Shown: piece by piece, positions 1 to 37,511 of the stretch
Position numbering within the stretch: the stretch's first letter is position 1
How the letters are laid out: each line of letters opens with the position of its first letter
Virus record (IMG/VR): IMGVR_UViG_3300037882_000370
Coordinates: 1-37,511 of that record
Source: a virus
Length of the DNA stretch: 37,511 bases
Strand: one strand, 5' to 3'
The notes under the pieces: generated by a model
What the model was told of the DNA's origin: nothing
What the model saw: the letters and a program-made list of their open reading frames with translations, nothing else
The model's database searches: none
Translations under genes and position numbers: made by a program

Positions 1-10
1 GGCGGCGCGC

Positions 11-205
11 TTGAAAAACGGCGAGATGCTCGATGTGTACTGGGCAGCGCGCGATTATTTGGTCCATGCGGCGGTGAGCCTAAGGCTAAGGTCGGCCAGT
101 TATAATGAGTATATGCCGACTATCAACGACAACAATACCTACCGTAACATTTGCAGAATGTGGCGGCTGGCGATAAAAAAAGCGGCGCAGGCGAGCCATG
201 ATTGA
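11..205 (+). CDS. Hypothetical protein, probably 5'-truncated
   Basis: The frame is open from base 2, so this is more likely the C-terminal end of a longer gene cut by the window edge than a complete protein starting at the TTG at 11. No ribosome binding site can be checked. The 64 residues are Ala-, Arg- and Tyr-containing with no motif I recognise. The stop overlaps the start of the next small membrane ORF (ATG at 198), as in a compact phage operon. It could be the tail end of a protein like the Ala-Tyr-rich one that leaves the window at the right end, if the genome is circular or permuted; this is speculation. Confidence 0.45.
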   Translation: MKNGEMLDVYWAARDYLVHAAVSLRLRSASYNEYMPTINDNNTYRNICRMWRLAIKKAAQASHD

Positions 206-395
206 TCACTCTCGCGTCAAGAAAATAATCGCACGATCCATCGTCATCGGGTTTGTTCTTATTCTGCTCGGCTAGTGCGGATTAGTGTTCGCGGCCATTG
301 AGGACGGGTGGGTTATTCCTGCCACCATAGCCGGCCTCTCGTTGCTTTTATTTGTTGTGGGCAAGATTATGTCATTCGTGGAGAGATGGTCATGA
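198..395 (+). pseudogene. Small two-helix membrane protein interrupted by an in-frame TAG
   Basis: ATG at 198 opens a 25-codon peptide with one hydrophobic segment (IVIGFVLILLG) that stops at TAG 273-275. The same frame then stays open for 39 more codons, encoding a second hydrophobic segment (IAGLSLLLFVVGKI), and ends at TGA 393-395. That TGA overlaps the ATG of the next gene as ATGA. Read through, it would be a 65-66 residue protein with two transmembrane helices and charged ends, the shape of a small holin. Either the gene carries an amber mutation or sequencing error, the TAG is partially suppressed, or two short peptides are made (GTG at 285 is a weak alternative start). Function unknown. 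Confidence 0.5.
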
Positions 396-538
396 TTGGC
401 CACAAATCTGATTGCGTGGTGCATAACATGCCCGGCATGCCTGTCTCAAGGTGCGATTGCGGCTTCCCGCACCCGTCAATCGTCGCGCTGGTCGAGAGAG
501 GGTGGGTTAAACAGAAGGAGAAGGTGAATGAAGATTAA
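392..538 (+). CDS. Small Cys/His-rich phage protein, likely zinc-binding
   Basis: 48 residues. The start chosen is ATG 392: a GGAG lies about 8 bases upstream and the codon overlaps the preceding stop as ATGA; an upstream in-frame ATG at 386 is too close to the same GGAG. The core is HKSDCVVHNMP...RCDCGFPH, with three Cys and several His within about 25 residues, suggesting a small metal-binding knuckle. I recognise the pattern (DC.VHN.P.....CDCG) as recurring in many uncharacterised phage proteins. The C-terminus is charged, and the last 11 bases overlap the cysteine peptidase gene. No function is known. Confidence 0.65.
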   Translation: MIGHKSDCVVHNMPGMPVSRCDCGFPHPSIVALVERGWVKQKEKVNED

Positions 539-1295
539 GCGTATCTACAACGTCCTGCCGTCTAGGGACCAGGATAAGGACTGGCGCCCTATCAAGGCGC
601 CCGATGGGGCACCACCGGGGCTTCCTTCCATGGTAGACCTTCGGGCTACCTGGTGGCCGGCCGAGTCTCAGGGGTCTACAGGGGCCTGTGTGGGGTTCGC
701 TGTAGGTGAGGGGTTAGTCAGATACCACGCAACAATCGCCGGGAAGCTGGCGCAGGGTGTCCGTGTCGCGTGGCGCCCTATCTGGATGGGCTCCAAGGAG
801 GATGATGTCCTGTGGCGGCCCTCGTCCTTCATTGATTCATGGGGAACCTACGTCAAGGACGCCCTGGACTTCTGCCGGAAGTACGGTGCGGTGAACATGA
901 GCCAGTGGGGTGGTTCTTCTGCCAAGACCTATACGGGCAGCTACAACACCTTCTACGCGAACGCCTCGAACATGAAGATTGCCGCCTATTGGAACCTAGG
1001 AGGTGCTAACCCATCGGGGTGGAAGGACTGGCTCGCGAATAATGGGCCTGTTGTTGTCAGATTTGACATGGACAGGCAGTTCGAGCGGGTTGGGACAAGT
1101 CAGGTTGTCACGCTGGACAACTTTGTCCCAGGCTCAGGAAAGGGTCACGCGGTCTGCCTCGTTGGCTACCGGCTTGATGGCTCGTTCATCGTCCGCAACT
1201 CATGGGGGAAATACTGGGGTGATGGCGGGCACGTCTATGTGACGGAGAACTATGCCCGCGCCGCCTTTGACGAGGCTTACGGCATCACTCTGTAA
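528..1295 (+). CDS. Papain-like (C1 family) cysteine peptidase
   Basis: 255 residues with the full papain catalytic set: oxyanion Gln48 and nucleophile Cys54 in ESQGSTGACVGFA, His207 in GKGHAVCLVGY, and Asn224 in VRNSWGKYWG followed by GDGGHVYV. There is no signal peptide and no obvious propeptide, so it probably acts in the cytoplasm or in the virion. The start has a strong ribosome binding site (AGAAGGAGAAGGTGA before ATG) and overlaps the previous gene by 11 bases. Its 3' end overlaps the 3' end of the convergent gene at 1285. Candidate roles are virion protein maturation, host-protein cleavage or counter-defence; none can be chosen from sequence. The family assignment is secure. Confidence 0.9.
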   Translation: MKIKRIYNVLPSRDQDKDWRPIKAPDGAPPGLPSMVDLRATWWPAESQGSTGACVGFAVGEGLVRYHATIAGKLAQGVRVAWRPIWMGSKEDDVLWRPSSFIDSWGTYVKDALDFCRKYGAVNMSQWGGSSAKTYTGSYNTFYANASNMKIAAYWNLGGANPSGWKDWLANNGPVVVRFDMDRQFERVGTSQVVTLDNFVPGSGKGHAVCLVGYRLDGSFIVRNSWGKYWGDGGHVYVTENYARAAFDEAYGITL

Positions 1296-1743
1296 GAGCC
1301 CCGATGGCGATTAGCCGGCCTGTGACCTGCCACCCCACGACTTGGGCAGGGTTCTCCGTACACATGATCCTGATGTTGATGATGGCACCAGGGGGGAACC
1401 GATAACGCAGGCCGGTCGATTCCTCATAATGGTCGTTCGCCATGACCGTATGCAGTGCCTTGGCGTTCGTGGCTGGCTTGGGGCCGATCCAGGGGAAGAT
1501 ACCCACCAGCCCGGCCGTATTGTACGCCTCCACGCCGAAGCTGGTGATTTCGAGGTAGAACCCTTCCGGGACCGTGTAGGGAAGAGAAACCTCCCCAATG
1601 GCTCCAGCCGCATTAGCAGGCGGGTTGTCCACGGCAGTATTGTAGGGGACTAGAGTCTGCCCGTAGGCTACCCACGGCTCATCCGCCAAGACCGGAGTGG
1701 CAAGGAGAGTGAGAGCTAGTGCGGCTGGAATCCACTTCATCAT
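1285..1743 (-). CDS. Secreted beta-rich protein of the lysis cassette
   Basis: 152 residues from ATG 1743 (a second ATG follows at 1740). The N-terminus is a classic signal peptide: MMK, a hydrophobic stretch (WIPAALALTLLATP) and VLA|DE, cleaved after Ala20. The mature part of about 130 residues is rich in beta-forming and aromatic residues with no recognised domain. A longer in-frame start at 1821 is rejected because it would bury the signal peptide and cross the holin gene. The start codons interlock with the holin stop (ATGATGATG), so translation is coupled. An exported protein next to holin and endolysin could act in the periplasm or outer membrane during lysis or exclusion; this is inference from context. 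Confidence 0.75.
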   Translation of the reverse strand: MMKWIPAALALTLLATPVLADEPWVAYGQTLVPYNTAVDNPPANAAGAIGEVSLPYTVPEGFYLEITSFGVEAYNTAGLVGIFPWIGPKPATNAKALHTVMANDHYEESTGLRYRFPPGAIINIRIMCTENPAQVVGWQVTGRLIAIGALTE

Positions 1744-1916
1744 GCGCTCCGCTTCTCTGGGGCAATCCACGACCAGATGATACCAGCAACGGTGATGACG
1801 CCACCAACGATGGTGGACCACTGATCTTCCGTGCCGACGATGCCGAGAGAGAGAAAGGCGCCACCGAGTCCAGTCAGGACGTGCCGGATAGCACCAAGAG
1901 CCTGTTCGCGATTCAT
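1740..1916 (-). CDS. Small holin, Pam3-gp28-like
   Basis: 58 residues, missed by a length cutoff. The sequence starts MNREQALGAIRHVLTGLGG and has two hydrophobic segments (about residues 12-27 and 35-51) separated by a short polar turn (GTEDQW), then a charged tail (APEKRSA). This layout and the N-terminal pattern match the small phage holins grouped as the Pam3-gp28 family, from memory. The ATG lies 7 bases after the endolysin stop and is preceded by AGGTG. Its stop overlaps the start of the secreted protein. It would form inner-membrane holes to release the SleB-type endolysin, which has no signal peptide of its own. Confidence 0.8.
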   Translation of the reverse strand: MNREQALGAIRHVLTGLGGAFLSLGIVGTEDQWSTIVGGVITVAGIIWSWIAPEKRSA

Positions 1917-1923
1917 TTCACAC

Positions 1924-2316
1924 CTAGTCTATGTTGTTGAAAAAGAGATGGTCCTGGATCACAAGGCACGGCGTCTTCCCCTTGGACCATGCAGGGGATA
2001 CGCTCTTGGTATGGTAGTGTGTGGCGCCCTTCGTAAAGTCTGATTCGTCGTAGGCTTCCAGAGCCGCCCGGACGCATTGCCTATAGGGATGAAGGGTTAG
2101 ATGGGCTGACTCGATTAGTCCTAAATTGGGATCATCGTAGTTCCATGTTGAAAACTGGGCGTGTCGGAGACATGCCTTACCAATGGTATTGTCTCTCGGA
2201 TACTTCCTGAGCCGATTGATGATCACATGGGCTACGGCCTTCTGCCCCTGGTAGGGTTGGTTCCGCGCTTCCCCGTAGATCGTCCGCGCCAAAATGTCCA
2301 GGTCGCCTGGTGTCAT
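1924..2316 (-). CDS. SleB-type cell wall hydrolase (endolysin)
   Basis: 130 residues matching the Hydrolase_2/SleB cell wall hydrolase fold over its full length: ARTIYGEARNQ with the catalytic Glu16, QKAVAHVIINRL, and the C-terminal GATHYHT (97-103) and SPAW motifs. SleB-family enzymes cleave the glycan backbone of peptidoglycan. There is no signal peptide or anchor, so it needs the holin encoded immediately downstream. The first 140 bases overlap the 3' end of the DUF3310 gene in another frame. The stop is TAG, and two codons later there is an in-frame TGA. Confidence 0.9.
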   Translation of the reverse strand: MTPGDLDILARTIYGEARNQPYQGQKAVAHVIINRLRKYPRDNTIGKACLRHAQFSTWNYDDPNLGLIESAHLTLHPYRQCVRAALEAYDESDFTKGATHYHTKSVSPAWSKGKTPCLVIQDHLFFNNID

Positions 2317-2497
2317 GTTCTGCTTCCTCGATCAGAGCCTCAAGATACCACTTGGCCTTGTGCAGGTCCGCCACCCCGTCCTTGAACCGCCAGCGGGTGA
2401 CGTACTTAACAACACACCCCTCGGCAAAGTTCATGTTCTTGGCCTTGATGAAGTCGTAGGTGGAGATACCCCCTTTGTCGTAGTAGGGCCGGCTCAT
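2177..2497 (-). CDS. DUF3310 family protein
   Basis: 106 residues. The first 60 (YYDKGGISTYDFIKAK, then EGCVVKYVTRW and DLHKAKWYLEALI) match the DUF3310 domain, a short helical domain common in phages and of unproven function. The remaining 45 residues read through the start of the endolysin gene in another frame and look like non-selected tail sequence. Either the protein really has this tail or a frameshift has removed the original stop. The start overlaps the upstream stop as ATGA. Confidence 0.8.
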   Translation of the reverse strand: MSRPYYDKGGISTYDFIKAKNMNFAEGCVVKYVTRWRFKDGVADLHKAKWYLEALIEEAEHDTRRPGHFGADDLRGSAEPTLPGAEGRSPCDHQSAQEVSERQYHW

Positions 2498-2733
2498 CCT
2501 GGGTCCTTACCAGGCCACTTCTCGGGTTCTTCAAGTACCTCATGAGTCTTGGCGTCATGTAGAGCCATTTCCATGCACCGGATCAGGTCTGCCGGTGTTT
2601 CATCCTTGTCAACGATGAAATCAACAGGGTCCATCGTCATGGCCCAAGGGAGGCCATCGTCATCGTAGAAAACCTCATGGAGGCCGTAATACCCCTGTAG
2701 GCGCTTGACGATACGGTAGTTCCAATGGCTCAT
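2494..2733 (-). CDS. Hypothetical phage protein
   Basis: 79 residues beginning MSHWNYRIVKR, an opening I have seen in many small unassigned phage proteins, followed by a short beta-like stretch and an acidic helix (TPADLIRCMEMALHDAKT). No catalytic motif, signal or membrane segment. It overlaps the phosphoesterase stop and the DUF3310 start by four bases each (ATGA type), so it is translated as part of this operon. Confidence 0.7.
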   Translation of the reverse strand: MSHWNYRIVKRLQGYYGLHEVFYDDDGLPWAMTMDPVDFIVDKDETPADLIRCMEMALHDAKTHEVLEEPEKWPGKDPG

Positions 2734-4622
2734 ACCTCAATCACCTTCCCTCTGAAGACGACCAAACCCCGCTCCTCATCTAACACACGGACTAGCTCTA
2801 TGTCAACCAGGGTTGATTTATGGAAATGGGCAATGGCGAACCCAGACCGCCAATCCGTTATGGATGCTTCCGTGTAATTCTCAAACTGAGGCCCCTTGAC
2901 CGCCGCAAGACAACCAGAATCACACCCAAATAGAGTCCCAGTGTAATTGGTTATAGGGTACACTTTTTGAGAGTGTAGATGCCCGGTTATAATATTCCAC
3001 CCGGCTTTGATAACATTTGTGTAGGGGGCATGTTGCCCGCCCTTAAATCTATGTTTCACCACCGTATTGTTATTGATGTGAACCGCCCAAGCGTTTGTCC
3101 ACGCTCCGAAATGATCTTTTAAGCTGGTGCCTTCTACCTTCTCGTATTGGGGAGCATTAGTCGCTAAGAATGTCTCAAAGCGCGAATTACCAGTGAAATA
3201 ACAAGTCCCATGGTGGCGCACCATGAAATTCCCATGCGGCACCCTCAAACACCATACCTTCCCTTTATAGGAGCCATGCCGAAATCCCTTCTTTAAGACC
3301 ATGAGGCGGCTGGATTTAGTAAGAGATAGACGGTAGTGCCCCCTATTGTCTTGCGTTAGGAGTGCCCGCCACCCATGGCATACCGCGAGGGACTGAATGC
3401 TAGATAGAATCGGCTCTAAACCATACACGGTGCAATTGTCGGCCGTGTTCCAGTGGCCATTACCAGACACGATTGCGTCGAGTAGGATATTAAATTGGCG
3501 GGTCGAGATATCGTACACCCAGTACGGGAGCGCAGCCTTAGTGGTTAGATACTCACGGATGGCTCTAGACGAGTCTCTTGTGAGATAAAAATGATGCTCG
3601 TCAAGCGGCGGCTTAAGGAGTTTTCGGCCGCAGATATGCGTAATATCGCGCCGCCTTACAGACACGTTATAGCTTAGCCCGAGAGCGTCTAGAAGACGCC
3701 GGATTTCACGAATCCCTTCTGCCTTGCTTTGATGGAGAGTCACATTCTTCCCAGAAAAGCACCCATCAGTTACGAGCCACCCAATCAGACCCAACCAGTT
3801 GTCGCTAATGTCATAATCTGGCAGCCCCAGAGCCCCAGAAGAAGGGACCGAGAAACGTGACGGCAAACTATCAGCCGTAATGTATTCCTGAATATCATCC
3901 TTAGCCGTTCGCCAATTACGACGCCAAAGCAGGATTCGGTGGTTGGGGGTAACGGCGCACTTAAAGCGTAAGTCATCATGGAATAACAAATTACCGTCAT
4001 AGTCAAACTCGACTATCTCGTTAATTTTAGACCATACCGCCTTATCTCCGTCCATAGAAAGGATGAAATCATCAAGACTAAGATCGGATTTGCTCTTCCA
4101 TCCTTTCTTGGTAAGACATTGAGTATCAGGGCTTAGACAATCATGGTTGCCCAATGTCCATATTTTTTCTGCTTTCTTGCTTGTCTTTTCTATTTCACCT
4201 AGACGCTCTCGGACAGCGTCCAATTCCTCCCACACCTTGGGGCGCTGCTCAAAATTTATAGGTGTGTGTCTTGAAACGGTTGCCCCATCAAACATGTCGC
4301 CGTTGGCAACGACAAGTTTGGGTGTGAACTCCTTGATGATTTCAAGGAGGGCTTTATGGGCGGTGCTGGGTTCGCCGGGCCAAAAATGTGCGTCAGAAAA
4401 TATAATTACCCGGCCATCCGGGATATCAATTGTCTGAACCGCAGGATGATGAACGGATGCTTTACCAGGTGAGTCTAGGACAATGCCATTCCGTTTCTCA
4501 ATCGCTCTCCGGCGTTCCAGAACCTTCCGCTGATCTGTACCGATCCTCCGGGCTAACTCTGCCGCCCCCAGAAGCGGGAACAGCCTTATGAACTCGTCCT
4601 CGCTGATCTTCGCTTTGGCCAA
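2730..4622 (-). CDS. Calcineurin-like metallophosphoesterase interrupted by an intein
   Basis: 630-residue precursor. Residues 1-50 look like a helix-turn-helix (AAELARRIGTDQRKVLERR). The metallophosphoesterase motifs follow: SDAH (76-79), GDMFDG (108-113), GNHD (158-161) and GHLH (547-550). Residues 162-479 are an intein inserted directly after GNHD; splicing would leave a 312-residue enzyme. The family hydrolyses phosphomono- or diesters with two metal ions; the substrate here is unknown. TTG is chosen as start because AAGGAG sits 7 bases upstream. Its first 125 bases overlap the end of the upstream gene. Splicing must occur for activity, since the intein separates the metal ligands. Confidence 0.9.
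   Translation of the reverse strand: MAKAKISEDEFIRLFPLLGAAELARRIGTDQRKVLERRRAIEKRNGIVLDSPGKASVHHPAVQTIDIPDGRVIIFSDAHFWPGEPSTAHKALLEIIKEFTPKLVVANGDMFDGATVSRHTPINFEQRPKVWEELDAVRERLGEIEKTSKKAEKIWTLGNHDCLSPDTQCLTKKGWKSKSDLSLDDFILSMDGDKAVWSKINEIVEFDYDGNLLFHDDLRFKCAVTPNHRILLWRRNWRTAKDDIQEYITADSLPSRFSVPSSGALGLPDYDISDNWLGLIGWLVTDGCFSGKNVTLHQSKAEGIREIRRLLDALGLSYNVSVRRRDITHICGRKLLKPPLDEHHFYLTRDSSRAIREYLTTKAALPYWVYDISTRQFNILLDAIVSGNGHWNTADNCTVYGLEPILSSIQSLAVCHGWRALLTQDNRGHYRLSLTKSSRLMVLKKGFRHGSYKGKVWCLRVPHGNFMVRHHGTCYFTGNSRFETFLATNAPQYEKVEGTSLKDHFGAWTNAWAVHINNNTVVKHRFKGGQHAPYTNVIKAGWNIITGHLHSQKVYPITNYTGTLFGCDSGCLAAVKGPQFENYTEASITDWRSGFAIAHFHKSTLVDIELVRVLDEERGLVVFRGKVIEV
3186..4139 (-). mobile_element. 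Intein with degenerate LAGLIDADG endonuclease (phosphoesterase insertion)
   Basis: 318 residues, Cys162 to Asn479 of the precursor. Splicing blocks: Cys at the N-end (CLSPDTQCL), TPNH (225-228) as the TxxH block B, and VPHGNFMVRHHGTCYFTGN at the C-end, with Ser480 as the +1 nucleophile. The residue before the terminal Asn is Gly, not the usual His. The middle holds two LAGLIDADG-like helices: WLGLIGWLVTDG (Asp286 kept) and FNILLDAIVSGNGHW, where Asn388 replaces the usual acidic residue. The endonuclease may thus be weak or dead while the splicing domain remains intact. Confidence 0.88.
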
Positions 4623-4842
4623 TCACGGTCTCCTTGGTAATGCAGCCGATAGGAATGGAGCTTAGGTCCCCGTGACCGTTGCCCTTCTGTTCCACGGAAC
4701 CTGCTAAAAAAAGGTAGTCCTTGTTACGGTCTACCTCCCATCCTACGGTCTGCATTGTGTATGTCGGGCGTTTACGCTTCCCGACCCATCCCGGCGCTAT
4801 GCCGGCATCGAGCCACTCAACGATTAAAAGAGGCTTCGTCAT
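4498..4842 (-). CDS. Hypothetical protein
   Basis: 114 residues. The first 70 contain LIVEWLDAG, a basic patch (GKRKRPTYT) and hydrophobic strands; the last 42 overlap the phosphoesterase start in a different frame and look unconstrained. No family recognised. The start overlaps the upstream membrane-protein stop as ATGA, so it belongs to the same operon as the ExbB/ExbD-like genes. Confidence 0.6.
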   Translation of the reverse strand: MTKPLLIVEWLDAGIAPGWVGKRKRPTYTMQTVGWEVDRNKDYLFLAGSVEQKGNGHGDLSSIPIGCITKETVIGQSEDQRGRVHKAVPASGGGRVSPEDRYRSAEGSGTPESD

Positions 4843-5324
4843 ATAGCCACATCAGGTACGGGTTGTTCTTCCTTAGGAGGCATGGCTGGTTGAGGACGAG
4901 CGTGGAACTGCGGGCCTCTCCGCTCAAGGCTCTCTTCCTCGGGCCATAATAGCTCGACGCCATTACCATTGACTTGGGCGTCCTTCATGGCTTTCTGGAG
5001 TTCCTCGGCAGTCTTCTGGTTGTAAGGGAGTTTGAAGTAGAGGGGTTCATAGTCCGTAGGGCGCATCAGGAGAAGGAAGATGCCCTCATTCTCACGGACA
5101 TAGCGCCCCAGAACCTCGTACTTGTCCATCCTATGGAAGGAGGGCCAGGAGAGAGGGGCGGGGTGGGACAGTAGGGTGAAATACTGCCCGAAGGTCATGG
5201 CAAGGAAGAAGCAGAAGGTGACACCGATCCAGTAGGCCCTTGTACGGACCTGACGGATAAGGAGCCATACAAGGAGGGCCATGAAGCAGGAGGAGCCGGC
5301 AAAAAGGGCGACGTGCTCTATCAT
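4839..5324 (-). CDS. Membrane protein of the ExbB/ExbD-like cluster
   Basis: 161 residues. Two transmembrane helices lie at the N-terminus (about 7-24 and 31-52), followed by a soluble domain of about 80 residues (KYEVLGRYVREN, LLLMRPTDYEPLYFKL) and a Pro/Glu-rich tail. No known family. It directly follows the ExbD-like gene with an ATGA overlap, so the two are coupled. A membrane partner or effector of the ExbB/ExbD-like pair is the simplest reading, but only position supports it. Confidence 0.65.
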   Translation of the reverse strand: MIEHVALFAGSSCFMALLVWLLIRQVRTRAYWIGVTFCFFLAMTFGQYFTLLSHPAPLSWPSFHRMDKYEVLGRYVRENEGIFLLLMRPTDYEPLYFKLPYNQKTAEELQKAMKDAQVNGNGVELLWPEEESLERRGPQFHARPQPAMPPKEEQPVPDVAI

Positions 5325-5908
5325 TTCCCCTTGAACTCCCTCAATGGCCGGTAGATCGTGTTCACGCTGTCCGCGTCCAAGATACCCTGTTCTGAGAGCT
5401 TGAAGGCGATCATGGTGATTTCTTCCCCTACTCTATCAAGTCTGCCAACCGTTGTAAAGGCTTGGACGGAATACCCCTTAGCCGTCTTGGTGGTAGCTTG
5501 CATCCTGACCTCTACAGGCCAGACATTAGCCCCACGGAAAGCATGGGCATTGACTACATATAGCTGGTCTGGGACGATGCCCCGGCAGACCGTTTCCTCG
5601 TGATTGATCTTAAGCGGGTCAGCAAGATGACCAAGATCGTCGCGAATGAGATTGCACACCAAGCCACCCTTGTTAGAATATCCAATAGGGCGGTCCCCAG
5701 GAGCCTGGACCCAGAGGTCCACATCCACGTCCAATTCCTCGTCCCAGGTAATCTCAACCGTTACCCCCTCCTGAGTCGTGCCCCCATCCCCTTCCCGTAC
5801 AACCTTGGGATTGATGTGGGGGAGCAGGAGGATGGCGATGCAGACGAAGCCAGTAAGGGCAAGGAGGATGACATCTAGGAAGATCGTTCCTGAATCATCT
5901 TTGCCCAT
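5321..5908 (-). CDS. ExbD/MotB-like single-span protein with beta-sandwich domain
   Basis: 195 residues. A short polar N-terminus is followed by one transmembrane helix (LDVILLALTGFVCIAILLL) with an acidic residue, Asp12, at its start, as in ExbD, TolR and MotB where that Asp carries protons. The rest is a periplasmic-type domain (about 48-175) with VEITWDEELDVDVDLWV and IGYSNKGG; this resembles DUF2135-type beta-sandwich domains, from memory. It lacks the peptidoglycan-binding OmpA domain of MotB. The gene overlaps the ExbB-like gene by 14 bases, as expected for two subunits of one complex. Sequence similarity is at motif level only. Confidence 0.65.
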   Translation of the reverse strand: MGKDDSGTIFLDVILLALTGFVCIAILLLPHINPKVVREGDGGTTQEGVTVEITWDEELDVDVDLWVQAPGDRPIGYSNKGGLVCNLIRDDLGHLADPLKINHEETVCRGIVPDQLYVVNAHAFRGANVWPVEVRMQATTKTAKGYSVQAFTTVGRLDRVGEEITMIAFKLSEQGILDADSVNTIYRPLREFKGK

Positions 5909-6317
5909 CGTGCGCCTCGATGATCCTTAGGTTGAGGGACAACCACAGATTCAAGGCAGCCCCTACGAGCGTCGTGAAGAGGCTCACCCCCATTCCAGAG
6001 ATGAGAGCTGCAACCATGGGGCCGATGGTGGAAGCATCCCCCACGGCGTCCAGTCTAATGCCTGAGAGGGCTTGGATGAAGCCTAGCACGGTTCCGATGA
6101 GCCCTAGCTTGACCAGGGCGGAAGCCACCCACTTGACGGTATGCTTAGGACCGGGGATGAAGCACATAGCCATCCCGTATACGAACAGGGCGGCAATGAG
6201 GATGGAGAGCCTTGAGGAATCCCCGTTGTATATCTCTGTAACCCAACCTTGGGAGGCTGCCCCTCCCACTAACCCTAACCCCGTGAGATTTACAACCAGG
6301 AGGCGGGTTTTCAGCAT
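5895..6317 (-). CDS. MotA/TolQ/ExbB-like proton channel subunit
   Basis: 140 residues, nearly all membrane: helices at about 5-22, 36-53, 67-86 and 99-131. The part from LVKLGLIGTVLGFIQAL to IGPMVAALISGMGVSLFT matches the pattern of the MotA/TolQ/ExbB proton channel domain: LGxxGTVxG before a loop, then a Gly/Ser/Thr-rich last helix with 'ALxxGxGxxLFxT'. Cellular relatives are longer with a cytoplasmic domain; this is a minimal version. Paired with the ExbD-like protein downstream, it could form a proton-driven motor or leak in the inner membrane. Role in infection unknown. Confidence 0.7.
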   Translation of the reverse strand: MLKTRLLVVNLTGLGLVGGAASQGWVTEIYNGDSSRLSILIAALFVYGMAMCFIPGPKHTVKWVASALVKLGLIGTVLGFIQALSGIRLDAVGDASTIGPMVAALISGMGVSLFTTLVGAALNLWLSLNLRIIEAHDGQR

Positions 6318-6325
6318 ATTACCCT

Positions 6326-6613
6326 CTATTGCGGTGTGGGATGCGTGGTGAAGAACTCGATGATCTTGACCGCCCCCGCGCCTAGACCGGCTAGGCCCGT
6401 GCCTAACAGGGTCTTGACGGCAATGGACTTGCCACTCTGAATATCGGCTGATCGTTGTAGGTTGGCAAGGGCTAATTTAACGTCGGCCATGTCCGCCTTG
6501 AAATCGAGCTTACGTTCCGCCGCGTCCACCTTCAACTCCTTGACCTGTTCCTTTAACACCGCGATATCTTCTTTGATCCCGACCAAATCGGCATGTGAAA
6601 CATCCTCAGTCAT
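6326..6613 (-). CDS. XhlA-like coiled-coil membrane protein
   Basis: 95 residues: an N-terminal heptad-rich coiled coil (about 8-58; DIAVLKEQVKELK) and one C-terminal transmembrane segment (VKTLLGTGLAGLGAGAVKII). This plan is that of XhlA-type phage proteins that sit in the inner membrane and assist holins. GAGGATCG precedes the ATG; the stop is TAG. It lies next to the ExbB-like gene and about 4.4 kb from the endolysin, so a lysis role is plausible but unproven. Confidence 0.55.
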   Translation of the reverse strand: MTEDVSHADLVGIKEDIAVLKEQVKELKVDAAERKLDFKADMADVKLALANLQRSADIQSGKSIAVKTLLGTGLAGLGAGAVKIIEFFTTHPTPQ

Positions 6614-6650
6614 CGATCCTCACGACCAGCATATCTTATGGTTATGTAAC

Positions 6651-6686
6651 TCAACAGCCCTTTTTCTTACTGCCCTTCTTCTTCAT
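6651..6686 (-). CDS. Possible 11-residue Lys-rich micropeptide
   Basis: Reads MKKKGSKKKGC. Its ATG overlaps the stop of the 461-residue virion gene as ATGA, which is the only support. It occupies the 69-base gap before the XhlA-like gene; the rest of the gap shows nothing. Such a short frame can occur by chance. Confidence 0.25.
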   Translation of the reverse strand: MKKKGSKKKGC

Positions 6687-8068
6687 GCCATTTCACCACT
6701 GTAATATGTGAACCAGTCACGGATCATCTTCTCAACCAAACCAGAGGCTGATCCGGGGCCTCCAGCAGAGTCCTCAGGCATAGCAGTTGGGGCTATTCTA
6801 GGAGCTGCCCTCATAGCAGCCCCGCCAAGGGCGGCGGGCATATCATTAACCGGGGTGTCTAAAGCCCCGGTAGCCATAGCCCTGGCTAATTCAGCCCTTC
6901 GGGTGGTAGCTCTCTCGGCCGCCCCCTTGGCTATAGCACCAATAGCCGGGACCGCCATACTACCGACAATAGCCCCTGGGGTGCCAGCTATAGCGTTGCC
7001 GATGGTAGCCCCAGCCCCAGCTCCTATAGACGCCCCAAGAAAACTCTGTTGCCCTCCACGGAACGGAGACATGGTGCCCGCAAACCGCTTGGCTCGGGTA
7101 AAGAATGTCCCGTTTACAATAGTCTTCATAAAGTTCTGCTCTTCCTGAGAGAAGCCACGGATACGCTTCTTGTCTCTCAGAAGTTGCCTAAAACCAATGC
7201 GGATGCCGTTTTCTTTCCCACTCGCCTGAGTCTCGGCGCGCTCCATGATATCGTCAATGATTTGAGACTTGGCTCCCTGTGACCATGTTTTCCTAGCCTT
7301 GGCTAGTTTAGAGCCTACGCTTGTGGCATCGCCCGATACCACATCAGAGTTGCTGAGCGTGTTTACGGTGTCATCTAATCTATCAATCATATCCATAGCG
7401 ATACGCCGCTCGTCTTCCAATTCAGGGGCCGTGGTTCGAGCGACGGAGGCAAGTTGACGACGGGTGATGATTAGATCACCTACATCTGGTTCAGCCCCGA
7501 CTTTTGTTTCAAGTTCCTTTACAACCCCAGTAAGGTATTTGTGGAGAACCGGGTTTGTCTTGTTTTTCGTAGCGATATCATTAACGTCAAGGACGAAATC
7601 CATATACTTTTCGGCCTTGAGCCTGACGCCTGTGTTCTCTGCCGCCTTGAATTGCGCGCTGCCTTTGGCCTTCAGGGCTTGTGTGCTGGGAGCGTTTTCG
7701 ACCAAATCTCTTGTGGTGGTGGATTTGTGCCCAGGCTTCGCCCTCATTGTCGGGGAGACACCATAATTCAGGGTGAAATCAACCACGTCTTCGGGTGTAA
7801 CCGAACCACCTTGCGCCACATATCCGGGAGTCATGGCTGATTTAGCCATGTCGATACCAAATTGAGGCCACGCGAACACGGTCTTCCCCTCCTTGGTCTT
7901 AGCCAAAGGAAGAATTTGGCCACGCTCTGGGTAATCCTCCAGCCCCAGAGTGGATTCCACAGTCTGGTCTAAAGTCTTGTTGGGGACCCTGCCCCCAGCC
8001 CGTGGGCCGGCTTGAGCGGTTAGGGATTTTTCCAGACGCTTACGGACTCTGGTTCTGATGTCTTCCAT
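6683..8068 (-). CDS. Putative internal virion (ejection) protein
   Basis: 461 residues, largely helical and charged. Near the C-terminus (about 340-385) lies a Gly/Ala-rich hydrophobic segment (FLGASIGAGAGATIGNAIAG and beyond), then a polar Ala-rich tail. Such segments are typical of phage proteins ejected with the DNA that insert into the host envelope. Its place after two other virion-like genes downstream of the tail genes fits the order seen in P22- and T7-like phages. No catalytic motif seen. Confidence 0.6.
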   Translation of the reverse strand: MEDIRTRVRKRLEKSLTAQAGPRAGGRVPNKTLDQTVESTLGLEDYPERGQILPLAKTKEGKTVFAWPQFGIDMAKSAMTPGYVAQGGSVTPEDVVDFTLNYGVSPTMRAKPGHKSTTTRDLVENAPSTQALKAKGSAQFKAAENTGVRLKAEKYMDFVLDVNDIATKNKTNPVLHKYLTGVVKELETKVGAEPDVGDLIITRRQLASVARTTAPELEDERRIAMDMIDRLDDTVNTLSNSDVVSGDATSVGSKLAKARKTWSQGAKSQIIDDIMERAETQASGKENGIRIGFRQLLRDKKRIRGFSQEEQNFMKTIVNGTFFTRAKRFAGTMSPFRGGQQSFLGASIGAGAGATIGNAIAGTPGAIVGSMAVPAIGAIAKGAAERATTRRAELARAMATGALDTPVNDMPAALGGAAMRAAPRIAPTAMPEDSAGGPGSASGLVEKMIRDWFTYYSGEMA

Positions 8069-8070
8069 TA

Positions 8071-9552
8071 TTATTCGCCCTCAGCCCACATCCCTTGATC
8101 GACACGGTTCTGAATCTCTGCGTCCAGGGCCTCAACGTCAGCGTCATCCATATTGTCGAGTTCGCTGTTTAGGGATTGCAGTTGCTCGTTGGTCATTACG
8201 CTGAAGTCTCTGGTGGACGAGCCATTATCAACCCCCTTCAAGGAGAGGGACCCATCGCTGTTAATCTTCCAGTTCCCCTCGCCGTGGATGATGTCCAGGT
8301 AGACCTTCCTGACATAACGAAGATTGTCGTTCAGAGCTTTGGCTGATTGTGATTGCTCCAGACTGCCTAGTGCGGATTCCAGGCGCTCGTTTTCAAAATT
8401 GCTAACTTGGCCTAGAGCACCACCAGTCGGTGAGGCTTCACGCATCTCCTGTAGACGCTCGAAGGAAATGGCTGATTTCAGGGCGCTAATTATACCAGAA
8501 GCATCCTTGGCGGCTGATTCAGGGATATCCTTAAATATGGAACCCCACCCAGAAATCTTCCCATCCTTGTTCATTTCCAGTAGCTTTTGAACACTGGACG
8601 AGACTACATCGGCATACTTTTGCTTAGTCCCAGTCCTATTAATATCAGCTTCTGCCGCTGGCCCGCCCTCTAGTTTCTGGGCAGTAATCTCTCCTGTCTC
8701 TCTGTTGTAGAAATACCCGATACCCTTGGTCTTATCCAGTTCGATCATCTCGAAGTCGCCGCTGTCACCGCCGACTCGAATGTCGATGCCACCGCCTTTT
8801 TTAGCTCGCTGTGCCATAATCCATTCCCTCTGGGCATTTTCGTCCCCTGGGAATAGATAACCAGCCTCCTGCATAAGCTGGGTCCCGGTTTTTTGACCGC
8901 GCTCCTTGAACGTCCCGCGCATCAATTCCTGAGCGGCCTCTGAGTCACCCCCAGCCGCGAACAGAGCTTCCTGAATGGACGAGGGGATAGCGCCCTGCTT
9001 CTCCTTCATCGCATTCATATACGCAATCTCGGAATTGACCTGCGCCGTCAGGGCATTCATGGCGTTGATGCGGCGGGCCTTCTGCTCGTTCAGAACCTCC
9101 CCAACATTGCGACCTGTCCGGGCGGCCACGGATAGCTCGTAAGCCTGGTCCAGAGCCCCTGTGTCATTAGCCATTTCCTGAGCCATCTGCCGGCCCATGG
9201 TCATATACTGGTCTACAGGGTTCTCCTGGACGGAGGCGTACATCTCCCCGGCTCGGGCATCCATGGCGGAGGGAATCTGCATATTTGCAGTATCTTGGTA
9301 TCCGCCTGCATCTTGAGGGTAGCCCTCGAATGATTGACTTTCTCCCATCCACGAGGGGCCGCCCTGCGGCATGAGAATATTCATGCTCTGGATTTCTTCC
9401 CCAGTGGGGTCTGGGGGGTTGTCCAGGCTAACGCCTGGAGGGGGTAGAAGTTCCGCCCTCATATACGAATCAGGAGACAGCCACCTCCTAAGAGGGTTCG
9501 CCTGTGCAAACTCGCCAGTAGCATATGGGTTGGGGTTCTTGAAGTCCATCAA
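8071..9552 (-). CDS. Putative internal virion protein
   Basis: 493 residues. The N-terminal 110 are Pro/Gly/Met-rich and probably disordered; the middle is helical with many Gln and Ala; the C-terminal half contains ALGQVSNFENERLESALGSL followed by QSQSAKALNDNLRYVRKVY, a pattern I have seen in large phage structural proteins. No enzyme motif. Start overlaps the upstream stop as ATGA and it ends two bases before the next gene, so it is part of a three-gene virion set. Confidence 0.6.
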   Translation of the reverse strand: MMDFKNPNPYATGEFAQANPLRRWLSPDSYMRAELLPPPGVSLDNPPDPTGEEIQSMNILMPQGGPSWMGESQSFEGYPQDAGGYQDTANMQIPSAMDARAGEMYASVQENPVDQYMTMGRQMAQEMANDTGALDQAYELSVAARTGRNVGEVLNEQKARRINAMNALTAQVNSEIAYMNAMKEKQGAIPSSIQEALFAAGGDSEAAQELMRGTFKERGQKTGTQLMQEAGYLFPGDENAQREWIMAQRAKKGGGIDIRVGGDSGDFEMIELDKTKGIGYFYNRETGEITAQKLEGGPAAEADINRTGTKQKYADVVSSSVQKLLEMNKDGKISGWGSIFKDIPESAAKDASGIISALKSAISFERLQEMREASPTGGALGQVSNFENERLESALGSLEQSQSAKALNDNLRYVRKVYLDIIHGEGNWKINSDGSLSLKGVDNGSSTRDFSVMTNEQLQSLNSELDNMDDADVEALDAEIQNRVDQGMWAEGE

Positions 9553-10196
9553 CCATACCTTCTGTAGCTCGGGGCGTTTATCGCCATCCGCGAGGACTGG
9601 ACGGGGACACCACCAAATGAGGCGGGACCCTGCATCGTCTCAGGCATGTTCCACTTGTTGTAGAGGCCGCCACCGAAGCGGATCAGGTCCGCCAGAGAAC
9701 CACCCATAGCAGCCTGACGGTTGGCGTCGAGGTCGGCGTAAGCCTTCTGGTACTGTGCCGGCTGTGCGTACCCTTGCGCCGAGTTCAGGAGCCCCTGGGA
9801 GGTCGCGAGTAGATAGTCCCTAGCCTTCTGCTTCGCATCCTCGTTCTGGTTATACAGGCCCCTCATAAACGCAGAGGCTACAGCCTCGTCCCGTCGTTCT
9901 GGGTTGATCAGGACGCCGGGGTTCCCCCGTGCCACGCTCCTGCGATGCTGGACCATCAACTCCCTAAGACCCTCGGACAGATTGGTCAGGTTGTGTTCCG
10001 CATTAAGAGCCACGAGGTTCTTGAAGTAGGGGTGGTTCGGGTTGCTCGCGGCTTGGGCGTATTCCTGCCCCCCTCTTACAGCCCCCAGCATCTCATTGAC
10101 GGCCGGGACCTCCTTGGACTGCTTCCTCTTCGTAAAGAGGTTCAGAAGCGTACCGCCGGCCGTTACGAGGTCGGCTATGCCGCCAAAGTCAACCAT
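9549..10196 (-). CDS. Putative virion protein (ejection-complex candidate)
   Basis: 215 residues with a short hydrophobic N-terminus (GGIADLVTAGGTLLNLF), a mostly helical body (LNAEHNLTNLSEGLRELM) and a Gly/Ser/Pro-rich end. No recognised domain. It follows the tail protein gene by one base and leads the set of three large proteins that ends at 6683. Position and composition suggest a small ejection or tail-needle-type protein; this is inference. Confidence 0.55.
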   Translation of the reverse strand: MVDFGGIADLVTAGGTLLNLFTKRKQSKEVPAVNEMLGAVRGGQEYAQAASNPNHPYFKNLVALNAEHNLTNLSEGLRELMVQHRRSVARGNPGVLINPERRDEAVASAFMRGLYNQNEDAKQKARDYLLATSQGLLNSAQGYAQPAQYQKAYADLDANRQAAMGGSLADLIRFGGGLYNKWNMPETMQGPASFGGVPVQSSRMAINAPSYRRYG

Positions 10197-10197
10197 C

Positions 10198-12363
10198 TTA
10201 GGAGTTCCCGTATTCGTTGAATTGAACCTGCATCCTTGAGAGCGTCACGATGGAGTTGCTTACCCTGGCGCTAACCGTGAAGCGAACCCTACTACCACGC
10301 CACATGAGCGGTTCCTTGAAGATGTTGTAGTCCGTGTTGGAATGGTTCAGTTCGCCCATAGAGCTGCTAAGTGTGGTGACGGCACGGTCTGTTGACTTGC
10401 CACCGCCGAAATCAACAGCATCCAAGTCGAACCCGTCGAAAATCTCGCTACTGAAGGCGGTGACGGACCATGTGATGTTGGTTGTAAACGGCTCATTCGT
10501 ATCTTCGAGCCTTTGCGTCGTGGTCAGGTACACCCCTTCCTTCAGGGAGTTCGTCTCCTTGGGCTCGTCCAGTGTCAGCCAAGCCGTCCTCATAACGGCC
10601 GTGAAATTGGCTATAGGCCCATTCAACGCATACTCCATGAGCTTGGCGCCCGTAGGAGCGGATACGTTCTGGATGCCGATGAATCGGCCTGAGGTATTCA
10701 CGAAGTAGTTCAGGGGGGAGAACGCAGATGTTGTGAACTTCTGCCACGTCCCACCAGTAGGAGTAACAGTCTGGCCCCTCTGTGTCTGGGCTAGTTGATT
10801 CCTCCCTAGATACGGGTGGTAGTTATAGCAGTAGGTGAACCTGGACGTTGCATCAACGATGTTGAACAGAATCCAAGAGTTCTCTGGGAAATGGACGATG
10901 GATCGGACAGAGCCATTGACGAAGCTGGTCTTGACCTGCTCGGAGATGTCCGCCCGATTAAGAGTAGACGAGTCTGATCCTAGACTGATGGACTGCACGC
11001 CATCACGGGTGACAAAGAGAAGGTCGTTACCAATCGAGATCATGGAGTCAGGGCCTACAATACCCTGAGGGAAGATGCCTACGATGTTGAAGTCCTGCGT
11101 GCGGGACTGCCCGATCACCTCGGAGTTGGACGACACATCAATGATCGGTGAATCACCCTCGAACAGATAGACGTTCTTGGACCCGCCGAGGACGAAGAAG
11201 CGTTGGAACGAACCCATACCTACGGCAAAGTCAGCCTCAGGCTGTAGGGTGCCGAATTGGAAGGTCGCGGCGTCCAGGGTTCCCGCATCCACAGTCATGT
11301 CCTGCGGATCATTAGCCCCCGTAATCCGTATCTTGGTCTTGTCGCGGGAATCAATCATATAGAGCCGGCCAAAATGAATGTGGCCGGCATCGGAAATAGG
11401 CATGGCGCTCTTGAGGAACACCAGGGAGTCGCCAGCAACCATGGTCGAAAGACCCGCCGTCCTCAAGACGGACGTGGTAATGGCCGTCACCTCCGTAACC
11501 GCGTTACGGGTGGTGTTGAGGATGTAATCCCCCTTGCGAATCTCCGTGTTTGCCCAGTTGAGTTTGGTCCCGGCAGCCGTGAAGTAGATACCCGTAGCGG
11601 ACGTGTTCGTACCGGCAACCGCTACGTTATCGTTCCCAATCGGAGTAGGGATGATATTCAGTTCCGTGAGGTCCTGAATGTTGTAGAAGTCTCCAACCTC
11701 TTGAGCCGTAGCAGCCGCGCTGAGCGCCCCAATCCCCAGGGCACTAGCATCAATCCTGGTATGGGTGATGGCGGCGGAGAAGATGCCCGTGACGATGCCA
11801 AAGCCGCCCTTGGTGACGTTATGGACTAGATCATTCGTCACTACCTTGGACTGTGAGAACCAGTTGGTAATGTCCGTGTCAACAAGAACGGTAGCAGATG
11901 TAGGTGTAGAGTTAGCCTGCCCTTGCTCAATCAGGGCAAGAAGGGGGGAGAACGTAGACCCATCCGTGGTGAAGAAATTCCGCGAGGTGCCATCCATGAA
12001 GATGAGCCGTTCGCCCATCTGCACGGACCTGAGGTTGGTCAGGTTGGTAAAGGTGGTAGCCGTCACCGCCACATTCGTCATGGACGACGTGATGGCTACA
12101 AGGTGCTTGTCTATCTGGGAGAAGATAATCGAGGTGCCATCCTTCTTCACAAGCTCATGGAACTTGCCGAGCGTGGTGTTGGCACTCGTCTCGATAGGGA
12201 ATGATTGAGATGTCCCAAAGGCGTCAATGGTGGTGATGCCACCCGTCGAGTTCATGTTGAAGTTGACGAACTCGGTAGCATACTCCGGGGTCAGGTCCAT
12301 CTCGTTGAAGCCGGACCCATCCCCTCTAGGGGGCATGTAGATAACCCGACTTTTCATCGGCAT
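10198..12363 (-). CDS. Tail hub protein, P22 gp10 / T7 gp12 (tail tubular B)-like
   Basis: 721 residues rich in Thr, Ser and short beta strands. The N-terminus (LTPEYATEFVNFNMNSTGG) and later repeats such as ISIGNDLLFVTRDGVQSISL and WILFNIVD resemble the propeller-like short-tail hub proteins (P22 gp10, T7 gp12). The C-terminus returns to beta-sandwich-like sequence. It follows the adaptor gene, the expected order in a podovirus. The match is at pattern level, so the family name is tentative while a tail role is likely. Confidence 0.65.
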   Translation of the reverse strand: MPMKSRVIYMPPRGDGSGFNEMDLTPEYATEFVNFNMNSTGGITTIDAFGTSQSFPIETSANTTLGKFHELVKKDGTSIIFSQIDKHLVAITSSMTNVAVTATTFTNLTNLRSVQMGERLIFMDGTSRNFFTTDGSTFSPLLALIEQGQANSTPTSATVLVDTDITNWFSQSKVVTNDLVHNVTKGGFGIVTGIFSAAITHTRIDASALGIGALSAAATAQEVGDFYNIQDLTELNIIPTPIGNDNVAVAGTNTSATGIYFTAAGTKLNWANTEIRKGDYILNTTRNAVTEVTAITTSVLRTAGLSTMVAGDSLVFLKSAMPISDAGHIHFGRLYMIDSRDKTKIRITGANDPQDMTVDAGTLDAATFQFGTLQPEADFAVGMGSFQRFFVLGGSKNVYLFEGDSPIIDVSSNSEVIGQSRTQDFNIVGIFPQGIVGPDSMISIGNDLLFVTRDGVQSISLGSDSSTLNRADISEQVKTSFVNGSVRSIVHFPENSWILFNIVDATSRFTYCYNYHPYLGRNQLAQTQRGQTVTPTGGTWQKFTTSAFSPLNYFVNTSGRFIGIQNVSAPTGAKLMEYALNGPIANFTAVMRTAWLTLDEPKETNSLKEGVYLTTTQRLEDTNEPFTTNITWSVTAFSSEIFDGFDLDAVDFGGGKSTDRAVTTLSSSMGELNHSNTDYNIFKEPLMWRGSRVRFTVSARVSNSIVTLSRMQVQFNEYGNS

Positions 12364-12367
12364 GGGA

Positions 12368-13090
12368 TTAGCCCCACCGAGTCCCAGTCGGAGAGATGGA
12401 GATGGAAGACCCCGTATCCGCAGTCAGTCTATTCAGAGCCTCTGACCGCATCCTCTGGTACTCGGCAAAGGCCGCCTGATAGTTGGGGGTGGGGATGCCA
12501 CCGTTGTCCCTCAGGAGGGCCTTGGCGTACAACCCCTGCACCATCATCCGTGCAGGGAACAGGATGATTGAGGTGGCGGTTGAATCGGCCGTGGTCAGGA
12601 TGCTCGGCGTCTCGTAGTAGAGGATATCGAAGAAGCCGCCTGCGGAGGTCTGCGCGCTGATATCGGCGGTAACGGGGATGGGGTGGACGTGGAAGATCGG
12701 GTTAGCCCCGCTCACCCCCACCATGGCGTATTCTCGGGGAGTACCACCCCATGAGATACGCCGGTTCCTCTGTCTGATTTCCTCGATGTTGATAGGGAAC
12801 ATGGGGGAGGATTGGTCCCCCCAGGCAATCTCATAGACGTTCTTGACGTTCCCCGAAACTGGGGCAATCTGGTAGGCATAGACCGAGGACTGCGCTGTAA
12901 CCTCGATGGTCTTGAGCATCTGCGGCCAATCGCCGAAATCAGACACCTCGGACATTACGTCATTCAATAGATCGAGAAGGGCGCGGGAGTATTTGTTAAT
13001 CTCGAAATTGGTTGTCGGGCTCAGGCCGAGACGACGCTGGACCTCATTGACGATCTGGAGGGCGGACTGGTAGGTGTTTGCCGTCGTCAC
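12368..13090 (-). CDS. Head-to-tail adaptor, P22 gp4 / T7 gp11-like
   Basis: 240 residues. The start SALQIVNEVQRRLGL and the following helical repeat (SRALLDLLNDVMSEV) are the usual opening of phage adaptor proteins that dock under the portal ring; the middle is beta-rich and the C-terminus is helical (YQAAFAEYQRMRSEAL). It lies just upstream of the tail hub gene, as in P22- and T7-type phages. It overlaps the HAD-like gene by four bases. Confidence 0.75.
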   Translation of the reverse strand: MTTANTYQSALQIVNEVQRRLGLSPTTNFEINKYSRALLDLLNDVMSEVSDFGDWPQMLKTIEVTAQSSVYAYQIAPVSGNVKNVYEIAWGDQSSPMFPINIEEIRQRNRRISWGGTPREYAMVGVSGANPIFHVHPIPVTADISAQTSAGGFFDILYYETPSILTTADSTATSIILFPARMMVQGLYAKALLRDNGGIPTPNYQAAFAEYQRMRSEALNRLTADTGSSISISPTGTRWG

Positions 13091-13470
13091 TTACGCATCT
13101 CGATTAGGGTTTGGATGGTCTGATCGGCGCTGGTGAAGTGGATAAAGATGCCCCCAGCCTTCTGCCACGGCTCCCGGCACTTATGGTTATCGTCGATCAG
13201 GATATCCCCCCCGTTACAGGCAACCGCCTTGGCCACACCATCCTGCATACAGTAGAGTCGAACATCCTTGTTGAGGTTGATGTCCACCCACTCCCTCAGT
13301 TGGGAGTAGATTTCCTCATGGCCCTCCAGCCGGCACTCAGACACCAGAACAGGCTTATCATGCCGGATGTAGTCCCACAGACGCCTCCCCGTTGGGGTCC
13401 ACGGCATACGAGCGAAACCGTGTCGGCCAGTCTGCTGGATGAGAACACCCACGAGGTCACAGTATATCAT
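13087..13470 (-). CDS. HAD-superfamily nucleotidase-like protein lacking the second catalytic Asp
   Basis: 127 residues. The N-terminus reads MIYCDLVGVL, aligning with the HAD DxDGVL motif, but the second Asp is Val7. Nucleophile Asp5, a basic residue (Lys81) before CNGGDILIDD (Asp93/Asp94) and WQKAGGIFIHF match phage 5'(3')-nucleotidase-like HAD proteins. Loss of the acid/base Asp should cripple phosphatase activity, so it may be a binding protein or a decaying gene. It sits oddly within tail genes, with four-base overlaps on both sides. Confidence 0.7.
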   Translation of the reverse strand: MIYCDLVGVLIQQTGRHGFARMPWTPTGRRLWDYIRHDKPVLVSECRLEGHEEIYSQLREWVDINLNKDVRLYCMQDGVAKAVACNGGDILIDDNHKCREPWQKAGGIFIHFTSADQTIQTLIEMRK

Positions 13471-13757
13471 GGTTCAAAAATGTGCCTGAAGTTGGTGGGG
13501 GACCGGACGGATGTTTCACCGACGAAGGTGGAGAAGGCGGACGTGATGGTATCCGTCCCCGGTTCCCTCACGAATGGCGCCGCCTCGTTCTTGTAGTTAG
13601 GGCGCACGAACTCTTGAGGGTTTCTGGTTTCGTAATTGTCCTTATGGACCCGGCTGCCATCCCAGAGTTGGACGGTTTCCGAGGCATAATGCACGAACCC
13701 GCTCTCGTCATCCGCCACCAGCCAGTCTCCTACCTTGTGACGGTTGCGGATGGGCAT
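13467..13757 (-). CDS. Conserved small virion-region protein
   Basis: 96 residues: RNRHKVGDWLVADDESGFVH, then a beta-rich stretch and NPQEFVRP. I recognise this opening from small phage proteins encoded among structural genes, with no assigned function. No membrane or signal segment. It shares stop/start bases with both neighbours. Confidence 0.65.
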   Translation of the reverse strand: MPIRNRHKVGDWLVADDESGFVHYASETVQLWDGSRVHKDNYETRNPQEFVRPNYKNEAAPFVREPGTDTITSAFSTFVGETSVRSPTNFRHIFEP

Positions 13758-14113
13758 TAGACGATGCCGGCCTGACGGACGAGGAAGTTTGCCTTAGGGG
13801 TAGTCCCCGAGGCTGACAGGCTAATCAAACGGATACCAGCAATCGGGAAGGCATAGTTACCGTCAATGTTGGCCGATTTGCCGGAGACGGTGCTATGGTC
13901 GAAGGCCACCGCGTCCGCTGTAAAGTTGGCCGAGGTGAGGATGCCGTGGAGGGTGTGTTGGACGGAGAACGCGAAGGTGTCCACCGCTGAGGGGAGAATC
14001 ACCGCGAAGGATACCGCGAAGGGATGGATATTAGGGTCCAGCGGGATCCACGGCGTCACGGTGGAGGCCGTGGTGCTATCGTTCGTAAGTTGACGGGTGG
14101 CGAAAGTAGACAT
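13757..14113 (-). CDS. Beta-rich structural protein
   Basis: 118 residues, Ser/Thr/Ala-rich with alternating hydrophobic strands (FAVSFAVILP, FAFSVQHTLHG) and a C-terminal strand pair (GIRLISLSASG, ANFLVRQAG). It looks like a compact beta-sandwich of the kind found in phage decoration and fibre-associated proteins. AAGGAA precedes the ATG. It lies between the tail fibre and the adaptor module. Confidence 0.6.
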   Translation of the reverse strand: MSTFATRQLTNDSTTASTVTPWIPLDPNIHPFAVSFAVILPSAVDTFAFSVQHTLHGILTSANFTADAVAFDHSTVSGKSANIDGNYAFPIAGIRLISLSASGTTPKANFLVRQAGIV

Positions 14114-14122
14114 CTTGGTTCC

Positions 14123-16135
14123 TTAACTGTCTGGGTCGCGGTCTGAGGTCGTGCCGCGCCCAAGGCCGGCACCGTGCTGGATTATCGACTTGAAGCGTTT
14201 AACCGAGTCGCCTAGAGAGAGAACATACGGGTTGGCAGTAACGACGGCGGCTGTCCCTGTGGATGCCGTCACCCTCGTAGCGTCCGCTAGAATGGCTATT
14301 CCGCGCCCTACAGATTCCTGAGTCTCGAAGTAGCCAACCTGGTCCGCCGCTATAGCCTGTCCTTGAGCCTCAAGGGTCTTGTTGACCCTCTTGATAGTCT
14401 CGGCAACATTGCGGGCAAAGGCGACAAAGTTGCCTAGCCGTGTGGTGCGGCTACTGATTTCCGCAATAGCTCGGGCAACAGCCTCCAAGACCTGATTGCG
14501 GGTTGTCCTGCTGGAGATCGAAGCAATGGCAGTGGCTAAAGACTCCAGAGTGAGGCGAAACTGTGAGGATGTAGCCATGGAGGCGATGTTGATGGACACC
14601 GCGCTCAACAACTGATTCAGTATCTCGTTTTCCTCAACACTCGCCACGCTCCGGGTTACAGCCTCCCGGTTGATGCCAATGATCTTGATGACCGAGGCGA
14701 ACCCAACACCAAGCGCCTCAACAGTCTTGGCTGTGACCTGGTTTGTAGGAGCCGATACAATTACGGTACTAGCGGTGGCGATGGCCCGTGCGACCGCCTC
14801 TTTTGTGAGTAGTACCGTCTTCTGGCTATTCGCTACCGCCCGCCCAATGGCAACCCGGTTGGCCCCAACGGTCTTGATGACGGACGCTACACCCCTGCCA
14901 ACACCCTCTACCGTCTTGTTGTTTATGACAGGTCCACCAGCCACAGAGGCACTAGCCGTTTGCAGGACCGCAAACGTATAGCCGTTAAGCTGATAGCCCC
15001 TAGCGTTGGCGGTAGTAGCAGCGGACGCCGTTTCTACCTTCTGCTGAATCGAGAAATTGTTTAGAGTGCCAGCCGTCAGCGTCTGGACAATGGGGATAAT
15101 AAAGGGGAAGTCGAACCCGCCAGCCACACTAGCATTGGTACTAGACCCAACATTTATCTCGCCAACATTCTCGGTATTGACCAAAAGTTTGGTGTACCGC
15201 GTCTGGGCGTCCGCACCCGTCGCCTCGACCCCGGCATTAACATATGCCAGAATAAGATGTTGCTTGGTTTCAGCTATATCTGGTGTGAAGGAAGCAACGG
15301 TAGTGAATGTGGTAGACCTGGCGGATGACCCTACAACGGTTTGATCTATATAAGAAAACGGGAAGGCAGAGAGTTCAAGAGCTAAGTGGCGGACACGCCT
15401 GGACCACCCCCGCCCAGAAGCCCCCGCATGGGTGACGGCGAGGTTTACCCTATGAGCCCCCGCCGTCCATGATTCTCGCCACATATCGATAATGTTAAAT
15501 GTGCCCGCACCCACTCTATCCCGATGTTTAGTCCGCCTATTAGACCCATCTACAATGGTCCTGAAGGATGCAGAGGGAGCGGTGTTGGCATCCCCTTGCA
15601 GGGGGGCACTCACCTCCGCATATGTAAGAACCAACCAGGTGCCGCTTGTAGCGACAGAGACATCCAGTTGGGAGCCAACGGTGGTAAAAGCACTCCCAGA
15701 GATGCCGGAAACAAGAGTATCGGACCCTATAACAAATTGGTCGTTATCCCCTAGAACCAGACCAGCGATATATGAGTTGGACCACTGTAAATTATTGGTG
15801 GCGACAGACGACCTGACATCGAGCGATATAGACTGAGAGGGGGGGGACGCCCCATATGTGATGATACCCCATGCACCAGCTATCTGACATTCTGCCGAGG
15901 TTAATTGGATCAACCTATAAGTGTTTACGGCGTATGAACTAGCGTTTGTGTTGTCTCGAAGCCTTACTTCGTAAAAGCCGGCCGCAGATGCCAATAGTTC
16001 CGTGGCCGCGATATAGAGGATAGATGAGTTATCTGGAGGGGTGTTGGCAAAGTCTACCGCCGTCGTGAAGACAGCGGTTGCCCTCGTAGCAGTCGCGGAG
16101 GACTTTGCGAAGAATACAGTACGGCCGTTAGGCAC
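14123..16135 (-). CDS. Tail fibre-like protein with about 20-residue tandem repeats
   Basis: 670 residues. Residues 1-400 are Ser/Thr-rich beta sequence in at least two similar halves, with conserved features such as YEVRLRDNTNASS and HLILAYVNAG. Residues about 408-620 are some eleven degenerate repeats of about 20 residues (pattern [AG]R.[IV]A then a polar stretch and EAV), with no introduced gaps in register for several copies. Such repeats build fibrous trimers. GTG start overlaps the upstream TAG (TAGTG). Probably a receptor-binding or appendage protein. Confidence 0.65.
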   Translation of the reverse strand: MPNGRTVFFAKSSATATRATAVFTTAVDFANTPPDNSSILYIAATELLASAAGFYEVRLRDNTNASSYAVNTYRLIQLTSAECQIAGAWGIITYGASPPSQSISLDVRSSVATNNLQWSNSYIAGLVLGDNDQFVIGSDTLVSGISGSAFTTVGSQLDVSVATSGTWLVLTYAEVSAPLQGDANTAPSASFRTIVDGSNRRTKHRDRVGAGTFNIIDMWRESWTAGAHRVNLAVTHAGASGRGWSRRVRHLALELSAFPFSYIDQTVVGSSARSTTFTTVASFTPDIAETKQHLILAYVNAGVEATGADAQTRYTKLLVNTENVGEINVGSSTNASVAGGFDFPFIIPIVQTLTAGTLNNFSIQQKVETASAATTANARGYQLNGYTFAVLQTASASVAGGPVINNKTVEGVGRGVASVIKTVGANRVAIGRAVANSQKTVLLTKEAVARAIATASTVIVSAPTNQVTAKTVEALGVGFASVIKIIGINREAVTRSVASVEENEILNQLLSAVSINIASMATSSQFRLTLESLATAIASISSRTTRNQVLEAVARAIAEISSRTTRLGNFVAFARNVAETIKRVNKTLEAQGQAIAADQVGYFETQESVGRGIAILADATRVTASTGTAAVVTANPYVLSLGDSVKRFKSIIQHGAGLGRGTTSDRDPDS
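14276..14914 (-). repeat. Degenerate protein-level tandem repeat, about 60 bases per unit
   Basis: Encodes residues 408-620 of the fibre-like protein. Units begin near GRGVASV, GRAVANS, ARAIATA, GVGFASV, TRSVASV, SINIASM, ATAIASI, ARAIAEI, ARNVAET, GQAIAAD and GRGIAIL, mostly 18-21 residues apart with one longer unit. Two adjacent units share the same ISSRTTR run, indicating recent duplication. Confidence 0.6.
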
Positions 16136-16500
16136 TACGTCCTACGGAGGTCGATCTTGAAGTCTATCGAGTCGCCAGAAAGTAGGGCGATGGCGGAAAA
16201 ATCAGCCAGAATCTTTGCCGTGCCGGAAGCCGTGCCGTCCACGATGAATAGACCTACTTCCGTGATGGTCTTATCCGCGTTGGCCGTGATCACCCCAGAC
16301 CACCGATTGGTGTTGTCCGTAGGTTGGTTGGCAGAGGCCGCCACACGGGCCTGCGTCTCAGTGACCAACTGGGTAGAAGCACGGGTAAAGGAACCTGCCC
16401 CAGTACCCCACCCGATGAAATAGGTTGTCGGGCTGGAGACGGACTTGTCGATTACATCACATTCGTGTGAAGCCCCGGCACTTGTATACACGACCGTCAT
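16135..16500 (-). CDS. Phage structural protein, tail fibre/appendage associated
   Basis: 121 residues. The pattern YFIGWGTGAGSF...LVTETQARVAAS...TITEVGLFIVDG...LSGDSIDFKIDL is one I recognise from small phage structural proteins encoded beside tail fibres. Beta-rich, no signal. Its ribosome binding site AAGGAG lies inside the 3' end of the HNH gene, so insertion of the homing gene kept this gene's translation signal. Confidence 0.7.
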   Translation of the reverse strand: MTVVYTSAGASHECDVIDKSVSSPTTYFIGWGTGAGSFTRASTQLVTETQARVAASANQPTDNTNRWSGVITANADKTITEVGLFIVDGTASGTAKILADFSAIALLSGDSIDFKIDLRRT

Positions 16501-17216
16501 TAAGTATACTCCTTAGACGAATTGACGTTTCTCTTCCGTCTTACTCTTGGTGGATTTGGTAGTTCTTTGTCTCTATTTGGGTCTTCGTGGGGGCAAAATC
16601 CCCAGTGTCCCCGCGCTGTGTTGCAGTTGTGGCATAAAAGCCTGTACCCTTCAGGAAACTCGTTTCTAATGAGCCATCTATAGAACTTAGAACCATATGA
16701 TAGCCCATTCTCTTGGATATGCTTTCTGCCGCCCCCGTTGATATGGTCAACAGCCAGAAACTGCCACCTAGATTCTCCGCAGCACGCACATTTATTCCCA
16801 TATGCGGTGAACACAGCGGCTCTAACCCGCTGAGATTCTAGTTTCTTTGTTTCTTTATATCGCTCTGGGTTTTCCGCCGCCCATTTTTGGGTTGCCTCTT
16901 TCGCCTTCAGCCTAGCTTCCGGGCCACGCCTATTCCTGCATTTCTTAGCTACCGCGTTATCTTTATCCAGTAGTCTCTGATAGCCATCAGGATCGGTAGA
17001 CTTAAGCTTGGCTCGGTTGTTCTTAGCCCACAAATTCTTATACTCGCGGCGGGCGTCATTCTCCTGCTTCACGCCATCCTTGCCAATCTTGGCGCGGTGT
17101 CTGTTCGTAGATTCTCTGCTCTTGACTAGATAGGCTTCATAAGCCTCTGGATCAGACTTGATCCGATCCATCCTCCTACGATGCCACTCTGCCTTGTATG
17201 CCGTCTGGTCTGTCAT
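16500..17216 (-). CDS. HNH homing endonuclease, free-standing
   Basis: 238 residues. Residues 1-130 are a basic helical DNA-binding region (many Lys/Arg, KWAAENPERYKETKK). The HNH core is at 140-200: zinc Cys143 and Cys146, AVDHINGGG with catalytic His158, and LCHNCN with Cys195 and Cys198. It sits between two structural genes, sharing one base with each (TAATG junctions), as expected for a gene that homes into intergenic sites without breaking neighbours. Confidence 0.88.
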   Translation of the reverse strand: MTDQTAYKAEWHRRRMDRIKSDPEAYEAYLVKSRESTNRHRAKIGKDGVKQENDARREYKNLWAKNNRAKLKSTDPDGYQRLLDKDNAVAKKCRNRRGPEARLKAKEATQKWAAENPERYKETKKLESQRVRAAVFTAYGNKCACCGESRWQFLAVDHINGGGRKHIQENGLSYGSKFYRWLIRNEFPEGYRLLCHNCNTARGHWGFCPHEDPNRDKELPNPPRVRRKRNVNSSKEYT

Positions 17217-17449
17217 TAGCCAGTTATAGCACGACTCAGGTAGATTCGGTCCCCATTCTTCTTGGTGACCATCAGTTGTACCTTGGCCTCCACGGCCGCT
17301 GTTGCGCCACGCTGGGGTTTCTCAGGCTCAGGTCGCTTCTCATAGACCCTCCCCCTGGTAATCCCCCACTCAGCCCGTCTCCGCTGGCCTCTCTTGTTCG
17401 CCTTATGCCAGTCAGAGAATCGGGCCATGAAGTCCTTGAAGAACGCCAT
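17216..17449 (-). CDS. Hypothetical small basic protein
   Basis: 77 residues with a basic N-terminal helix (FFKDFMARFSDWHKANKRG) and a C-terminal beta stretch (VQLMVTKKNGDRIYLS). No known family. Lies 12 bases after the preceding structural gene; probably a minor virion or assembly protein by position. Confidence 0.6.
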   Translation of the reverse strand: MAFFKDFMARFSDWHKANKRGQRRRAEWGITRGRVYEKRPEPEKPQRGATAAVEAKVQLMVTKKNGDRIYLSRAITG

Positions 17450-17461
17450 GGCCCTATCTCC

Positions 17462-17908
17462 TTACGGGTTGTTCTCGTTCACGATGTAATACACGGTGAA
17501 GATGCCCTCGAAGTTATCGACAGCACCCGCAGCCGTGGCCACACCAGAAACGTCCAGATGGAGCTGAACGTCGTTCGCCCCGATCTTCCAGTTAGCCGCC
17601 GAGACAGTGGCGAGGTTGCGAGCCACGCCAGCACGATAAATCGTGCTCTGCACCGAGCCGATAAGCTGGCCGAAGAACGTAGCATCACCGGAAGTACCGA
17701 TGCGACACGCCACACCCTGAGAGTTACCAGAGCCCGATACGTTCACGATGAGCGACATATCGAAAATCTGAGAACGGGCTGGAAGGCGGATCGAGGAAGC
17801 ACCAGAGGTCAAGTTTGTAACCGTAGTCTGCTGCTGGATCACAACCTGAGTCGTGAGTCCATCCCGGTTCAAACCCTTAACCTTAAGCGGATGCGTGAAA
17901 GTGGTCAT
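17462..17908 (-). CDS. Structural protein downstream of capsid
   Basis: 148 residues, beta-rich and Ser/Thr/Val-rich (TTVTNLTSGASS, FDMSLIVNVSGSG, NFEGIFTVYYIVN). No enzyme motif or membrane segment. It follows the capsid gene once the inserted endonuclease gene is ignored, the place of decoration or head-completion proteins in related phages. Function inferred from context only. Confidence 0.6.
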   Translation of the reverse strand: MTTFTHPLKVKGLNRDGLTTQVVIQQQTTVTNLTSGASSIRLPARSQIFDMSLIVNVSGSGNSQGVACRIGTSGDATFFGQLIGSVQSTIYRAGVARNLATVSAANWKIGANDVQLHLDVSGVATAAGAVDNFEGIFTVYYIVNENNP

Positions 17909-18606
17909 ATGTTGATTTTCCCCTTTCGGAGGTAATCTAATGCCTTCCTGAGAAGCCCCTGGTCGTCTTTGAAATTACCTAAACCATGATTGCAGTTTTT
18001 GCATAACAACCCTCTGATTTCACCTGTCTTGTGACAGTGATCTACCGCCAAGGACATTTTAATTCCTCTCTTGTCGATCATAATCTCGGGATTGCCGCAA
18101 ATAGCGCAAACACCCCCTTGGGCATCCATCATTTCGTCGTACTTCTGAGCAGAAATACCAAACCTTTTCTTAAGATGATAGTCCTTCATCTTAGCCGGAT
18201 TATCTATGCGGAATTGCCGCATATATGCCGCTGATTCCATATTTGGCTTTGTTTCCCGCCAATAACAGTTATCAGGTCCGAATGGTTTGGTAAGATCGTG
18301 CCGGCGCAGTTTATGTTGCTTTGTAGGTCTTTCACCCACCTCAACCACAAACCGCCAGAAGTCATTCCATTCAGGGACTCTCCCACCAAGCCTGATGGTC
18401 CAGCACCATGAATGGTATAACGGATGCTTTTCTCGGGAGCCCCAATCCGCCGGCCTCGTCACCTCGGTATGACCGTGGCGCCTGAATCTCATGTAGTGCT
18501 TCCTACACAGAGACTTGGCCTCCACGGGGTCACCGCAGATTTGGCACAGCGGATTGGTACTTAGTCTAGGCATGGTCACCTCGCTTTCGCCATAGATATA
18601 GCTCAT
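17905..18606 (-). CDS. Endonuclease VII-type HNH homing endonuclease
   Basis: 233 residues from ATG 18606; an internal ATG at 18573 preceded by GAGGTGA may be the true start (222 residues). An N-terminal zinc knuckle (C21xxC24, C34xxH37) is followed by a WxDFWRF region and, at 165-215, a recombination endonuclease VII-type core: Cys167/Cys170, LAVDHCHKTGEIRG with His190 and His192, and CKNCNHGLGNF with Cys202/Cys205. It is inserted between the major capsid gene and the next structural gene, with four-base overlap downstream. A free-standing homing gene. Confidence 0.88.
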   Translation of the reverse strand: MSYIYGESEVTMPRLSTNPLCQICGDPVEAKSLCRKHYMRFRRHGHTEVTRPADWGSREKHPLYHSWCWTIRLGGRVPEWNDFWRFVVEVGERPTKQHKLRRHDLTKPFGPDNCYWRETKPNMESAAYMRQFRIDNPAKMKDYHLKKRFGISAQKYDEMMDAQGGVCAICGNPEIMIDKRGIKMSLAVDHCHKTGEIRGLLCKNCNHGLGNFKDDQGLLRKALDYLRKGKINI

Positions 18607-18648
18607 CGAGGATAACCTTACAAGGGCTTGAGGAGGTATCAGACTACC

Positions 18649-19545
18649 TCAGGCACCTGCGGTTCCAAAAACGCCTCTCGGATCGGTATGTCCGACCGAG
18701 AAACGCTCTGTCACCGCGAACTTGAGGTTCTGGGTGTCGAACTCGTTGTCCCGCTCGATGGCAGCACCACGACGCCGGAAGAACACCAGGCCATTCGGCA
18801 CATCCGTAATCAGGAACCACGCATCCGTGTCCGTGAGATACGGAGAGATAACGAGGTTCGAGAGGAAGCCGGGGATCGGGTTCTTGTCGTTGTCGGCGTT
18901 GCCAACCACCTGCGCCGTTTCCAGGAGCTTGATGGCCGTCATGCTGATCGCAGTCGGGACCACCAGCGTCTTGGGCGACACCCGAATCTTCAGACCACGG
19001 TCGTCCACGAAGTCCATAAGGTCCTGGATCGCGGTTTCGAGCGAGGTCTGGGTAAGATCGGCTGCCACGCTGAGCTGGTTGCGGAACGTGCCGCCACCCA
19101 CCAGAGGATGGGAGGCATTGCAGAGGCTCACGCCATCGGCACCCGTGAACGAGGCATTGAACGCGCGGTTAAGGACGTTGAACGAGACAGTCTCTTCCGT
19201 GTCACGGGCCGAACGGGCCAGAATCGCCGGAAGCTGGTTGATGTAACCGTACTGCTCATCCTCGACCATCTCGCGCGTGACCACCACGCCACGGCCGTAG
19301 GTCACATTCACATATTCCTTCTGGAAGCCCTGAAGGGTGTCGTCATAGCCGATAGGCTCGCCCTGGTTCTTTACGCCAAGGAGGCCGAGGCCGGTAACAC
19401 CCTGATGCTTCTCGAAGGCTTTGTCCGAGGTCTGAGTGTCGAAGATTTTGGAATACAGCGGCTCGTACTTCGTGTACGACGTACCCCAAATCTGCTTGAT
19501 GCCGGGCCAGAGGAGTTCGGCAAAATTGCCAGATGAAATAGCCAT
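18649..19545 (-). CDS. Major capsid protein, gpT-like (HK97 fold family)
   Basis: 298 residues. It starts NFAELLWPGIKQIWG and has DTQTSDKAFEKHQGVTG, YGRGVVVTREMVEDE and a C-terminal VFFRRRGAAIERDNEF region, the pattern of Mu gpT-like major head proteins. It has the strongest ribosome binding site of the window (AAGGAGGGAGCAGA before ATG), consistent with the most abundant virion protein. It follows scaffold and a decoration-like gene. No delta-domain protease is encoded nearby, so maturation may not need cleavage. Confidence 0.88.
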   Translation of the reverse strand: MAISSGNFAELLWPGIKQIWGTSYTKYEPLYSKIFDTQTSDKAFEKHQGVTGLGLLGVKNQGEPIGYDDTLQGFQKEYVNVTYGRGVVVTREMVEDEQYGYINQLPAILARSARDTEETVSFNVLNRAFNASFTGADGVSLCNASHPLVGGGTFRNQLSVAADLTQTSLETAIQDLMDFVDDRGLKIRVSPKTLVVPTAISMTAIKLLETAQVVGNADNDKNPIPGFLSNLVISPYLTDTDAWFLITDVPNGLVFFRRRGAAIERDNEFDTQNLKFAVTERFSVGHTDPRGVFGTAGA

Positions 19546-19557
19546 TCTGCTCCCTCC

Positions 19558-20160
19558 TTACCGGGCTTTGTTGAAGTTGAGGAAGGCGTGCTGCATGATA
19601 CGGACCTCGACATTCTGGTTGCTCTCACCACCAGTGATGCCGTCCAGGTTGTCGTCTCCGATGGAGATGATCTGGAAGGGTGCCGTGTTCGCAGCCGTAT
19701 TCACGCCCGTCGCAACCTCGATGCTGAAGCCCGACCGACCGGCCGCAGTAGACGGGGTATTCGCCGTCACATCCGCGTACTGACCAATCAAGGTGGACAC
19801 GACGGTCGCGTCCGTGTTGACGAGGTAGGTCTGGAACGGGTCCACATTGACCTCGACGAAGCCAGCCGTGGAGGCCGGGATGAACCCGCCACCCGTGTTG
19901 GGCTGGTTGAAGGTCAGTGGACGCTTATCGGAGTTAAAGCAAGCGCGGATGACCCCGACGACCGGAAGAGCGGCAGCGGTAGCAGCGACGGCGATACGCG
20001 CGACACTGTTACCGCTGACCAGAACAACCGGATCACCGGGGAACTTCTGGTGCGAACCAGATGCACCATCCGCCTTGACCTTATACCACCGGGTAGCCGG
20101 GCACACGGACCCGCCGAGATGGCGGTGTTCCGTAAACCCATGGGGGTTATTGGTCGACAT
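19558..20160 (-). CDS. Capsid-associated (decoration-like) protein
   Basis: 200 residues, Ala/Val/Gly/Thr-rich with a beta-barrel-like pattern (FPGDPVVLVSGNSVARIAVA, ALPVVGVIRACF). Located just upstream of the capsid gene, where decoration or head-stabilising proteins usually lie. A small hairpin (20177-20198) precedes it, with AAGGAA before the ATG. Family not certain. Confidence 0.6.
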   Translation of the reverse strand: MSTNNPHGFTEHRHLGGSVCPATRWYKVKADGASGSHQKFPGDPVVLVSGNSVARIAVAATAAALPVVGVIRACFNSDKRPLTFNQPNTGGGFIPASTAGFVEVNVDPFQTYLVNTDATVVSTLIGQYADVTANTPSTAAGRSGFSIEVATGVNTAANTAPFQIISIGDDNLDGITGGESNQNVEVRIMQHAFLNFNKAR

Positions 20161-20176
20161 TTAAGTTCCTTAAAAG

Positions 20177-20198
20177 CCGGTAGTCTCTTGAGTACCGG
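20177..20198 (-). other. Hairpin between structural genes
   Basis: Perfect 6-base arms CCGGTA/TACCGG with a 10-base loop, in the 42-base gap before the decoration-like gene, followed on the transcript by CTTTTAAGG. It may be an mRNA processing or partial termination site setting capsid gene dosage. Not a full terminator. Confidence 0.3.
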
Positions 20199-20202
20199 AC
20201 TG

Positions 20203-20592
20203 TTACTCGATGACGATTTTTCCGTAGGATTCCGCCGTTGCACCGCCCCGGTTATTGAGGTCGCTCCTCAACTTGCCTCCGAGGGCCTTGGTACGTTCAG
20301 CGGTGTCCTTCTGGAAATAAGCATTACGGGCCTCTGCCATTTCCTTGGGCATTCTCCCAAGGGTGAGTTCCCGAACTCCCAGAAGGGTAGTAGGTGCGGT
20401 AGTGCCGTCTGCTGGTACGCTCTTGTCGCTGGTTAGCTTGGAGACAACCTGCCAACCCTCGGCCTGTTTCTTCTCGATATTGCCGGGGTCGCGACTGTCT
20501 AGCCATCGGTACGAGAAATTCGGGTCCTTATCATTGACATCCAGCCGCCTTGCTGGGCGCCAAGTAGGCTTGCCCTTCTTGACTTCATCCAT
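20203..20592 (-). CDS. Conserved phage head-region protein
   Basis: 129 residues. Contains FSYRWLDSRDPGNIEKKQAEGW, a pattern seen in small uncharacterised phage proteins beside scaffold genes, then a helical charged C-terminus (MPKEMAEARNAYFQKDTAER). No motif for catalysis. Sits one base after the scaffold gene, so likely an assembly or virion component. Confidence 0.65.
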   Translation of the reverse strand: MDEVKKGKPTWRPARRLDVNDKDPNFSYRWLDSRDPGNIEKKQAEGWQVVSKLTSDKSVPADGTTAPTTLLGVRELTLGRMPKEMAEARNAYFQKDTAERTKALGGKLRSDLNNRGGATAESYGKIVIE

Positions 20593-20593
20593 G

Positions 20594-21346
20594 TTACAAA
20601 TTCTCCAGATATTGCTTATCCGTAAGCCCCATCTTGCGGGCTACATACTGTTGTTCTGGGGTCAACGCCTTGGCCTGACGCGGTTTACCTCCAGCCCCGT
20701 CAAGGACCGGAGCCGTTGCAGGCTTGGAGCGCCGTGAGCCCATTTCCTTATCCAGGGCGGATAGAACCGCTTGCATCCCGTTCATTGAGATGGACGGGTC
20801 CGCAAGGATACGGTTTGTAATCTCAACGGCTGATTCGTACTGGGGGTGATGGGCAAGAGCCCAGGGACGCTTGATGTTCCCCGTCTCATCCAGTTCCGTC
20901 AGCCAATTATTGAATTGCGCCAGTTCTTGCTGGCTCATCTCGTTCTGAGGCTGATGGACGGGCCTCTCAGGCTCCTTAGCCTTGGGGGCTTCCAGAGTGA
21001 CTAGACGCTCTGTAAGCTCCGCTACCGCCCGGTAGTTACCATCCTCGTGAGCCTTGGCGAGGGCGGCCTTGATGACCGCCTTGTTGTCCGCCGTCTCTTT
21101 CTGGGTGGTCTTAGCCTCGAACTGTTCCAGCTTTTCCTTGAGGGCTCGGGTAGTACCTACCAGCTCCTCATTGACTCTCTGCTGGAACTTTAACTGACCA
21201 TATACCTTATCAAACCTAGCCTTGACTTCCGGGTCGTTGATTTCAACGAATTTACTACCAGGTTTCTCCTCTGTCTGCTGTTCCGCGCTAGGAGCCGCGC
21301 TCTCTGCCTCCTGAGTTACCTCAGGGGCTTGCTCTTCGTTCATCAT
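20594..21346 (-). CDS. Scaffolding protein
   Basis: 250 residues, acidic and helical. Low-complexity Glu/Ala/Gln N-terminus, coiled coil around 40-110 (LVGTTRALKEKLEQFEAK), and a compact basic-ended C-terminal segment (LTPEQQYVARKMGLTDKQY) of the type that binds capsid protein. Gene order portal, GroES-like, scaffold, capsid supports the call. Two ATGs at 21346 and 21343 are equivalent. It overlaps the GroES-like gene by 26 bases. Confidence 0.8.
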   Translation of the reverse strand: MMNEEQAPEVTQEAESAAPSAEQQTEEKPGSKFVEINDPEVKARFDKVYGQLKFQQRVNEELVGTTRALKEKLEQFEAKTTQKETADNKAVIKAALAKAHEDGNYRAVAELTERLVTLEAPKAKEPERPVHQPQNEMSQQELAQFNNWLTELDETGNIKRPWALAHHPQYESAVEITNRILADPSISMNGMQAVLSALDKEMGSRRSKPATAPVLDGAGGKPRQAKALTPEQQYVARKMGLTDKQYLENL

Positions 21347-21620
21347 CCACCACGATTGCTAGCAGGTCCTCGTCAGCCGCGATAAACCAGTCCCCATCAG
21401 GAACCGCCTTACCGTCCTCGTCGAGCCAAGCACCTGCGTATTGGCCCACGATTGCGGTCATCCCCGGTTCGATGGACTTGTCACAAGCCGGCCCAACGGC
21501 CACCACCTTGCATTTCATGGATGCATGGCGCTTCTGACTTTCCTCGGGAACCAGGATGCTCCCTACCTTCTTCAACGTCTCTCGCTTAAGCAGTACGCGC
21601 GCAAAAAGAGGCTTTAGCAT
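21321..21620 (-). CDS. GroES-like co-chaperonin
   Basis: 99 residues, the length of GroES. Core features: KPLFARVLLKRE at the start (GroES: RPLxDRVxVKR), GSILVPEES as the end of the mobile-loop region, KVVAVGP, MTAIVGQYAGAWL (the GDxVxFxxYxG strand) and DEDLLAIV at the end (GroES: EEDILAIV). The mobile loop appears short. Phage co-chaperonins such as T4 gp31 replace GroES on host GroEL to fold the capsid protein; its place between portal and scaffold fits this. No GroEL gene is present. Confidence 0.85.
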   Translation of the reverse strand: MLKPLFARVLLKRETLKKVGSILVPEESQKRHASMKCKVVAVGPACDKSIEPGMTAIVGQYAGAWLDEDGKAVPDGDWFIAADEDLLAIVVDDERRASP

Positions 21621-21627
21621 TCACCAC

Positions 21628-22455
21628 CTATGTGTAGAGTAGATCGGCCAACTTCGTCAGTTCGTTGTTGCCGACGTTTAACCCACGCCTTTTGAAGTAT
21701 TCCCACTGGGTAGGGAGAACCTCGGTATCCATGTTTATCCCCCCCTGCTCATTGATAAGCCGCCTGCCAAAGAGACTGTCATGGTAGTCAAACGGCCCGT
21801 CAAACGTCGCCACCGCAGCCTCCCTTTGAAGGGGATGCATTGTCTCACTCAGATAAGAAAACCCTCCGGGAATCCTCATCTCTGCTGGTCTTTTGTATTT
21901 CTTATTTGGTGTGATATTAGCCTGAGGTGAGGCTTGTTTCCCCTGGGGGACAGGAGGGGGGCCGTCAAAAAAGTTATTAGGGATGGCGCCCCCGGCTGGG
22001 ACCATGTAATTTCCGCCTATATTCCCAGGGGTGCCCACGGCATACCCACCCGGAGCGCGGAAACCAGAGGGGTTGAATCCGGGGCTAATACCGGCGTGTT
22101 CAGCCGCGATTCCTGTTCTCTGTGAGAGGCCGCCTGCCAATGCGTTATAGATAGAGGCACCATACCCCCTATCGCTATTCGTCGGGTCTGCCTGAGACCC
22201 CATGACGTTGCTGCCCCCAAGGAGATGGGAGGCGTAGGGCGCAACCTGCCCCATGACGCCGGGGAACATGGAAGACGCCATACTTAGGTTGATGGGGGAC
22301 CAGAAATCCCCACTAGAAATCCCCTCAAAGGGGCCGAAGGAACCAGGGCCTTGCCCCATGTTGTGATTGACATACCCCGCCCCGCCTACTGCGGTAGCTT
22401 GGCTCCCCCTAGGAGGTGTACGCGGGCGATTGAAGCTGTTCACATTCGTAGGCAT
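21628..22455 (-). CDS. Gly/Pro-rich virion-region protein
   Basis: 275 residues. The first 190 are rich in Gly, Pro, Ser and Asn and look disordered. The last 70 contain LFGRRLINEQGG and EVLPTQWEYFKR, which parallel the C-terminus of the neighbouring 174-residue protein, so the two may be paralogous. No known family. Probably a virion component by location next to portal. Confidence 0.55.
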   Translation of the reverse strand: MPTNVNSFNRPRTPPRGSQATAVGGAGYVNHNMGQGPGSFGPFEGISSGDFWSPINLSMASSMFPGVMGQVAPYASHLLGGSNVMGSQADPTNSDRGYGASIYNALAGGLSQRTGIAAEHAGISPGFNPSGFRAPGGYAVGTPGNIGGNYMVPAGGAIPNNFFDGPPPVPQGKQASPQANITPNKKYKRPAEMRIPGGFSYLSETMHPLQREAAVATFDGPFDYHDSLFGRRLINEQGGINMDTEVLPTQWEYFKRRGLNVGNNELTKLADLLYT

Positions 22456-22456
22456 G

Positions 22457-22981
22457 TCATGTCCTCGTAAGCGCGCCTAGAAAACCGCGCGTATCATTTG
22501 ACCGAATTTCCTTGCCCATGATTCTCTTGACAAAATCAAGCTCTGTCGGGAGAATTTCATCATACCCAGCCAGTGACCCGTCGTCTTTGATAAATCTATT
22601 CAAGGTCAAATACTTATACCTATCAATGGCCTCGGGCGACCTGTATTTAGACTCCCCCTGCGTGGCCCCAGTAGCGATTTCAGAGGCTTCCTGGATGGGG
22701 GTTAGCCCAAGGCCAGAACTGAGGAATTGGGGCCTGTTGACCACCGAGGTAGGGCGCTTGAATGAGGTAGGGTCTGGCGCCGGACCTTTTGGTCCCTCTA
22801 TCGGAGATGGAGTTGTGAAGCTAGGTTGCTTCACCTTCTCATTACCCTGAAGGGCACTATAGAGGCTGGTAGCCGCCGTCAGACCCGTGGCGATGAGGGG
22901 GAGAATGGATGAGCCACCAGTAAAGCCCCCGCCGAACCCCCCACCAAAACTGCTCCCGAAAAGATTACTGAAGAAGCTCAT
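22457..22981 (-). CDS. Gly-rich virion-region protein, paralogue-like
   Basis: 174 residues. N-terminus is Gly/Phe/Ser-rich with a short hydrophobic stretch (LPLIATGLTAATSLYSALQG), then a Pro-rich linker, then LTLNRFIKDDGSLAGYDEIL and TELDFVKR, matching the pattern of the neighbouring protein's C-terminus. Its ATG overlaps the stop of the overprinted 82-residue gene as ATGA. Function unknown; virion role inferred. Confidence 0.6.
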   Translation of the reverse strand: MSFFSNLFGSSFGGGFGGGFTGGSSILPLIATGLTAATSLYSALQGNEKVKQPSFTTPSPIEGPKGPAPDPTSFKRPTSVVNRPQFLSSGLGLTPIQEASEIATGATQGESKYRSPEAIDRYKYLTLNRFIKDDGSLAGYDEILPTELDFVKRIMGKEIRSNDTRGFLGALTRT

Positions 22982-23226
22982 GGCTCGTTAAGTTGGTCCT
23001 CTACCCATTGAAGGACTTCCTGTTGGCCCTTGAGACGGTTCAGGTGGTCCCATTGTGGCGCCTGCTGCCACTCCGTTTCCGGGTGGAACCGCTCCAGGAG
23101 CGCCCGAAAGAGCCATTGGCCCTCCGGCCTCTTGACCCATTCCCATAGGTCCGCCCTGGACGGGGCCTCCAACACCGGGTTGGACTGCTCCGACCATTCC
23201 GTAAAGGAACGCAAGGTGCGTCTCAT
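22978..23226 (-). CDS. Small protein overprinted on the portal 3' end
   Basis: 82 residues, 239 bases of which overlap the portal gene in another frame. It reads as a normal helical protein, with LWEWVKRPEGQWLFRALLE and DHLNRLKGQQEVLQWVEDQL, and Trp/Gln/Leu spacing resembling small conserved proteins that follow portal genes in other podoviruses (from memory). Its stop overlaps the next gene's ATG as ATGA, and GAAGAG precedes its ATG. In the portal frame the same bases give a Gly/Pro/Met-rich tail that can tolerate such constraint. Confidence 0.6.
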   Translation of the reverse strand: MRRTLRSFTEWSEQSNPVLEAPSRADLWEWVKRPEGQWLFRALLERFHPETEWQQAPQWDHLNRLKGQQEVLQWVEDQLNEP

Positions 23227-25129
23227 TGTGACTCTTCAATTTGGAGATGGCTTCAGGGGACAGCCTGTGCATGTAGGCCGGATCACTCATGATCGCCTCA
23301 TGCGACTGCATGTGCATGAGGTGGTCCTGGTCAGGAAGAACAGGCGGCATCGGAACACCCGGCATAATTGCCATCATGTTCTCCTGCGCCGGATCATCCA
23401 CACGCATCGGCGGCTCGATCTTCGGCAGAACCTCGTCAATGTTCTGCGCCCCGATAGCCTCAAGATACCTACGAGAGGCGTTCCTGAGGTGCATGGGGCT
23501 CTGGAGGACAATCGGATTCTGGGCAAGGTGCTGCCACTCGGCTTCCGCCTGTGCCAGCTTCTCCCGCTTCGTAATGGCCTCAGGATCGGCAATGGGGATG
23601 ACCTGTAGGTCTTCCTCATAGTCCATCCGGGAGGCGCCCTCCCTCTGAAGCTGCCCATCCACGTCAAGGACGGTGAAATACTCGTGCGGGTCCATATACT
23701 TCCGGTTCAGCCGGAAGACCTTAGCTAACTCATTGGACCAGGAGTTGACGACGCGGCCAAAGAGGGACGAGTAGGAACCACCCGTCTGCTCCAGGAGAGC
23801 AAGGATGGTCGTAGGCTGCATCACCTTCTCGGTCTGCCCCGTCGCCGCGTCCGTCACGAATGACAGGCGGTCAGCACGAGCAAGGAGAAGCTGCATGATC
23901 TCAGGCAATACCGGAGAGGGTCCGGGGAACTTGAACTGGAACAGACCCTTGTTGATGTCTTCCATGGAGTTGGAGATTTTCTGGAACTTGCCCAGAGCCA
24001 TCTTCAACTCGCCACCCTTGATGTTCAGGGCGGAAGATACGAAGCCGGAGCTGTTCCCAGCATTTGCAAGAGTGCCTGCGTCCACAGTCTGGCGGGTCAG
24101 CTTGTTGATCGCGGTGTTGAGCTTGCCAATCAGGTGCCCATACCCAAGACCATAGAACCCGTCAGGATTCTTGAGGAACTGGTAGTGGGTGTAATACTCC
24201 ACCGGAGCCATATCGTCCGTGGGGAAGCCGGCCTCGTCCGTGTCCCACCGGATAGACAGTCTCAGGAGCTTACGGGATTCCGTGTCCACCGTCGCGATGT
24301 ACGGCTCTCCGATACCGTCTTGATCCAAGTCAATGACGGTGTGCTGCTCCAGAATCTTGCAATGCTTGCTTTTGCCAAACGGGGTGTCCTGGAGGCCCAT
24401 GGCCTTGTCGTGGGCCTGGTCCATCTCATTGGCTTGGACAAAGGATACCGGGACGGCGGGTTGAGTCAGATACCCCTTGGCCGCCAGAATCTTGGTTCTG
24501 TTCTCCGGCAGCCAGATAACCTCGGTCCTCCGGTCAATGTCTTCGAGGCTCCGAGGTCCCGTCCCATAAGGGATGATTAGGTCTACAGCACGGACATTCT
24601 TAACGACGTTCTTCTTCTTGACCGGATCGTAGTAGGTCTTGGTGAAGAAGGAGCCGTGTAAGGGGAGAGAGAGAAGTAAGGAATCCTTGTTTTCTACATA
24701 GTCCTTGTCCCGAGCCATCAACTGCCAAGACATATGCTTCTTGACCCGTTCCGCCCGTTCCTTCGAGGAAGGATCAGGGTTGCCTACAGGAACAGCCTGG
24801 ATGATGTTCCGCGAGGGGAACATCTGCTTATAGGCTCGGGAGTGGAACTGGTTACAGGCTTCCGCCAACTGCGGAATAGACTCGTTGGATGACCCATCCC
24901 ACGGGGGGTTTACAGGATCGTCCCTCTGGAAGTAGAGGTTGAGCCATTCCGTGTGCATCTTCATCCACTCGGAACGACTGTCTTCATCCTCCTGACAGGA
25001 GTCCAGAACGTCGTTGGCAATGCTAGAAGCCTCTCCCTCCGTAATGTAGGGGACAAGGTTGATTAGTTCTGGATGTTGATAAGCGTTCTGGTCGAGAAGT
25101 TGTTGTACGAGAGCCGGAATGTCAGCCAT
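22988..25129 (-). CDS. Portal protein
   Basis: 713 residues, the length of P22-like portals. N-terminal helical region (WMKMHTEWLNLYFQRDDPVN, PPWDGSSNESIPQLAEA), the clip/stem-type middle (GFYGLGYGHLIGKLNTAINK, LTRQTVDAG), and a long helical region rich in Gln and Met. The last 80 residues are low-complexity Gly/Pro/Met, overprinted by another gene. It forms the dodecameric DNA gate at the capsid vertex. Unusually, it is separated from the terminase by the sugar/methyl transfer cassette. Confidence 0.88.
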   Translation of the reverse strand: MADIPALVQQLLDQNAYQHPELINLVPYITEGEASSIANDVLDSCQEDEDSRSEWMKMHTEWLNLYFQRDDPVNPPWDGSSNESIPQLAEACNQFHSRAYKQMFPSRNIIQAVPVGNPDPSSKERAERVKKHMSWQLMARDKDYVENKDSLLLSLPLHGSFFTKTYYDPVKKKNVVKNVRAVDLIIPYGTGPRSLEDIDRRTEVIWLPENRTKILAAKGYLTQPAVPVSFVQANEMDQAHDKAMGLQDTPFGKSKHCKILEQHTVIDLDQDGIGEPYIATVDTESRKLLRLSIRWDTDEAGFPTDDMAPVEYYTHYQFLKNPDGFYGLGYGHLIGKLNTAINKLTRQTVDAGTLANAGNSSGFVSSALNIKGGELKMALGKFQKISNSMEDINKGLFQFKFPGPSPVLPEIMQLLLARADRLSFVTDAATGQTEKVMQPTTILALLEQTGGSYSSLFGRVVNSWSNELAKVFRLNRKYMDPHEYFTVLDVDGQLQREGASRMDYEEDLQVIPIADPEAITKREKLAQAEAEWQHLAQNPIVLQSPMHLRNASRRYLEAIGAQNIDEVLPKIEPPMRVDDPAQENMMAIMPGVPMPPVLPDQDHLMHMQSHEAIMSDPAYMHRLSPEAISKLKSHNETHLAFLYGMVGAVQPGVGGPVQGGPMGMGQEAGGPMALSGAPGAVPPGNGVAAGATMGPPEPSQGPTGSPSMGRGPT

Positions 25130-26498
25130 TAAATAGTTCTGTAAACTCTTTACGCTTCTTGTGTTTCACCCTGAACAGGTGGGGGATGAGTCCGTCACCC
25201 CTAACCTCGACATGAATGTCCTTGCCTAGCTTGATCAGCTTCTCGAAGTCCTGAGCCTGGGCCAGAAGCTCTAAGTCAGTCCAGAACTGCCGGCCCTCGC
25301 AGTCCACCATAATCGGGTCCTTCTTCTTGAGCCCGTGTGTTTCCTCCTTCGTAGGCTTCTCCTTGTAGGACGAGTCGAAGCCGATCAGGATGAACTTGCG
25401 GAACCCAATGGAGTGGAGAACGGACATACCTCGGGAGGCCGCTGTAGAGCCCCCGGAAATCATCATCGCGTCCCCAAGCTCCTTCTGGACCGCCTTGGCC
25501 TCCCCGGCACCCACGAAGGCGTGGTAGCCCCAAATCTGGGCCTTGGCCTCCACCAGCCTGTCCATCGTTACAGGATGGACCATGGAAGCCGTTATGTATC
25601 GGATGTCCTTGTGGGGTGTCTCGATAAAATCAAGAACGTGAGGCCGGGGGTCGAGCAAGAGACAGGCCCACGGGATGATTCCTTCCTTGATAAGCCAATC
25701 ATGTGAGGTTTTGACACAGAAGATGTAGTGCCCCTCTTTTCCCGCGATCTCCTTAACTTCCTCAAGAAAGTCCAGCCTCGATGGCCCGCCTGAAACGATG
25801 ACGGCCGTTGCGTCATGCGGCTCACATTCCTCCAGATATTTCTCAAAAAACTGGACGTTGTACTTTACATTGGCCTGGATGTTCTTCTCAGGCACGCAAT
25901 TGCGGGTCTGCACCTGAATCTTCATCTTACCAGGCCACGCCTGAGGCGGCTTCACAGCCATCCTGACTAGACCACCCTCCCTCACTGGATCGGTGGCCGG
26001 CATGATCAAGAACTCTTCCCCGTGGATGACCGTGTTGCACCCGTACAGCTTGGTGTCAACGCAGTTACCGCTCTCGTCCTTCTGATACCAGTCATCCAGG
26101 ACGACGGTCTTGCAATGCTTCAGAAGGTCATAGTCGCTCTTGATCGTCTCGACGGAATGGCCCCCATCGATGAACACGAAGGCATCATCGGGAATCTTGA
26201 CCTTGGGGAGAGTTTCCTTGCTGTTCCCCTCGTGTAGTTCGAAGCTGAAGCCATGGCCTTCCAAGGTCTTTACAACCTGCTCCATGGAAACGCGCTTCTT
26301 GGCGTTCAATTCCGCCGAGTCAATCTCCGGGGTCCCTGTCTCGAACAGGTCGAAGCCGATGTAATGGACATTCGGGTTATGCTTGAGTGCCGTCTGGCAC
26401 ATATCGAGGGCTCTTAGGCCGTTCCACGTCCCAACCTCGACAATCGTTGTCGGTTTGACGCTCTCAATCAGGGTATTAAGCTGGCTATACCGATTCAT
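25122..26498 (-). CDS. Methyltransferase-DUF115 (Maf/MptE-like) fusion protein
   Basis: 458 residues from ATG 26498, preceded by GAAGG; a TTG at 26504 is less likely. Residues 1-185 are a class I SAM methyltransferase: IVEVGTWNGLRALDM (motif I), HYIGFDLF, and FVFIDGGHSVETIKSDYDLL. Residues about 230-400 match DUF115 (6-hydroxymethylpterin pyrophosphokinase MptE-like and flagellin glycosyl Maf proteins): AVIVSGGPSRLDFL, CLLLDPRPHVLDF, STAASRGMSVLHSIGF and FILIGFDSSY. Likely acts on glycans or glycosylated proteins. Overlaps the portal start by eight bases. Confidence 0.8.
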   Translation of the reverse strand: MNRYSQLNTLIESVKPTTIVEVGTWNGLRALDMCQTALKHNPNVHYIGFDLFETGTPEIDSAELNAKKRVSMEQVVKTLEGHGFSFELHEGNSKETLPKVKIPDDAFVFIDGGHSVETIKSDYDLLKHCKTVVLDDWYQKDESGNCVDTKLYGCNTVIHGEEFLIMPATDPVREGGLVRMAVKPPQAWPGKMKIQVQTRNCVPEKNIQANVKYNVQFFEKYLEECEPHDATAVIVSGGPSRLDFLEEVKEIAGKEGHYIFCVKTSHDWLIKEGIIPWACLLLDPRPHVLDFIETPHKDIRYITASMVHPVTMDRLVEAKAQIWGYHAFVGAGEAKAVQKELGDAMMISGGSTAASRGMSVLHSIGFRKFILIGFDSSYKEKPTKEETHGLKKKDPIMVDCEGRQFWTDLELLAQAQDFEKLIKLGKDIHVEVRGDGLIPHLFRVKHKKRKEFTELFNG

Positions 26499-26913
26499 TA
26501 ACAACCTTCTTTACTATATCGCTTGAGTGAATGTCTTTGAGCTTATGGTCCCCCCACCCAAAAAGGACCTTCATCCCCAGTTCCTCGCAAACATTCATCT
26601 CCGGGGTGTTCAGGTGTGTGCGATCCCCCCCTTTGATGAACCAATCATCCTTCTGGGCGTATTCCTTGATCGTCTCCACTACAGTCCCATCGTCGTCCTT
26701 GGCCTTTACCACCACGTCCACATACTTGATGGCCTTCAAAATCTCCGCCCGGTGCTCCCAGGGCATGAGGAAGTAACCCTTCTTCCGAATCAGCCACTCA
26801 TCCGTGTTCAAGACGGCCCATACCTCCCCGTAGCCCTTGGCGGACTCGCGGAATAGAGACAGATGCCCAACGTGGAGAGGGTCGAAGCCACCGGAGATGA
26901 ATAGACGCCTCAC
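26485..26913 (-). CDS. Cytidylyltransferase-family nucleotidyltransferase
   Basis: 142 residues from GTG 26913, which overlaps the upstream stop as GTGA; a longer start at 26994 would overlap the previous gene by 85 bases and is rejected. FISGGFDPLHVGHLSLF carries the HxGH nucleotide-binding motif (14-17), and DIHSSDIVKK near the end matches the ISTS-type motif. Family members make CDP-glycerol or ADP-heptose-type activated sugars/alcohols. Its partners in the cassette suggest a sugar donor for the glycosyltransferases. Confidence 0.82.
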   Translation of the reverse strand: MRRLFISGGFDPLHVGHLSLFRESAKGYGEVWAVLNTDEWLIRKKGYFLMPWEHRAEILKAIKYVDVVVKAKDDDGTVVETIKEYAQKDDWFIKGGDRTHLNTPEMNVCEELGMKVLFGWGDHKLKDIHSSDIVKKVVNESV

Positions 26914-27614
26914 AGCGTCCCTCCATAGACCTCGGTCTTCTTCCTCGGGCCTTTCTGATGGGTCATGTAGTCTCCCAATATCGTCTCGGGCCAAACATCG
27001 GTTCCCGATATGTTCTCCGAGAGGTTAAAAAAATTTGAGCCCATGGAGGACCTGACCACGTCCCACACAAAGCTGTCATGCCACTCCCGGAGGGTGAAGA
27101 TTTCCCCTGACACATACGTTCTACGGAGTTCTTGAAGGAACCTTTCGGCCTCCGGGAGGTTGTAGCACATGAACCCGCACTCTGAATGGTGCCAGTCCTT
27201 GCGCCCCAAATAACTGGCGATCACCCTCTTAGGGCACGCCTCCGAATAGAAGATGCGGTCAACAGGTCTATAAGTCTCCACATCCGCATCAACCCAAATC
27301 CATTGATCACATTCCGGCCTTTCCTTGCTCGTCTGGGCAAAGACCTTGTGACAGAACTTCACCGCTTGATAACGGTAGTCCAACTTGCGGTCCCTGACCC
27401 CGTTGGCAACCGAGTCCCCGTCGTACTGTTCGAGGAACTCCATGTATTCCCCGTCCTTCCGCATATCGACCCACTGGTTCTTGTCATCCAGCGGATCACC
27501 ACGGTAGAACACCATAAGGGGGATGTTCCAATAGGTGTTGAAGGACTCGACGAAGCGCCGGCCGTATAGCTCGTACCCCTCCTTCGAGAAGGTCGTCAGG
27601 GCCACCCGCTTCAC
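26910..27614 (-). CDS. Putative glycosyltransferase (GT-A type, DxD)
   Basis: 234 residues from GTG 27614, which overlaps the small membrane-protein stop as GTGA; the longer ORF start is rejected. N-terminal strand KRVALTTFSKEGYELYG, then DQWIWVDADVETYRPVD with the metal-binding DAD (109-111), and HHSECGFMCYN later. The layout fits a nucleotide-sugar glycosyltransferase but the family is not clear. Follows the other GT gene and precedes the cytidylyltransferase. Confidence 0.65.
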   Translation of the reverse strand: MKRVALTTFSKEGYELYGRRFVESFNTYWNIPLMVFYRGDPLDDKNQWVDMRKDGEYMEFLEQYDGDSVANGVRDRKLDYRYQAVKFCHKVFAQTSKERPECDQWIWVDADVETYRPVDRIFYSEACPKRVIASYLGRKDWHHSECGFMCYNLPEAERFLQELRRTYVSGEIFTLREWHDSFVWDVVRSSMGSNFFNLSENISGTDVWPETILGDYMTHQKGPRKKTEVYGGTL

Positions 27615-27712
27615 AGCGTTACCGTGATGATTAGAGCCGTAATCCCCGCAGAGAAGCCGGCCCACAACAGGATCGGCAGCCAGTGGCTACCTGTCTGATG
27701 TTTTGCCGGCAT
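27611..27712 (-). CDS. 33-residue single-span membrane protein
   Basis: Reads MPAKHQTGSHW then a transmembrane helix (LPILLWAGFSAGITALIITV). A strong purine-rich site (GGAGGGGGAAAG) precedes ATG 27712. Overlaps the upstream glycosyltransferase by 26 bases and the downstream one by four (GTGA). Translation signals and hydrophobicity support it; its role, perhaps membrane anchoring of the cassette enzymes, is a guess. Confidence 0.55.
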   Translation of the reverse strand: MPAKHQTGSHWLPILLWAGFSAGITALIITVTL

Positions 27713-28418
27713 CTTTCCCCCTCCAATACTCCCTGTGCCACTCCTGAGCAAATTCCCCCATTTCATATCCAGGGAAATTGGGGACACCATTGGTAAAATG
27801 TAATGCCTTAGGCTTTGAGTGCCCCACCAGCCAGTTCCACGCCTCGGGCAGAGGACCAATCTGCTCGTTTTCCAGCCACGAGAACCCGTGGAGCCACGAG
27901 CCCGTCTGGCTGTTCACTACTTCCCTGGTCAATACCTGATTGGCCCCGTGGGAACAGTTCCACAGGATCAGGGAGGACCAATTTTTACGGGGGTAGGGCA
28001 TCTGCCACTGCCCATCCATCTTGTAGGAGATGGCGGGCGTGAAGCGGTGCTTGACAACCTGCACCGCGTACTTGTCGTCTTTTAGCGCGAGGAGTTCCGC
28101 GATGTCTTCCAGGACCAGGAAATCGCAGTCCATAAAGACTGCCCAACCTCGATAGCCACAAAGATAAGGAACGAGAAAACGACTGAACGAGAAATCAGTC
28201 GAGAACGGCTTGCCGTCAACCATGTCATATCTTTGATTCCCGTCTCTTCGTTCCGCTCGCCAGTAGTGGCCCTTGTCCCTTAGAATGTGAAGATCAAGGG
28301 GGTGGATCACATACGGAATGCTCGCCCTCTTGGAAATACTCTTTGTGCAAACGTCGTAGGCTTCTTTCTCTCGATGGTCAAAGCCAACATAAATTGGTAG
28401 CGGGCTATCTTCTGTCAT
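27687..28418 (-). CDS. Glycosyltransferase family 8-like protein
   Basis: 243 residues. YVGFDHREKEAYDVC at the N-terminus, FSFSRFLVPYLCGYRGWAVF then MDCDFLVLEDIAELL with the DxD (97-99), RKNWSSLILWNC, and PKALHFTNGVP near the end: the order of motifs in GT8-like retaining transferases (sugar nucleotide binding, acceptor loop, His). AGAGGACC precedes ATG. Would transfer a sugar to host or phage surface glycan. Confidence 0.78.
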   Translation of the reverse strand: MTEDSPLPIYVGFDHREKEAYDVCTKSISKRASIPYVIHPLDLHILRDKGHYWRAERRDGNQRYDMVDGKPFSTDFSFSRFLVPYLCGYRGWAVFMDCDFLVLEDIAELLALKDDKYAVQVVKHRFTPAISYKMDGQWQMPYPRKNWSSLILWNCSHGANQVLTREVVNSQTGSWLHGFSWLENEQIGPLPEAWNWLVGHSKPKALHFTNGVPNFPGYEMGEFAQEWHREYWRGKDAGKTSDR

Positions 28419-28424
28419 GGTCCT

Positions 28425-28925
28425 CTAGTCGTTTTTCATGACCTCGTAATCAATATGAGGCGGAGCAATCTCCTTGATCAGATGCTCCCACCAGATAAGA
28501 GGCCGGATTGTCAAATGGCAATTACGCCCGTCTGGTAGTGTTTTCTTGGCTGCCCTTGGGCAGACCGTGAAAAACACACACTTTTTGGCCTTGGAGAAAA
28601 TCTCCTCGATTACGCCCTTGAGTTCTTCCTCCGGGATGTGCTCAAGAACATCAACGCAGACTACCATATCGAACATGGAGTCCGGAACCTTGTCATATTC
28701 CGGGACAGCAGGGTCGTATTTCGTAACGTCTACGCCCCATTTCTCCGCGAGGTCCATATCCTTCCCATACTGAACGCCCTGACCGCACCCATAGTCCAGT
28801 AGGGTCTTGACGCCATGCCTCTTCACCATATCGTGGATGTAGTTGGCGAAGATAAGGGTTGTCAGGCCGCTGAAGGCACCCTTTAACATAAGCTCTCGAT
28901 ATTGGTCAGCTAAGTCGCGCTTCAC
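28425..28925 (-). CDS. Class I SAM-dependent methyltransferase
   Basis: 166 residues. LLDYGCGQG (42-50, motif I), KYDPAVP (post-I acidic) and FDMVVCVDVLEHIPEE (85-100) are clear for a small-molecule-type methyltransferase. GTG start, preceded by GGGAGG, overlaps a preceding 13-codon reading frame as GTGA. Substrate unknown; given neighbours, a sugar or lipid is likely. The 39-base gap upstream holds only that short frame. Confidence 0.82.
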   Translation of the reverse strand: MKRDLADQYRELMLKGAFSGLTTLIFANYIHDMVKRHGVKTLLDYGCGQGVQYGKDMDLAEKWGVDVTKYDPAVPEYDKVPDSMFDMVVCVDVLEHIPEEELKGVIEEIFSKAKKCVFFTVCPRAAKKTLPDGRNCHLTIRPLIWWEHLIKEIAPPHIDYEVMKND

Positions 28926-28964
28926 GACAGCCTCCCGACAAGTTTTTGAGCCATGTTCATCATC

Positions 28965-29741
28965 TCACAACCCCTTCACATACGCCCAACATTCCCCTCG
29001 TTTCATTTCCTCAAGCGTCCATTGCTGGTACGCCAGCCAATTGAGCCAAGGTTGGATATCTGGATAATGAGGTATCTCGATATCAGAAAGACCCCACCCA
29101 ACAGGCTCAGCAGCACTAGGCCCAAGGACAACGGTAGGAATGCCAGCCAGGATAGCATCAATAGCGGTATTGGAAGAATAAGTAACAAGACACCAAGCAT
29201 CTTTCAACGCCTCCTCAATGGGGATGTCAGACTGCTTCTCTTTTACCACGACCGGCCTATCCGTCCAAATCCTGATCTCGTCCCGTACTGCCCGATTCCA
29301 CGCCCCCGGATCGATCCCCCGGAGGTTCGCGACTGCGGTTGCAATCGGGGCGAAGACGATGGAGGAACCTGTCCTCTTCCATGGGGCCGGCTTGACCCCC
29401 ATGCTGCGGAAGCGGTCGCCGGGGTACTTCTCCGCGTTCTCATCCGACCACCAATCGGCCTGTAGGCCGTTCTTGGAAACCCGGAAGTACCCATCATAGT
29501 ACCCGCGTTTCATGTAACCATGGTCGATATGGTAGTAGGTCCGGTCAACCCACTCACAGGTCTTGATGATGTCGCCACACCCCCTCAGGATTCCATGCAC
29601 GATGGCTGGGCCGGGGTGCAACTGGCCTGTCGGCTTGATACGGGCTCCACTCCCCGCACAGAAGGACTGGGCGATAACATCGGAATGTCCAGGGTCTCCG
29701 GGGATATGACCGGTCGTGTAAAATGTGGGCTTAATGATCAC
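28965..29741 (-). CDS. Putative capsule/LPS-type glycosyltransferase (GT-B-like)
   Basis: 258 residues. SIVFAPIATAVANLRG, WTDRPVVVKEKQSDI, then LVTYSSNTAIDAILAGIPTV and VLGPSAAEPVG; the last block (SSNTAxDAxxxGxPTVxxG) is that of the donor-binding half of GT-B capsule and Kdo-type transferases. GTG start preceded by AAAGGGACATT, 11 bases after the terminase. First gene of the cassette. Confidence 0.65.
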   Translation of the reverse strand: MIIKPTFYTTGHIPGDPGHSDVIAQSFCAGSGARIKPTGQLHPGPAIVHGILRGCGDIIKTCEWVDRTYYHIDHGYMKRGYYDGYFRVSKNGLQADWWSDENAEKYPGDRFRSMGVKPAPWKRTGSSIVFAPIATAVANLRGIDPGAWNRAVRDEIRIWTDRPVVVKEKQSDIPIEEALKDAWCLVTYSSNTAIDAILAGIPTVVLGPSAAEPVGWGLSDIEIPHYPDIQPWLNWLAYQQWTLEEMKRGECWAYVKGL

Positions 29742-29752
29742 AATGTCCCTTT

Positions 29753-32077
29753 CTAAGTCGCATACGGATCGGCAATCTTGCCCCTTGCTTTATCAGCCTC
29801 GTCACCAACGGAAGCCCTATATCTATCTTCGGGAGTAGAAATATACGGCCTGGACCTACATGCGTACGCCACTTGATCGTAGCAATTATGGACGATGGCC
29901 CCACCCCCCACAATGAAGCAATGGATGTCAGGGACGTGGATGTTGTAGACGTTTTCTTTTCTTGAGGTCCGTGTAATACCCCGGATTCCTACGGCGGAAA
30001 GCGCGCTGCTCACAAGTGCCGGAGCATCTTTTGACAACTCTCCGTCTGGCGAGAAAAGACTTGCCACATTCCTGACAAACACATTCAAAACGCGGCCCAA
30101 GAGCGGCAATCTTTCTGAATTGCTGCCGGTGCCACTCTCGTCCTTGCTCTGACCTGTGCCACTCAGAGGCTTTAGGCCGCATTCTTGTTTCCATATGCCA
30201 TTTGGCGTAAGCAATGCGGTCCGGTTCTCTAGTGTGATTCCTGAGATGAACGGAGGCTGGAAGAAGCTCCAGGTTTTCGATTGCGTTGTTAGACTTGTCG
30301 CCATCCTTGTGATGGCAATGGAAACCCTCAGGGATTGGCCCGTTGTGGTGTTCCCATACGACTCGGTGCAATCTAACGCCTTTTCGCTGGTAGTATTCTC
30401 CGCACTTCCAGTAGGTCTTGCCGAGGAAGACTTGCCCCATGACGCCTCCTTAGGGTTGGCGCATAGGATATAGTCGTTATAAGCCAACTCGTCAATCCTT
30501 CGATACCTTAGGTCGGCGCACAATACCGGATGGCCGCCAGTCCCCTCGATGACTTGACCGTCCTCCAATTCCAGCCTGTAAATCTCCGCATTCTCCTGAG
30601 TCATGCCTAGATTGATATACGGCATAAACCCATGATGTGTAAGGATTTTCCCAGTTTTAGGCAATTTTGCAAGCTCTGTCTGGCCCTCTGGGGTATAGAC
30701 CTTCGTGGAGCCAATCAGACAATGGTCTTCTTGCTTGGTATCCGGCCCTTTTTCGTGGTCCACCTCGTCCAACACGAGGGGGGGGACGGTACGCCAGAAA
30801 TGGGTACAGTTCTCCGTGACGAACAACATGGGGTCATCCATGACCTGCCCGTCATCCATCACCCGTGGATTCCCCGCCAATCTAGCAAGGACCTCCATGT
30901 AGTTCCTTTTCCGGTCCTTCTCCGATCTCCTGAAGATCAATCTAGCGTCTTCCTGAGCCATCCATTCTACCACGGAAGGCCCTGATTTCATTGCCCAACA
31001 TTCGGAGTCCGCGATCCTATAGTCAATCGCGTCGTTCCTCATTTGTTCTCTGTCAATGATGCCACGAGCTACTTGTTGCGGGGCGAGCCTAAGCCCCTGG
31101 TTAGCACGCCCGTTCCACCCATACCATTCGTCGTACATGATAAGGGCTCCAGGGGGAAGCCACCTCTCAGGCCACAACTCCCGTCCTGCAAGAATCGCAC
31201 CTTCACTGACCGTAAACCATCCAATGGAGAAGGGACTGGCAGTACCCCAGTCCATGACCATGAACCGGGTCCAGTGTTTTGGAGGATCAAATCTACGCAA
31301 CTGGTGTCGGTCCCGAGAGAGAGTATGCAAGGCTTGACCGACGACGGCATCCCAGTCCCCATCTCTTAGGGCCTTTGCTAATTCCGGGGTTAGAGCCCCA
31401 AAGGACCCCGCATATCCTGTATCGAGGTATCTATTATCCGCCATCTTCGCGGGGATGAAGATGGAGAGCCACCCCTGGTCGTTCTTGTCCGAGGGGCTTT
31501 TCATCGTATCGTCGTAGAACAGGGTTTCCGGGGGAACCTGATCCAGGAATATCTGCTTCAAATAGGTGTGTGCAGGCCCACCAGGGTTGGTGGCCATCAC
31601 GAACCTTGGAAGAAGCTCCTTATCCCTGTCAGGAACCCAGGAACCTAAACGGTTTCTGGTTTTGAGGTATGAAATCTGGTATTCGGTGAAGCGGGCTGCT
31701 TCATCGATACCCACCCAGTGCATCTCAGCACCCAGATACCTGTGTACGTCGTCGTCCCGATCGCAATAGCAGAAGACGAGGGCGGAGCCGTTACTGAAGT
31801 CGAAGGTCTTGCGGGAGTGGTTATACGACCCAATCGGCCCGTCTGGAACCTCCGCCCGCATCTTCTTGATGTGGTTGTCTTCCAACTCGGGAAGAGTCTT
31901 GCGGAACAGGTACGCCTGACAACCAGGATTCTGCAAACAGAACATGATGGCATCCCAACGGATGCTCTGGGACTTTCCCCCACCCGCCGCCCCTCCGTAG
32001 AGGATTTGGCGTGCCTTGGTCTTGTGGAGGAGCTTCTGTCTAGCCTGAGGCTTATACGGTATCTCGAAATCAGCCAA
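29753..32077 (-). CDS. terL: Terminase large subunit with intein
   Basis: 774-residue precursor. ATPase: Walker A GGAAGGGKS (28-36), Walker B WVGIDEAA (Asp125-Glu126), MATNPGG (161-167). Nuclease: MDWG (Asp276), ADSE (Asp357), then EDH (450-452) and CYDQVAYACRSRP after the intein, which splits the third acidic cluster. Residues 453-731 are an intein; the spliced enzyme has 495 residues. TTG start with AGG upstream. It packages DNA into heads through the portal; splicing is required to join the nuclease site. Confidence 0.92.
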   Translation of the reverse strand: MADFEIPYKPQARQKLLHKTKARQILYGGAAGGGKSQSIRWDAIMFCLQNPGCQAYLFRKTLPELEDNHIKKMRAEVPDGPIGSYNHSRKTFDFSNGSALVFCYCDRDDDVHRYLGAEMHWVGIDEAARFTEYQISYLKTRNRLGSWVPDRDKELLPRFVMATNPGGPAHTYLKQIFLDQVPPETLFYDDTMKSPSDKNDQGWLSIFIPAKMADNRYLDTGYAGSFGALTPELAKALRDGDWDAVVGQALHTLSRDRHQLRRFDPPKHWTRFMVMDWGTASPFSIGWFTVSEGAILAGRELWPERWLPPGALIMYDEWYGWNGRANQGLRLAPQQVARGIIDREQMRNDAIDYRIADSECWAMKSGPSVVEWMAQEDARLIFRRSEKDRKRNYMEVLARLAGNPRVMDDGQVMDDPMLFVTENCTHFWRTVPPLVLDEVDHEKGPDTKQEDHCLIGSTKVYTPEGQTELAKLPKTGKILTHHGFMPYINLGMTQENAEIYRLELEDGQVIEGTGGHPVLCADLRYRRIDELAYNDYILCANPKEASWGKSSSARPTGSAENTTSEKALDCTESYGNTTTGQSLRVSIAITRMATSLTTQSKTWSFFQPPFISGITLENRTALLTPNGIWKQECGLKPLSGTGQSKDESGTGSNSERLPLLGRVLNVFVRNVASLFSPDGELSKDAPALVSSALSAVGIRGITRTSRKENVYNIHVPDIHCFIVGGGAIVHNCYDQVAYACRSRPYISTPEDRYRASVGDEADKARGKIADPYAT
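29928..30440 (-). CDS. HNH endonuclease nested in the terminase intein, different frame
   Basis: 170 residues. VRLHRVVWEHHNGPIPEGFH then HHKDGDKSNNAIENLELLP form an HNH core (His43/His44, Asn56), and CVCQECGKSF with C139/C143 form a zinc ribbon. ATG 30440 is preceded by AAGGAGG at four bases, a near-perfect ribosome binding site inside the intein. The reading frame is shifted by one base from terminase. It ends inside the C-terminal splicing block. Likely a separately made homing enzyme for the intein. Confidence 0.87.
   Translation of the reverse strand: MGQVFLGKTYWKCGEYYQRKGVRLHRVVWEHHNGPIPEGFHCHHKDGDKSNNAIENLELLPASVHLRNHTREPDRIAYAKWHMETRMRPKASEWHRSEQGREWHRQQFRKIAALGPRFECVCQECGKSFLARRRVVKRCSGTCEQRAFRRRNPGYYTDLKKRKRLQHPRP
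30445..30451 (-). promoter_or_regulatory. Internal ribosome binding site for the nested HNH gene
   Basis: AAGGAGG on the minus strand, four bases before ATG 30440, lying within intein codons for NPKEAS of the terminase frame. It decides that the nested frame is translated independently. Confidence 0.75.
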
Positions 32078-32246
32078 GATCGAAGCCTAGCTTTGCCTTT
32101 TGCCGGATCAGAGGATTCCCTTGAGCGTCTAGAAGCCCGGTCTTTTCAGGCTCAATAGCCTCATAGACCGTCACCTTGTTGAACTCCAACTCACGATCCC
32201 ACGACTCGTCCGTATTGGTCGTCGAGACGTACAATATCTTCCTCAT
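32070..32246 (-). CDS. Hypothetical protein upstream of terminase
   Basis: 58 residues from ATG 32246, preceded by GGAG at six bases; the in-frame ATG at 32258 lies in that site and is rejected. MRKILYVSTTNTDESWDREL then a beta/helical end. No family. Overlaps the cupin gene by 56 bases and the terminase TTG by eight. Not obviously a small terminase, which is otherwise unassigned here. Confidence 0.55.
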   Translation of the reverse strand: MRKILYVSTTNTDESWDRELEFNKVTVYEAIEPEKTGLLDAQGNPLIRQKAKLGFDLG

Positions 32247-32568
32247 CACACTCTCCAATGGCCACCTCGATCACCTCAAGGACCTCATCCCCAAGGTTGA
32301 TCAGGCGGTGGTCCGTGTTCTTGGGGATGTAGATGGAATCCCCTACATCCAGGACACGGTTCTTATTGTCGAGGGAGACAAAGGCGGTACCCTTAACCAC
32401 CACCCACTGTTCGGTCCTCCCCCTGTGCCTCTGCAAGCTAAGGGCTTGTTTTGGCTCTACAACAAGGGTCTTCACCCAGTAACTAGGTGCTACCCTCATT
32501 AACTGAAAGCTCCCCCACGGTCTCGTCTGCCACGAACTCACGAGGTTTTCCAACGATTGTTCCATCAT
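32191..32568 (-). CDS. Mannose-6-phosphate isomerase-type cupin
   Basis: 125 residues. RPWGSFQLMRV, LSLQRHRGRTEQWVVVKGTA, LDVGDSIYIPKNTDHRLIN match the C-terminal type II phosphomannose isomerase cupin of ManC/AlgA, with the metal His pair (QRHRGRTEQW). The enzyme interconverts fructose-6-P and mannose-6-P. Only the cupin is present, without the GDP-mannose pyrophosphorylase half. It could feed the sugar cassette 2.5 kb downstream. Start uncertain (ATG 32568 versus internal codons). Confidence 0.8.
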   Translation of the reverse strand: MMEQSLENLVSSWQTRPWGSFQLMRVAPSYWVKTLVVEPKQALSLQRHRGRTEQWVVVKGTAFVSLDNKNRVLDVGDSIYIPKNTDHRLINLGDEVLEVIEVAIGECDEEDIVRLDDQYGRVVGS

Positions 32569-32764
32569 CCAATTTCACCATGCATCCAAGGAAGTCAACG
32601 GTGTCCACGAACAACTGTACGTTGTCCACAAGGTCCTTCCGGGTCTTTTGGTCGAACTTGAAGTTGCCGCCACGAATCCTGTGCCGTACATCATCAAGCT
32701 CATTCACCACTTGCTCGGGGGTCATCGCCGTCGTGTAGACGACCTCCACGATGATGCTTGGCAT
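32483..32764 (-). CDS. Hypothetical protein
   Basis: 93 residues: IIVEVVYTTAMTPEQVVNEL at the start, helical middle (RKDLVDNVQLFVDTVDF), beta end (CMVKLDDGTIVGKPREFV). No known family. Overlaps both neighbours (65 bases with the DnaA-like gene, 86 with the cupin), as in much of this early region. Could be the small terminase by position, but shows no HTH. Confidence 0.55.
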   Translation of the reverse strand: MPSIIVEVVYTTAMTPEQVVNELDDVRHRIRGGNFKFDQKTRKDLVDNVQLFVDTVDFLGCMVKLDDGTIVGKPREFVADETVGELSVNEGST

Positions 32765-33041
32765 CTAACCGTCTCCTCAGTTCTTGAATCGCCGCGTATG
32801 TCCTCGGCTCGCTCTGCCGCCTCCTGTCAACCTGCCTTACCCCGTATAGAACCGTGGTATGATCCCGGCAAAATATCCGGCCTAACGCCGGATAGCTCAG
32901 TTTCGTATACTCCCTGGCCAGCCAGTAGGCTATTTGCCTCGCCTCGCGAAGAGCCCCGGCCCGCCGCTCGGTATAAAAGTCAACCTCGTCCACTCCATAG
33001 AACTCAACAACAGCCGCCCTGATGTCGTTTACACTAACCAT
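32700..33041 (-). CDS. DnaA domain IV-like DNA-binding protein
   Basis: 113 residues from ATG 33041 (the longer frame start at 33143 is rejected). VVEFYGVDEVDFYTERR, AREARQ-type REARQIAYWLAREYT, PALGRIFCRDHTTVLYG (DHTTVLYG at 60-67) match DnaA domain IV including the DnaA signature. The ATPase domain is missing. It could bind DnaA boxes, recruit or block host DnaA, or regulate early genes; lying upstream of terminase, a role in packaging-site recognition is another possibility. Confidence 0.82.
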   Translation of the reverse strand: MVSVNDIRAAVVEFYGVDEVDFYTERRAGALREARQIAYWLAREYTKLSYPALGRIFCRDHTTVLYGVRQVDRRRQSEPRTYAAIQELRRRLDAKHHRGGRLHDGDDPRASGE

Positions 33042-33154
33042 ACAACCCCCAGGATTAGCCCAAGACCCAGAAGGATGGATAATACCATAAACGCCGCGCG
33101 GGGCAACCTCTTGCCCCTCGCTAGATGCTCCAGATAGTCCCAATCAGGAAGCAT
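33029..33154 (-). CDS. 41-residue single-span membrane protein
   Basis: MLPDWDYLEHLARGKRLPRA then a transmembrane helix of about 20 residues (MVLSILLGLGLILGVVW). Basic residues before the helix predict an inside N-terminus. Overlaps the DnaA-like ATG by 13 bases. No strong ribosome binding site upstream, hence moderate confidence. Function unknown. Confidence 0.45.
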   Translation of the reverse strand: MLPDWDYLEHLARGKRLPRAAFMVLSILLGLGLILGVVWLV

Positions 33155-33166
33155 TATAAGCGTTTT

Positions 33167-33400
33167 TCACAACCCGTAAGCCTTTTTCACGATTTCCGTG
33201 GCCGGGTCGTGGTCATACAGCTTCCTCAAAGCCCGCTGCATCGCCATGAACCCCTCATGGGTCCTGTTCGCAAGGGCCAGAAACTCCTCTGACGTCACGA
33301 TCTTCCTCGAATGGGGCCAGTCCATCTCGTCAATGGACCGCTTAAGCTCATAAGACCCATTCGTATCAACGACATAGGCTTCAATTTCCTTCGACATCAT
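33167..33400 (-). CDS. Hypothetical early protein
   Basis: 77 residues: short beta start (EIEAYVVDTNGSYELKR), then helical (TSEEFLALANRTHEGFM, ALRKLYDHDPATEIVKKAY). No family recognised. ATG 33400 or 33397 are equivalent. Member of the leftward early block. Confidence 0.6.
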   Translation of the reverse strand: MMSKEIEAYVVDTNGSYELKRSIDEMDWPHSRKIVTSEEFLALANRTHEGFMAMQRALRKLYDHDPATEIVKKAYGL

Positions 33401-33435
33401 GCCCCGCTACAACCGTGTTTGTCCTCAAACCGGAG

Positions 33436-33648
33436 TCAGTGGCCGCCACTGACCTCCACCCTGATCTTATGCCCATCCAGATAGGCATACAAGTGGTCCT
33501 GAGCGTCCTTGATCGCCTGATCCGCCCTAACCCACTCGTCCACAAGCTCCTGCGGTATCTCAACCGCGTTCGCTCTCTCAAACTTGTCAGCCGGTATCCT
33601 CAACTTCAGATACCGGCTAAGCTCGCTGATCTTAACATATAGTTTCAT
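33436..33648 (-). CDS. Hypothetical early protein
   Basis: 70 residues. KISELSRYLKLRIPADKFER then an amphipathic helix (VDEWVRADQAIKDAQDHLYA) and a short beta end. No motif. The ATG overlaps the winged-helix gene stop as ATGA. Confidence 0.6.
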   Translation of the reverse strand: MKLYVKISELSRYLKLRIPADKFERANAVEIPQELVDEWVRADQAIKDAQDHLYAYLDGHKIRVEVSGGH

Positions 33649-33911
33649 GGCGCTTCGCGCTCCGGTATCTTCCTAGGTACCGGCACTCCATCCCTATCCG
33701 GGGAATACTGCCTCCTGAGTCGCCATTCCCCCGGCGCCCCAGGCTTCCCCTCATTCACCAACTCGCCACTCTTCTTCATCCTCGAACAAATCACCCTCAA
33801 ACTACCCTCCGTGACCCCTATACTACCCTTCCGGGCCAAGTACCACAAGTCCTCGAACCGGAGCTTCCTGTGCTCCCTCAAGGTCTCCCGAACGAAGTCC
33901 CTTACGCCCAC
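33645..33911 (-). CDS. Winged-helix-like DNA-binding protein
   Basis: 88 residues from GTG 33911 (the longer frame from 33953 overlaps the previous gene). VRDFVRETLREHRKLRFEDLW, GSIGVTEGSLRVICSRMKKSG and GEWRLRRQYS give the helix-turn-helix plus wing pattern; second helix pair ...TEGSLRVICSRM is the likely recognition helix. Probably an early regulator. Pro/basic C-terminal tail. Confidence 0.6.
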   Translation of the reverse strand: MGVRDFVRETLREHRKLRFEDLWYLARKGSIGVTEGSLRVICSRMKKSGELVNEGKPGAPGEWRLRRQYSPDRDGVPVPRKIPEREAP

Positions 33912-34072
33912 ACCAGCCCCGTTACGTTCTTCGTCGCAACCAGCCTCGACCATTCCCCTAGGTCAAACTCATAAGTCCGCGTCGGCCACCCGTCATTCTC
34001 ATAGACGTGCATGACCACCGTGCCCCGGTCGTCATCCTTCCGTACAACCGCCTGAATACGCCTCGATTCCAT
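33902..34072 (-). CDS. Hypothetical early protein
   Basis: 56 residues from ATG 34072, chosen because GGGGGTTGT precedes it, as it does the DnaA-like gene; a start at 34093 adds seven residues. Beta-rich, IQAVVRKDDDRGTVVMHV, GWPTRTYEFDLGEWSRL. No family. Overlaps the winged-helix GTG start by 10 bases. Confidence 0.55.
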   Translation of the reverse strand: MESRRIQAVVRKDDDRGTVVMHVYENDGWPTRTYEFDLGEWSRLVATKNVTGLVWA

Positions 34073-34168
34073 ACAACCCCCAAGATGATGCATCAGGATT
34101 TTAGGGTTTTTCTATTCTAGGTTGCTGTTTCCCCGGTGTTTTCGTCATGCAGCCACCAGAAATGCAAC

Positions 34169-34387
34169 CTATAGGTTGTGCTTGGCGTCCGTGTATATCT
34201 GCACAATGTCCCCAATCGTGTGCGCGTCAAGCCCTTCAGACATAAGCAGGTCTATCAACGATCCTAGCTTGAAACTATCCGTGTACCTTACTATCCCTAC
34301 TTCTCTTTCCACCCCCATCTCGGCAAGCACCTTCTTGAGGGATGGTGCCTTTGATTCCAACGACTTAGCATTCTTCTTAACTGCCAT
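34169..34387 (-). CDS. Hypothetical first gene of the leftward unit
   Basis: 72 residues, basic then acidic helical (LESKAPSLKKVLAEMGVERE, GSLIDLLMSEGLDAHTIGDI). AAAGGGGGTAGTT precedes the ATG. It lies just downstream of a good promoter (34432-34460), so it is likely among the first genes made. No homologue recognised. Confidence 0.65.
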   Translation of the reverse strand: MAVKKNAKSLESKAPSLKKVLAEMGVEREVGIVRYTDSFKLGSLIDLLMSEGLDAHTIGDIVQIYTDAKHNL

Positions 34388-34431
34388 AACTACCCCCTTT
34401 CAATGGGTTGGTGCGCCGAGTTCCATAGGGT

Positions 34432-34460
34432 TTTTTAATACAGCAGGTGCAGCTTGTCAA
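34432..34460 (-). promoter_or_regulatory. Sigma-70-type promoter, leftward
   Basis: TTGACA at 34460-34455 (minus strand) and TAAAAA at 34437-34432, 17 bases apart, 45 bases before the first leftward gene. The -35 is perfect; the -10 has four of six consensus bases. Directs the main leftward unit by position. Confidence 0.55.
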
Positions 34461-34604
34461 GCGCGGGCCTGATTATATGGCCATGGCCGCGCCCTAGACC
34501 CCCCCGCCTTCACCAAAGGCCGGCCCTGATGTTCGTGCTTTGTTCTCATTATGTGCGGTGTCTGTGTACCGTGGGCAGAGTCGCATAATGTCCAATATGG
34601 TAAA

Positions 34605-34621
34605 TGGGCGGTATCCGCCCA
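34605..34621. repeat. Inverted repeat TGGGCGG-TAT-CCGCCCA
   Basis: Perfect 7-base arms with a 3-base loop. No T-run on either side, so an operator or origin hairpin is as likely as a terminator. Confidence 0.5.
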
Positions 34622-34786
34622 CAATAGGGGCTAGGTACAGCCGTTTTCGCACTGCAGGACCAGGTGCGCCGGGGGGGGTGGGGAGAGAGATGCCGGCGCT
34701 GCTACCGTAGGGTAGTCTCAGCCCCGCACACCCTCAGCACACTCTACCCTGCACACTAGTGCAGTGCATAATAGATTGTCACCTAT

Positions 34787-34810
34787 CGACGACATCCTGC
34801 AATGTCATCG
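34787..34810. repeat. Imperfect inverted repeat CGACGACAT / ATGTCATCG
   Basis: Nine-base arms with one mismatch and a 6-base spacer, next to another hairpin at 34826. Possible protein-binding site. Confidence 0.4.
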
Positions 34811-34825
34811 GCAGACGACAGTCTA

Positions 34826-34846
34826 AACACATCTCAATGATGTGTT
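34826..34846 (-). terminator. Hairpin after the short leftward operon
   Basis: AACACATC/GATGTGTT, perfect 8-base arms, 5-base loop, overlapping the TAA of the 33-residue gene. AT-rich stem with only a short T-run (minus strand TTTAGA) afterwards, so termination strength is uncertain. Confidence 0.4.
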
Positions 34847-34946
34847 AATCCCTGTAGCGTCGGCTCACCTTGGTATAGAGCCATATGGCAGTCCACCAGA
34901 ATGCTGTGCCTAGCAGCCATGCGTGTAGGATCGATTCCCAGTCCAT
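34845..34946 (-). CDS. 33-residue membrane protein
   Basis: MDWESILHAWLLGTAFWWTA then IWLYTKVSRRYRD: one hydrophobic helix with a basic tail, predicting an inside C-terminus. GGAGGGTGAGG lies just upstream of ATG. Thirty-six bases after the 158-residue gene and followed by a hairpin. Function unknown. Confidence 0.5.
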   Translation of the reverse strand: MDWESILHAWLLGTAFWWTAIWLYTKVSRRYRD

Positions 34947-34982
34947 TGCCTCACCCTCCATTATCCGAATTCAATGCGGAGT

Positions 34983-35459
34983 CTACACAACGGACCAATA
35001 GGTCTCGACGATCTCGCCGTCCTTAGCCTCGGCACAAGTGATGTTCCCATGATCGGTGACAAGCATGACCGTCCCGGTATAGTCTGGAGGGATTTCCGAG
35101 GAGTCGTTGACCTTGACCAGCCCATCCTCAAAGAGCGCATCCTCTTCCATCTGGTTGATGGACGGCCACACTCCAAAGCACGCGCCGTCGCCGTCGAGCG
35201 TGCCGAAATAGGTGTAGGGTGGACAATAGGACCCTAGCGCCTCGGATAGCTCATCAACCAAGTCGGAGAGAATACCTAGGTCATCTTCATCTGACGGATC
35301 ATCGTCGCCCCATTGGCCGCAATCCGCGACCAGCTTTGCGTGGGCCGGGTCTAGGTCGATTACCGAGTGGAGCGCATCGGAAAACGCCGCGATCAAGTCT
35401 TGGGGGCGCAGCGTGCCCTCACTGATTGTGCCGATCTCAAGAAACCTACGTTTTGCCAT
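34983..35459 (-). CDS. Hypothetical acidic protein
   Basis: 158 residues from ATG 35459, preceded by ACCAATGGAGGCGGAT, a variant of the leader found in the rightward operon; the longer frame from 35594 is rejected. Strongly acidic (DDDPSDEDDLGILSDLVDEL) with a C-terminal beta region (GTVMLVTDHGNITCAE). No homologue recognised. Divergent to the rightward operon and first gene of a short leftward operon. Confidence 0.7.
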   Translation of the reverse strand: MAKRRFLEIGTISEGTLRPQDLIAAFSDALHSVIDLDPAHAKLVADCGQWGDDDPSDEDDLGILSDLVDELSEALGSYCPPYTYFGTLDGDGACFGVWPSINQMEEDALFEDGLVKVNDSSEIPPDYTGTVMLVTDHGNITCAEAKDGEIVETYWSVV

Positions 35460-35611
35460 ATCCGCCTCCATTGGTTGAGGCTTGCATCCTACCATACCCC
35501 GTTGCCCCTTGCTACGCTCATTGTGCATAGCTGGTATTCCTACATTGCGTGACACATGAGCTCGGGATGTGATAGGGTAATAGGCGTCAATCAATCAAGG
35601 AGTGCAGGACC
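35460..35611. promoter_or_regulatory. Divergent promoter region
   Basis: 152 bases between the divergent genes. A GTGACA at 35550-35555 with a poor -10 is the best rightward candidate; CACAT/ATGTG (35553-35571) could be an operator. No clear leftward promoter. The layout, not the motifs, argues for promoters here. Confidence 0.35.
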
Positions 35612-35716
35612 ATGACCAATGCCCTGATCTTGGCCGCCGAGGCCGTCGCGTTCTTAACCGGCATCGCAACAATCGTCGCGGGGTTCTGGTTCCTCGCCGC
35701 GATCTATGGAGGGTAA
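35612..35716 (+). CDS. 34-residue membrane protein
   Basis: MTNALILAAEAVAFLTGIAT then a single long hydrophobic helix to AAIYGG. AAGGAGTGCAGGACC precedes the ATG. One base before the next gene's start. First gene of the rightward operon. Function unknown. Confidence 0.55.
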   Translation: MTNALILAAEAVAFLTGIATIVAGFWFLAAIYGG

Positions 35717-35717
35717 C

Positions 35718-36266
35718 ATGGAAAAGCAGGAAATCGCCAATCTCATGACCGAGATGGGCCTGACCGTCGAATCCGTCTTTGTGCCGTTCTCCAAGTCGCG
35801 CCACGCCAACCCCGAGAAGGGCCAAAAGCCGTGGCGTTCCCTCAACTGGAAGGTGACCCTCAAGAACGGCCGTGACATCCTCACAACCAACTATAGCGCG
35901 GGCGAGGCCCATTGCCCGAGCTACAAACACAACGCGCGCCGGACCGCTGACTATGAGGCCGCGATCAATTTCGAGGTTGAGAACGGGAAACGCGCTACCC
36001 CTCTCTGGTTTGGTTCCAGCAAATTCAAACCAAGTGGAGAGACCATCAAGCCCGACCCCGTTGACGTGCTCTACTCCCTTGTCAGCGACTCAAGCGTGCT
36101 CGACTATTCAACCTATGAGGATTGGGCCGGCGATCTGGGTTATGATCCTGACAGCCGCAAGGGTGAAGCGGTTTATCGGGAGTGCCTTGAGATTGCCTTG
36201 AAGCTCCGCAATGGCTTGAGTGAAACCAACCTCGCCAAGCTCCGCGACGCCTTCCAGGATTATTGA
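35718..36266 (+). CDS. Conserved phage protein of unknown function
   Basis: 182 residues from ATG 35718 with GGAGGG four bases upstream (an in-frame ATG at 35706 overlaps that site). NWKVTLKNGRDILTTNYSAG, AHCPSYKH, PVDVLYSLVSDSSVLDY, YEDWAGDLGYDPDSRK and YRECLEIALKLRNGL form a pattern I recognise from many phage and mobile-element proteins without an assigned role. Confidence 0.7.
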   Translation: MEKQEIANLMTEMGLTVESVFVPFSKSRHANPEKGQKPWRSLNWKVTLKNGRDILTTNYSAGEAHCPSYKHNARRTADYEAAINFEVENGKRATPLWFGSSKFKPSGETIKPDPVDVLYSLVSDSSVLDYSTYEDWAGDLGYDPDSRKGEAVYRECLEIALKLRNGLSETNLAKLRDAFQDY

Positions 36267-36448
36267 CCGTGACAATCCATTTTGTCCCCCACCATAGCCT
36301 AATCCTTGTCTCGGTAAGTGATGGGGAGTCGTGGGAGCTCCTCCGCACCCTCCTTGATGAACCCGGAGGCGGGACCCTGCCATGGTTACTGACCGTAGAC
36401 CAAGCCAAGAAACTGGCTAACCAATTGGAGGAACATCATGGGGCTTAA
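36263..36448 (+). CDS. Hypothetical protein
   Basis: 61 residues from TTG 36263, which overlaps the upstream stop (TTGA); GTG 36269 is the alternative. TIHFVPHHSLILVSVSDGES then LLTVDQAKKLANQLEEHHGA, a short beta-helix protein. No family. Its 3' end contains the repeated leader of the next gene. Confidence 0.5.
   Translation: MTVTIHFVPHHSLILVSVSDGESWELLRTLLDEPGGGTLPWLLTVDQAKKLANQLEEHHGA
36420..36431 (+). promoter_or_regulatory. Repeated leader ACCAATTGGAGG, copy 1
   Basis: The palindrome CCAATTGG fused to the ribosome binding site (GGAGG), six bases before ATG 36438. Confidence 0.6.
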
Positions 36449-36701
36449 GATCAACGAAAACACGTTTAATGCCATTATGATCAGCGCGCTCAAAACCATG
36501 GACCATGAGGCGTGGCTGATTGAGGCCGATGAATTGAGCGAATCAACGGGGGCGCCCGTGGCCGAAATCATCGAGGGGCTCTTCCAACCCTTCGCGGACC
36601 GACTGGTGGCGGCCTCAAACTTTGACCAGCCTACCCCCGAGAACATCGCGAAAGCCAAGCGTATGTTCTTCGCTAAATTCACTGATCTTGCCTGCCCCTA
36701 A
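36438..36701 (+). CDS. Hypothetical protein
   Basis: 87 residues, helical and acidic (FNAIMISALKTMDHEAWLIE, PVAEIIEGLFQPFADRL). No motif. Starts after leader copy 1. Overlaps its upstream neighbour by 11 bases. Confidence 0.6.
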   Translation: MGLKINENTFNAIMISALKTMDHEAWLIEADELSESTGAPVAEIIEGLFQPFADRLVAASNFDQPTPENIAKAKRMFFAKFTDLACP

Positions 36702-36712
36702 CCAATTGGAGG
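36701..36712 (+). promoter_or_regulatory. Repeated leader ACCAATTGGAGG, copy 2
   Basis: Identical to copy 1; six bases before ATG 36719. Confidence 0.6.
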
Positions 36713-36718
36713 AATGCA

Positions 36719-36904
36719 ATGATCAGTGATGTTCTTTCCGACGCCGCCGCCGATATTCGGGACTATCTGGCCAAACCCGCAACCCAAGACTGTTATCAAG
36801 GGGAATTGCGAGACAGGATCAACAGGCTTTTAGCCGAAATGGATGCTGTCCGAATCTATCTTGACACTTCACCAGACCAATTGGAGGGTCTTGATCATGC
36901 CTGA
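36719..36904 (+). CDS. Hypothetical protein
   Basis: 61 residues, helical (SDVLSDAAADIRDYLAK, GELRDRINRLLAEMDAVRI). No family. Starts after leader copy 2; its end overlaps the next gene by eight bases. Confidence 0.55.
   Translation: MISDVLSDAAADIRDYLAKPATQDCYQGELRDRINRLLAEMDAVRIYLDTSPDQLEGLDHA
36876..36887 (+). promoter_or_regulatory. Repeated leader ACCAATTGGAGG, copy 3
   Basis: Third exact copy; nine bases before ATG 36897, inside the coding end of the previous gene. Confidence 0.55.
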
Positions 36905-37010
36905 CTGGCGCACAATCGGTCTGGCCGTCGCAGAACTCCTCACCTATGCCCTAGGTCTCGCCATCCTTTGGGGTGGCGTGGTCTACGGATACCACTATCT
37001 TGGAGAATGA
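36897..37010 (+). CDS. 37-residue membrane protein
   Basis: MPDWRTIGLAVAELLTYALG then a hydrophobic helix (LAILWGGVVYGYHYLGE). Starts after leader copy 3 and overlaps the 61-residue gene by eight bases. Function unknown. Confidence 0.55.
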   Translation: MPDWRTIGLAVAELLTYALGLAILWGGVVYGYHYLGE

Positions 37011-37013
37011 ACC

Positions 37014-37511
37014 ATGACCGAGATTAACGAATCAATCGCCCGCAAAGTCCTTGAAACCGTAGATGCCGGCCTCGTTACGGGCCTAGGGGCGCCCGAACCA
37101 GGCAAGATGTGTGTCGAGGCCGCTGTATGCTACGCGATGGGCCTCCCCCATGGGGATAAACCGTCTTGCGTGTCCCCTTCGCTCCGGGCACTCAAAATCG
37201 CCCTCAACGATCTGCGCTGGCCCAGCGACCAGGCCCGCGCCAAGGGATTGCGCCGCCTCGCCGTCGCCCAATTAGGCTCAGCCGGCGCGCTTGATGATGT
37301 CGAGTTTACCAAGCGAGTCGCCAAGATGACCATTCAAGTGATTGTCCCGATTGCTTTGAGGGCGGCCGCAGAGAAAGCGCCCGGCAACCACAAAATAACC
37401 CTAGAGAATATGGCCGCCAGATGTGAGGTGGAGGGGACAAGGGGCGCCGCCAACGCCGCCTACGACGACGCCGCCGCCTACGCCGCCTACGCCGCCTACG
37501 CCGCCTACGCC
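37014..37511 (+). CDS. Conserved phage protein with Ala-Ala-Tyr repeats, 3'-truncated
   Basis: At least 166 residues; runs off the window. ATG 37014 follows GGAGA. VETV-type start (RKVLETVDAGLVTGLGAPEP), GKMCVEAAVCYAMGLPHGD, LRALKIALNDLRWPS, RAKGLRRLAVAQLG match a phage protein family of unknown function that I recognise, typically with an Ala/Tyr-rich tail. The tail is encoded by GCCGCCTAC repeats at the window end. Confidence 0.7.
   Translation, partial: MTEINESIARKVLETVDAGLVTGLGAPEPGKMCVEAAVCYAMGLPHGDKPSCVSPSLRALKIALNDLRWPSDQARAKGLRRLAVAQLGSAGALDDVEFTKRVAKMTIQVIVPIALRAAAEKAPGNHKITLENMAARCEVEGTRGAANAAYDDAAAYAAYAAYAAYA
37471..37511 (+). repeat. 9-base tandem repeat GCCGCCTAC
   Basis: About four to five copies coding Ala-Ala-Tyr, reaching the last base. 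The window may end here because assembly stopped in the repeat. Confidence 0.75.

Follow-up and report, generated by a model that had tools for sequence, protein, structure and literature searches.

A conserved block of putative glycan-modifying enzyme genes between the terminase and portal genes in a clade of uncultured tailed phages

Gene content of the terminase–portal interval

In the window (the whole stretch of viral DNA analyzed here, 37,511 nucleotides), six co-directional enzyme genes lie in the 4.6 kb between the genes for TerL (29753–32077; PHROG 979, 3e-33; PHROG 2, 3.6e-21) and the portal protein (22988–25129; PF23899 (SU10_portal), 3.2e-8, above cut-off; PHROG 1216, 3.7e-14), which bears out the enzyme island separating terminase from portal that the initial annotation had claimed. 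All eight genes lie on the minus strand; the cassette is transcribed toward lower coordinates, with TerL as its left and the portal gene as its right border. The four-base overlaps also claimed for it hold at one junction only, that of the DxD enzyme and the nucleotidylyltransferase, and there after shifting the start of the latter to 26913; the remaining junctions from TerL to portal have gaps of 11, 39, 6, and 21 bp and overlaps of 14 and 8 bp, the last between the portal gene and the gene ahead of it. Promoter- and terminator-like sites occurred at chance count, and a promoter or terminator of the cassette's own was therefore rejected. The island and the remainder of the window have the same GC content, so that composition gives no sign of recent acquisition. 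TerL is interrupted by an intein (29885–30721, minus strand; 279 aa, residues 453–731, C...HN/C; PF14890, 3.9e-9), the boundaries of which were set against the intein-less TerL of a related locus (60% identical) and which has no share in glycan function. The junction is unseparated in Alcaligenes phage QDWS535 and in ct2os315, where TerL and portal are adjacent; in HTVC027P, two large genes lie between them, neither of which gave an informative family.

The gene next to TerL, in the window (28965–29741; 258 aa) as in relatives, encodes a GT-B-fold glycosyltransferase-like protein, which matched DUF6716 (putative glycosyltransferase) only below cut-off (1.2e-4). Its predicted model (pLDDT 92.6) has a KpsC/WbbB-type fold (Foldseek E 2.3e-6 to WbbB/KpsC; VIA Z 12.3, rmsd 4.5, 222 aligned), that of retaining β-Kdo transferases, which suggests a relation in fold to these enzymes. 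Although the fold pointed to a Kdo transferase, the motifs of 27 aligned sequences did not: the QxxxD nucleophile motif is neither present in the protein of the window nor conserved among the 27, and the CMP-binding HP motif is not conserved either (the single HP of the window is at residue 42). This assignment was therefore rejected and the claim limited to the relation in fold. Wholly within this gene, in another frame, lies the only strongly hydrophobic small ORF of the island (29003–29200; 65 aa). Since it is out of frame, and since the frame is interrupted by stops or lacks hydrophobicity in six homologues, it cannot credibly be called a gene, and the small membrane protein of the initial annotation has to be withdrawn.

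Next in order are a SAM-dependent methyltransferase gene (28425–28925; PF13489, 1.1e-8; PHROG 24759, 2.9e-23), which is accessory, as it occurs in part of the clade, and the gene for a core GT-A glycosyltransferase (27687–28418; PHROG 28018, 2.9e-61). The latter missed the gathering score of PF01501 (Glyco_transf_8; 7.8e-4, 19.5 of 24.3 bits) and is therefore named GT8-like only; across 12 aligned sequences, D97 and D99 of its DxD motif are invariant, as is H207, which we take to be the metal-binding histidine. The DxD motif is also kept in the following gene product, a DxD GT-A enzyme (26910–27665). It has no family match of its own but is homologous to a GT-A domain, and the predicted fold of a relative resembles α-1,3-galactosyltransferases, LARGE1, and COLGALT1. 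Homologues suggest GTG at 27614 as its likely start, which would widen the 21-bp gap to about 72 bp. The accessory nucleotidylyltransferase (26485–26913; PF01467, 2.5e-12; PDB 3elb, 1.3e-9, and 1coz, 5.7e-9; NCBIfam rfaE_dom_II, 1.4e-13, below cut-off) is assigned by its sequence to the superfamily of glycerol-3-phosphate and ethanolamine-phosphate cytidylyltransferases and heptose-1-phosphate adenylyltransferases.

The final gene ahead of the portal gene (25122–26498) belongs to the core and encodes a fusion of Methyltransf_24 (PF13578, 4.7e-10; residues 22–129) with an MptE-like/DUF115 domain (PF01973, 1.5e-22; residues 208–382; 80.6 bits, cut-off 34.6), referred to as MT-DUF115. In alignments, its methyltransferase domain keeps the EVGTWNG and IDGG motifs. 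By profile, the DUF115 domain matched Maf (5mu5) at 4.6e-5 versus MptE at 0.041, and the model of a relative gave VIA Z scores of 18.3 to Maf and 17.0 to MptE (8sd5; rmsd 3.0, 196 aligned), so that by sequence and model its nearest relatives appear to be the Maf/PseD flagellin modification proteins. Across both domains, the relative's model fits 5mu5 with an rmsd of 13.9, the relative domain orientation being unmatched (VIA). The full-length PseD model was missed (36.3 of 670 bits), and a C-terminal helical chaperone- or flagellin-like domain is lacking: only ∼78 residues follow PF01973 in the protein of the window, and the relative's model has no such domain. No sialyltransferase was among the VIA matches of DUF115, an absence that carries no weight. 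The good fit of MptE raises the alternative that the DUF115 protein acts on small molecules, for instance in the manner of a pterin pyrophosphokinase, in which case the island would be a group of auxiliary metabolic genes with no link to glycans. This is considered highly improbable, because the sequence is nearer to Maf, because the neighbours are glycosyltransferases, and because the DxD glycosyltransferase, encoded separately in the window, is fused N-terminally to MT-DUF115 in 75/101 proteins (a count that takes in the window and repeat fetches of the same contigs).

Two further genes touch on the proposed pathway. A mannose-6-phosphate isomerase-type cupin (GMP_PMI C-terminal domain; 32191–32568, minus strand; PF01050, 4.7e-30; NCBIfam TIGR01479, 3.2e-31, below the full-length cut-off) is indeed encoded 113 bp upstream of TerL, as initially annotated. 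However, of 27 cassette records, the window alone gave a PF01050 match above cut-off (one further record, L089, was sub-threshold), and the idea of the cupin as a pathway component shared by relatives was rejected. Similarly, of 50 records examined for CTP_transf_3, which are part of the DUF115-bearing loci and include one with DUF115 fused to DxD (L168), a single one contained it. This hit, in L089, was confirmed as KdsB and lies beside the portal gene; KdsB is rejected as a general cassette partner and stands as a lead only.

Conservation of the block in the phage clade

Loci were sampled by TerL similarity, with a query alignment built from cassette-bearing loci. Among the matches listed, the GT-B gene lay beside TerL in 19/19 loci with TerL at least 49% identical (14 clusters at 95% TerL identity), and GT8 and DUF115 were present in 18 of these, the remaining contig ending; in the 61 more distant terminase-sampled loci among the matches listed, the GT-B gene was found in none. 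Conservation of the cassette at the junction, as seen in the terminase-sampled loci, thus exceeds chance; within one clade of uncultured tailed phages, the island is fixed. The gap between TerL and portal measured 3.6–8.2 kb in the 20 relatives with both ends visible (22 examined), and GT8 accompanied DUF115 in 91 of 99 DUF115 entries, a count that takes in the window (L083) and repeat fetches (L081 = L092 = L170; L091 = L167). The initial annotation had treated the genes as a unit, and whether they fail to be conserved together was examined across relatives: the core set of GT-B, GT8, and MT/DUF115 stays as a block at the junction of the clade, while accessory genes turn over. Among the best 80 portal-sampled loci, cassette labels were seen in two (L082 and L182); since most of these contigs are short, they were not used as a test of conservation.

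Gene distances of TerL and DUF115, portal and DUF115, and TerL and portal were strongly correlated (Mantel r 0.96, 0.97, and 0.95, respectively; n = 19), to which physical linkage by itself is expected to contribute. A single insertion of a glycan cassette into an ancestor of the clade, followed by its persistence through linkage and without any virion-specific role, would predict such correlations and could accommodate the turnover of accessory genes. Passive hitch-hiking of this kind is nevertheless held to be quite unlikely, because core catalytic motifs and gene order are intact down to about 50% TerL identity and because one locus (L173) retains the core set in a changed order relative to portal and TerL.

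Beyond the clade, other phage groups carry a pair of GT8 and DxD-MT-DUF115 near DNA-replication or ejection genes, away from the TerL–portal junction. The tripartite GT/MT/DUF115 protein is widespread in viral metagenomes, where one scan confirmed 353 relatives; the DUF115 domain had no match in the 50,697 phage records searched, and the tripartite protein is thus largely invisible to isolate work. A cellular origin of the fusion was considered and rejected: a genome scan returned at least 25 relatives, but MT-DUF115 was found in only one of the matches listed (L265), and this one, which had been binned in a Myxococcales MAG, is apparently one and the same phage contig (50,118 bp) as L180. The other relatives listed match the methyltransferase part only, two of them (L267 and L268) being DxD/MT fusions.

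Possible acceptors of the glycan

The glycan pathway that had been predicted from this locus is supported by the domains encoded, by the DxD and SAM motifs, by the predicted folds, and by the fact that the genes are conserved as a block. Of the three outcomes proposed for it, recoating of the host, decoration of virion proteins, and modification of DNA, the second is favored, because DUF115 is closest to Maf, because the core is inherited with TerL and portal, and because searches of 27 records for integrase, GtrA, and flippase families came up empty. Passages of PMC7591256 describe flagellin glycosylation by Maf-type enzymes as cytoplasmic and fed by soluble donors (compare the title of PMC4065374), and a passage of PMC11600133 describes three glycosyltransferase genes downstream of an O-methyltransferase gene in cluster O mycobacteriophages, to which it ascribes modification of the capsid and tail tube. 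The cassette probably, though by no means certainly, serves to O-glycosylate a virion protein in the cytoplasm, by means of soluble enzymes and with a methylated glycan. Inherited vertically as part of the packaging/portal module, its soluble enzymes would be expressed late and act before or during virion assembly: DUF115 (Maf-like), the GT8-like and DxD enzymes, or both would start a short glycan on a virion protein and lengthen it; the GT-B enzyme would add a further, possibly acidic, sugar; and the fused methyltransferase, together with exchangeable ones (MT1, and FkbM in relatives), would O-methylate the glycan and so cap or diversify it. An activated precursor may be provided by the nucleotidylyltransferase (with epimerase or KdsB in some relatives), and most sugar donors would be drawn from the host. 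In a more specific version, which we regard as doubtful, DxD-MT-DUF115 would be an O-glycosyltransferase of proteins that is peculiar to phages, is complete in itself, and caps its own product with methyl groups. This Maf-type enzyme, at work apart from flagella, would draw on host CMP-Kdo to place an O-methylated glycan, possibly one with an ulosonic acid, on a capsid protein or on one close to the portal, and would be obligate in the assembly module of the clade.

Several observations sit uneasily with a virion-protein acceptor. The GT-B fold is shared with the Kdo transferases of capsule and O-antigen, the targets of which are glycans of the cell surface; the C-terminal helical, acceptor-like domain of Maf is missing from DUF115; MptE matches the DUF115 fold nearly as well as Maf does (Z 17.0); and the high Mantel correlations are partly to be expected from linkage, while the GT8 and DxD-MT-DUF115 pair occurs elsewhere near DNA-replication or ejection genes.

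The main rival is that the cassette remodels a surface glycan of the host (LPS core/O-antigen or capsule), masking receptors against superinfection or against loss of progeny on debris. KpsC, WbbB, and KrkA, the fold of which the GT-B enzyme shares, build capsule and O-antigen termini; on a Nisaea contig, a related DxD-MT fusion adjoins genes for GDP-mannose dehydratase and FkbM; and the KdsB gene of L089 lies beside the portal gene. Nevertheless, we consider this reading possible but unlikely, because GtrA (PF04138) was found in 0 of 27 records (which may be fragments) versus 7 of 14 control rings, because these records, none of them marked complete, contained neither a tyrosine integrase (PF00589) nor a Wzx-type flippase, because the cassette of the window has no credible strongly hydrophobic gene, and because its core genes are co-inherited with packaging genes and its DUF115 is nearest to protein glycosyltransferases. 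Records being fragmentary, such absences weigh little.

Phages glycosylate DNA, and a weak methyltransferase match (2.5e-6) carries the label "DNA methyltransferase" (PHROG 2675). Glycosylation or other hypermodification of phage DNA by the cassette is, however, very improbable, because the thymidylate synthase/hydroxymethylase family (PF00303) was found in 0 of 17 fragmentary records and because the folds are those of O-methyltransferases and of protein or lipid glycan enzymes.

If decoration of a virion protein is correct, a whole environmental phage clade has built protein glycosylation into its core assembly module, and uses for it a family of Maf-like enzymes known mainly from flagella. 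The tripartite protein would then open cytoplasmic O-glycosylation to study with one soluble protein, and with it the question of why phages sugar-coat their particles. The open-access literature yielded no paper that deals with DUF115/Maf-like proteins in phage virions or with this junction between TerL and portal, which is weak evidence.

Relation to known systems

The Maf/PseD flagellin O-glycosyltransferases (PF01973; 5mu5) share with the phage protein the domain order, a Rossmann/MT-like domain followed by Maf_flag10, and Maf is the top match of the DUF115 domain among PDB profiles and, with the relative's model, in VIA. Unlike Maf, in which the methyltransferase domain is described as degenerate, the phage protein has an apparently intact one; it also lacks the C-terminal helical bundle, is fused or linked to GT-A enzymes, and sits within the packaging module. 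With the pterin pyrophosphokinase MptE, it has the DUF115 fold in common. KpsC (GT107), WbbB (GT99), and KrkA (GT140) resemble the GT-B-like protein in predicted fold over most of its length, but the phage protein is smaller and lacks conserved QxxxD and HP motifs.

The gtrABC-type O-antigen conversion cassettes are likewise phage-borne glycosyltransferases; in contrast to them, the enzymes of the present clade are soluble, and neither GtrA nor an integrase accompanied them in the 27 records. Subsets of GT8, DxD, GT-B, and methyltransferase genes stand together, as in the window, in ct7QV12 (directly upstream of TerL–portal), Pelagibacter phage Mosig, Stenotrophomonas phage DLP6, and Synechococcus phage S-SCSM2R (with KdsA/KdsB near GT8), but the stretches read of these four contain no MT-DUF115 protein, and their gene sets do not lie between TerL and portal. 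Virion glycosylation systems link glycosyltransferases and a methyltransferase to structural genes, as does the cassette. Mycobacteriophage gene sets for virion glycosylation, reportedly described by Freeman et al. in 2023 (cited in PMC11600133), combine tandem glycosyltransferases with an O-methyltransferase, as in the window; set apart by description from those enzymes, the window has DUF115, KpsC-fold, and GT8-like proteins, encoded at the TerL–portal junction.

Layout and conservation of the TerL-portal junction

The record (37,511 bp) is probably a fragment. Its structural genes lie on the minus strand, where the gene order, 5′ to 3′, is a DnaA C-terminal-type HTH protein, a mannose-6-phosphate-isomerase-type cupin, the terminase TerL, six enzymes, the portal, a GroES-like protein and the capsid. 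Counting from TerL, the cassette opens with the gene for a GT-B-like protein and continues with those for a methyltransferase, a GT8-like protein, a DxD protein and a nucleotidylyltransferase; a methyltransferase-DUF115 (MptE-like/Maf) fusion, MT-DUF115, closes it. Gene starts were corrected to 26913 for the nucleotidylyltransferase, which overlaps the DxD gene by 4 bp, and to 26498 for MT-DUF115; the DxD gene probably starts at 27614. The small membrane protein that the initial annotation had assigned to the cassette was dropped, as its ORF sits out of frame within the GT-B gene.

Elsewhere, the protein at 32700-33143 (minus strand) has only the C-terminal, DNA-binding domain of DnaA (Bac_DnaA_C, 5.5e-19), and the GroES-like co-chaperonin of the structural operon (21321-21620, minus) is common to many relatives. 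A papain-family protease is encoded on the plus strand (528-1295), and a small MotA/TolQ/ExbB-like protein in the tail region (5895-6317, minus). TerL (29753-32077) is split near its C-terminal part by a 279-aa intein (29885-30721, minus; H|C...HN|C) without a match in the other loci compared. The metallophosphoesterase ORF at 2730-4622 (minus; Metallophos 71-216, mid-protein LAGLIDADG endonuclease domain 279-334, PHROG 221 spanning 36-622) probably holds a second intein, and an HNH endonuclease-like gene within the structural region (16500-17216, minus; PHROG 2255, 4.6e-9) is likely a third mobile element in one phage.

Because searching with the glycan genes would bias the outcome, a further sample of viral contigs was drawn with the terminase, using a query alignment built from cassette-bearing loci; of at least 579 relatives, the best 80 were kept. 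In 19 of these 80 loci (14 clusters at 95% TerL identity), TerL shared 49% or more of its residues with the query; the GT-B gene lay downstream of TerL in all 19, GT8 and the DUF115 gene were present in 18, and the portal followed in 17, the few absences being due to contigs that end first. The GT-B gene was found in none of the 61 loci of this sample with TerL at most 43% identical, at least 3 kb downstream being visible in 46 of them; two of these (L309, L363) had a DUF115/MT-type gene another ∼4.3-4.5 kb along, and in L319 a GT8 gene lay upstream. The TerL-portal gap spanned 3.6-8.2 kb in the 20 relatives, of 22 examined, where it was measurable, and the two genes can adjoin in public records of phages whose portals are related (QDWS535, ct2os315). 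Thus, the cassette is a fixed trait of one phage clade, not a local accident.

In pelagiphage HTVC027P, the same junction is filled by two large uncharacterised genes, whose products have 483 and 892 aa (L087 5549-9680). One cassette-bearing phage contig (L265/L180; QZKR01000020.1, 50118 bp) was binned in a Myxococcales MAG, which may reflect either the host or a binning error.

Among 19 clade members, pairwise protein distances (each p ∼0.0005 by permutation) correlated at 0.95 for TerL-portal, 0.96 for TerL-DUF115, 0.97 for portal-DUF115, 0.88 for TerL-GT8 and 0.76 for TerL-GT-B. DUF115 follows the pattern of the structural module, to which GT-B is less tightly tied. The accessory genes between the core genes vary: a scan of 58 accessory ORFs plus 4 DUF115 proteins (62 in all) gave FkbM-type methyltransferases (11), Methyltransf_23 (4), radical SAM/SPASM (2), HNH domains (2) and an epimerase (1). 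Such a pattern is typical of a conserved core around which tailoring genes are exchanged.

The MT-DUF115 core enzyme

MT-DUF115 has a large family of homologues among environmental viruses; a pattern scan confirmed 353 relatives. In a set of 101 proteins, which like the 99 DUF115 entries takes in the window and repeat fetches, 75 were DxD-MT-DUF115 fusions of ∼760 aa with the DxD domain at the N-terminal side, 23 hit only the MT-DUF115 profile, one was double and two had the permuted order, DUF115 then methyltransferase. GT8 accompanied DUF115 in 91 of the 99 entries, mostly directly upstream. Since they are fused in relatives, the window's separate DxD and MT-DUF115 proteins are indicated to act in one pathway. 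The permuted order occurs in other phage groups (L309 15700-17046; L009 5887-8715; L043 6646-9360), and DUF115 and MT were therefore joined more than once. Two alphaproteobacterial contigs carry DxD-MT and MT-DxD fusions without DUF115 (L268 9236-10600; L267 1396-2895); the fusion in Nisaea adjoins GDP-mannose dehydratase and FkbM genes.

The model of one tripartite protein (L138; pLDDT 83.9, pTM 0.50) shows three domains. Residues 1-240 resemble GT-A glycosyltransferases (α-1,3-galactosyltransferase, LARGE1, COLGALT1; Foldseek matches placed there by elimination, the table being without ranges), residues 241-463 COMT-type O-methyltransferases (VIA Z 15-17) and residues 479-736 MptE (Z 17.0, rmsd 3.0, 196 aligned); residues 247-751 jointly match Maf (Z 18.3, 346 aligned, rmsd 13.9). 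By sequence profile, Maf (4.6e-5) is nearer to the DUF115 protein than MptE (0.041). The sole NCBIfam match of the window protein is the flagellin modification protein PseD, far under the full-length cut-off. Against 50,697 phage records the window protein had no match, and a 768-aa relative had two, confined to its N-terminal DxD part.

Donor and acceptor

The GT-B model (pLDDT 92.6) lies nearest to retaining β-Kdo transferases (WbbB, KpsC; Foldseek 2.3e-6), with VIA Z 12.3 for KpsC and at most 9.1 for other enzyme classes. Two reports describe conserved QXXXD and HP motifs in these transferases, catalytic and CMP-binding (PMC12887879, PMC10148158). Neither is conserved across 27 phage GT-B sequences; the fold is shared, but membership in the family was rejected on these motifs. 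CMP-Kdo stays a possible donor because a true KdsB (CMP-Kdo synthesis; NCBIfam 299.4 of 281 bits) lies directly after the portal, on the opposite strand, in the cassette-bearing contig L089 (6180-7046, minus), and because both KdsB and KdsA occur close to the GT8 of cyanophage S-SCSM2R. Kdo is usable by Maf enzymes, according to PMC7591256 and PMC11339370. KdsB-type genes occurred in only 1 of 50 records.

The main rival reading, that the cassette remodels the host surface, draws on the GT-B fold, which is native to the synthesis of capsule and O-antigen. Hydropathy gave no credible membrane segment in the six enzymes, and 27 records yielded neither a flippase nor GtrA nor a tyrosine integrase; cytoplasmic, sequential protein glycosylation, as in flagellin systems, therefore fits better than lipid-linked surface glycan assembly. 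That the cassette modifies DNA is unlikely. As it sits in, and is inherited with, the packaging module, the acceptor is most likely a virion protein; the co-inheritance supports this without proving it, because high correlations can come from linkage alone. Purely inferred candidates are the portal, the capsid and two Gly/Ser/Pro-rich proteins just past the portal (21628-22455 and 22457-22981, minus), whose C-terminal ends look alike and which are possible acceptors. Capping or varying the glycan would fall to the methyltransferases.

Comparison with known systems

Maf and the phage MT-DUF115 share domain order. The Maf N-terminal domain is described in PMC11339370 as a degenerate Rossmann fold whose methyltransferase motifs are weak, followed by a central pfam01973 domain, whereas the phage SAM site looks intact (EVGTWNG, invariant D50, IDGG) and the phage protein is without the C-terminal helical domain. 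Phage ct7QV12 (L264, MW202713.1) carries, just upstream of TerL-portal, a tibC-like GT, a DxD protein, a methyltransferase, a PLP enzyme and a GT-B-like ORF; its record leaves the latter and the DxD ORF without annotation. Mycobacteriophages have glycosyltransferases and an O-methyltransferase said, in PMC11600133, to modify capsid and tail tube; for HTVC023P-type pelagiphages, PMC9599517 mentions three glycosyltransferases and gives no role. As far as the open-access literature searched shows, three features are new: the clade-fixed position of the cassette, a single protein that unites a Maf-like DUF115, a methyltransferase and a GT-A domain, and the division of the genes into a core and a tailoring set.

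Follow-up and report, generated by a model that had tools for sequence, protein, structure and literature searches.

Inteins are defined as single reading frames that carry splicing domains and, optionally, an endonuclease domain. In fractured genes, reportedly described by Dassa et al. in 2009, the two halves of a natural split intein flank a free-standing gene for a homing endonuclease. Homing HNH genes of the collaborative or intronless kind adjoin their target, as the free-standing psbA endonuclease does.

A split intein with a nuclease gene between its halves is exemplified by AceL NrdHF (PMC7891396), and the dCTP deaminase of cyanophage CL131 contains a bifunctional intein with an in-frame HNH domain (PMC6293099). 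The nearest published case that we found is the ShiLan-domain insertion in a mycobacteriophage DNA methylase, where an out-of-frame HNH gene lies within an open host frame that has no self-splicing domain (Arsenault, Gosselin, Gogarten 2025, PMC11855218). This insertion has a disjunct distribution, its independent translation has been proposed, it has no detectable ribosome binding site, and the insert is presumably tolerated by the host protein (PMC11855218). There is no intein at that locus.

We analysed a window of 37,511 nucleotides, the whole of the IMG/VR virus record IMGVR_UViG_3300037882_000370, in which the gene for the terminase large subunit (TerL) contains an intein and the DNA for the middle of this intein also encodes an HNH protein in a different frame. 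The features are listed here, with a slash marking splice junctions.

29753 to 32077, minus strand: TerL gene with in-frame intein, 774 aa (PHROG terminase large subunit, 3e-33; intein-less homologue, L014).
29885 to 30721, minus strand: intein, 279 aa, from C1 to VHN/C (Pfam Intein_splicing E=4e-9; block A/B residues, TxxH in block B, block F, GGAIVHN/C).
30441 to 30721, minus strand: N-terminal splicing half of the intein, blocks A and B (AlphaFold2 pLDDT 94–98; host-frame omega in relatives 0.41).
29957 to 30439, minus strand: intein-frame filler across the HNH gene (predicted disordered, pLDDT about 45; host-frame omega in relatives 1.59).
29885 to 29956, minus strand: C-terminal splicing block of the intein, ENVYNIHV..GGGAIVHN (its start overlapped by the last HNH codons; omega in relatives 0.38).
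29928 to 30440, minus strand: nested HNH_3 endonuclease open reading frame, 170 aa, in the -1 frame relative to TerL (Pfam HNH_3 E=1.3e-18; AlphaFold2 pLDDT 93.8).
30445 to 30451, minus strand: Shine–Dalgarno sequence AAGGAGG, 4 bases before the HNH ATG and overlapping the HNH-frame stop TAA at 30450–30452.
30234 to 30314, minus strand: HNH motif of the nested gene (H43, H44, D46, N52, N56 and H65 invariant in 60 relatives, H69 nearly invariant).
30012 to 30077, minus strand: CxxC...CxxxC zinc-finger-like motif of the nested HNH protein (C122, C125, C139, C143).

Like ShiLan, the TerL element in the window has an out-of-frame HNH gene inside a phage gene whose frame stays open. Unlike ShiLan, the host frame in the window encodes a complete Hint intein, a self-splicing domain, and the filler is therefore expected to be spliced away. 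The element shares with fractured genes a free-standing endonuclease gene at the usual endonuclease position of an intein, an arrangement also found in 14 TerL relatives, but in the window, as in the 154 nested loci, the intein is not split: it is continuous, and the endonuclease gene overlaps it. As in the CL131 intein, an HNH_3 domain occupies the endonuclease position; it is in frame in CL131 and out of frame in TerL. Free relatives of the HNH adjoin intein-less TerL genes in the manner of psbA-type homing genes, which differ in having no overlap with a splicing element. In the literature that we searched, we found no continuous intein with a nuclease gene in another frame; a preprint by Gosselin, Arsenault and Gogarten ('Actinobacteriophage Inteins: ... 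Non-Canonical Architecture', bioRxiv 2025.01.02.630785, cited in PMC11855218) lies outside that search. There is a real chance that part of the layout has already been described.

The TerL frame runs without stops through 774 codons, from 32077 to 29753 on the minus strand, in the list of open reading frames of the 37.5-kb IMG/VR record. The intein takes up TerL residues 453–731 and is inserted at EDH/CYDQ, in the C-terminal DH-xDAxRY motif of the TerL nuclease. The first-pass annotation, which was made from the sequence alone, had called for a comparison with intein-less alleles. One such allele was found in L014, whose TerL is 61% identical to that of the window; it reads EDHSYD where the window reads EDH/intein/CYD, and the element is precisely absent. 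The insertion is in frame, at a conserved host site and with a known empty allele (EDH-SYD in L014), as expected of an intein.

Residues C1, T61, H64 and N279 are invariant across 38 inteins, and the element has the residues of a class 1 intein (Cys1, TxxH, and a C-terminal HN followed by C, S or T). AlphaFold2 models were built on alignments of relatives with the deposited phage rows left out. In the intein frame, residues 1–90 and 240–279 were modelled with a pLDDT of 94–98, and the residues between them had a pLDDT of about 45 and no secondary structure. The folded part matches the mini-inteins Ssp DnaB, Mxe GyrA and Mtu RecA (Foldseek, E down to 2e-6) and has the Hint fold. Together, the sequence motifs and the models strongly predict that the TerL insert is a complete cis-splicing intein. 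The first-pass annotation had described a TerL frame open through complete splicing blocks at 29885–30721 and a centre without an endonuclease in that frame; its coordinates proved exact (Intein_splicing E=4e-9), and the middle is indeed predicted to be disordered.

It had also described a whole HNH protein one base off the TerL frame, and this holds for the 170 residues encoded from 30440 to 29928 (HNH_3 E=1.3e-18). The HNH_3 domain and the conserved catalytic residues, seen with Pfam and in an alignment of 60 relatives, place the protein in a homing-endonuclease family. Its AlphaFold2 model has a mean pLDDT of 93.8. The best PDB match of this model is the HNH homing endonuclease I-HmuI, with a probability of 0.97 but a weak E of 0.014 and a low TM-score. 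Judged from the models, DNA that is read in one frame as a well-folded enzyme appears to be read in the other as a floppy linker.

The sequence before the HNH start reads ..CCTAAGGAGGCGTC-ATG, and the Shine–Dalgarno sequence ends 4 bases short of the ATG. The upstream context TAAGGAGGCGTC-ATG consists of an in-frame stop, a Shine–Dalgarno sequence and a 4-base spacer; the in-frame TAA (30452–30450) shuts the HNH frame just upstream of its ATG. Thus the near-perfect ribosome binding site noted earlier, 4 bases before the ATG, is present in the window (AAGGAGG), but it does not extend to the relatives as a general trait, as only about 25% of their starts have a 5–6-base match. This proportion compares with 6% of background, and a 6-base Shine–Dalgarno match occurs at 13.7% of HNH starts compared with 1.4% of background. 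The start codon is ATG at 123 of 139 HNH starts among relatives. A strong ribosome binding site is not supported as a general feature of nested HNHs; because most relatives have no strong Shine–Dalgarno sequence, initiation is not accounted for in all of them.

At least 100 distinct phages and prophages share the two-frame layout. The same HNH family was found at 182 loci, and in 154 of these it is nested, with the host frame at +1 relative to the HNH in 136 and at +2 in 18. The nested HNHs form 110 clusters at 90% identity and 84 at 70% HNH identity; these cluster counts are safer than locus counts because a few contigs were fetched by both scans (e.g. L063/L096). Scanning IMG/VR with the HNH family, together with deposited phages, gave 67 nested loci including the window, all at intein-like junctions of a TerL-like host frame. 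A second, independent viral scan used as its query a 46-residue block of C-intein and extein that contains none of the HNH. Here the HNH was out of frame in 80 of 80 loci and in frame in none, and the host frame was open in 79; 72 of these loci were TerL by a profile test, and the remainder includes truncated contigs. In canonical bifunctional inteins the endonuclease is in frame with the splicing domain, whereas it is in the -1 frame in the window and in frame in 0 of the 80 intein-seeded relatives.

The same kind of query against 84,980 bacterial and archaeal genomes returned 12 loci: 10 nested, 1 truncated, and 1 HEG-less mini-intein at the same TerL site (L184). The 10 nested loci include the isolates Bacteroides mediterraneensis and Beijerinckia mobilis. 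Named hosts in the genome records are Bacteroides, Parabacteroides, Flavobacteriaceae, Hymenobacter, Nitrospiraceae, Acidobacteria, Gemmatimonadales and Beijerinckia, and the loci lie mostly in presumed prophages or MAG contigs. Three deposited phages also carry the layout (Rhodobacteraceae phage LS06-2018-MD07, Tetrasphaera phage TJE1 and Acinetobacter phage Highwayman), and in all three the nested region is annotated as plain terminase. The layout is thus present in unrelated metagenomes, cultured isolates and deposited phages, and the nested two-frame observation is confirmed.

Most nested insertions lie close to the C-terminal DH-xDAxRY motif of the TerL nuclease, no more than a few residues away. 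Other sites are also used: a Bacteroidales locus (L186) has a nested element at GIDFGYE/CDPTA, which is motif I of the TerL nuclease (RNase H motif I), and the Beijerinckia mobilis locus (L187) has one at HDAAW/CDELAAW, which is Walker B. The terL of L109 contains two inteins. The one in its P-loop (GGSR/../SGKT; first 1300 bases, plus strand) nests a different enzyme, NUMOD4 plus HNH_3, and this NUMOD4-HNH_3 frame sits in the other alternative frame. As L109 has a different HNH subtype in the other frame, nesting seems to have arisen more than once. The use of several TerL sites and of a second HNH subtype therefore suggests that the out-of-frame layout is not a quirk of one lineage.

Conventional inteins occur alongside nested ones. 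In L043 a P-loop intein with a conventional long in-frame insertion is paired with a nested-HNH intein. The terL frames of L043/L044, L064 and L075 are 1142–1407 codons long and have further inteins at the P-loop and NPSGPGH sites beside the nested-HNH intein; the long in-frame insertions of these further inteins resemble conventional in-frame endonuclease domains. The window itself has a second intein, at 2730–4622 on the minus strand, in a metallophosphoesterase (Pfam Metallophos), with an in-frame LAGLIDADG_3 domain and the C-terminal junction FTGN/S. This intein is ordinary, with its endonuclease in frame, whereas the endonuclease of the TerL intein is out of frame.

The same HNH family is also found in two other settings. 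At 14 loci, including Vibrio phage 1.238.A, it lies between the halves of natural split TerL inteins, and in several of these the C half begins with a Met of its own immediately behind the HNH stop. Eleven loci with an HNH frame between the halves are candidate new split inteins (L006, L017, L029, L030, L032, L036, L048, L054, L062, L066 and L090). Free-standing relatives of the HNH also occur, several directly downstream of an intein-less TerL (Sphaerotilus SN1, Pseudomonas FBPa53, Brevundimonas Poludnitsa). Nested, split and free states interleave in the HNH tree, with at least 13 changes on the best topology, of which well-supported branches force 1. A single origin or a fixed direction, from nested to split or the reverse, was not retained, as support in the HNH tree is too low to fix the number or direction of changes. 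HNHs that are about 50% identical occur in TerLs that are 12–15% identical. HNH and TerL identities are correlated (r 0.80 overall, 0.41 below 60% TerL identity), and because of this overall correlation much of the inheritance may be vertical.

The frame that is under selection changes along the gene: within the overlap purifying selection acts on the HNH frame and not on the intein frame, and constraint returns to the intein frame on either side of the overlap. Omega was estimated by simple counting on related pairs. Pooled over 15 close pairs of relatives, the host-frame values were 0.22 for the N-extein, 0.41 for the N-intein, 1.59 for the overlap and 0.38 for the C-intein. HNH-frame omega in the overlap was mostly 0.1–0.5 by this counting method, on pairs that are not independent. 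Across 110 representative nested HNHs, we observed 0 stops in the intein frame compared with about 329 expected from synonymous shuffling of the HNH, a count that is partly circular, since an open host frame was part of the definition of a nested locus, although the two locus scans avoid this circularity. In the third frame of the same representatives, stops were as frequent as expected (1821 observed, 1775 expected). Within the overlap, the intein frame shows no visible constraint beyond staying open.

These results bear on the central claim of the first-pass annotation, that one stretch of DNA serves as intein filler in one frame and encodes a homing enzyme in the other, with the endonuclease freed from splicing. 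The claim is supported by the omega values and by the scan in which 80 of 80 loci were out of frame. A comparison of dN/dS in both frames had been suggested, and the two frames differed in the overlap (1.59 in the host frame, mostly 0.1–0.5 in the HNH frame). Relatives with a broken nested frame had been named as evidence against the arrangement; the result went the other way, with both frames kept open in 79 of 80 relatives fetched by the intein.

We propose that the locus is very probably a cis-splicing mini-intein in TerL combined with an independently translated, overlapping free homing endonuclease that homes into intein-less terL. The TerL precursor would be translated through the open frame, and the Hint halves, as strongly predicted from motifs and models, would fold around the disordered linker and splice to give intact TerL. 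A second ribosome on the same mRNA may initiate at the internal ATG, whose frame is shifted by one base, and produce a free HNH_3/zinc-finger nuclease; the start codon, the ribosome binding site, the conservation of the reading frame and omega suggest such internal translation. The free nuclease would then cut the intein-less terL of a relative, either a co-infecting phage or a prophage, at the insertion site or close to it; repair would copy the intein and its nested gene into the cut terL. Cleavage and homing are suggested by the enzyme family, the mobility pattern and the intein-less alleles. The out-of-frame position would give the nuclease its own start, stop and expression level, with the splicing fold neither tethered nor burdened, and the intein frame would need only to remain stop-free.

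We considered four other explanations. It is very unlikely that the HNH is a packaging-accessory protein, as proposed for terminase-adjacent HNH proteins, that sits inside the intein by happenstance. HNH genes are common beside terminases, and the free relatives described above lie just downstream of TerL. However, the family is HNH_3 with a zinc finger and its best PDB match, though weak (E 0.014), is I-HmuI. The HNH also sits in a splicing element that is absent from related TerLs, it is missing from one mini-intein (L184), and nesting recurs at four positions in TerL and involves a second HNH subtype.

We think it very unlikely that programmed ribosomal frameshifting fuses the HNH to the N-intein, in which case the nuclease would not be free. 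In the window the HNH-frame TAA stands 3 codons before the ATG, leaving a 9-base gap with no obvious slippery site. The two frames do overlap on one mRNA, and a Shine–Dalgarno sequence inside a gene can stimulate frameshifting; against this, Shine–Dalgarno matches are enriched at HNH starts that are ATG in 123 of 139 cases, and the split-intein and free relatives use their own start. Moreover, both alternative frames are used (136 at +1, 18 at +2), so different shift directions would be needed.

Single-base errors are the usual source of frame puzzles, but a sequencing or assembly frameshift hiding an ordinary intein with an in-frame HNH domain has a negligible probability and is ruled out by the relatives: the 154 loci, which come from independent metagenomes as well as from deposited phages and isolate genomes, would each have to contain two compensating errors, the HNH frame is bounded by its own start and stop with a further in-frame stop upstream, and no in-frame relatives were found. 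HNH_3 genes are typical of phage group I introns, but an RNA-spliced group I intron that contains the HNH gene is equally far-fetched and is ruled out by the host frame that is open throughout, the confident Hint fold of the ends and the absence of any Rfam match to a group I ribozyme core in the window.

Returning to the mini-intein with its overlapping nuclease gene, a plausible path is that a free HNH that cut terL entered a mini-intein at that site and, having entered out of frame, gained a start and a stop codon for itself. On this path little would be demanded of the host frame, which need only stay open. Once the intein frame was no longer open, the result would be a split intein whose halves flank the nuclease gene, a state that is seen in the relatives. 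We give an even chance to the broader view that phage TerL inteins include a large and so far unrecognised class, inserted at several sites and combined with two or more HNH subtypes, in which the endonuclease has moved out of the splicing frame, and that this overprinted arrangement serves as a gateway that links natural split inteins with free-standing homing genes.

If this is true, two functions evolve in different frames of one DNA stretch. A common class here breaks the one-frame rule for inteins, its nuclease being a hidden overlapping gene that annotators usually miss. We predict that many mini-inteins that look HEG-less actually have a HEG in another frame. The locus shows a long overprinted gene pair in which selection can be measured frame by frame, and it offers a possible route to split inteins with a central nuclease gene, both states being present within a single HNH family. 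For protein engineering, it offers compact new splicing domains whose linkers are tolerant and about 150 residues long.

Some other genes in the window are also worth recording. A small open reading frame just upstream of terL (32700–33143, minus strand) encodes a Bac_DnaA_C DNA-binding domain (5e-19) without the DnaA ATPase. Genes at 25122–28925 and 32191–32568 (minus strand) encode MptE-like plus Methyltransf_24, GT8-like, methyltransferase and mannose-6-phosphate isomerase cupin proteins; this sugar and methyl transfer cluster is interleaved with the terL and portal genes, which is unusual for a packaging module. Last, a papain-family cysteine protease (Peptidase_C1, 1e-10) is encoded at 528–1295 on the plus strand, the sole long plus-strand gene at that end.
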